Below, piece by piece: positions 1-34,353 of a stretch of 34,353 bases of DNA (positions are counted from its first letter, which is position 1; every line of letters starts with the position of its first letter). Under the pieces are notes generated by a model that had not been told where the DNA came from, did not search any database, and saw nothing but the letters and a program-made list of their open reading frames with translations. The position numbers and the translations under genes are program-made. Location: NCBI GenBank assembly GCA_003565555.1, contig PXBH01000026.1:1-34353 (forward strand), in the 5' to 3' direction. Source of the stretch: Cryomorphaceae bacterium. GTDB lineage: Bacteria; Bacteroidota; Bacteroidia; Flavobacteriales_D; Cryomorphaceae.

Positions 1-905
1 CCGAAGGTCACGTCATCCCAGAAATAGGTCAATCCCGATCCGGGGGTACCGAAGTCGAAAAAGATCGATGCCTTGGTGTACACGCTTGCGAAATTGATCG
101 GAGCGGTTCCTCCCGCCTCATTGGCGAAATCGAAGGTCAGCGTTTCCCATTCTTCAGCTGTGGTCACCGTGGCCTCCGTCTCTACGGAAACGGTGGGGTC
201 GGTAAGGTTTTCCACTTTAAGGCGCACGGGGATACCCGCTGTGGGCGACCACACGCGTACGGTCATGGTGGTAGCACCCGGCGCGAAGGGCAGGGGCTCG
301 GCAAATCCGATACCTTCACCTACGGTGGTTCCGGCCCAGGGTTCTGATCCTTCTGTTTTTATGGTTTGCACCACGTTATTCGATGCGTCGGTGGGGTCGG
401 TCACGATTTCGGATAGGTTCTCGCCGAAGTCAACCAGTCCGTAGTCGATGTCTTCTTCGAAAGTGATGGGCAGTTCAAGGCCGCCTTCATTGCCGCCGCC
501 CGCCAGCACATCACAATCTGCGCCGACCACGTAGTTCATCATCGTACTTGTCGCCAAGCCTCCGGCGAATGCGAATTTGACGGCTACGTTAAAATCGGCA
601 CCCTCTGTTTGATTGGGGAAGGTGACGGTGAAGGACTGTCCGCCTGCGTTGTCCATGGGAACCTCCATAAAATCCGGGTTCATGGTTTGGGCAAATGCGA
701 CGAGTCCGTCTTGGCTGTCGAGCAGCTCTACATCGAGGGTGAGATCGCCCTCGGCAAAAGTGAATGCAAATGTAAAACCGTCGTTAAATGAGCCTTCTGC
801 CGCATCCGTCCAGACGTCGGAGCAATCGGGCTCTTGTGCTTGTACTCCCTGTATGCCCGTAAGGACACCTAAGAGCACGGGAAATAAAAATTTCAGTGAT
901 TTCAT
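1..905 (-). CDS. Secreted jelly-roll (CBM-like) protein, 3' end cut by window edge
   Basis: The frame is open from an ATG at 905 to the window edge, giving 301 residues with the C-terminus missing. Residues 1-23 form a signal peptide (MKSLKF start, cleavage near VQA-QE). Residues ~28-135 are an N-terminal domain of unknown function that is closely matched in the next gene (shared GLVAFAQT and KFAFAGGL). Residues ~147-301 form one jelly-roll domain with the motifs TMTVRVWSP, VRLKVEN, EEWETLTFDF and the edge strand TYFWDDVTF. That pattern resembles carbohydrate-binding modules of secreted Bacteroidota proteins. It is clearly a paralog of the 959-residue protein encoded just upstream, so a T9SS sorting domain is likely beyond the edge (inference). 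Glycan binding is inferred from fold pattern and context; no catalytic motif is visible. No clear promoter box was found in the 247-bp gap upstream. Confidence 0.85.
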   Translation of the reverse strand, partial: MKSLKFLFPVLLGVLTGIQGVQAQEPDCSDVWTDAAEGSFNDGFTFAFTFAEGDLTLDVELLDSQDGLVAFAQTMNPDFMEVPMDNAGGQSFTVTFPNQTEGADFNVAVKFAFAGGLATSTMMNYVVGADCDVLAGGGNEGGLELPITFEEDIDYGLVDFGENLSEIVTDPTDASNNVVQTIKTEGSEPWAGTTVGEGIGFAEPLPFAPGATTMTVRVWSPTAGIPVRLKVENLTDPTVSVETEATVTTAEEWETLTFDFANEAGGTAPINFASVYTKASIFFDFGTPGSGLTYFWDDVTF

Positions 906-1088
906 GGTGTGGTTTATTTGGTGAAAATTTCGCGCTTCCGTTTTGAAAATGTCGGAACAGCGCATACTTGATATTTGACCGATGACAACTTTTGCCCGGT
1001 CGTGCCTAAACACGCTTTGCGTGCATCTCGGGGATGCCCGAAAATGCGTAAGAGGGGCGTTAATTTTTTTTCATACGCTTTGAAATTT

Positions 1089-1130
1089 AAAGGTTCAGGC
1101 TGCCGCAAATTTGCGGCAGCCCGAACCTTT
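1089..1130 (-). terminator. Perfectly nested inverted repeat, probable terminator of the degradation operon
   Basis: Two 21-bp arms (1089-1109 and 1110-1130) are reverse complements with a single difference, which becomes a G-U pair in the minus-strand RNA. There is no spacer between the arms. It lies 23 nt past the stop of the 959-residue protein. The minus-strand side runs into a short U/A stretch rather than a strong U-tract, and the symmetry lets it act from either side. It separates that gene from its downstream paralog. Confidence 0.7.
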
Positions 1131-1134
1131 CATT

Positions 1135-1168
1135 TTTATCGGGTTATCATGTTTATCGGGTTATCATG
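1135..1168. repeat. Tandem duplication of a 17-bp unit over a gene's stop codon
   Basis: The units 1135-1151 and 1152-1168 are identical (TTTATCGGGTTATCATG on the plus strand). The copy at 1152-1168 encodes the final residues MITR and the stop of the 959-residue protein. The other copy lies just past the stop, between it and the terminator hairpin. Confidence 0.9.
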
Positions 1169-4032
1169 AATTTGTCAATTACAGTTTCAGACTCCGTCGT
1201 GAGTCGGTACAGGTATACGCCGTTGGGCAGGCCCGCACCGTCAAATTCGAGACGGTATTCCTTTCCGGGAACGGTCACTTGGCTGAAGATGCGCTCTACC
1301 ATGCGTCCGCTCATATCGTACACTTCAAGGGTGGTGTACTCCCCGCCCGGGTTGGAGAAGGTCACGTATGACTGTGCCGCCGTTGGGTTGGGCGATGAAG
1401 ACAAGGCTGCGCCGCAGTTCACGATGGACACATTTACGCCGTTAGAAATGTCAAAACACCCTTTGAGGTCCGCTGCAGATTCGATTCCGGTCAGGCTCAC
1501 CCCTTGTTGGTAGGAGAGGTGACGCACTTGGTAGGTACCGGGTCCGTAAGCGTTGAGGTTAAAATCTCCCGAACTGTTGTTGGTCAAAACGGGGTTTCCG
1601 GGAGCGGAGAGGTTCACCAGGAAGAACCGGCTGCCGAATCCTGAAGCGCCCGTCAGCTCCGTGGTGATCACGGTTTGGCTGCCCGATGCCGCGCACACGG
1701 TGGTGGGCGAGGTAGCGGTCAGTGTGCCTCCTTCGGGCTCGGTGCTGAGGAATACATTGACGGTATTCGAAGATGCCCAGCATCCTTCTACACCGGCGAG
1801 TTGTGATGCATTCGTGAGCGATGCGAGCTGTGCGGCATCCACATCGGCCTCATAGCGCAGGTGGCGGATGCGGTACTGACCGGGAGGATACACATCGAGG
1901 TTGAAGTTGGCATTGCCTGCGCGTACGTCGAGCACATTGTTGTCGGTGTCCAAGAGGCCGTAGCGTCCGAACTGACCCACAGCTCCCGTGAGCTGGATAT
2001 TCACGCCCTGCGGTTCTCCCGTACCCACACATACGCTCACGGGGGAGAGTGCGGTCAGGGTACCGCCGTTTGCAAGGCATTCTGCCTCTTCGGAAAATTC
2101 TACGTCATCCCAGAAGTAGGTCTGCTCACCTGCTGTTCCGCCGTCTGTTCCGAAATTGAAGAATATTACAAGTTTCTCGTAGTCGTTGTCGAAGTCAACG
2201 GCGGGCGTACCCTCAACTTGGTCAGAGAAGTCGAAAGTCAGGGTTTCCCACTCTTCAGCTACGGTGGTAACGGTTTCTGTTTCTACGAAGATGCCGGGAT
2301 TGGTCAGAGCTTCCGCTTTGAGCCTCACGGGTGTGCCGGCTTCAGGGGCCCACACACGTACAGTGATCGTCGTATTGTCTTCATCGAAGGGGAAGGGTTC
2401 TGCAAAACCGACACCTTCTCCCAAGAGCGTCCCGGCAAAAACTGCTGATCCCGCTCCGCGGATTGTTTGAACCACCGTGTTATTCGCATCCGTGGGATCG
2501 GTAACCCTGCTTGAGGCAGTACCTGCGAAATCTACGAGTCCGTAATTGATGAAGTCGTTTTCAAAATCTACGGGAAAGGCGAGCGGCGGAACGGGATCGC
2601 CGGGGATGAATTCGATATCATCCCAGTAGTAGATTTGCTCCGGGCCGCCGGCTAGACCGAAGTTGAAGAATACCGTCGGTTGGTTGTAAACATTGACAAA
2701 ATTAATCGGGGCGGTGCCGTCCACTTCATTGCTAAAATCAAATTCCAAGGTTTCCCATGCACCTGAAACGGTCGTTTCGGCATCTGTTTCCACTGAAATC
2801 GCGGGATTCGCTGCGTTTTCGATTTTCATGCGAACCGTTACTCCGGCTTCGGGAGAGAGAACGCGCATTGAAAGCTTGGTGCTTCCCGGCGCGAAAGGAA
2901 CGGGATTGGCCAGTCCGTTTCCGCCGCCCAATGAGGTTCCTGCAAAAAATTCAGCATTTTCGGTTCGGACCGATTGTGCTACCGTATTGCCGGCATCGAG
3001 CGGGTCAACGGCGATACTGCTCACATTTCCTCCGAAGTCCAGAAATCCGTAATCGAGCTCGGGATCTTCGAAGTCAATAGGCAAGTCGATGAGTGTGAGC
3101 GGATCTCCGGGGAGGAAATCCACGTCATCCCAGTAGTAGGTCTGCTCGCCGTCTTCCGCACCCGTCGTGCCGAAGTTGAAGAAAATGGTGGCTTTGTTGT
3201 AGGTTGCACCGAAGTTCAATGCGGCTGTACCCGGCGACTGATTAGCAAAATTAAAAGTCAGGGTGTCCCAGGCTTCGGCAACTTCAGTGGTAGCTTCGGT
3301 TTCGACTGATACGGTCGGGTCGGCCACGTTTTCTACCTTGAGACGCACGGGAATTCCCGCTGTCGGTGACCAAACGCGAACGGTCATTCGGGTCGAGCCC
3401 GCCTCGAAAGGAATCGGCTCGCTGAATCCTGAAACATCAGCTACGGTGGTACCCGCAAAAAATGCTGCAGCTTCCGACTTAACGGTTTCCACTACCAAAT
3501 TTCCGGGATCTTCCGGGTCGGTGATGATTTGAGATGAAGTACCCTCGAAGTCCTGAAGTTCGTAGTCGATTTCTGTATCTTCAAAGGTGATCGGAAGTGA
3601 AATATCGGAAGGAGCAGGTCCTTCTGCACAGCCCTCATCCACTACATAGGTGATCACCGCGGTGGTCGACAGCCCGCCGGCAAAGGCGAACTTACAGCGC
3701 ATGTTGAAATCCTCACCCGGGGTTTGATCCGGAAAGGTGATTCCGAAAGTTTGTGCGGAGGGGTCACCCACGGGATCCATGGGGAGTTCCTCAAAGTTGG
3801 GGTTAAAGGTTTGTGCGAAAGCTACAAGACCTACTTGCGGATCTAAAAGCTGAAATTCAACCACCACATCGGTGCCTACCGTTGTGAAGGTGTAGTTGTA
3901 ACCGAGATTGAATGAGCCCTCGGCGGCTTGCGTTCCTTGGCCTTCACAGACATTGCTCTGTGCAAAGGCTACAGATCCCGACAGCAAGAGCATCGTCAGG
4001 AGCATTGATTTGAAAGTTTTCATGGTTTTCAT
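1153..4032 (-). CDS. T9SS-secreted multi-domain protein with three jelly-roll repeats
   Basis: This 959-residue protein probably lies on the cell surface and binds glycan. Residues 1-24 are a signal peptide (VAFA-QS); a second ATG three codons in (4023) is an equally possible start. Residues ~28-135 form an N-terminal domain shared with the neighbouring paralog. Three jelly-roll repeats follow at ~147-307, 317-476 and 486-647, each with (M/I)xVRV(W/L)(S/A)P, a WETLxFDF-type strand and (Y/F)WDD(V/I)(D/E)F. Two further ~105-residue repeats (~651-764 and 766-873) each open with GGTLTA, contain a (Y/R)(R/Q)(I/V)RHL strand and have conserved cysteines. Residues ~878-959 are a T9SS type A sorting domain (SPNPT, YDMSGR, LPNGVYLYRL, IDKFMITR). 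It lies 51 bp downstream of a GH3 gene and ahead of the hairpin at 1089-1130, so it probably ends the operon. Binding to beta-glucan is inferred from context. Confidence 0.88.
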   Translation of the reverse strand: MKTMKTFKSMLLTMLLLSGSVAFAQSNVCEGQGTQAAEGSFNLGYNYTFTTVGTDVVVEFQLLDPQVGLVAFAQTFNPNFEELPMDPVGDPSAQTFGITFPDQTPGEDFNMRCKFAFAGGLSTTAVITYVVDEGCAEGPAPSDISLPITFEDTEIDYELQDFEGTSSQIITDPEDPGNLVVETVKSEAAAFFAGTTVADVSGFSEPIPFEAGSTRMTVRVWSPTAGIPVRLKVENVADPTVSVETEATTEVAEAWDTLTFNFANQSPGTAALNFGATYNKATIFFNFGTTGAEDGEQTYYWDDVDFLPGDPLTLIDLPIDFEDPELDYGFLDFGGNVSSIAVDPLDAGNTVAQSVRTENAEFFAGTSLGGGNGLANPVPFAPGSTKLSMRVLSPEAGVTVRMKIENAANPAISVETDAETTVSGAWETLEFDFSNEVDGTAPINFVNVYNQPTVFFNFGLAGGPEQIYYWDDIEFIPGDPVPPLAFPVDFENDFINYGLVDFAGTASSRVTDPTDANNTVVQTIRGAGSAVFAGTLLGEGVGFAEPFPFDEDNTTITVRVWAPEAGTPVRLKAEALTNPGIFVETETVTTVAEEWETLTFDFSDQVEGTPAVDFDNDYEKLVIFFNFGTDGGTAGEQTYFWDDVEFSEEAECLANGGTLTALSPVSVCVGTGEPQGVNIQLTGAVGQFGRYGLLDTDNNVLDVRAGNANFNLDVYPPGQYRIRHLRYEADVDAAQLASLTNASQLAGVEGCWASSNTVNVFLSTEPEGGTLTATSPTTVCAASGSQTVITTELTGASGFGSRFFLVNLSAPGNPVLTNNSSGDFNLNAYGPGTYQVRHLSYQQGVSLTGIESAADLKGCFDISNGVNVSIVNCGAALSSSPNPTAAQSYVTFSNPGGEYTTLEVYDMSGRMVERIFSQVTVPGKEYRLEFDGAGLPNGVYLYRLTTESETVIDKFMITR
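2092..3594 (-). repeat. Three intragenic jelly-roll repeats
   Basis: The three ~160-residue repeats of the 959-residue protein occupy about 3594-3112, 3084-2605 and 2577-2092. They are joined by short linkers of the type PGDP. Protein identity between them is plainly visible over the WDD(V/I) end strand, the VRLK(V/A)E strand and the FAGT segment. At DNA level they are diverged, so the duplications are not recent. Confidence 0.8.
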
Positions 4033-4083
4033 GGTTTTATGTTGGTTTAGATGCTTGTGTGTAGCAGTTCACGAAGGGCCGCG

Positions 4084-6003
4084 TTAAGCCCCGCTTTCCG
4101 CAGCGGTGCGACGTACGGTGTTGTATTTTTGCCCGTACGCCAAGCCGTATCCGTAAGGAAACAGCGGTTCGTAAATCTCGTCTCCTCTTCTGAAATTATC
4201 ACCTTCGGCTTTTTGCCAGGTGAAGGAGAGCTTTCCTCGGAAGTCGTAGTCACCGAAAAGTACTTCGGCGACGCCTCCGCCCTCTGAGCCGGGAAGCCAT
4301 GCAGCCACAAATGCGTCCGATAGTTCCAATTCCTCGTTTACGATCAGCGGACGACCGCTGACCATGACCGCAACCACAGGAATGCCTTTATCGGTGATCT
4401 TGCGAATCACCTCCAGGTCCTCCGGATGCAGTTTTCTCAATTCCAATGAGTCACCGTAAGGGTGAAGGACTTTCATCAGTCCTTTGATTTGGGAGCCCAT
4501 TTCAATAATCGTATTGTCTCCCTGCCTTATGTCCCCCATACCTTCTGCGTACGGGGTTTCTCCGATCACAACGATTGCTGCGTCGTGCTTGCGGGGGTCG
4601 GCCTTTGAGCCGTCGATATTCAATTCGGCTTGAGGGGCCGCTGATTTGATCCCGCTCCATATCGATGTTCCCCCGATTATTTTTCCTTTCTGTACGGCTG
4701 CGTTGGCGCCGTATCCCGAGTAAGCCGCGCCCTGAAGGCTCTCGTCGATGACCTCACCGCTGTCGGAGATACCTTGCCAAGCTACGGTAAAGCCTCCGCA
4801 CTGGTGTCCGCAGTCGTCGGCGTTCTTGCCGGCTACGAGGATGCGTGCGTCCTTGCTCAGCGGCAGGATTTCATTTTCGTTTTTCAGCAGCACCAGGGAC
4901 TTGCGGACGGCTTCCCTCGCAGTTTCGCGGTGCTCCGCACTGCCGAATGACTTGTGATTCGACCATTTGCGCTCGGCGGGGCGGGGTTTTTCGAAGAGCC
5001 CGTACTTGATTTTTACGTAAAGTATGCGGCGTACGGCGTCATCGAGACGCTCCGTACTCACGGCACCTGTGCGGAGGTGTTCCTGTACACTGTCCGCAAA
5101 CTCCCTCCACTTTTGCGACACCATGAACATATCGATGCCGGCATTCAGCCCGAGGGCGGTGGTTTGATGAAAATCGTCGTGCAGGTAATCGCATCCGTCC
5201 CAATCGGAAATGATAAACCCGTTGAACCCGAGCTCATTTTTGAGCACATCCGTAAGCAAATATTTGTGCCCGTGAATTTTGTAGCCGTTCCAGCTGTTGA
5301 AAGAAGCCATGACGGTGAGTACGCCTTCTCGAATGGCCGCGAGATAGGGCGGCATGTGAATGCGCCTCAGTTCTTCTTCGCTGATTTGGGTATCGCCCTG
5401 ATCGATGCCGTACTTCGTGCCGCCGTCACCGATCCAATGCTTGATGCAGGCGATCACCGAGTCCTCTCCGAAGTCGTCTTGCATGCCGCGAACGAACCTG
5501 CCGGCATAGGCCGTGATAATTTCAGGATCCTCGCTGTAGCTTTCGTACACGCGGCCCCATTGCATGTTGCGGGCGGCCGCTACCGTGGGCGCAAAAGTCC
5601 ATTCCACACCCGTGGCGAGGATTTCTTTTGCCGTGACGCGTGCTATGCGCTCAATGAGGTCGGGGTCGTGGGCACAGCCCAATCCGATATTGTGCGGAAA
5701 TACCGTGGCGCCGAGCACATTGTTGTTTCCGTGAACGGCATCTACACCGTAAATTACGGGGATGCCCGAATCACTCTCGAGCGACGCCGCGTGGTAAGCG
5801 TCGTTCATGGCGGTCCAGTCTTCCGGCTTATTCTCACCGGGGCAGGAGCCGCCTCCGCTCAAAACGGAGCCGATGTGGTGCGCGCGCACTTCATCAGGGG
5901 TGATCGACAGTCGCTCGGTCTGAATGAGCTGCCCGATTTTTTGGGCGGTCGTCAATCGCTGCGTCATTTCTTCCGCTCTTTTTCTTGCTTCCTGATCGGT
6001 CAT
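4084..6003 (-). CDS. GH3 beta-glucosidase / exo-beta-glucanase, no signal peptide
   Basis: This 639-residue glycoside hydrolase family 3 enzyme probably releases glucose from non-reducing ends of beta-glucooligosaccharides. Visible GH3 motifs are YGVDAVHG (85-92), KHWIGDGGT (188-196), the nucleophile in SDWDG (Asp267), and the second-domain segment GETPYAEGMGD (481-491), whose Glu487 lines up with the acid/base Glu of plant ExoI-type enzymes. It is of the ExoP/ExoI two-domain type and ends without the fibronectin-III-like domain of BglX proteins. No signal peptide or lipobox is present, and the ATG sits inside the preceding gene's stop (ATGA overlap), so a longer exported form is unlikely. 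It should therefore act in the cytoplasm. Translational coupling to the exported GH3 upstream is expected from the overlap. Confidence 0.93.
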   Translation of the reverse strand: MTDQEARKRAEEMTQRLTTAQKIGQLIQTERLSITPDEVRAHHIGSVLSGGGSCPGENKPEDWTAMNDAYHAASLESDSGIPVIYGVDAVHGNNNVLGATVFPHNIGLGCAHDPDLIERIARVTAKEILATGVEWTFAPTVAAARNMQWGRVYESYSEDPEIITAYAGRFVRGMQDDFGEDSVIACIKHWIGDGGTKYGIDQGDTQISEEELRRIHMPPYLAAIREGVLTVMASFNSWNGYKIHGHKYLLTDVLKNELGFNGFIISDWDGCDYLHDDFHQTTALGLNAGIDMFMVSQKWREFADSVQEHLRTGAVSTERLDDAVRRILYVKIKYGLFEKPRPAERKWSNHKSFGSAEHRETAREAVRKSLVLLKNENEILPLSKDARILVAGKNADDCGHQCGGFTVAWQGISDSGEVIDESLQGAAYSGYGANAAVQKGKIIGGTSIWSGIKSAAPQAELNIDGSKADPRKHDAAIVVIGETPYAEGMGDIRQGDNTIIEMGSQIKGLMKVLHPYGDSLELRKLHPEDLEVIRKITDKGIPVVAVMVSGRPLIVNEELELSDAFVAAWLPGSEGGGVAEVLFGDYDFRGKLSFTWQKAEGDNFRRGDEIYEPLFPYGYGLAYGQKYNTVRRTAAESGA

Positions 6004-8327
6004 TTATTTCGCTTTTTTTGTCGGGAACTGTCAGCCGAGGCGGACCGTGTTCCCTCAGAATCATTTTCCTTGTAATAGAACAATGCCTTCAGACCTCCCG
6101 TTTCGAGTTCGAATTCGCCGGTCTCGGTGACCGTGCGGTTTTCCCTGTCGACAAAGGAGAGGTCATCAGCAGTCAGGGTGAACCGGATTGTTTCGGATTC
6201 TCCCGGTTCGAGTTCAATTTTTTCAAATCGGCGGAGCTGTTTCACGGCGGGCACAATGCTCGCCACCAAATCGGCGCTGTAAAGTTCTGCGGTCTCTTTT
6301 CCCTTGCGGTCTCCGGTGTTTTTCACGGTAACTTCCGCAACGATGGTCTCATTGCCGGTAAGGGTGTCGGTGCTCAGGTTGAGGTCGCTGTATTCAAAGG
6401 TGGTATAGCTCAGTCCGTGACCGAACTCGAAGAGGGGATCGAAGCCTTCGAAGCCGAATCCCGCATCGCGTCTGTCGGCCTTCGTATGGTCGTAAGTGAG
6501 GAGGGTTCCGCTGTGGCGCGGGTAGGTGAAAGGCAATTTTCCGGAAGGGTTCACATCTCCGAAGAGCACATCGGCCACTGCGCGCCCGCCTTCATTTCCC
6601 GGAAGGTAAGCCATGAGGATGCCGTCAGCGAGGGGCGCTACTTCAGTGATGATGCGCGGCCGCGCCTCGACCGGAAGCAGAATGACGGGCTTGCCGGCTT
6701 CAGCCACCGCTTTTACGAGGTCGAGCTGTGCACGGGGCATTTCCAGGTTATCGATGTCTGAAGGCTTTTCCGTGGCCGGCCTTTCGCCGAGGCATACGAT
6801 GACGGCATCTGCATCCCGGGCCGCTTCGGCCGCAGCCGTTGTGTTGGTGTCCCTGTCGTAGTGCGTGCCTTGCACAAATGTCGTTCGCTCGCGGCCGATT
6901 TTATCTGCAACGGCCTCATAGATCGTTGCTTTCCCCGGGTCGTTGAAAGAGGTATCTTCACCGCCCCAAGTGCGGGACCACGCCCCGTTGAGGTAGTTCA
7001 AAGAGTGGCCGGCAACACCCGTGACCAACACTTTCGCATTTTTTGACAGGGGCAGTACAGAATTTTCGTTTTTGAGCAATGTGAGCGATTCGCGCGCTGC
7101 TTCGAGACTCATTTCCGCGAATTCGGTGCTGCCGTATTTTCCGTAGAGGGAGGGATCGGGCAAGGGATTTTCGAAAAGCCCCAAAACATATTTGACGGCC
7201 AAAATGCGCCGCACGGCATCATCCACCCGAGATTCTTTTACTTCGCCCGTGCGCACCAAATCTACCAGATGCTTCGCGAATTCCGCGTCGTAAGGGGCCA
7301 TGCTCATATCGAGGCCGGCATTGACTGCCAGCTTCACCGCTTCGCGCTCATCGGCGGCTACCTGATGCACTTTGACCAGGTTGGTGACGTCCTCCCAGTC
7401 AGAGATGGTAAAGCCTTCAAAGCCGAGTTCGCCTTTGAGAATATCTGTGAGCAGCACGCGATCGGCGTGGGAGGGTACGCCGTTCACCGATCCCGAATTG
7501 ATCATGACGGTGAGTGCGCCCGCATCGACAGCGGCTTTGAAGGGCGGCAGGTGAATCTGCCGGAGCATGCGCTCGGGAAGGTACACCGGGGAGCGGTCTT
7601 TGCCGTTGGCGGGATGGCCGTAAGCCCAGAAGTGCTTGAGGCACACGGCTGCCTTATCGTATTCGGAAAGGTTATCGCCCTGACTGCCTTTGATGAAGGC
7701 CTCGCCCATGACGGTGCAGAGGTAGGTGTCTTCACCGTAGGTTTCGAAAATACGGCCCCACAAAGCGTGGCGGCTCACATCGAGTACGGGTGAATAATTC
7801 CAAGGGATACCGCAGGCCTTCAGTTCATAGGAGGTCACGGCCGCACCCTGCTCCGTGAGCGAAGGGTTGCGTGTGGCTGCCATCCCGATTTGGTGGGGAA
7901 AGAGGGTAGAGCCCGCGCTGTAATTGGCGCCGTGTACGGCATCAATGCCGTAGATCAGGGGAATTCCGTGGCGCGTTCGGTTCATCGCTACCTCCTGTAT
8001 GATTCCGATGAGCTTGTGCCATTCATCGGGCGCCATGGGGTAGGTGCCCAAATTTTGCACGGAACCGACTCCGCTGTCGATCAGGAGGTCTCTGATTTTT
8101 GCTGTATCGAGCTTTACTGTGTCCCTCCGCATCCAAAACTCACCTTCGGCAAGGGCCATGAGGCTGATATTGGTCATCTGCCCCGCTTTTTCTTCCAGGG
8201 TCAGTTCTTCGGTGAGCGCCTCGGCTTTGCGCACGGCTTCGTCCCATCCGGAAATTTGGGCGATCGCGTACTCTCCGCAAACCATGCAGAAGGCAGTCAG
8301 AAGGAATATGTGACCCTTTTTGAGCAT
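6000..8327 (-). CDS. GH3 beta-glucosidase, exported (BglX-type)
   Basis: This 775-residue GH3 enzyme has a signal peptide (MLKKGHIFLL start, cleavage near AIA-QI at 23/24), which places it in the periplasm. Family motifs are YGIDAVHG (126-133), KHFWAYG followed by NGKDR (231-245) and the nucleophile in TISDWEDV (Asp310). The (alpha/beta) second domain carries the substrate segment ending EARPRI, and a C-terminal fibronectin-III-like domain follows (FEFGHGLSYTTFEYSDL onward). After that domain there is a ~28-residue charged, low-complexity tail ending KKRNK. Its start overlaps the stop of the GH16 lipoprotein gene by one base (TAATG), and its own stop overlaps the next GH3 start (ATGA). Likely role: trimming beta-1,3- or mixed glucooligosaccharides to glucose or short products before import. 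Confidence 0.94.
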   Translation of the reverse strand: MLKKGHIFLLTAFCMVCGEYAIAQISGWDEAVRKAEALTEELTLEEKAGQMTNISLMALAEGEFWMRRDTVKLDTAKIRDLLIDSGVGSVQNLGTYPMAPDEWHKLIGIIQEVAMNRTRHGIPLIYGIDAVHGANYSAGSTLFPHQIGMAATRNPSLTEQGAAVTSYELKACGIPWNYSPVLDVSRHALWGRIFETYGEDTYLCTVMGEAFIKGSQGDNLSEYDKAAVCLKHFWAYGHPANGKDRSPVYLPERMLRQIHLPPFKAAVDAGALTVMINSGSVNGVPSHADRVLLTDILKGELGFEGFTISDWEDVTNLVKVHQVAADEREAVKLAVNAGLDMSMAPYDAEFAKHLVDLVRTGEVKESRVDDAVRRILAVKYVLGLFENPLPDPSLYGKYGSTEFAEMSLEAARESLTLLKNENSVLPLSKNAKVLVTGVAGHSLNYLNGAWSRTWGGEDTSFNDPGKATIYEAVADKIGRERTTFVQGTHYDRDTNTTAAAEAARDADAVIVCLGERPATEKPSDIDNLEMPRAQLDLVKAVAEAGKPVILLPVEARPRIITEVAPLADGILMAYLPGNEGGRAVADVLFGDVNPSGKLPFTYPRHSGTLLTYDHTKADRRDAGFGFEGFDPLFEFGHGLSYTTFEYSDLNLSTDTLTGNETIVAEVTVKNTGDRKGKETAELYSADLVASIVPAVKQLRRFEKIELEPGESETIRFTLTADDLSFVDRENRTVTETGEFELETGGLKALFYYKENDSEGTRSASADSSRQKKRNK

Positions 8328-9631
8328 TATTTTTTCTCGTACACGCGGACGTAATCCACGACCATTTTTTGTGAGGTTACACTTTCATCCATGCCTTTCA
8401 GACCTCCCCAGCCGCCGCCCATGGTCAGGTTGAGGATGATATTCTGCGGTTGGTCAAAAGGCCATGTGAGCTCGCTCGATGTGTCATCGTAGGTGAAGTA
8501 GGGCGTATCATCCACAAATGCGGTGATGTATTCGGGTGTCCATTCCACCGCATAGGTGTGAAAGGCGTTGTTCATGTTTTCCACCTTGATGGTTCCCGTA
8601 GGCTGATTGCCGAGTTTGAAGTAATAGGCCGGTGTATGTGCCGAAGCGTGTGCGATTCCGTTGCCGGTTTCATTGTCCATCTCATAGCCCACACTTTCCA
8701 GAATGTCTATTTCCCCGCAGTAGGGCCAGCTGAGCTCGTCTACATAGCTGTCTCCCAAGGTCCATCCGGCAGCCCAATTGCCTTTTTCGGCGGGCACCTT
8801 GGCACGAAATTCAATTTTCCCGTAGGTGAAACTTACTTTTTCTCGGGTGGTGAGTCTGGCCGAAGTCCAGTTTCCTTCCGCGTCCTTCCGCGCTTCGATG
8901 ATCAGGTTGCCGTCTTCTATTCGTGCATTGTCGGCGTCTGCTTTGGTGTAGTATTGGAGCTCGTGGTTTCCCCAGCCCCAATCGCCGATGTCGTAAGTCC
9001 ATCTTGAGGTATCGGGCATGGTACCTTCGTCAAATTCATCCGCCCATACCACTTCCCAGGTATCGCCGTCGGTGGCTTGCACCATGTTTTCGGGTGTGGG
9101 GCGGTGGCTTTTGATCAATTCGAAGCGAATCGATTCGATGTTCACCGAGCCGTTCACATGGAGTCTGATCTTGTGCGTGCCTTCGTTCATCGGGCTGCCC
9201 GTCTTTACATTTGCGGAGTAGCCCGCATCGAGGGTGTTCTTCACCGGAATTTCAGCGGTGATGTCGTAGGTGCGGTCGTCTTTGTTGTCGCGGTAATCTT
9301 CGATCCAAAGGGAGGCCGGGTCGTCCGTGCGTCGCGCAGCATTGATGCTGATTTTGTACCGTCCGGCTTCCGGAATTTCCGCGGTGTAGTCCAGGTGGTG
9401 ATTGCCCGTATCCGTTACGGCAGCGTTGCCGGCTTCATTCCGTGTTACACTTCCGTGAAAATCGGTGTAGTCACCGCCGGCCAACCTGACTTCGGTTTGC
9501 GGTGTGGGGTTTGTTTCGGAGTCAGAGGTTTGTTCCGTTGCAGAAGTCCCGCCCTCTGAGGCACAGGCGCTGATAAGCGCGATGAGCGCAATCCATGCTG
9601 AAGTCGAAAGATATTTCTGCAGTCGGTTCAT
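8327..9631 (-). CDS. GH16 beta-glucanase lipoprotein with N-terminal CBM6-like domain
   Basis: This 434-residue endo-beta-glucanase of family GH16 is probably a laminarinase (endo-1,3-beta-glucanase). A lipoprotein signal ends in LISAC, with Cys23 as the lipid anchor, followed by a Ser/Thr/Glu-rich linker. Residues ~47-173 are a beta-sandwich resembling CBM6/CBM35 (LDYTAEIPEAGRYKISI, then ESIRFELIK). The GH16 catalytic domain spans ~190-433, with VVWADEFDEG, WGWGNHELQYYT and the active-site motif GEIDILES (nucleophile Glu307, Asp309, acid/base Glu312), ending in VDYVRVYE. It probably sits on the outer membrane, where polymer is cut. Start ATG overlaps the transporter gene stop by 4 bp (ATGA); its stop overlaps the GH3 start by 1 bp. 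Beta-1,3 specificity is inferred from family and neighbours. Confidence 0.93.
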   Translation of the reverse strand: MNRLQKYLSTSAWIALIALISACASEGGTSATEQTSDSETNPTPQTEVRLAGGDYTDFHGSVTRNEAGNAAVTDTGNHHLDYTAEIPEAGRYKISINAARRTDDPASLWIEDYRDNKDDRTYDITAEIPVKNTLDAGYSANVKTGSPMNEGTHKIRLHVNGSVNIESIRFELIKSHRPTPENMVQATDGDTWEVVWADEFDEGTMPDTSRWTYDIGDWGWGNHELQYYTKADADNARIEDGNLIIEARKDAEGNWTSARLTTREKVSFTYGKIEFRAKVPAEKGNWAAGWTLGDSYVDELSWPYCGEIDILESVGYEMDNETGNGIAHASAHTPAYYFKLGNQPTGTIKVENMNNAFHTYAVEWTPEYITAFVDDTPYFTYDDTSSELTWPFDQPQNIILNLTMGGGWGGLKGMDESVTSQKMVVDYVRVYEKK

Positions 9632-11235
9632 TTTACAAGGAGTTTTTCGAGTTCTTCGAGTGATTTCCCTTTGGTTTCAGGCACTTTCCACAGGACAAAA
9701 GCCAGCCCTGCCAGGGCAAAAATTCCGTACAGCATGAAGGTGATGGTGCTGCCCAAAGTTTCCAATTCCCAGGGGAATACGAGCTGCACTCCGAAGCTCA
9801 CGGCAGAGTTTACAAGTCCCACAAATGAGATGGCCAAGCCGCGTATCCAAATCGGGAAGAGTTCTGAAAACAGCACCCACATGACGGGGCCCACGCTGAT
9901 GGCGAAAGAGGCCACAAAGCCCAGAATTCCGATCAAAATGAGCATGGCATTCATGGTTACCGCGCCCGTGATCAGCTCAGACTCGTAGGTTTTGGCCGTT
10001 GTTTCGCCGAGGTTTTCGCGCAGGGCCTGTTTGAAGCTCACATCATCGCTGAAGGTTTGATTGAGCAGGGGTGCCAGCTGCACCCGATCTATTTCTTCGG
10101 GCAGCCCGATAGAGGATTCTTCCGTCAGGGTATAGCTTGCAGAGTGAAATCCGTAGGAAAGCAGGAACATGCAGGCGGTAATTCCCGTGAGGCCGAAAAT
10201 GAGCAAGGGCTTTCTTCCCAGTTTATCCACCATGGATATGGCCAGCAGAGTAAATACCAAGTTGATCAATCCCACATAGATGGCTTGCGAAAAAGAAGCG
10301 TCGGTGCCGATTCCCGATTGCTCAAAGATCATCGGGGCGTAGAAGAACACCGAATTAATTCCGGTGATTTGCTGCAGAATGGCAATAACAATTCCGATTG
10401 TGAGTACCGTTCGCAAGGCGGGCTTGAAGAGCGTACGTATGGGGGTCTTTTCTTTTTTGGAGGTGTCGGCCATGCTCTCTTTTACCGATTCTATAATTTT
10501 CTTGGCTTCCATGGGGTGGCAAGCACGCGTCATCACCTTGAGTGCTTCTCCGTACCTTCCCTTCATGGCCAGCCACCTGGGGCTGCTCGGCACTGCAAAG
10601 AGCCCGAAGAAGTACAGCAATGCGGGTAGGGCTTCAACACCCAGCATCCAGCGCCAGTTGTACTCGCCGAACTTCAAATTTTTCGCCCACTCCGCATCTG
10701 ATTGACCCCATTGGAGGATGAGGTAGTTGGTGAAGAATGCCGCCGAAATACCCAAAACAATGTTGAGCTGATTGAACGAAACCATTCTGCCGCGCCATTC
10801 GGGAGGCGATATTTCGGCGATGTACATCGGAGCGATGATCAATGAAGCTCCCACGCCGATTCCGCCGATCATCCTCGCGATGATGAGAAAGGTGAAGGTA
10901 GGCGCGACCGCCGAGCCGATCGCGGATACCATGTAGAGCAAGGCGGCGATGGTCAGTATCTTTTTTCGCCCCAGTTTGTCGCTGACCGGACCGGCGATCA
11001 GCATGGCCAGCGTGGCAGTCAGGGTGAGCGAGCTCACCGCCCAGCCGAGCTCCAGCTTTGTCAGCTCAAATTCGAGTTCGATGAACTTGTTGACCCCGGA
11101 GATTACCGAAGCATCGAAGCCCATAAGGAATCCGCCTAAGGCGACGATCAGCGCGGTGAGTACGACAAATCTTTTCGTCCTTGATCCGTCGTATTTCTCC
11201 GCCGAGCCGGGATTTTGTGCTTGCGTGGCTTCCAT
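9628..11235 (-). CDS. MFS sugar porter family transporter
   Basis: This inner-membrane 12-helix transporter of the sugar porter family (535 residues from this start) probably imports glucose or short beta-glucooligosaccharides. Signature motifs are GFLMGFDASVISG in helix 1, DKLGRKK (86-92) and its echo DKLGRKPLL in the second half, PSSPRWL (216-222, a PESPRWL variant), QQITGIN (~288-294), and the C-terminal PETKGKSLEELEKLL. Between helices 9 and 10 lies a ~65-residue hydrophilic loop (361-425), long for the family and predicted periplasmic. The frame is open to an ATG at 11265, but that start would overlap the preceding GH3 gene by 26 bp. The ATG at 11235 lies 4 nt after the GH3 stop and fits the operon's packing, so it is preferred; the choice is not certain. 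Placement between a cytoplasmic GH3 and the surface GH16 fits import of degradation products. Confidence 0.93.
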   Translation of the reverse strand: MEATQAQNPGSAEKYDGSRTKRFVVLTALIVALGGFLMGFDASVISGVNKFIELEFELTKLELGWAVSSLTLTATLAMLIAGPVSDKLGRKKILTIAALLYMVSAIGSAVAPTFTFLIIARMIGGIGVGASLIIAPMYIAEISPPEWRGRMVSFNQLNIVLGISAAFFTNYLILQWGQSDAEWAKNLKFGEYNWRWMLGVEALPALLYFFGLFAVPSSPRWLAMKGRYGEALKVMTRACHPMEAKKIIESVKESMADTSKKEKTPIRTLFKPALRTVLTIGIVIAILQQITGINSVFFYAPMIFEQSGIGTDASFSQAIYVGLINLVFTLLAISMVDKLGRKPLLIFGLTGITACMFLLSYGFHSASYTLTEESSIGLPEEIDRVQLAPLLNQTFSDDVSFKQALRENLGETTAKTYESELITGAVTMNAMLILIGILGFVASFAISVGPVMWVLFSELFPIWIRGLAISFVGLVNSAVSFGVQLVFPWELETLGSTITFMLYGIFALAGLAFVLWKVPETKGKSLEELEKLLVK

Positions 11236-11239
11236 GGAT

Positions 11240-13462
11240 TTATTCGATGATTTTAAAATGCGCATGACGGTCGGCCCTGCTGTCGCCGCCTACCCAGAGA
11301 TCAAAATCTCCGGGCTCGACCACGCGTTTGTTCTCCGCATTGTAGAAAGCCAGATCGTCTGCGTGCAGGGTAAATGTCAGTGTTTCGGTTTGGCCCGGGT
11401 CGAGCCATATTTTTTTAAATCCTTTCAGCTCCCTCACCGGACGCGTAATGCTTCCGAAGCGATCGCGGATGTAGAGCTGCGCCGTTTCGGCTCCGCGGCG
11501 CTCGCCCGTATTGGTAAGGTCAATGTAGATTTCAATGCTTTCATCCGCTTTAATTTCGTGGGCCGACAAGCGCACATCACCGTAGTGGAAACGGGTGTAA
11601 GAGAGACCGTACCCGAAAGGGTAGAGGGGTTCGAAGCCTACATCCATGTGAAAGGAGGTATTGCCCACAGAGGTCTGAGGCGCGCGCTGAGGAATGTTGT
11701 CTATATAGGTGAAGGAGTCATGCGTGGCGGGTTTGCCCGACATGCGTTGGTTGTAGTAGATCGGAATTTGCCCGACGTGCTTCGGGAAGGTCACGGGAAG
11801 TTTGCCGGAAGGCGGCGCATCGCCGAAAATGATATCGGCTATCGCGGGCCCGCCCATGGTGCCCGGGTGCCAGGCGTAAAGCATCGCATTGGTGTAGTGT
11901 CCGGTCTGCTCAATGGTGAGCGGCCTGCCCGCCATGATGACCAAGACGGTTGTTTTACCGAGCTTGGATATTTTCGCGAGCAGCTCGTTTTGCGCTCCAG
12001 GCAAATTGATGTCCGCCCGGCAGTGCGCTTCTCCGCTCAGGATAGCCTCCTCGCCCATAAACATGATCACGGTTTCACATTTGGCCGCGATGTCAAGCGC
12101 TTCCGCAAATCCTTCATGACTGCGGCTCCGAGAGTTGCTCAGTCCTTTCGCGAAATGAAGGTTAGCTTTTCCTTTCAAGCGCTCCCGTATGGCTTGAAGC
12201 GGGGTTCGGCACCAGGCCTCCTTCCCGTCAAAAGTCCAAGTACCCATTTGCTCGTGCGCATCATCGGCCATGGGCCCTATGATCGCTACGTTTTGCAGAT
12301 TGTCAGGATTGAGTGGCAGTACGTTGTAATCGTTTTTCAGGAGTACAATGCTTTCGCGGGCCGCATCCTCCGCTATGTCCAGATGCTCGGGATTTCCCTT
12401 TTCGGGAAAATGCACGGGATCCGTGTAGGGGTGGTCGAAGAGGCCGAGTTCGAATTTGACACGAAGGATGTTTGCCGTGCATTCATCGATCATCGCTTCG
12501 GAAATTTTTCCTTCCTCGGTGAGGGCCGCAAGGTTGTAGAGATAAGTTTGGCTGGCCATTTCCATATCGACGCCCGCCGCTACGGAAGCGCGGGCGGCTT
12601 CTTTCTCGCTTTCAGAGTAGCCGTGGGTGATGAGTTGGATCACTGAATCCCAGTCGCTGACTACGAATCCTTTGAAGCCCCATTCCTCCCGAAGTACCGT
12701 GCGGTTGAGATAGGCATGCCCCGTTGCGGGAACCCCGTTAATGTCGCTGAATGCTGTCATAAAGGTTGCCACGCCGGCATCTACGGCCGCTTTGAAAGGC
12801 GGCAGCGCGATATTTCGCAGTTCGCTTTCGGAAATGTTCACGTAAGCATAGTCCTTTCCGGCTTCGGAGTATCCGTAACCGGCAAAGTGTTTTGCGCAAG
12901 CGGCAAGGCTGTCGCGATCGGAGAGATTCTTTCCCTGAAAACCTTCGATCATGGCTGCGCCGACTACGGAGGTAAGGTAAGGGTCTTCTCCCGGCGATTC
13001 TGCGATTCGTCCCCAGCGGGGATCACGGGTCACATCGATCATGGGTGCAAAAGTCCAATGAACGCCGGCCGATCGACCCTCTACTGCGGCCATTCGGGCA
13101 CCCTTTCTGATCAAATCGGGATTCCAAGTGGCAGCCTGTCCGAGCGGAATAGGAAGCATGGTCTGAAATCCGTGGATAATGTCCCGGCCTATGATGACGG
13201 GAATGCCCAGTCTGCTTTCCTCCATCGCAACGCGTTGTATTTCATTGAGCGTTGCCATATCCGTCTCGTTGAGCACAGAACCTACCTTGCCTTCGCGCAC
13301 CGCATTGCGCAGACCTTGGGAGATACCGCCCGTTCCCGCTACCTGACACATTTGGCCGATTTTCTCAGCCAAGGTCATTTTCGCCAAGAGCTTCTTGACG
13401 CGTTCACCCACAGGGTTTTTTTTCGTGTGAACAGTTTTTTCAGACGTACGGGAGGTATGCAC
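11240..13462 (-). CDS. GH3 beta-glucosidase, cytoplasmic (BglX-like), GTG start
   Basis: This 740-residue GH3 enzyme has no signal peptide. Motifs are KMTLAEKIGQM (28-38), IGRDIIHG (91-98), RDPRWGRIAESPGEDP (146-161), KHFAGYG with EAGKDY (191-205), and the nucleophile in VVSDWDS (Asp270). The second domain carries MGEEAILSGEA, and the C-terminal fibronectin-III-like domain starts around FGYGLSYTRFHYGD and ends near the C-terminus. No ATG is available before codon 29, which is already inside the conserved KMTL motif, so a GTG at 13462 (or GTG codon 18, at 13411) must start the protein. It probably hydrolyses imported cello-, laminari- or gentio-type oligosaccharides. It begins the tight GH3-MFS-GH16-GH3-GH3 run; a hairpin (13509-13545) lies in the 119-bp leader. 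Confidence 0.92.
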   Translation of the reverse strand: MHTSRTSEKTVHTKKNPVGERVKKLLAKMTLAEKIGQMCQVAGTGGISQGLRNAVREGKVGSVLNETDMATLNEIQRVAMEESRLGIPVIIGRDIIHGFQTMLPIPLGQAATWNPDLIRKGARMAAVEGRSAGVHWTFAPMIDVTRDPRWGRIAESPGEDPYLTSVVGAAMIEGFQGKNLSDRDSLAACAKHFAGYGYSEAGKDYAYVNISESELRNIALPPFKAAVDAGVATFMTAFSDINGVPATGHAYLNRTVLREEWGFKGFVVSDWDSVIQLITHGYSESEKEAARASVAAGVDMEMASQTYLYNLAALTEEGKISEAMIDECTANILRVKFELGLFDHPYTDPVHFPEKGNPEHLDIAEDAARESIVLLKNDYNVLPLNPDNLQNVAIIGPMADDAHEQMGTWTFDGKEAWCRTPLQAIRERLKGKANLHFAKGLSNSRSRSHEGFAEALDIAAKCETVIMFMGEEAILSGEAHCRADINLPGAQNELLAKISKLGKTTVLVIMAGRPLTIEQTGHYTNAMLYAWHPGTMGGPAIADIIFGDAPPSGKLPVTFPKHVGQIPIYYNQRMSGKPATHDSFTYIDNIPQRAPQTSVGNTSFHMDVGFEPLYPFGYGLSYTRFHYGDVRLSAHEIKADESIEIYIDLTNTGERRGAETAQLYIRDRFGSITRPVRELKGFKKIWLDPGQTETLTFTLHADDLAFYNAENKRVVEPGDFDLWVGGDSRADRHAHFKIIE

Positions 13463-13508
13463 GGTTCGGTTTATGTTTGGTTGCTCGGCTATAAAAGTTC
13501 GGCGTAAA

Positions 13509-13545
13509 GCCCCCGCGACAGGGCATAAGGCTTCATCACGGGGGC
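13509..13545 (-). terminator. GC-rich hairpin between jelly-roll gene and GH3 gene (terminator or attenuator)
   Basis: GCCCCCG (13509-13515) and CGGGGGC (13539-13545) are perfect complements around a 23-nt loop. On the minus strand the stem is followed by TTTAC, a weak U-run. It sits 36 nt past the stop of the T9SS jelly-roll gene and 46 nt before the GH3 GTG. It could partly end the first transcript or limit read-through into the operon. Confidence 0.45.
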
Positions 13546-13581
13546 AGTCGTCATGCCGAATAATGGTGGAGGGCTGTGTAC

Positions 13582-14907
13582 TTACCTGTTCAGGATTACT
13601 TTGCCTGAAGCTGTTTCACCGTTTACGGTAAAGGTGTAGAAGTACAGACCGTTGGTCAATCCGCCCGGGTTCCACACGTAGCGGTTCAGTCCGGCAGACT
13701 GAAACCCGAGGTTCTTCTGTTCGATCATTTTTCCGGTCAGGTCAAAAATCGACAGCTGAATGTCCGCTCCGTTCACAAGGTCGTATTCGAAGGTAGTAGG
13801 CCCTGCGGAAGGGTTCGGGTACACATTGAATGTACCTACGTTTTCGAGGTTGTCAACGCTCACTGTTTGGTCGAGGACGAAGTTGTCAAAGAAGTACTCA
13901 TCTGAGGTGTTGTTTCCCGGGTCGAAGAGGACCACGAATTGCTCGATGTCGTCGGCACCGGCCACGGGACTCGCGTCGTAAGTAAGGGTTTCCCAAGCAC
14001 TGCTTGAGGAGGTTTCGGCGCTCATTTCCAAGATCACGTCACCTGCTGCATTTTGAAGAGAAACGATCACGGTGGTAGGTGCATTCGGATCCCACACATC
14101 AAGTTGCATCGAGGCATCGGGAGCGATATCAATTCCCTGCGGGAAGGTACCGATGAGTACATCGTTCTCTTCGCCTCCGTTGCGGGTGTAAGTAGCCACA
14201 TGGCTCGATTCATTGCCGCTCATATCGGGATTGGGAATGCGTCGGAAGTTGATCCCCGAGTGCGAGAAAATGTAATTCACATTTTGATTGCACTCAAAAT
14301 CGTTCAAAATGAGCGGATCGGGTGTCACGCCTTCACAGGGCGGGTTGGCGAGCTCCGGCCCGTTGAGGTTGTCGAAGTAGTAAGTATCGCCGTTGTTCGA
14401 ATTCGGGTCGAAGAGAATAACGAGTTGATTCAGAATACTCGGTGAAACATTTCCGTCGGGGGTTGCGGCCAGAGTGAAGGTCAAGGTTTCCCATTGTTCC
14501 CCGACGGTGGTGGTGGCCAGATATTCACTGTGGCGTCCTGTCGGGTAGTTGTCGGGCTGTGCCAGATTGCTGTTTTCCAAAGTGATCTGAACGGTTTTAC
14601 CGGGAGCGGGGCTCCATACGTCCATGGTTATGGTTTTGGCCCCCGTGGCGTAATCGGTTACGTTGTCCATCACGGCATTCATCACGATGACATCAAAGGT
14701 TTCAGCCGCATTGCGCACATATTGCGCGGCCACTTGGCTGGTGTTTGCGTCGGCCTGATCAGGGTTTTCATTGTATGGAATAAAGACTCCGGAAATAAAG
14801 CCGTAATTGGCTATGCGCGTATTTTCGAAGTTGTCCCAAATCTGTTGGGCGTCGGCTGCAGCAGCGGTGAAGCCTACTGCGGCAATTAGGGTGTAGATTT
14901 TTTTCAT
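13582..14907 (-). CDS. T9SS-sorted protein with two jelly-roll domains, putative glycan-binding
   Basis: This 441-residue secreted protein has a signal peptide (1-20, ADA-QQ). It carries two jelly-roll domains at ~22-185 (TMDVWSPAPGKTVQITLEN, WETLTFTL, TYYFDNLNGPE) and ~199-345 (QLDVWDP, WETLTYD, EYFFDNFVLD). A T9SS type A sorting domain follows at ~358-441 (FNVYPNPSAG, FDLTGKM, LTNGLYFYTF, GKVILNR). The domains share the aromatic DN/DD end strand with the large jelly-roll proteins at the other end of the cluster. No catalytic motif is seen. It follows the GH16 lipoprotein gene by 30 bp, so both are probably one transcript. A role as a surface beta-glucan-binding protein helping the adjacent GH16 is inferred from position and fold pattern only. 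Confidence 0.85.
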   Translation of the reverse strand: MKKIYTLIAAVGFTAAAADAQQIWDNFENTRIANYGFISGVFIPYNENPDQADANTSQVAAQYVRNAAETFDVIVMNAVMDNVTDYATGAKTITMDVWSPAPGKTVQITLENSNLAQPDNYPTGRHSEYLATTTVGEQWETLTFTLAATPDGNVSPSILNQLVILFDPNSNNGDTYYFDNLNGPELANPPCEGVTPDPLILNDFECNQNVNYIFSHSGINFRRIPNPDMSGNESSHVATYTRNGGEENDVLIGTFPQGIDIAPDASMQLDVWDPNAPTTVIVSLQNAAGDVILEMSAETSSSSAWETLTYDASPVAGADDIEQFVVLFDPGNNTSDEYFFDNFVLDQTVSVDNLENVGTFNVYPNPSAGPTTFEYDLVNGADIQLSIFDLTGKMIEQKNLGFQSAGLNRYVWNPGGLTNGLYFYTFTVNGETASGKVILNR

Positions 14908-14937
14908 TTTTTCAATTTTTAAGTTGGTGTTAGGGAA

Positions 14938-15792
14938 TTATTCGACTTGATAGACGCGGACGTAGTCCACCTCCATTGTTTGGGGAAATTGAGTGGTTCC
15001 GTCGGGATTTCCGGGAAGGTTGCCGCCGACAGCCACATTCAATATGATGTGAAAAAATTGGTCAAAGGGCCATGTAGAAGGAAGGGTGGTGGAGCGGTTA
15101 TTGGGCACCCCCACATCTTCACCGTCCACTTGAAAGAGGATGCAATCTTCTACCCAAATAGCCGTGTAGGTGTGGAACTCTTTGTAAAAAATGCTGTCTG
15201 TTTTGATGAATCGTTGCTCATTCCACCGGTGGCGATCATGCCCCCAATGAATGGTGCCGAATACCTGATCGTCTTTGTCACCGGTAGCCTCCATGACATC
15301 AATCTCACCGCTTGTGGGCCATATTCCGTAGACGTTCTCCGTGGGCAGCAGCCAAATGGCGGGCCACAAGCCCTGTCCGATCGGCAGCCGTGCCCGCACG
15401 TCTATCTTTCCGTAGCGCCAATCCCCTTTATTTTTTGTGACCAGACGTGCGGAAGTGTATGCGAATTCATCTTCGTAAAGTGGACTTTCCGCTTTCGCCG
15501 TGATGATAAGCTTTCCGTCTTCTACTTTTACATTCTCTTGACGATCAGTGTAATACTGCAATTCATTGTTTCCCCAACCGCAGAGCTCATTTCCCTCTCC
15601 GCGATCGCAGCCGTCTCCGAGATCGAAACTCCATTTGCTCGTATCGAGCGCGTTGCCCTCAAATTCGTCGCCCCATACCAGACGATATTTATAGTCGGCG
15701 GGAAATCGGCAGTCGGATAATTCTTCAGGGGAGTCACATGATGCGACCAAAACAACAAAGAAGAAGTACACTAAAATTCTCGTTCCTTTCAT
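14938..15792 (-). CDS. GH16 endo-1,3-beta-glucanase (laminarinase) lipoprotein
   Basis: This compact 284-residue GH16 enzyme is nearly all catalytic domain. The lipoprotein signal ends LVASC (lipid Cys19) and is followed by DSPEELSD, an acidic stretch that in Bacteroidota often accompanies export of lipoproteins to the cell surface. Catalytic-domain landmarks are LVWGDEFEGNALD, GWGNNELQYYT, RYGKIDVRARLP, GLWPAIWLLP and the active site GEIDVMEATG (nucleophile Glu163, Asp165, acid/base Glu168), with the closing strand MEVDYVRVYQ. The pattern matches GH16 laminarinases. A cysteine pair near WSFDLGDGC...LCGWG may form a disulfide. It is the first gene of the minus-strand cluster, divergent from the regulator, with a TAAATTTG -7 box about 39 bp upstream of the ATG, and so is likely the most directly regulated enzyme. 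Confidence 0.94.
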   Translation of the reverse strand: MKGTRILVYFFFVVLVASCDSPEELSDCRFPADYKYRLVWGDEFEGNALDTSKWSFDLGDGCDRGEGNELCGWGNNELQYYTDRQENVKVEDGKLIITAKAESPLYEDEFAYTSARLVTKNKGDWRYGKIDVRARLPIGQGLWPAIWLLPTENVYGIWPTSGEIDVMEATGDKDDQVFGTIHWGHDRHRWNEQRFIKTDSIFYKEFHTYTAIWVEDCILFQVDGEDVGVPNNRSTTLPSTWPFDQFFHIILNVAVGGNLPGNPDGTTQFPQTMEVDYVRVYQVE

Positions 15793-15830
15793 TTTCTTGC
15801 AGTGTCTGACACAAAAATTTCTCAGAACTT

Positions 15831-15838
15831 CAAATTTA
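15831..15838 (-). promoter_or_regulatory. Bacteroidota-type -7 promoter box for GH16 lipoprotein gene
   Basis: The minus strand reads TAAATTTG, a full match to the Bacteroidota -7 consensus TAnnTTTG. It predicts a start of transcription near 15825 and a leader of ~33 nt. No good -33 TTTG was found at the usual spacing. The same octamer precedes the GH-A gene at 21699-21706. Confidence 0.5.
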
Positions 15839-15887
15839 TGTTCTCTTTACACTAATGAAGAGATTACGGCTACATCACACGTACATC

Positions 15888-15958
15888 GGCACTTGAGTGC
15901 ACTACATCAATAATACTTCATGTGATTTTATACCCACCGCAAGAAAAATTCAAGTGCC
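15888..15958. promoter_or_regulatory. Inverted GGCACTTGA motifs, candidate operator between GH16 and regulator
   Basis: GGCACTTGA (15888-15896) recurs in inverted orientation as TCAAGTGCC (15950-15958), 53 bp apart. The first copy also lies in a 12-bp palindrome, GCACTTGAGTGC (15889-15900). Both are in the 253-bp divergent region between the laminarinase gene and the regulator gene, where a binding site for the regulator would be expected. Function is inferred. Confidence 0.35.
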
Positions 15959-16045
15959 TTTAAGAGAATTGTTTAAGGTTCAGACGCTCGTGCAATAAAC
16001 TACAGCATTTTGGGTTTTTTGGTTTTTTGGGTGCATCTTAGGAGC

Positions 16046-18946
16046 GTGAAAAAGATATTGTCCGTTTTACAATTAGCCCTGCTTGTGCTGCCCGCTTTCT
16101 CGCCCCTGAGTGCGCAAATGGCTTACCGGGGACTGCCCGTAACGGAAAACATCAGCAGAACCGATTACCGCGCGGGTACACAAAACTGGGCGATCTTACA
16201 AGATGAGCGCGGCTTTGTTTATGTGGGAAACAACAAGGGGCTGCTGGAATTCGACGGTGCAGGTACGCGTCTTTACCCTCTTCCTAACCGAACCATCGTA
16301 CGAAGCTTAAAGCTCGGAGAAGAAAACATAATCTTTACAGGAGGTCAGAATGAATTCGGGTTTTTCGAAAAATCTCCTTCGGGATCAATGGCATTTCATT
16401 CCCTGAAGCACCTTTTGCCTGCCGAAGCACCTGCCTTCGATGACGTGTGGAAAATATTCGACCGCGGTTCGGACGTTTTGTTTTGTACGGAAAAAGCCGT
16501 TTTTGCCGTGAGTGATTCGTCTGCAAGGGTAATTCTTCCGCTCGGAGACCGGTTTGAAAATTTCTTTTTTCTTCGCGGCCGTGCCTATTTTCAGGATTCC
16601 GATAAAGGATTGCTGGTTCTGAATAACGGCAATCTCGATCTTGTCAGCGACAGACCGGAGTTGAGCGACGACCGCATCGCCTCCTTGCTGCCCCACGGGG
16701 CAGGAGATCTGCTGATCATTACCGCCGCACAGGGCAATTTTTTGCTCGGGGAAGACGGAACCTTTCGGCCGAGATATACGGAGCTTTCTGAGTTTTGTGC
16801 GCGCCACAGGGCCTACAGCGCGATAAGAACTTCTGAGGGAAATTATGCCGTTGGCACCGCGGGCGACGGCCTCGCAGTAGCTGATTCTTCGGGACGGATA
16901 CTGAAACGGTACAACCGTGAAACGAATTTACAAAACAATACAGTGCTTGCCTTGGCCGAGGACCGTCAAGGGAATATTTGGCTCGGATTGGACAACGGGA
17001 TTTCCGTGATCGCCGAAAGGTCGCCTTTCGGCTTTTTGGGCGCGGAGTCCGGTGTGAAAGGCACGGGTTACACTTCTCTGGTTATTGACGACAGATTGCT
17101 CTTGGGCACCAATCAGGGCCTCTACGAAGAAAATGCGCCCATCGATGCGGGCACTCCGCTTTTCTCTCCCGTTTTTCCCGTCTCGGGGCAGATATGGAGC
17201 ATTGATCATTGGGGTGACTACGTGATTATTTCCGGACACGAATGCGCTTATCGATGGCATCGAGGTGTTACTGAACGGATAGAAGGAATGCGCGGAGTGT
17301 GGAAGACCTCTCCGTTGAACGGCAAAAGTGACCGTTTGTTGGCGGGTACGTACAACGGTCTCTATTTACTGGTTCAAGATCATGAACGGAATGCAGGTTT
17401 TCGCGCCGAACGTGTAGAGGGAAGCCCCGCGGAATCTGCGCGAATTTTCGAACAGGACGGTGAGGGTTACGTGTGGGTATCGCATGCATATAAAGGACTT
17501 TACAGGATTGCCCTCTCAGAAGACGGCAGGTCTGTAGACCGGATTAAAATGTACGGTCCGGAGCAGGGATTGCCCGATGAGCTCTTTGTCAATGTGGCCA
17601 AACTGCGATCTGAAATTGTGGTGACCGGGCCCTTGGGCATTTACCGCTACAATCGGATTGCTGACCGTTTCGAACACCATTCCGACCTCGAGGAGTTGAT
17701 CGGACATGGCCGAAATGTACACCGCCTCATCGAGGATGAAGCGGGCAGAATTTGGTTTTCCGTAGATGAGGAGTTCGGCGCTGTGGTCTACGGCGGGGAA
17801 GAACCGGAAAAACTTTATTTTAACCAGCTGCATCCCCTGCTGGTAGACGGATTCGAGCATTTACAGTCCTTGCCTGACGGAAAGATACTGGTCGGTGCTG
17901 AAGAGGGGTTCATTCTGTTTAATCCCGATGCGGCTCCCGGCACAGGTTTTTCTTTTCCGCTTTACCTGCGCGCCCATATCTCCGCAGGTGATGCCGATTC
18001 TACGGTATTTGCCGGGAACGATGTCACCGGCGGAATCGAGGTACCGGAATTTCCATACAAGCTCAATGATTTCCGCTTTGAATTTACCGCACCGTTTTTC
18101 GGTGAGGGTGACAAACTCAAGTACAGTTATCAGCTCATCGGATTTGATCAGGCCCCGTCTGCCTTCACGGATGAAAACAAAAAGGAATACTCCTACCTCC
18201 CTCAGGGAAAGTACACCTTCCGGGTTACCGCCCTCAATCCTTACGGTGTGGAAAGTGACCCTGTAGCATACACCTTTCGCATACTTCCGCCTTGGTATGC
18301 TTCTTTATATGCCAAAGTGGCCTACGCCCTGATTGTGGTGGTGGGCGTTGTATTTCTTTTCCTCGCGGTCTCGCGCAGGGAGAAAAAGAGAACAGAAGCC
18401 TTTAAGCTTGAGCAAACGGAAAAGCTCAAGCGAAAAGAAGATGAGTACCGCAAAGAGGTGGAGCGCTCAGAGCTGGAGCTCACAGAGTTGAGAAATGAAA
18501 AATTGCGTTCTGACATCAACCACAAGACCAGTCAGCTCGCTTCGGCCACCATGCACCTCGTGCAGAAGACTGAAATTTTGCGGAAGCTCAAAGATGATTT
18601 GAAAAAATTGCGGAGCGAAGCACCTGACGGTCTGAGCCGAAAAATAACCAATTTGGAGCGCACCATAGAGCGAGACATTCAGTTGGACAACAACTGGGAG
18701 CAATTTGAAGTCTACTTTGATCAGGTACACGAGAATTTTTTCAAACGCCTGCGGCAGAAATTTCCCGAACTCACGCCCAAAGACCAAAAACTCTGCGCTT
18801 ACCTCCGCATGAATTTGACCACAAAGGAAATCGCTCCCTTACTCAATATTTCGGTCAGGGGGGTGGAGATCAGCCGCTATCGCCTCAGAAAGAAATTGGA
18901 TATCGACAGTGATGTCAACCTCACCGAATTCATCACGGAGGTGTAA
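16046..18946 (+). CDS. Transmembrane one-component regulator: Reg_prop propeller, Y_Y_Y, LuxR-type HTH
   Basis: This 966-residue sensor and transcription factor probably controls the flanking glycan genes. A signal peptide (~1-23, LSA-Q) is followed by a long periplasmic beta-propeller region (~30-635) with Reg_prop-like repeats (QNWAILQDERGFVYVGNN, EDRQGNIWLGLDNGI, EDEAGRIWFSVDEE). A Y_Y_Y domain lies at ~638-750 (KYSYQLIGFD, YSYLPQGKYTFRV), one membrane helix at ~757-777, a charged coiled coil at ~779-890, and a C-terminal HTH at ~905-960 (LTPKDQKLCAYLRM, TTKEIAPLLNISVRGVE, RYRLRKKL). No histidine-kinase or receiver domain is present, so DNA binding is coupled straight to the membrane sensor. 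The frame is open from a TTG at 16010; GTG at 16046 gives a typical MKKI-type signal peptide and follows AGGAG, so it is preferred (GTG 16031 is possible). It converges on the GH16 gene downstream with an 11-bp gap. Confidence 0.92.
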   Translation: MKKILSVLQLALLVLPAFSPLSAQMAYRGLPVTENISRTDYRAGTQNWAILQDERGFVYVGNNKGLLEFDGAGTRLYPLPNRTIVRSLKLGEENIIFTGGQNEFGFFEKSPSGSMAFHSLKHLLPAEAPAFDDVWKIFDRGSDVLFCTEKAVFAVSDSSARVILPLGDRFENFFFLRGRAYFQDSDKGLLVLNNGNLDLVSDRPELSDDRIASLLPHGAGDLLIITAAQGNFLLGEDGTFRPRYTELSEFCARHRAYSAIRTSEGNYAVGTAGDGLAVADSSGRILKRYNRETNLQNNTVLALAEDRQGNIWLGLDNGISVIAERSPFGFLGAESGVKGTGYTSLVIDDRLLLGTNQGLYEENAPIDAGTPLFSPVFPVSGQIWSIDHWGDYVIISGHECAYRWHRGVTERIEGMRGVWKTSPLNGKSDRLLAGTYNGLYLLVQDHERNAGFRAERVEGSPAESARIFEQDGEGYVWVSHAYKGLYRIALSEDGRSVDRIKMYGPEQGLPDELFVNVAKLRSEIVVTGPLGIYRYNRIADRFEHHSDLEELIGHGRNVHRLIEDEAGRIWFSVDEEFGAVVYGGEEPEKLYFNQLHPLLVDGFEHLQSLPDGKILVGAEEGFILFNPDAAPGTGFSFPLYLRAHISAGDADSTVFAGNDVTGGIEVPEFPYKLNDFRFEFTAPFFGEGDKLKYSYQLIGFDQAPSAFTDENKKEYSYLPQGKYTFRVTALNPYGVESDPVAYTFRILPPWYASLYAKVAYALIVVVGVVFLFLAVSRREKKRTEAFKLEQTEKLKRKEDEYRKEVERSELELTELRNEKLRSDINHKTSQLASATMHLVQKTEILRKLKDDLKKLRSEAPDGLSRKITNLERTIERDIQLDNNWEQFEVYFDQVHENFFKRLRQKFPELTPKDQKLCAYLRMNLTTKEIAPLLNISVRGVEISRYRLRKKLDIDSDVNLTEFITEV

Positions 18947-18957
18947 ACCCGCGGTGA

Positions 18958-20307
18958 TTATTGTTTCATGAACTTGAAGCGACGTTCCTCACCTCCCGCG
19001 GTAAGCACACCGAGGAAATATGTTCCCGGCGAAAGATTCGAAACGTGCAGGGAAACCTGACTCCCGGGAGCTTTTGCCGACCGGACCTGTCGCCCGTTTA
19101 CATCGAAGATTGCGATGCTTCTTTCGGCAATGCTTTCGCCGAATTCGACATTGAGAACGGCCGTGGTCGGCACGGGAAAAAGTCGAATTTCCGGACGGTC
19201 GTCTGTTCCGGCACTGAGCCCGCTCTTTTCAAAAATTCTGATGTAGTCCACCTCCATCACTGCGGGAAACGCGGTGGTGAAGTCGGGGCTTCCGGGCCAG
19301 TTTCCTCCCACTGCCACATTGAGCAGCAGGAAAAAGGGTTGGGTGAAGATGGGCTGGGTATTGTCATTCAACGAAAAGGGAAAATGAAAATAGGGTTGAT
19401 CATTGATTAGATAGGTCACGCCCTCTTCATCCCAATCGGCACCGTATACATTCCATTCTTCCGCCTCAAGGGGGGCGGTTTTCGTTTCGTAGGTGTGTCC
19501 GAAACCGTTGAACCAGTGTATGGCCGAGTTGGTCAGGGGTTCATTGTTGACATGCTCCATCACATCCATTTCCCCGCAATGGGGCCAGCCTACTTCTTCA
19601 AAATTTGCTCCCATCATCCAGAATGCGGGCCAGATTCCCTGTCCGAGCGGAACCTTGATCCGGGCTTCGATTTTTCCGTAAAGGAATTCCATCTTGCCCA
19701 GGGTGCGTATCCTGGCCGAGGTGTAATCCGCTCCCCCCACATTTTCTTCCCGCGCAGTGATTTTTAGTGTTCCGTTGCTCACTTCGAGGTTATTCGGCGA
19801 TGAGGTGTACATCTGGAGTTCGTTGTTTCCCCAGCCGTGGCTGCCGAACTCATGCGACCAGGTGTCGGTGTCGAGCGCGTTGCCCTCAAATTCCTCAGAC
19901 CAGTTCAACACCCAGATGTCGTCATCGGGAACGAGGCAGTCGGAGCAGAGCCCCCAACACACCATATCAAGCACCATATCACCCGACACATTCAGGGTGC
20001 GGTTGTGAAAAGTGCCGTCGGTGGCGATGCATTGGGTTTCATAGCTCAATTCTTCCTCACCTGCCCAGTTGTCGAAAGAGAACTTGTACTGTATGGGGCC
20101 GTCGGGAATATCGACGGTCACTTCCCAGATATTGTCACCGTCGGGATCGCTCATGGCGTTGCAGTTTCCGCACCAACCGTTGAACGTGCCGTTCACTTCC
20201 GGGGTCTCGAAGCCTGCGAAGCCCGCCATATTCAACTTAAAAGTGACATTTCCGGCATGCGCTGAAAACAAGAAGGCAAAGGAGATCAAAAAGGCGGGGA
20301 ATTTCAT
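18958..20307 (-). CDS. GH16 beta-glucanase with N-terminal FNGW domain and T9SS sorting domain
   Basis: This 449-residue secreted enzyme has a signal peptide at 1-18 (SAHA-GN). Residues ~20-124 are a small beta domain with TPEVNGTFNGWCGNC, DGDNIWEVTVDIPDG and IQYKFSFDNW, a layout like the CBM48/CBM20 starch-binding fold but Cys-rich; its ligand is unknown. The GH16 domain spans ~130-365: WSEEFEGNALD, HGWGNNELQMYT, LYGKIEARIKVP, GIWPAFWMMG, active site GEMDVMEH (Glu246, Asp248, Glu251), VDYIRIFE. Residues ~375-449 are a T9SS type A domain (RLFPVPTT, FDVNGRQV, LSPGTYFLGV, RRFKFMKQ). An upstream TTG would extend the frame to 20367, overlapping the GH-A gene, but ATG at 20307 opens directly onto the signal peptide and is chosen. 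It lies 56 bp downstream of the GH-A gene and is probably co-transcribed with it. Confidence 0.92.
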   Translation of the reverse strand: MKFPAFLISFAFLFSAHAGNVTFKLNMAGFAGFETPEVNGTFNGWCGNCNAMSDPDGDNIWEVTVDIPDGPIQYKFSFDNWAGEEELSYETQCIATDGTFHNRTLNVSGDMVLDMVCWGLCSDCLVPDDDIWVLNWSEEFEGNALDTDTWSHEFGSHGWGNNELQMYTSSPNNLEVSNGTLKITAREENVGGADYTSARIRTLGKMEFLYGKIEARIKVPLGQGIWPAFWMMGANFEEVGWPHCGEMDVMEHVNNEPLTNSAIHWFNGFGHTYETKTAPLEAEEWNVYGADWDEEGVTYLINDQPYFHFPFSLNDNTQPIFTQPFFLLLNVAVGGNWPGSPDFTTAFPAVMEVDYIRIFEKSGLSAGTDDRPEIRLFPVPTTAVLNVEFGESIAERSIAIFDVNGRQVRSAKAPGSQVSLHVSNLSPGTYFLGVLTAGGEERRFKFMKQ

Positions 20308-20363
20308 CAATGTAAATGGGATGCTTAATTGTGAAAGGAAAAAGGCAGACCTGACCGGAGGGT

Positions 20364-21674
20364 TCAAAGTTCGCCGCTGACGAAAAACGGGATGTTCGCC
20401 ACCGCAGCCTTTCCCTGGCCATCACCCACATAGCAAAAGAGGCGGTAAGGACCTTCTTTCCGGGGCGTACGGAACATCAGGATGTGCGGATCTCCGGTCT
20501 CTCGCCTTCTGAAATCGACCGACTCAGGCCGTGACTCCGCATCTCCTCCCGACTTGATATCGGTACTTTCGGGAAGGATTTCCCACTTGTAAGTGATCGG
20601 ATCTCCGTCGGGATCTTCGGCCTCGACCATGGCAGTGATGTAGGTGCTCGGCTGCACATATACACTTTCGTAGCGCCCTTTGCCCTCAATGGAAATGTCA
20701 TGCAGGGTAGGGGCCCTGTTTTCGGGATAGGATCCCGTCCACACGTACTGCAGCACATCGGTCACTTCGGTCTCCCGCCCGTCTTCCAAGAATACGCCAT
20801 ACCAGGTCGGGGTGGTTTCTTGCTTTTGTCCCCAAAGGAACACGTATGAGCCGATGCACATTTCCGGATCGCTTGCGATGCCTTGTTGGTAGCGTTTTTT
20901 ATACGAGGCCGCTTTCTCGCGGCTTGTCTGTTCAACGGGAGCACCCCATTCTGTCTTGGGCACTTCCCAGTGGCCGCTGGGCCCCCACTCGGCGATGATG
21001 TAGGGCTTTTCCCAGCCGTAGCTTCGTATCTCTTTGTCGATGCCGATCAGCCCCGCGTAAGTATTGATGCCGAGAATGTCGATGTGGGGAGCCCGCTCCT
21101 GAATAAGCTGCACTTCGGCCACGTCAATTCCCGCGGTCACGGTCATGGTGGGGTGGTTGCCGTCCACTTCATGCACCATCTTGGCGATGTCGTTGATGGC
21201 ATTCCATACCTTGAAGTCGGAATAAAACAAATCGTTTTCATTGCCGATTCCCCATAAGAGTATGGCCGGGTGGTCTTTGTATTTTTTTACTACTTCCGTA
21301 AAAGCTTCCAGCTGAGCTTTCACGGCTTTCCCGTCATTGTAGTCAAATCCCTGTCTTTCCACGCCTACCCAAAGGCCGAATACCACGGACAGGCCCTTTT
21401 CGTGCGCTTTATCCAGTACATTAATTGCCTCTTCGGCACCCCAAGTTCGTATGGAATTTGCGCCGTATTCGACGGCTTTGTCCAGTCTTGTTTGTCCGCC
21501 GACGCCTATAATGTAGTAGGGCTCACCTCCGCGGTAGAGCTGCCAGTTGCCCGGTTCACCGCGCAATTCGGTTTTAATCGGTCCTTCGAATTGTGTGCCC
21601 GACTTGTGCTGACTGAAAAGTGCGGTTGAAAAAAGAATGACTGCGGTAAAGAGAAGGGGCTGAAGAAGACGCAT
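20364..21674 (-). CDS. Secreted clan GH-A glycosidase, family unassigned, with C-terminal Ig-like domain
   Basis: This 436-residue protein has a signal peptide (~1-21). A TIM-barrel-like domain (~30-325) resembles the catalytic barrel of GH2 enzymes but lacks the GH2 jelly-roll domains. Key segments are NSIRTWGAEEA (73-83), HPAILLWGIGNEND (135-148; acid/base candidate Glu146), MTVTAGIDVAE, ILGINTYAG and KPYIIAEWGPSGHWE (223-237; nucleophile candidate Glu229). The order of the two glutamates, on strands 4 and 7, is that of clan GH-A. Residues ~335-434 look like an Ig/PKD-type beta domain (EAEDPDGDPITYKWEI). GH158 and other GH-A endo-beta-1,3-glucanases are possible relatives, but I cannot assign it. 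It has its own -7 box at 21699-21706 and is followed by the T9SS GH16 gene, so activity on the same beta-glucan is likely. Confidence 0.82.
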   Translation of the reverse strand: MRLLQPLLFTAVILFSTALFSQHKSGTQFEGPIKTELRGEPGNWQLYRGGEPYYIIGVGGQTRLDKAVEYGANSIRTWGAEEAINVLDKAHEKGLSVVFGLWVGVERQGFDYNDGKAVKAQLEAFTEVVKKYKDHPAILLWGIGNENDLFYSDFKVWNAINDIAKMVHEVDGNHPTMTVTAGIDVAEVQLIQERAPHIDILGINTYAGLIGIDKEIRSYGWEKPYIIAEWGPSGHWEVPKTEWGAPVEQTSREKAASYKKRYQQGIASDPEMCIGSYVFLWGQKQETTPTWYGVFLEDGRETEVTDVLQYVWTGSYPENRAPTLHDISIEGKGRYESVYVQPSTYITAMVEAEDPDGDPITYKWEILPESTDIKSGGDAESRPESVDFRRRETGDPHILMFRTPRKEGPYRLFCYVGDGQGKAAVANIPFFVSGEL

Positions 21675-21698
21675 ATTTTTTTTGTTTGCGGATTACAA

Positions 21699-21706
21699 CA
21701 AATTTA
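21699..21706 (-). promoter_or_regulatory. -7 promoter box for GH-A glycosidase gene
   Basis: The minus strand reads TAAATTTG, matching TAnnTTTG and identical to the box before the laminarinase gene. It lies 24 bp before the ATG at 21674, predicting a leader under 20 nt. No clear -33 element is seen. Confidence 0.5.
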
Positions 21707-21727
21707 GTGAAGGCTGACGGGTATGGG

Positions 21728-21740
21728 TGTACTTTGTACA
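21728..21740. promoter_or_regulatory. 13-bp palindrome TGTACTTTGTACA, candidate operator
   Basis: Perfect 5-bp arms TGTAC/GTACA flank TTT in the divergent region between the GH-A and beta-barrel genes. A further half-site, TGTACTTG, is at 21758-21765. It lies just upstream of the minus-strand -7 box, where an activator or repressor could sit. Confidence 0.35.
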
Positions 21741-21833
21741 AGAATCCGACAGATGATGTACTTGTGATGCGGCTGTTTTTTTTTAGATGTAGTGATGATG
21801 TAGTAATTAAGTTTCGGCGAAAACTTGCGTAGT

Positions 21834-21841
21834 TAATTTTG
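21834..21841 (+). promoter_or_regulatory. -7 promoter box for beta-barrel/lipoprotein operon
   Basis: TAATTTTG matches TAnnTTTG 33 bp before the ATG at 21875, predicting a leader of ~27 nt. Within that leader TGCATT (21848-21853) is complementary to AATGCA (21874-21879), which contains the start codon, so a weak start-masking hairpin is possible. Confidence 0.5.
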
Positions 21842-21874
21842 CCGAGTGCATTTATTAACGCGATTTAACGATTA

Positions 21875-23950
21875 ATGCAAATGTTTACAGTTCCGACAAA
21901 ATTGATCCGCGATCTGTGCAATAAGCGCAATATTCTTCTTTGCGCTGTGTTCGCGTTTATATGTGTCGGAAGTACATTTACGGCCGTCGGTCAGACTCCT
22001 GACACGGCGATTGCCGAGGGCGACACAACGGATACCGCACCGTCTCCGCTCGACTGGAACAATTTCCACACCATCGCGGGTATCGCATACGATGAAGGTT
22101 TCGTGAGGGAAAAAATGCAGCGCCCTGACCAAAAACTTACCGTTTTCGGTTATTATCGCTTCTTCGGTTACGGCCGAAATATGACGACGCCTTTTCCCAA
22201 TCTTGCGCCTTTTGAAAAAGCTTATTCCGTGGGTGACGGATACCGCGAGCCCATGCTTTCACTGAATGTGGTGGGGCGTCCCACACCCAACACGACGTTC
22301 GGTTCAGAACTTTACATGTTTACCCCGTATCTGGGCACTTATTTGGATGGCAACGACTTTACCACCAACCTCGGGATCAATTTTTACGGAAATTTCCGTA
22401 CGGACTACGGTAATTTCGGTATTCGGGCGGGAGGTATACACTGGTACAACCTCAGTTCATTTACCATCGGTCTTTTTCAGGTTTTGGACCGCTTTACGAT
22501 TTTTGACCGGACGCCCTGGGAAGGTATTGACAACACGGTCAGGTACGATAACTACTTTAATACAGGAGTAGCGGCCGCAGGTGATTTGCGCTGGAACAAT
22601 CAAGCCTTCCAAGGCTTGATTCTCAACGGCGGTTCTTTGCCCTTGGACTTTGCTTTTGACATTTTCTGGGGAAGGACCCAACCGGCTTCGGGGCTTCCCG
22701 GCGGTCTTGAAGACCCCTTCTTTATGCCTCAAAACCTCGCCGGGGGTCAGGTGCCCAATTACCTCGGCATGGCGGGAACGGCGCGAAGCCTTCCGAGCAT
22801 CGTGTCGGGGGGTAAGCTCGAAAAAACATTCGGCGCTGCGAAGGATCAGAAAATCGGGTACAACATGTTCAGAAGTGCTTCGGTGCTTGACAGCATTCAG
22901 CAAACACAGCGGGTGTATCAGATTCACACCATGACCCTCGACCTGAACGTGGCCGATATCAACATCACGGGCGAACTCGGAGCGGGAGCGTACCGCAGCC
23001 CTACATATCAAGAGCAGTGGGGTGAGGCGCTGATGCTGCGTTTCTATCTCCCGGAGAAGTACACGGGTGTTCCGATGGATTTTCAGGTGTATCAAATCAG
23101 CCCCGATTTTTTCAATCAGAACGGAGAGATTTTCACCAACGGCAACCCCGCTATCGTAAACGATATCGGTTTGATACCGGGCGCGCTCGGTGCGGGGGGG
23201 CAAATTTCGCAAGTCAACCAATTGGTGCACAACCGCAGAGGAGTGAATGCCAATGCCCGTTTCGAAAAGGGAATCTTCAAATTTAACGTGGGCTGGGGCA
23301 TCGCCCATGAAATGGAAGCCCTTTCGAGCTCGCTGACCTATCTGCACAGGGTGAACGGACTGGCGCTCTCTCGGGTGTACAATCCTTTTCCGGAAGGAGC
23401 CGTGGCACCTACGCGTTTCGGACCCTACAACAGGATGATTTCCTTCTTCAGAGGCGTTTCGGAAGTGGTCAATGTTACCGATGTCGATCCCGCTACGGGT
23501 GAAGCGCTGTCACGGAAGTGGTACAACAGCGTCGATCTCCAGGCGAAACTGAGCACCGAATTGTTGGGAAAAAGCTTCTATGTCTTCTACCTCGGTACCA
23601 TCGGCTCTGCCGAATCTCAGGCCTCCCCGATACCGAGCATCGGTGAGAACACCTACCTGTTCACCCAAGCCCACGAATTTGATATCTACTACGAGATTTT
23701 TCCGAAGTTTTTGTTTACCGGCTATTTCGGTGTAGAAACTGCGCGCGGCGGGAGATTCACAGATTTCGGTGAAAACCAAACGCCCCGCGACCAGTTCGGA
23801 ACGGGCATCGGTATCGGCTTCGACTGGGCCGTGGCCGAAAACGCGGGCATCTATGTGAGGCACCGATGGATGGACTACCGCGACCGCAGCTTCATTGAGG
23901 ATAGATATGCGGGTCGCGAAATCACGATTGAATTAAAAACCTTTTTCTGA
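21875..23950 (+). CDS. Predicted outer-membrane beta-barrel protein, first of a pair
   Basis: This 691-residue protein is not assigned to a family. A signal peptide with a long basic N-region (hydrophobic core NILLCAVFAFICVG, cleavage near AVGQ) is followed by a body rich in alternating aromatic/polar strands separated by Gly/Asn/Asp turns, such as KLTVFGYYRFFGYG, FGSELYMFTPYLGT, NFGIRAGGIHWYN and ITGELGAGAY. It ends in phenylalanine (ITIELKTFF), the usual signature for BAM-inserted barrels. There is no N-terminal plug, TonB box or carboxypeptidase-like domain, so it is not SusC. It starts a four-gene operon (gaps 6, 17 and 5 bp) with a second barrel and two lipoproteins. A porin-like or export/assembly role for glycan is inferred from context only. 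Confidence 0.82.
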   Translation: MQMFTVPTKLIRDLCNKRNILLCAVFAFICVGSTFTAVGQTPDTAIAEGDTTDTAPSPLDWNNFHTIAGIAYDEGFVREKMQRPDQKLTVFGYYRFFGYGRNMTTPFPNLAPFEKAYSVGDGYREPMLSLNVVGRPTPNTTFGSELYMFTPYLGTYLDGNDFTTNLGINFYGNFRTDYGNFGIRAGGIHWYNLSSFTIGLFQVLDRFTIFDRTPWEGIDNTVRYDNYFNTGVAAAGDLRWNNQAFQGLILNGGSLPLDFAFDIFWGRTQPASGLPGGLEDPFFMPQNLAGGQVPNYLGMAGTARSLPSIVSGGKLEKTFGAAKDQKIGYNMFRSASVLDSIQQTQRVYQIHTMTLDLNVADINITGELGAGAYRSPTYQEQWGEALMLRFYLPEKYTGVPMDFQVYQISPDFFNQNGEIFTNGNPAIVNDIGLIPGALGAGGQISQVNQLVHNRRGVNANARFEKGIFKFNVGWGIAHEMEALSSSLTYLHRVNGLALSRVYNPFPEGAVAPTRFGPYNRMISFFRGVSEVVNVTDVDPATGEALSRKWYNSVDLQAKLSTELLGKSFYVFYLGTIGSAESQASPIPSIGENTYLFTQAHEFDIYYEIFPKFLFTGYFGVETARGGRFTDFGENQTPRDQFGTGIGIGFDWAVAENAGIYVRHRWMDYRDRSFIEDRYAGREITIELKTFF

Positions 23951-23956
23951 TGCGGG

Positions 23957-25747
23957 ATGAAAAATTTTAGATACATACTGTTTTTTGCCTTGCTCACCCT
24001 CTTCGGTGGTCTGCCCTTCGGCAGCTACGCCCAGGACGGGTCTGCACTGCCCACGGAGAAGCCCAAGGAGGAAAGGCCCGCGGTGCGTTTCAACGGCCTG
24101 GGCCGTACCATCCTTCAGGATACCCAAATCGACGGAGACGCCCTCGCGGGAGATACCGTTACCTCGCGTCGACTCACCGACGGAGAATTCCTGCTGGACT
24201 TGGAAATCAACGCCCAACCGAACGAGAAGACCGAAGTCGGGAGTATCCTGCGTCTGCGAAATGAATTCGGAGGATTTTTCGGTGCGGGGATGTCCGTGGA
24301 AGTGCGGGAGCTCTGGGCCCGAGGGATTATCGCCGACGCACTTGAGTACCATGTGGGTGACATGGATGTCGCCATGACGCCTTACACTTTCTACTTTTTT
24401 GACGAAGAGGGGAGTGTCAATTTGCCGGAAGCTTTTCGCGCTCAGCGAGAGGTGATCTACTACGAGCAATTTTACCACGAGGGCAACACCCGACGGGTGC
24501 AGGGAGCGAAATTGGATTTCGGGCTCGGATTTACTAAAATTCTTCGCGAGGCTGATTTCAACGCCTTTATATCAAGGGTGCGCGGCACGGATTTTCTGAT
24601 TACTCCCACTCGATTTACAAGCGGCGGTCAAGCTTCATTTACCACGCGTAAGTTGTATTCGGATTGGAATACCAAAGCAGACTTCGGCTTTAACCTTGTG
24701 CACACGTTTGACGACCTCATGTCGGGAGATGCCAACCGAGGTATTCGCAATACTGTCGGAACTTTTAACTGGAACGTTCAAATTTTCAAGGATGAAGATT
24801 ATGCTTTGAATTTCCTCGGTGAAACGGGGATGTCTCGCGTAATTGATAAAGAAGACAGTACTTTTTTCGACCGGGATGATGTATTCCTCGATGTGGGCCT
24901 GAAGTTCTTGTGGAAGAAACCCAATGTGTCTGTGACCGCTTCTTTTGTCGATGTCGGACCCGATTATTTCAGCATGGCCGCCCAGAGCCGCCGCATCGAT
25001 TTGCGAAACGAACGCGCCCTCTATGACCGCATCGGCAACGAAGCCGCGCGGCGTCCGCTCTCTATGTTTGACATCACCCGCGACAGAGCCCTGTACACCT
25101 TCGAACTGAGTGATGTGCTCATGCCCTACGATCCTCGGTTCAGCAATACCATGCCCTACGGACTCGCCACGCCGAACCGCCGCGGTTTTCGATTTACGGC
25201 CGAACAAGGCGCCGATCAAGATCTCGTGAACGCCCGCATTGATGCCGCAGCCATGACGGAAATACGCGGACAGGGTACCGAAGAACTCAAGGACTTCCTC
25301 CTTTTGCGCGGAAGCGCCAACCTGAACGTGAACAAACTCATTGATTGGGACAGCCGTCAACGCATCACCTTGGGATATCAATATGAGTCCACACAGCGCG
25401 GAGGACTTCCCGTGGAGCAGATCGACTTGGTGTCAAACCTTCTGGAGGTAGGTGTGGAAACGGAGCTTTTCGACGGCTTTGATATCTTACTCGGGATGAA
25501 GTTTCTGGATGCCAGAGGTAACGAGTTTATCCCGACAATTGATCAATTCAATGAGGTGCGGGATTTTCCCACGCGATTTGAAGCCGACGACCGAGAACAG
25601 CTCTACGCTGCGGGTTTTCGCTACCGATTCAAAGAAGGTGTGTATCTCACGATACAATATCACGGACTTAACTCAAGGGTGCAACGGCCCGAGATCGATA
25701 ATTTTAACTTGAATCAGGTATTCGTCATCTACAACATGATGTTCTGA
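23957..25747 (+). CDS. Predicted outer-membrane beta-barrel protein, second of a pair
   Basis: This 596-residue protein has a signal peptide (1-25, SYA-QD). Beta-strand patterning runs through the length: FLLDLEINAQPNEKTEVGSI, VEVRELWARGII, YHVGDMDVAMTPY, DVFLDVGLKFLWKK, RITLGYQYEST, YLTIQYHGL. The C-terminal residue is Phe (FVIYNMMF), as in outer-membrane barrels. The early segment (RELWARG followed by a strand with GDMDV) recalls porins of the alginate-export type, but similarity is too weak to name a family. It follows the first barrel gene by 6 bp, so co-expression and possibly a shared complex are expected. No TonB plug is seen. The gene is followed after 17 bp by a lipoprotein gene. Confidence 0.82.
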   Translation: MKNFRYILFFALLTLFGGLPFGSYAQDGSALPTEKPKEERPAVRFNGLGRTILQDTQIDGDALAGDTVTSRRLTDGEFLLDLEINAQPNEKTEVGSILRLRNEFGGFFGAGMSVEVRELWARGIIADALEYHVGDMDVAMTPYTFYFFDEEGSVNLPEAFRAQREVIYYEQFYHEGNTRRVQGAKLDFGLGFTKILREADFNAFISRVRGTDFLITPTRFTSGGQASFTTRKLYSDWNTKADFGFNLVHTFDDLMSGDANRGIRNTVGTFNWNVQIFKDEDYALNFLGETGMSRVIDKEDSTFFDRDDVFLDVGLKFLWKKPNVSVTASFVDVGPDYFSMAAQSRRIDLRNERALYDRIGNEAARRPLSMFDITRDRALYTFELSDVLMPYDPRFSNTMPYGLATPNRRGFRFTAEQGADQDLVNARIDAAAMTEIRGQGTEELKDFLLLRGSANLNVNKLIDWDSRQRITLGYQYESTQRGGLPVEQIDLVSNLLEVGVETELFDGFDILLGMKFLDARGNEFIPTIDQFNEVRDFPTRFEADDREQLYAAGFRYRFKEGVYLTIQYHGLNSRVQRPEIDNFNLNQVFVIYNMMF

Positions 25748-25764
25748 TAACACCTTTTGAAGAT

Positions 25765-26769
25765 ATGAAACAGTCATTCTATTTCACGCTCACGCTGCTC
25801 ATCGCCGTGCTTTTTGCCGCTTGCGATCACGATGATACCCCTGACGGACCGAGTATCGAAGACCGTTTCGGCCCGTTTGAGCTCAGAGATTCACTGCAAG
25901 TTTCAGCTGAGTCAGTGGATTTCTCGGAAGGGGAATCAATATTTTTCACCGCTGAATTCAATATTAACTTGGACTGGCGTATTGAGATTACCGGAACCGA
26001 AAGCGGCGCATTCCAAAGGATAGACGGTTTCGGTACCGAATTAAATGAAGATAATTCAAGGTGGGCGGGAAGGACAACCGCATTGCCTTTTTTCAAACAA
26101 GAAACATGTCAGGTGGTGTTCACCCTGCCGGGCAGAGATGATTACACGGATACCCTCTTTGTCGAAGTGCTCGGCTCCCGAAACTACCCGGGCACTTTAT
26201 TCGCCGATTTTGAAGAGCCGGCAAGCAACCACATCGAGCTGGGTAACTTTGAATTTGAACTCAACCTGCCTCAGACCGGACGAACAGAGGATATCACCGC
26301 TGCAGAAGGAGATTTCTACTACAGCATGAGGGGTACAGACGATGTGGTGCCCAACTTCTTTGTCGGTCTGATCAACATCAGTTCGACCATTACCGGGGAG
26401 ACCTATATTCAGTTTCCCACCACGGTTCCTTCTCAGTTGTACTTCAACTTCTTTGTTTTGCACGACAACAGTCCGCATACCATCATGGTGATTCAGTTTG
26501 CCTATGATACCAATGACAACGGACAATTCGACGACGGTATCGATGAAACATTTGCCGTCGAGGGTGACTTCCCGCTTGCGCACACGGGATGGCGGCATTT
26601 CAGCCATCCGATGAGTGCAACGGGCATTTCACAGGAAAAACTCGAAAAAATTGTAGCCATTCGGGTGCTGCTAATTTCGGATAACAATGCCCAGCCTACT
26701 CCTCCGTTGGAAGTAGGGTTCGGTATCGATTACATGATTTTCACGCAAGGCGCACCGCTACAACTTTGA
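25765..26769 (+). CDS. Predicted surface lipoprotein, unknown function
   Basis: This 334-residue lipoprotein has the lipobox LFAAC (Cys20), followed by DHDDTPDG. The acidic cluster just after the cysteine resembles the lipoprotein surface-export signal of Bacteroidota. Residues ~35-140 look like an Ig-like beta domain (VSAESVDFSEGESIFFTAEF, CQVVFTLPGRDDYTDTLFVEVLG). Residues ~146-330 look like a jelly-roll domain (LFADFEEPA, TYIQFPT, HTIMVIQFAYD, GFGIDYMIFTQ). No catalytic motif is visible. It could be a surface glycan-binding protein working with the two barrels encoded upstream and the jelly-roll lipoprotein 5 bp downstream; this is inference from architecture and operon position. Confidence 0.8.
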   Translation: MKQSFYFTLTLLIAVLFAACDHDDTPDGPSIEDRFGPFELRDSLQVSAESVDFSEGESIFFTAEFNINLDWRIEITGTESGAFQRIDGFGTELNEDNSRWAGRTTALPFFKQETCQVVFTLPGRDDYTDTLFVEVLGSRNYPGTLFADFEEPASNHIELGNFEFELNLPQTGRTEDITAAEGDFYYSMRGTDDVVPNFFVGLINISSTITGETYIQFPTTVPSQLYFNFFVLHDNSPHTIMVIQFAYDTNDNGQFDDGIDETFAVEGDFPLAHTGWRHFSHPMSATGISQEKLEKIVAIRVLLISDNNAQPTPPLEVGFGIDYMIFTQGAPLQL

Positions 26770-26774
26770 TCGGC

Positions 26775-28007
26775 ATGAAAAGGACCGCGAAACATAAGTT
26801 TATGAGAAGTTTGCTGCCCATGGCGGCCGCGGGAATCTTGTTCTCCGTCATTACTTCATGCGTACAGTTTAAAACCGCCTCGCTCTACGACGGTGTAATG
26901 GAGCGTCCCAAACCGCCCAAGCCTGACAAGATCGATCGGGTGGTGGAGCCCGTCATTTTCGTCGATTCCGACCGTGACGTATGGGGCATGGAAACGAATG
27001 AATGCCAGGTGGCTTCAATTAGCAATGATATCGCCTACGAAGGCCCGGCTTCCATCAAAGTTAAATGGGACCGAGGAGCTGAAGGCTGCACCTGGGCCGG
27101 GTTCGGAATAGGATGGGAAGGCTGGGCCGGCAAGGACCTTTCGGCAATCATGGACCACGCGGCCATCTCGTTCTACGTGCGCACCATCGAAGGCCGCGCT
27201 TTCGGATTGCCCTTCGTACTCACCCTCGAAGACTACAGCGGGGGTTTGGGTTTTTGCTATACCGCAAATAAGTATTTTGAGCGCACCGCCCTCGACGAAG
27301 AGTGGCAGCAAGTCATTGTCCCGCTCGGCGATTTCGATATTGAGACTGAAAACCTCGATGTCACCAATATCAAGCAATTGCAAATCGAGCTTCAGCAAAG
27401 CGGAGGGGTATATGTAGACAATATGAAACTCATGTTCTACGAGGCGCCTCCTTTAGAACCCTGGCTCGAAGAGGAAGACCTCCCCGACCCGCTCGATTTC
27501 CCTATCACGGTATTTGAAGATGAGTTTATCAACGGCCACGGTTGGGGTATGATTAAGGACGATTGTCAGGATTTCTCTGTGGTTGATAAGGAAGACGGAA
27601 CGGGTAAAATGATCCGGGCAGTCTATGACAAGACCTCGGAAGAATGCACCTTGGTCGAATTCGGGGTGAGCTGGAACAAATGGCATCCTACCGATATTAC
27701 CCCCGCCATGGAGTACGGCGCGGTTGTATTTGACATTAAAGTGCCTACAGGCCCCGGGGCCGATGACCTGAATTTGCGCGTCGGCTTTGAGGACTACGAC
27801 AGGGCTGTAACCTTCGTAAAACTGCAATCTTCTCAGATTACTACGGGGGACTATCTCATCGGTTGGGCCACGGTTCGCATTCCCTTCTCATCCTTTCCGG
27901 AAGACGATGCCGACCTGAAAAGGGTAAAGCACATGTTCTTCGGTCCTGAGGGAAAAGGAGAATTCCTGATTGACAATATCCGCCTGGAGCGTATCGAGGC
28001 CAATTGA
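26775..28007 (+). CDS. Lipoprotein with two jelly-roll (CBM11-like) domains
   Basis: This 410-residue lipoprotein has the lipobox VITSC (Cys29). After a Pro/Lys linker come two related domains at ~58-222 and ~244-407. Each has a Trp/Gly start (RDVWGMETNEC; GHGWGMIKDDC), a cysteine-containing strand before an FG(I/V)(G/S)W turn, an (F/V)E- or LEDY strand, and a late (V/I)DN(M/I)(K/R)L strand. This resembles the CBM11-type beta-jelly roll of glucan-binding modules (inference from pattern). The matched cysteines in both domains suggest disulfides. A TTG at 26766 would extend the frame by three codons and overlap the previous gene; ATG at 26775, 5 nt after its stop, is preferred. Last gene of the barrel/lipoprotein operon; likely a surface glycan-binding protein. 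Confidence 0.83.
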   Translation: MKRTAKHKFMRSLLPMAAAGILFSVITSCVQFKTASLYDGVMERPKPPKPDKIDRVVEPVIFVDSDRDVWGMETNECQVASISNDIAYEGPASIKVKWDRGAEGCTWAGFGIGWEGWAGKDLSAIMDHAAISFYVRTIEGRAFGLPFVLTLEDYSGGLGFCYTANKYFERTALDEEWQQVIVPLGDFDIETENLDVTNIKQLQIELQQSGGVYVDNMKLMFYEAPPLEPWLEEEDLPDPLDFPITVFEDEFINGHGWGMIKDDCQDFSVVDKEDGTGKMIRAVYDKTSEECTLVEFGVSWNKWHPTDITPAMEYGAVVFDIKVPTGPGADDLNLRVGFEDYDRAVTFVKLQSSQITTGDYLIGWATVRIPFSSFPEDDADLKRVKHMFFGPEGKGEFLIDNIRLERIEAN

Positions 28008-28138
28008 TCCCTTTCCCCGGAGGTCTGAACCGATCAAAGTGTTGATTTAACCCTTTGATGGCGCGGCCTCCCGACGTCCGCAATTTTATTCTGCTCTCGG
28101 CGGCCTGTTTTTTTTATTTATCTTAGGCTCCCACCAAA

Positions 28139-28145
28139 AAGGAGG
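28139..28145 (+). promoter_or_regulatory. Strong Shine-Dalgarno AAGGAGG before glycogen synthase gene
   Basis: AAGGAGG ends 2 nt before the ATG at 28148. A site this complete is uncommon in Bacteroidota, where most genes, including others here, lack one; the spacing is unusually short. Confidence 0.6.
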
Positions 28146-28147
28146 AT

Positions 28148-29983
28148 ATGAAAGCCGACAAAGAACCGCCGATTATTGTAGAATGCGCTTGGGAAGTCTG
28201 CAATCAGGTAGGGGGTATATACACCGTAATACGTTCTAAAATTCCCGCAGCCGTCGAGGCTTGGGGCGACGATTACTGCCTTCTCGGGCCGCTGGAAGAC
28301 AAGGATATCGCGGCGGAATTTGACCATATCCACAACCTCTCCGATCCCATGGGGCGCACGGTGGAAAAGATGCGGAACATGGGCTACGAAGTATGGTACG
28401 GAAGGTGGCTCGTTACCGGCCGCCCTAAAGCCGTTTTACTCAACCCGCAGAACGTCTACAACCGACTTGACACCCTCCACCGACACTTGAACGAGACCCA
28501 CGGAATCACCACCAACAAAGAAGATGCGCTCCTTGAGAAAATGGTGCTCTGGGCCGATCTGAACAGAACCTTTTTTACCATCCTCGGCAAGGAGGTTCTC
28601 AGGGGAAAACGCCCGTGCATTGCGCATTTCCACGAATGGATGGCGAGCTTGCCCATTCTCGATATCAAGCGACAAAAGCTGCCCGTAAGCACGGTTTTTA
28701 CCACCCACGCCACCATGCTCGGCCGTTATTTGGCAGGCGGGGATGATACCTTTTACAAGAAAATTGACAAATACGATTGGTACGCGGAATCCAAGCGCTT
28801 CGGAATTTTGCCGCAAGTGCAAATCGAACGCACCTCGGCGGCCGCCGCCGACGCCTTCACCACGGTCAGTGAAGTGACCGGACTCGAATGCAAGCACCTG
28901 CTCGGCAAGGATCCCGACGTGATCACACCGAACGGCTTGAACATAAACAAGTACACCGCATACCACGAGGTGCACAATCGCCACCAGCAGTACAAGGACA
29001 AAATTCATGAATTTGTGATCGGGCATTTTTTCAGCTCCTATGATTTTGAGCTGGAGGATACCATGTACTTCTTCACGTCAGGGCGCTACGAGTACAAAAA
29101 CAAGGGTTTCGACATCACTTTGATGGCCTTGAAGTGGCTCAATATGATGATGGAACGCGAAGGCATCAAGAAAACGGTGGTCATGTTCTTTATCACCAAG
29201 CGGCCCACTTGGTCCATCAATCCCGATGTGCTCGAATCACGCGGGGTGATGCAAGAGATACGTCGCAACTGCGAAGCCATAGAAAAGCAATTGGGAGAGC
29301 GACTCTTCTACGCTGCGTCCTGCTCCAAGGACGAGCACCGCCTGCCCGACCTGAATGCCCTGATCGACGATTACTGGAAGCTCCGCTACCGCCGCACCAT
29401 CCAATCTTGGAAGACAAAAGCATGGCCCATCGTGGTTACCCATAATCTCGTCAATGACATCGATGATGAAGTGCTGAACTTCATGCGCAATGAACAAATG
29501 GTCAATTCTCCCCTCGACAGGGTGAAAATGGTGTACCACCCCGATTTCATCGAATCGACCAATCCCCTCTTCGGAATGGATTACGGACAGTTTGTTCGCG
29601 GATGCCACTTGGGCGTTTTCCCCAGTTACTACGAGCCTTGGGGATATACCCCGCTCGAATGTGTGGCACGCGGTGTACCCGCGGTCACTTCAGATCTCTC
29701 CGGTTTCGGTAAGTATGTGGAGGGCATGGGAGAGGACCACGAAGATAAAGGAGTGTTCGTGCTTCGCCGCCACAACGTAAGCATGAAAAAGGCCGCAGAG
29801 AACCTTGCGCAGTTTATGCTCCACTTTGTGAAAACCACGACCCGCTACCGGATGATCCAACGCAATAAGCTGGAAGATTTTTCGGAGAGTTTTGATTGGA
29901 GTGTTCTTCTCGACAATTACAAAAAAGCGTATGCATCGGCTCTGAAAAAAACAAAATCAGATACCGAGACACCTGTGGGATGA
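28148..29983 (+). CDS. Glycogen synthase, GT3 (eukaryotic type)
   Basis: This 611-residue cytoplasmic glycosyltransferase of family GT3 builds alpha-1,4-glucan from a nucleotide-glucose donor. N-terminal landmarks are ECAWEVCNQVGGIYTVIRSK (12-31), LLGPLE, HFHEWMA and TTHATMLGRYL. The C-terminal Rossmann domain carries SGRYEYKNKGFD and PSYYEPWGYTPLEC, with the E-x7-E pair Glu496/Glu504 that matches the catalytic glutamates of animal and yeast glycogen synthase. Length is close to that family without its long phosphorylated tail. GT5 GlgA motifs (KTGGL start) are absent. It stands 140 bp after the lipoprotein operon, with a strong Shine-Dalgarno site and a near-match -7 box (TATCTTAG, 28119-28126), so it may have its own promoter. 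The context suggests storage of glucose released by the beta-glucan enzymes. Confidence 0.95.
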   Translation: MKADKEPPIIVECAWEVCNQVGGIYTVIRSKIPAAVEAWGDDYCLLGPLEDKDIAAEFDHIHNLSDPMGRTVEKMRNMGYEVWYGRWLVTGRPKAVLLNPQNVYNRLDTLHRHLNETHGITTNKEDALLEKMVLWADLNRTFFTILGKEVLRGKRPCIAHFHEWMASLPILDIKRQKLPVSTVFTTHATMLGRYLAGGDDTFYKKIDKYDWYAESKRFGILPQVQIERTSAAAADAFTTVSEVTGLECKHLLGKDPDVITPNGLNINKYTAYHEVHNRHQQYKDKIHEFVIGHFFSSYDFELEDTMYFFTSGRYEYKNKGFDITLMALKWLNMMMEREGIKKTVVMFFITKRPTWSINPDVLESRGVMQEIRRNCEAIEKQLGERLFYAASCSKDEHRLPDLNALIDDYWKLRYRRTIQSWKTKAWPIVVTHNLVNDIDDEVLNFMRNEQMVNSPLDRVKMVYHPDFIESTNPLFGMDYGQFVRGCHLGVFPSYYEPWGYTPLECVARGVPAVTSDLSGFGKYVEGMGEDHEDKGVFVLRRHNVSMKKAAENLAQFMLHFVKTTTRYRMIQRNKLEDFSESFDWSVLLDNYKKAYASALKKTKSDTETPVG

Positions 29984-30026
29984 TGTCTCGGCTTCGATAG
30001 GAAGTCGAAGAATTGGGAAGTGATTT

Positions 30027-33000
30027 GTGAAAACAAAAAAATCAAATACAAGTTCTTGCGACGAATCGATGATGGGCGTTGTGTTTTCTGTGTGCCTCAG
30101 GTTCGAAGCATGCCTTGCCCGCACGGTACTTTTGGTTTTTCTGGCCTCGGCAGCATTCGCGGCCCGAGGCCAAATTTTTATCAATGAAATATGCGCCTCC
30201 AATTCCGAAATTATCACCGATGATGACGGTGACCACGAAGATTGGATCGAACTGTACAACGCGGGCAGTGAATCCGTAAACCTCGAAGGTTGGTTCATCT
30301 CCGACGATGACGACGAGCCCCTCATGTACATCATACCCGAAGCGGAAATCGGGCCGTCCGGATTTCTTCTCATTTGGGCTTCGGGAAAGGACAAGGTAGG
30401 CCTCAGCGGCGGCATTCACGCCAATTTTAAACTGAGCTCGGCCGGGGAGCCTGTTATCCTCTCCCAACCTGACGGGCAGCAAGTCGACTATGTGCCCGCG
30501 ACGCCTCTGGCCAACAATATGACCTACGGCCGGCAGCCGGACGGCACGGATGATTTTTTCTATTTCCTCCTGCCCACGCCCGGCTTCACCAACAACAATG
30601 CTGAAGGAGTCGACACCTTTTTGGACCCGCCCGAGATCATGACACCTTCGGGATTTTACACCGAGCCTTTTGACTTGTTCATCACGCATCCCGTCGACAA
30701 TGCGGAATTGCGCTATACGCTCGACGGCAGCATACCGGATCAGAACTCGCCGCTTTTCACCGGCAGTCTCGCGATCGAGAACCGCCTCGGGATGCCCGAC
30801 AATATATCAGCCATACCCACCACGACGCCCACTGTACCGGAATGGTACCGATGGTTTCCCCCGCAAAATCCCGTCTACAAGGGAACGGTGGTGCGCGTGA
30901 AAGCTTTTCGAGAAGGGGATATTCCCTCGCCGGTTTCTACGGCTACCTTCATCGTAGATCCCGATGCGGATACCCGCTACGATCTGGGCCGCGTGGCGCT
31001 CACGCTTCCCGAGGAAAGCCTGCTCGGCCCCTCGGGAATTTATACGAACTTCCTGCTGACGGGAATGAATTGGGAGCGCGAGGCCCATTTCGAACTTTTT
31101 GAAAGTGATGGCAGCCCCGTTTACTCAAGCGATATCGGACTCCGCTTGCACGGGGGCAATTCACGCCGCTATGCCCTCAAAAGCTTCAGGCTCTACTTCC
31201 GCGGACGCTACGGCAAGACGGAGATGGATTATCCGATATTCAACGATGATGAAGCTCCGGACTTTCAGGAGCGCATGATGCTTCGAAACTCGGGATCGGA
31301 TTGGGCACGGACTTATTTTCGCGACCCCTTTGCCCAGCAATTGCTGCGGGGCTATTCGGATGTCGACTTCATGCATTACCGACCTCTGGTCTCCTTTGTC
31401 AACGGTGAGTACTGGGGGCTTTTGAATATCCGCGAACGCTACGACGACAATTACATTTATGCCAACTACGGCTACAAGCGCGACGAAATCGACATGCTCG
31501 AAAATATTTTCGGCACTGTATACGGAAGCAATGCCGACTATATTGCACTTCGTAACCACTGGGAGAACGCGGACCTTACTGTCGAAGAAAATTACCAATA
31601 CGTCATCGATCGTATTGACACGGAGAATTTCCGAGATTACCACATTCTTCAGATTTTTTCAATGAATACGGACCAGCCGGGAAAGAACGCACGCTGGTGG
31701 CGTCCGAAAGAAGAGGGCGGAAAGTGGCGCTGGCTCCTTTTCGATCTCGATGACAGCTTTGCCTACGGCCCGCACTGCGACTACCCGAGAAACGGATTGG
31801 TCTTCTGCAGCGGACTCAACAATATTCATTCAACTTCCGTAAATTCCGCCTCGAACAGTCCGTCTTGGGCGGCAAACGGCCCGGCACAAACCCTCCCGCT
31901 GCGCGCCATGCTGCGCAGCCCGTTTTTTCGCTATGATTTCATCAACCGCTTTGCCGATTTGCTCAATACGGCCTTCCTACCTTCACGGCTCGAGGAAATC
32001 ATTGACAGTACAGATGCCCGCATTGCACCTTACATGCAGGAACATTACGAGCGCTGGCACCGACCTACGCCCGAAAACAGGGCGCTGCACGTCAACCTTG
32101 TGCGTACCTTTGCGGAAAACAGAAAAGCCGCGGTCGAGGGCCATATCACGGACTTTTTTCAATTGCCCGGTTCCTACACGCTTACAGTAAACCGCACCCC
32201 ATCCCCGGGAGGTATCGTCAAGGTGAATTCTATTCCCGTGCACCCCGATTCGATTTATATCGAAACAGCACAGGCCTATCCTTGGTCAGGTCGCTACTTC
32301 AAAGATGTAGAGCTGCCGATTACGGCTGTTCCGGCGGAGGATTTTGTATTTTCTCATTGGCTCGAAACGGGTGAAACTTCCGACACAATTTACATATCAC
32401 CCGATGATGATGTAACCTATACCGCGGTATTTGAATCACTGACTCAGTCGGAACCCGTTCACTATTGGAGCTTCAATGACGGGGTGTGGGACCAACCTTT
32501 TTTCACGCAAGGCGGAGGACTCCTTACGGAAATGACAACCCCGACTTCTGAGCTTACTCTTGATGACGGTGCCGGCTTTGAAGCCGAAAATTCCCGCTTT
32601 GAAGAGCCTGCGGGTGACCACCTGCGCGTGAACAACCCCGAGGGCAGCACACTGACCTTCAACCTGCCGACCACAGGCTATAAATTTCCCGTTTTCAGCT
32701 ATGAAGGCAGGCGTTCGGGGCAGGGGGCGGGACGCCATTTGATCGAGGTGAGAACGGACGGAGCGGAGTTCTTTCCCGTGGACAGCTTTGAGGTCTACAA
32801 TGATGATCCCGTTTTGTACGAAAGCGATTTATCGGCGCTGTCGGGCACTGCGGACAATCCCGATTTTGCCGTCAGAATCACCGTCACGCAGGGCGAAGGC
32901 GGACTTGCGGGCAACAGCCGAATGGACAATGTTGCCCTCGACGCCGTCCCCTTTGACGGCAACAACCTTCCGCCGGGAATCGTTGAGCCGCTTTTTCGCC

Positions 33001-34157
33001 GTGAATTAATCGCGGGAGAGGGGCTTGAGGTGCTGAATTTAAATGATCTCTTCACCGATCCCGACGGCGATGAACTCGCTTTTTCCCTTGAGGATCCCGA
33101 AGGAACCGCGGCGTCTTTTTTCCTTTCCGGAAATTTGCTGGAAATTGAGCCACTCAGCGCCGGGCAGGCCTCGGTGGTTTTGATTGCGGATGATGATTTC
33201 AACACCCCCGTTTCCCTTGAGGTTGAGGTATTCGTTCATCCCGATCCCGCACCGGTTTCTCCTTTTGAGGCATTTGCATTTACGGAATGGGATGCTGACG
33301 CACCGGAAGACACCTACCCCGATCACATGATTTTTACGGAAGGCAGGTATGACGATACCGGCTTGGAAACCCCGCTGCGGTTTGCTTACCGCATCCCGCA
33401 CGAAGATTACCACGAGGATGATTTCGCTACCGTGGGGTTTCCGTACAACAATACGAGGCGTACCCGCGTGAACGGCCTCGGTGAGGAAGGGGTGGCCTTC
33501 ATCAACACGGGAAGGGGCCGCGACCTCGGAGGTGCGGTGGCAGCCGTCAATACCACTGCCGCCCAGCCGCCGCTCTTCGCTTGGTGGACGGCGGGAACAG
33601 TGCTCCCCAACAGCAGGGTGTACCGCTTGCGGCTACAGTACAGGATCGGAATCGAGGGGGAATTTCAAGACGTCCTCGTCGGCGATGTGCCCATGGAGTA
33701 CGAAAGGAACGAACTCCCCGGGCACGAAGCCCAGTTTGAATACGTTCCGCTCCCTGACGAAATCGCAGGGCAGTCCTATGTGCAATTCCTTTGGCGGTAC
33801 TATCACACAGGAGAACAGGTGCTCGAAGATTCCGGGCAGCGCGCTATGCTGAGGCTGGACGACATCGTGATCGGTACGGCCGAATTTGATACGGTGTACA
33901 ACACCCGTGAGCCATTTGATTTGACGGTTTTTCCCAACCCCGCAACCGACGAAATGAAACTATACCACGAAATCGGGCCGGGAATTCGCTGCGAGGTCTT
34001 CACGGTCGAAGGGGTTAAAATCTTTGACGCCCTCACGGAAAACGGAATGAATGAAATATCTGTGGCAGACTGGTCTTCAGGAGTCTACATCATTTCGCTC
34101 TCTGGCGCAGAAGGGCAGGCGGCGCGCAGCAAAGTGGTGGTCATGTCGGCCGAATGA
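30027..34157 (+). CDS. Large surface protein: lamin-tail domain, CotH kinase-like domain, T9SS sorting
   Basis: This 1376-residue secreted protein has a signal peptide core (TVLLVFLASAAFA) ending near residue 48. Domains: lamin-tail domain ~48-188 (IFINEICASNS, DWIELYNAG, LEGWFISDD); chitobiase-type C-terminal domain ~202-315 (ELRYTLDGSIPD); CotH-like domain ~325-710 (RLHGGNSRRY, YWGLLNIRERYDDNY, RWLLFDLDDSFAY with acidic residues 573, 575 and 576); InlB/Flg-type repeat ~718-808 (FSHWLETGETSDTIYI); jelly-roll ~815-975; cadherin-like ~985-1080 (DLFTDPDGDELAF); another beta domain; and T9SS type A ~1300-1376 (VFPNPATDEM, DWSSGVYIISL). CotH domains are protein kinase-like; whether this one is active is unknown. 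GTG 30027 gives a long N-region; ATG 30069 or 30072 would shorten it. It follows glycogen synthase by 43 bp and has no obvious glycan-enzyme motif. Confidence 0.9.
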   Translation: MKTKKSNTSSCDESMMGVVFSVCLRFEACLARTVLLVFLASAAFAARGQIFINEICASNSEIITDDDGDHEDWIELYNAGSESVNLEGWFISDDDDEPLMYIIPEAEIGPSGFLLIWASGKDKVGLSGGIHANFKLSSAGEPVILSQPDGQQVDYVPATPLANNMTYGRQPDGTDDFFYFLLPTPGFTNNNAEGVDTFLDPPEIMTPSGFYTEPFDLFITHPVDNAELRYTLDGSIPDQNSPLFTGSLAIENRLGMPDNISAIPTTTPTVPEWYRWFPPQNPVYKGTVVRVKAFREGDIPSPVSTATFIVDPDADTRYDLGRVALTLPEESLLGPSGIYTNFLLTGMNWEREAHFELFESDGSPVYSSDIGLRLHGGNSRRYALKSFRLYFRGRYGKTEMDYPIFNDDEAPDFQERMMLRNSGSDWARTYFRDPFAQQLLRGYSDVDFMHYRPLVSFVNGEYWGLLNIRERYDDNYIYANYGYKRDEIDMLENIFGTVYGSNADYIALRNHWENADLTVEENYQYVIDRIDTENFRDYHILQIFSMNTDQPGKNARWWRPKEEGGKWRWLLFDLDDSFAYGPHCDYPRNGLVFCSGLNNIHSTSVNSASNSPSWAANGPAQTLPLRAMLRSPFFRYDFINRFADLLNTAFLPSRLEEIIDSTDARIAPYMQEHYERWHRPTPENRALHVNLVRTFAENRKAAVEGHITDFFQLPGSYTLTVNRTPSPGGIVKVNSIPVHPDSIYIETAQAYPWSGRYFKDVELPITAVPAEDFVFSHWLETGETSDTIYISPDDDVTYTAVFESLTQSEPVHYWSFNDGVWDQPFFTQGGGLLTEMTTPTSELTLDDGAGFEAENSRFEEPAGDHLRVNNPEGSTLTFNLPTTGYKFPVFSYEGRRSGQGAGRHLIEVRTDGAEFFPVDSFEVYNDDPVLYESDLSALSGTADNPDFAVRITVTQGEGGLAGNSRMDNVALDAVPFDGNNLPPGIVEPLFRRELIAGEGLEVLNLNDLFTDPDGDELAFSLEDPEGTAASFFLSGNLLEIEPLSAGQASVVLIADDDFNTPVSLEVEVFVHPDPAPVSPFEAFAFTEWDADAPEDTYPDHMIFTEGRYDDTGLETPLRFAYRIPHEDYHEDDFATVGFPYNNTRRTRVNGLGEEGVAFINTGRGRDLGGAVAAVNTTAAQPPLFAWWTAGTVLPNSRVYRLRLQYRIGIEGEFQDVLVGDVPMEYERNELPGHEAQFEYVPLPDEIAGQSYVQFLWRYYHTGEQVLEDSGQRAMLRLDDIVIGTAEFDTVYNTREPFDLTVFPNPATDEMKLYHEIGPGIRCEVFTVEGVKIFDALTENGMNEISVADWSSGVYIISLSGAEGQAARSKVVVMSAE

Positions 34158-34241
34158 GGTCGAATTAGTGTCTGTCCATAATGTCCGCTATCTGCGTTGC
34201 ACTTGGTCTGAAAACCCGCCTGCGGGAGTCGGGCAGGCTGT

Positions 34242-34353
34242 CCCTTCGGCTGCGCTCAGGGCAGCGCCCTTCGGCTGCGCTCAGGGCAGCGCCCTTCGAC
34301 AGGCTCAGGACAGCGCCCTTCGGCTGCGCTCAGGGCAGCGCCCTTCGACAGGC
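34242..34353. repeat. Tandem array of ~25-bp GC-rich repeats (two alternating variants), runs off the edge
   Basis: Units start at 34242, 34267, 34292, 34316 and 34341. Variant A (CCCTTCGGCTGCGCTCAGGG then CAGCG, 25 bp) fills units 1, 2 and 4. Variant B (CCCTTCGACAGGCTCAGGA then CAGCG, 24 bp) fills unit 3 and begins unit 5, which is cut at the edge. Each A unit holds GCTGC/GCAGC arms able to form a small stem. A smaller inverted repeat (CCCGC-CT-GCGGG, 34215-34226) precedes it. The array lies in the 196 bp after the CotH gene; nothing else is seen there. Confidence 0.92.

Follow-up and report, generated by a model that had tools for sequence, protein, structure and literature searches.

The window, that is the whole stretch of 34,353 nucleotides that was analysed, corresponds to the entire contig C58 of a Cryomorphaceae genome (3.72 Mb in 237 contigs, 97% complete), and the sequence that can be read stops at the contig ends. 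It harbors a series of genes for glycan-active enzymes next to a cassette of four genes, referred to here as B1, B2, LP1 and LP2:

4084..6003, minus strand: GH3 enzyme, probable beta-glucosidase
6000..8327, minus strand: GH3 enzyme, probable beta-glucosidase
8327..9631, minus strand: GH16 enzyme
9628..11265, minus strand: MFS sugar transporter (inner-membrane uptake step)
11240..13462, minus strand: GH3 enzyme, probable beta-glucosidase
13582..14907, minus strand: type IX-secreted protein, kept in the locus
14938..15792, minus strand: GH16 enzyme
16010..18946, plus strand: Reg_prop / Y_Y_Y / LuxR-HTH sensor-regulator, syntenic in relatives
18958..20367, minus strand: GH16 enzyme with a type IX secretion tail
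20364..21674, minus strand: GH158 endo-beta-1,3-glucanase, divergent from B1, matching the solved GH158 structures 9oro (1.5e-104) and 6pal (1.4e-73)
21875..23950, plus strand: B1, outer-membrane beta-barrel of about 22-24 strands without a plug domain, 691 aa, ending in KTFF; homologue of the CHU_1276-position gene
23957..25747, plus strand: B2, 22-strand outer-membrane beta-barrel without a plug domain, 596 aa, ending in NMMF; homologue of the CHU_1277-position gene
25765..26769, plus strand: LP1, lipoprotein of 334 aa with lipobox LFAAC; homologue of the CHU_1278-position gene
26775..28007, plus strand: LP2, SGBP-B-like lipoprotein with two CBM-like domains and lipobox VITSC; remote relative of the CHU_1279 family

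The contig holds all three GH16 genes and the sole GH158 gene of the source genome, and GH158 is the most constant companion of beta-glucan-type cassettes. The locus enzymes belong to GH16, GH3 and GH158, and none of the window genes scanned matches GH9. Scans for promoters and terminators gave signals no better than chance. A downstream glycogen synthase and CotH were considered as members of the cassette and dropped, as they are not kept beside it in relatives.

The four cassette genes all lie on the plus strand, with gaps of 6 bp (B1-B2), 17 bp (B2-LP1) and 5 bp (LP1-LP2); the start of LP2 was listed as a TTG at 26766, an ATG at 26775 being more likely. Neither B1 nor B2 has a Pfam or NCBIfam match even at E 0.5, hence none to the Plug, TonB receptor or SusC families, and no TonB-box domain was found in either. 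LP1, in which acidic residues follow the lipobox Cys, has no known family above the cut-off in Pfam and NCBIfam. The first half of LP2 corresponds to a CBM30 (2.1e-13) and the second half gives a weak match to SGBP_B_XBD, while a sequence search of solved structures with B2 and LP2 returned nothing useful. Coordinates, C-termini and family scans thus confirm what the initial annotation had described, two plug-less barrels ending in Phe and two lipoproteins separated by gaps of 5-17 bp.

The AlphaFold2 model of B2 (pLDDT 87.5) has 22 strands in which short turns alternate with long loops, strand counts and loop sides being taken here from secondary-structure strings, and this predicted alternation fits an outer-membrane barrel. 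Two long conserved extracellular loops, at about 139-178 and 334-407, carry many of the invariant residues. The model of B1 is less sure than that of B2 (pLDDT 74.8, about 22-24 strands). The top VIA match is AlgE for B2 (Z 17.4, 316 aligned, rmsd 5.8) and FimD for B1 (Z 16.5, 348 aligned, rmsd 4.4), with the OprD/Occ uptake porins trailing AlgE by no more than about 1 Z for B2. Both models align to barrels of TonB-dependent transporters (TBDT) mostly from just past the plug, as for B1 and SusC BT1762, where the alignment runs over BT1762 residues 211-1016. AlgE, OprD/Occ, TBDT barrels and ushers are comparable in these fold searches, many families being tied at Z 13-17, and because the matches are generic barrel matches only, the fold alone cannot tell import from export.

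No SusC or SusD was found among the window genes scanned, in agreement with the initial annotation. The source genome does have two SusC/SusD pairs, both on other contigs, so that none adjoins the locus as far as it can be read. The pair on contig C45 adjoins FecCD/ABC/periplasmic-binding genes and that on C65 an asparaginase, with no glycan enzymes beside either. In same-family relatives, among them Cryomorpha ignava (L224, corresponding to G015), with cassette contigs of 159-666 kb, SusD matches are either missing or placed on other contigs. The sole Sus-like match near the 157 cassette loci is a 76-residue SusC match at L243, and the nearest SusD on any cassette contig (PF07980 profile) is about 18 kb off. 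Across the order, SusD presence is not anti-correlated with the cassette (29/46 genomes with it vs 26/46 without), indicating that, genome-wide, it is no simple replacement for SusCD.

The cassette is a unit of fixed gene order whose members are inherited together. Among 157 loci with distinct B2 sequences, B1 lies immediately upstream of B2 in 146 of 148 and a lipoprotein gene immediately follows in 138 of 138, an ordered conservation far beyond chance; in the two loci that depart from it, L066 and L087, an unassigned ORF occupies the B1 position. Pairwise distance matrices are correlated between B1 and B2 (r=0.88), B1 and LP1 (0.87) and B2 and LP1 (0.73). That of GH158 correlates similarly with B1 and B2 (0.85-0.88), so the co-inheritance is of the whole locus and is not proof of a complex. 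B2 is present in 37% of the genomes from the order of the window (74 of 199), in 13% of those from its class (50 of 395) and in 9 of 196 from a further class of the phylum, and the same gene order is found in a Rhodothermia MAG (L241). The B2 of L086, from another class (G415), is 49-50% identical to Cryomorphaceae B2 (that of the window, L041 and L043), and about 33% and 32% identical to those of L046 and L047, which belong to the window's own order and to which the window B2 is itself 34% and 33% identical. These values, which are identities only and not a dated tree, suggest that the cassette may have been transferred between classes.

The system is not wholly new: the cellulose cluster of Cytophaga contains clear homologues of three of its components and a remote homologue of the fourth. 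A 2025 paper described the chu_1276-1280 genes as an atypical PUL for cellulose that lacks SusCD, naming only C. hutchinsonii, C. aurantiaca and S. myxococcoides (PMC12016534). The product of chu_1279 is found in the outer membrane and its deletion abolishes growth on cellulose (PMC12016534). As far as the account in that paper goes, CHU_1276, 1277 and 1279 of C. hutchinsonii are outer-membrane proteins of importance for the use of cellulose, and earlier work on 1276, 1277 and 1280 is among its references (PMC12016534). Since C. hutchinsonii was absent from the 80 loci returned, Cytophaga aurantiaca DSM 3654 (L183) stood in for it, with the order B1, B2, LP1, a 374-aa protein and GH9. The window proteins match their L183 counterparts with 26% identity for B1 against the first barrel (E 2e-41), 31% for B2 (E 3e-84) and 25% for LP1 (E 7e-18; profile 1.6e-38). 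LP2 has no match to its L183 counterpart by sequence or HMM search, and hhalign against the CHU_1279 family gives a remote homology (probability 95.7, E 9.3e-9, 326 columns). The 374-aa protein has W89, F92, F180, Y253, F256 and F343, which are all six of the aromatic residues named for CHU_1279 (PMC12016534), at the same positions.

Judged by homology, the cassette is therefore probably the same type of module as the chu_1276-1280 cluster, applied to another class of substrate. The two share the order barrel-barrel-lipoprotein-lipoprotein, an enzyme alongside and the lack of SusCD. They differ in that the window enzymes are GH158, GH16 and GH3 whereas that of Cytophaga is GH9, in the CBM30 carried by the window LP2, in B1, B2 and LP1 identities of just 25-31%, and in the Reg_prop/LuxR regulator and MFS porter included in the window locus. 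The range of the cassette also reaches far beyond the three cellulolytic species reported.

The gene-neighbourhood survey proposed in the initial annotation was run on 96 loci in which B2 is flanked by 5 kb or more on each side. A listed glycan enzyme lies within 8.5 kb in 91 of them, compared with none of 40 control regions of 19 kb taken elsewhere in genomes that bear a cassette. Some of the reference enzymes had themselves been drawn from cassette loci, a bias towards the cassette side, yet the contrast remains wide. The possibility that the four genes would be conserved mainly away from glycan enzymes is thus not borne out, and a SusCD-free outer-membrane system tied to a glucan locus, as initially proposed, is supported. 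The five loci without a listed enzyme are L089, L142, L199, L208 and L233. The commonest companion set is GH16/GH158/GH3. Others are of cellulose type (GH9; L140, L145, L183), chitin type (GH18 with NagB; L141, L161), alpha-glucan type (GH97 with GH13; L139, L165) and xylan type (GH30 with GH43 and GH67; L194), and sulfatases occur with a formylglycine-generating enzyme (FGE) in L062, L074 and L154 and without GH158 in L099-L101. Up to four cassette types are present per genome, for example in a Bacteroidota MAG from Lac Pavin (JAPLEZ, G724) with beta-glucan, alpha-glucan, cellulose and chitin versions (L164-L166, L197). On the B2 tree, built by FastTree and with some long branches, the enzyme set changes 15 times vs 48.7 in shuffles, which test only whether labels cluster at all, and the chitin set forms one side of a fully supported branch. 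As paralogues of one genome fall in different enzyme sets, taxonomy alone does not explain this sorting.

We consider it likely that the four genes encode a SusCD-independent outer-membrane module for glycan capture and uptake, of the chu_1276-1279 type and serving here beta-1,3-glucan (laminarin-like). Glucan would be cut at the surface by the GH16 and GH158 enzymes, and its products held at the outer face by LP2, through its CBM-like domains, and by LP1, possibly as parts of a complex with the barrels. The oligosaccharides would pass B1 and/or B2, plug-less barrels narrowed by long conserved loops that may function as channels without TonB, before being finished by the GH3 enzymes, the MFS porter importing the glucose. 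The confinement of GH16 and GH158 to this SusCD-free contig is counted in favour of a role in glucan uptake. The initial annotation had left uptake, sensing, export and an unrelated envelope function side by side; uptake is now favoured over the last two, and sensing or scaffolding remains as a rival.

Energised uptake, in which an unrecognised partner in the periplasm, be it TonB or not, would open one barrel, appears unlikely. The presence of two barrels per unit and their strict co-inheritance would fit such a machine, as would the alignment of B1 to TBDT barrels just past the plug and the structure-based TBDT matches reported for CHU_1276 by the C. hutchinsonii authors (PMC12016534), but neither barrel has a plug or TonB-box domain or any Pfam family, even at the permissive threshold. 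We give still less credit to a sensing or scaffold complex, in which barrels and lipoproteins would organise the surface enzymes or signal the glycan while sugars enter via other porins. It is the strongest of the non-transport explanations because a binding-dead CHU_1279 still supports growth of C. hutchinsonii (PMC12016534), which implies that the lipoprotein may act structurally and not by capture, and a regulator gene is often adjacent to the cassette. Nevertheless, the regulators vary by locus (Reg_prop/LuxR type, NrtR-like, LacI) and the cassette is constant, so it is not tied to one signalling partner; moreover, the title of an earlier study cited in PMC12016534 refers to glucose uptake by an outer membrane protein, identified as CHU_1276. 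Finally, the top matches to AlgE and FimD and the glycogen synthase gene downstream could be read as signs that the barrels export polysaccharide or protein through an AlgE-like or usher-like exit. This is very improbable given the degradative neighbours (GH, sulfatase, NagB, MFS/SSF importers) in 91/96 loci, the OprD/Occ uptake porins scoring nearly as high as AlgE for B2, and a glycogen synthase that relatives do not keep beside the cassette.

The locus resembles the canonical SusC/SusD PULs (Flavobacteriia laminarin, Bacteroides beta-1,3-glucan) in its GH16, GH3 and GH158 enzymes, its regulator, its SGBP-B-like lipoprotein and the sorting of paralogues by substrate. It differs from them in having two plug-less barrels in place of a SusC TonB-dependent transporter and SusD. 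A plug-less barrel of about 22 strands would be expected to leak if its loops did not close it, which speaks against the uptake reading, and the question is raised of how barrels this large can function with no TonB plug.

Searches for PULs take susC/susD as their marker. Within the papers covered, a literature search for an earlier report of the general version of the cassette found the C. hutchinsonii work only. In marine metagenomics, loci without susCD have been filed as plain CAZyme clusters (PMC10108472); the window locus, with CAZymes, an MFS porter and no susCD, would fall there by rule, and this rule misses its conserved outer-membrane module. The recurrence of the cassette beside varied glycan enzymes suggests an overlooked second type of PUL, for which the cassette provides a searchable marker. 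The puzzle of Cytophaga, the uptake of cellulose products without SusCD, is thereby joined to a module found as well beside chitinases, amylases, xylan enzymes and laminarinases. Whether glycan import in the Bacteroidota, the class of the Rhodothermia included, has a second general outer-membrane paradigm beside SusCD is in our judgement evenly balanced; it would consist of a co-inherited machine of two barrels and surface lipoproteins without a TonB plug, diversified by paralogy for beta-1,3-glucan, cellulose, chitin, alpha-glucan, xylan and sulfated glycans.

Downstream of the cassette, the four plus-strand genes at 21875-28007 that encode two plug-less outer-membrane barrels (B1 and B2) and two lipoproteins (LP1 and LP2), the contig carries two further genes and a repeat:

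28148-29983, glycogen synthase of the Glycogen_syn family (PF05693), 140 bp from the cassette
30027-34157, CotH-kinase protein of 1376 aa with a lamin-tail domain and a type IX secretion tail
34242-34353, 25/49-bp tandem repeat (unit CCCTTCGGCTGCGCTCAGGGCAGCG, about four copies)

The proximity of the glycogen synthase is not conserved among the relatives' cassette loci compared. The repeat forms the right end of the contig and is likely the reason why the assembly stopped there.

Among cassette loci from other genomes, sulfatases and a formylglycine-generating enzyme accompany GH158 at L062, L074, L075, L079 and L154, which are possibly sulfated beta-1,3-glucan loci. Sulfatases are also present at L099, L100 and L101, which lack GH158 and have divergent cassettes (B1, B2, LP1). 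Glucosamine-6-phosphate isomerase genes lie near the chitin-type cassettes L141, L161, L200 and L231, together with probable GAPDH and phosphofructokinase genes, judging from their N-termini.

The cassette is present in Bacteroidales MAGs from gut and rumen (L233, L235, L237); GH65 lies near that of L235, and no glycan enzyme of the reference set was found within 8.5 kb of that of L233. The records of L202, L205, L252 and L253 are titled as Bifidobacterium breve, Chryseobacterium gleum and Chitinophaga pinensis MAGs, names that look doubtful given the Bacteroidota cassette on these contigs. Finally, the Cryomorphaceae B2 is closer to that of a genome of another class (L086; the Rhodothermia MAG L241 shares its gene order) than to those of other families of its own order (L046, L047), which suggests transfer between classes.
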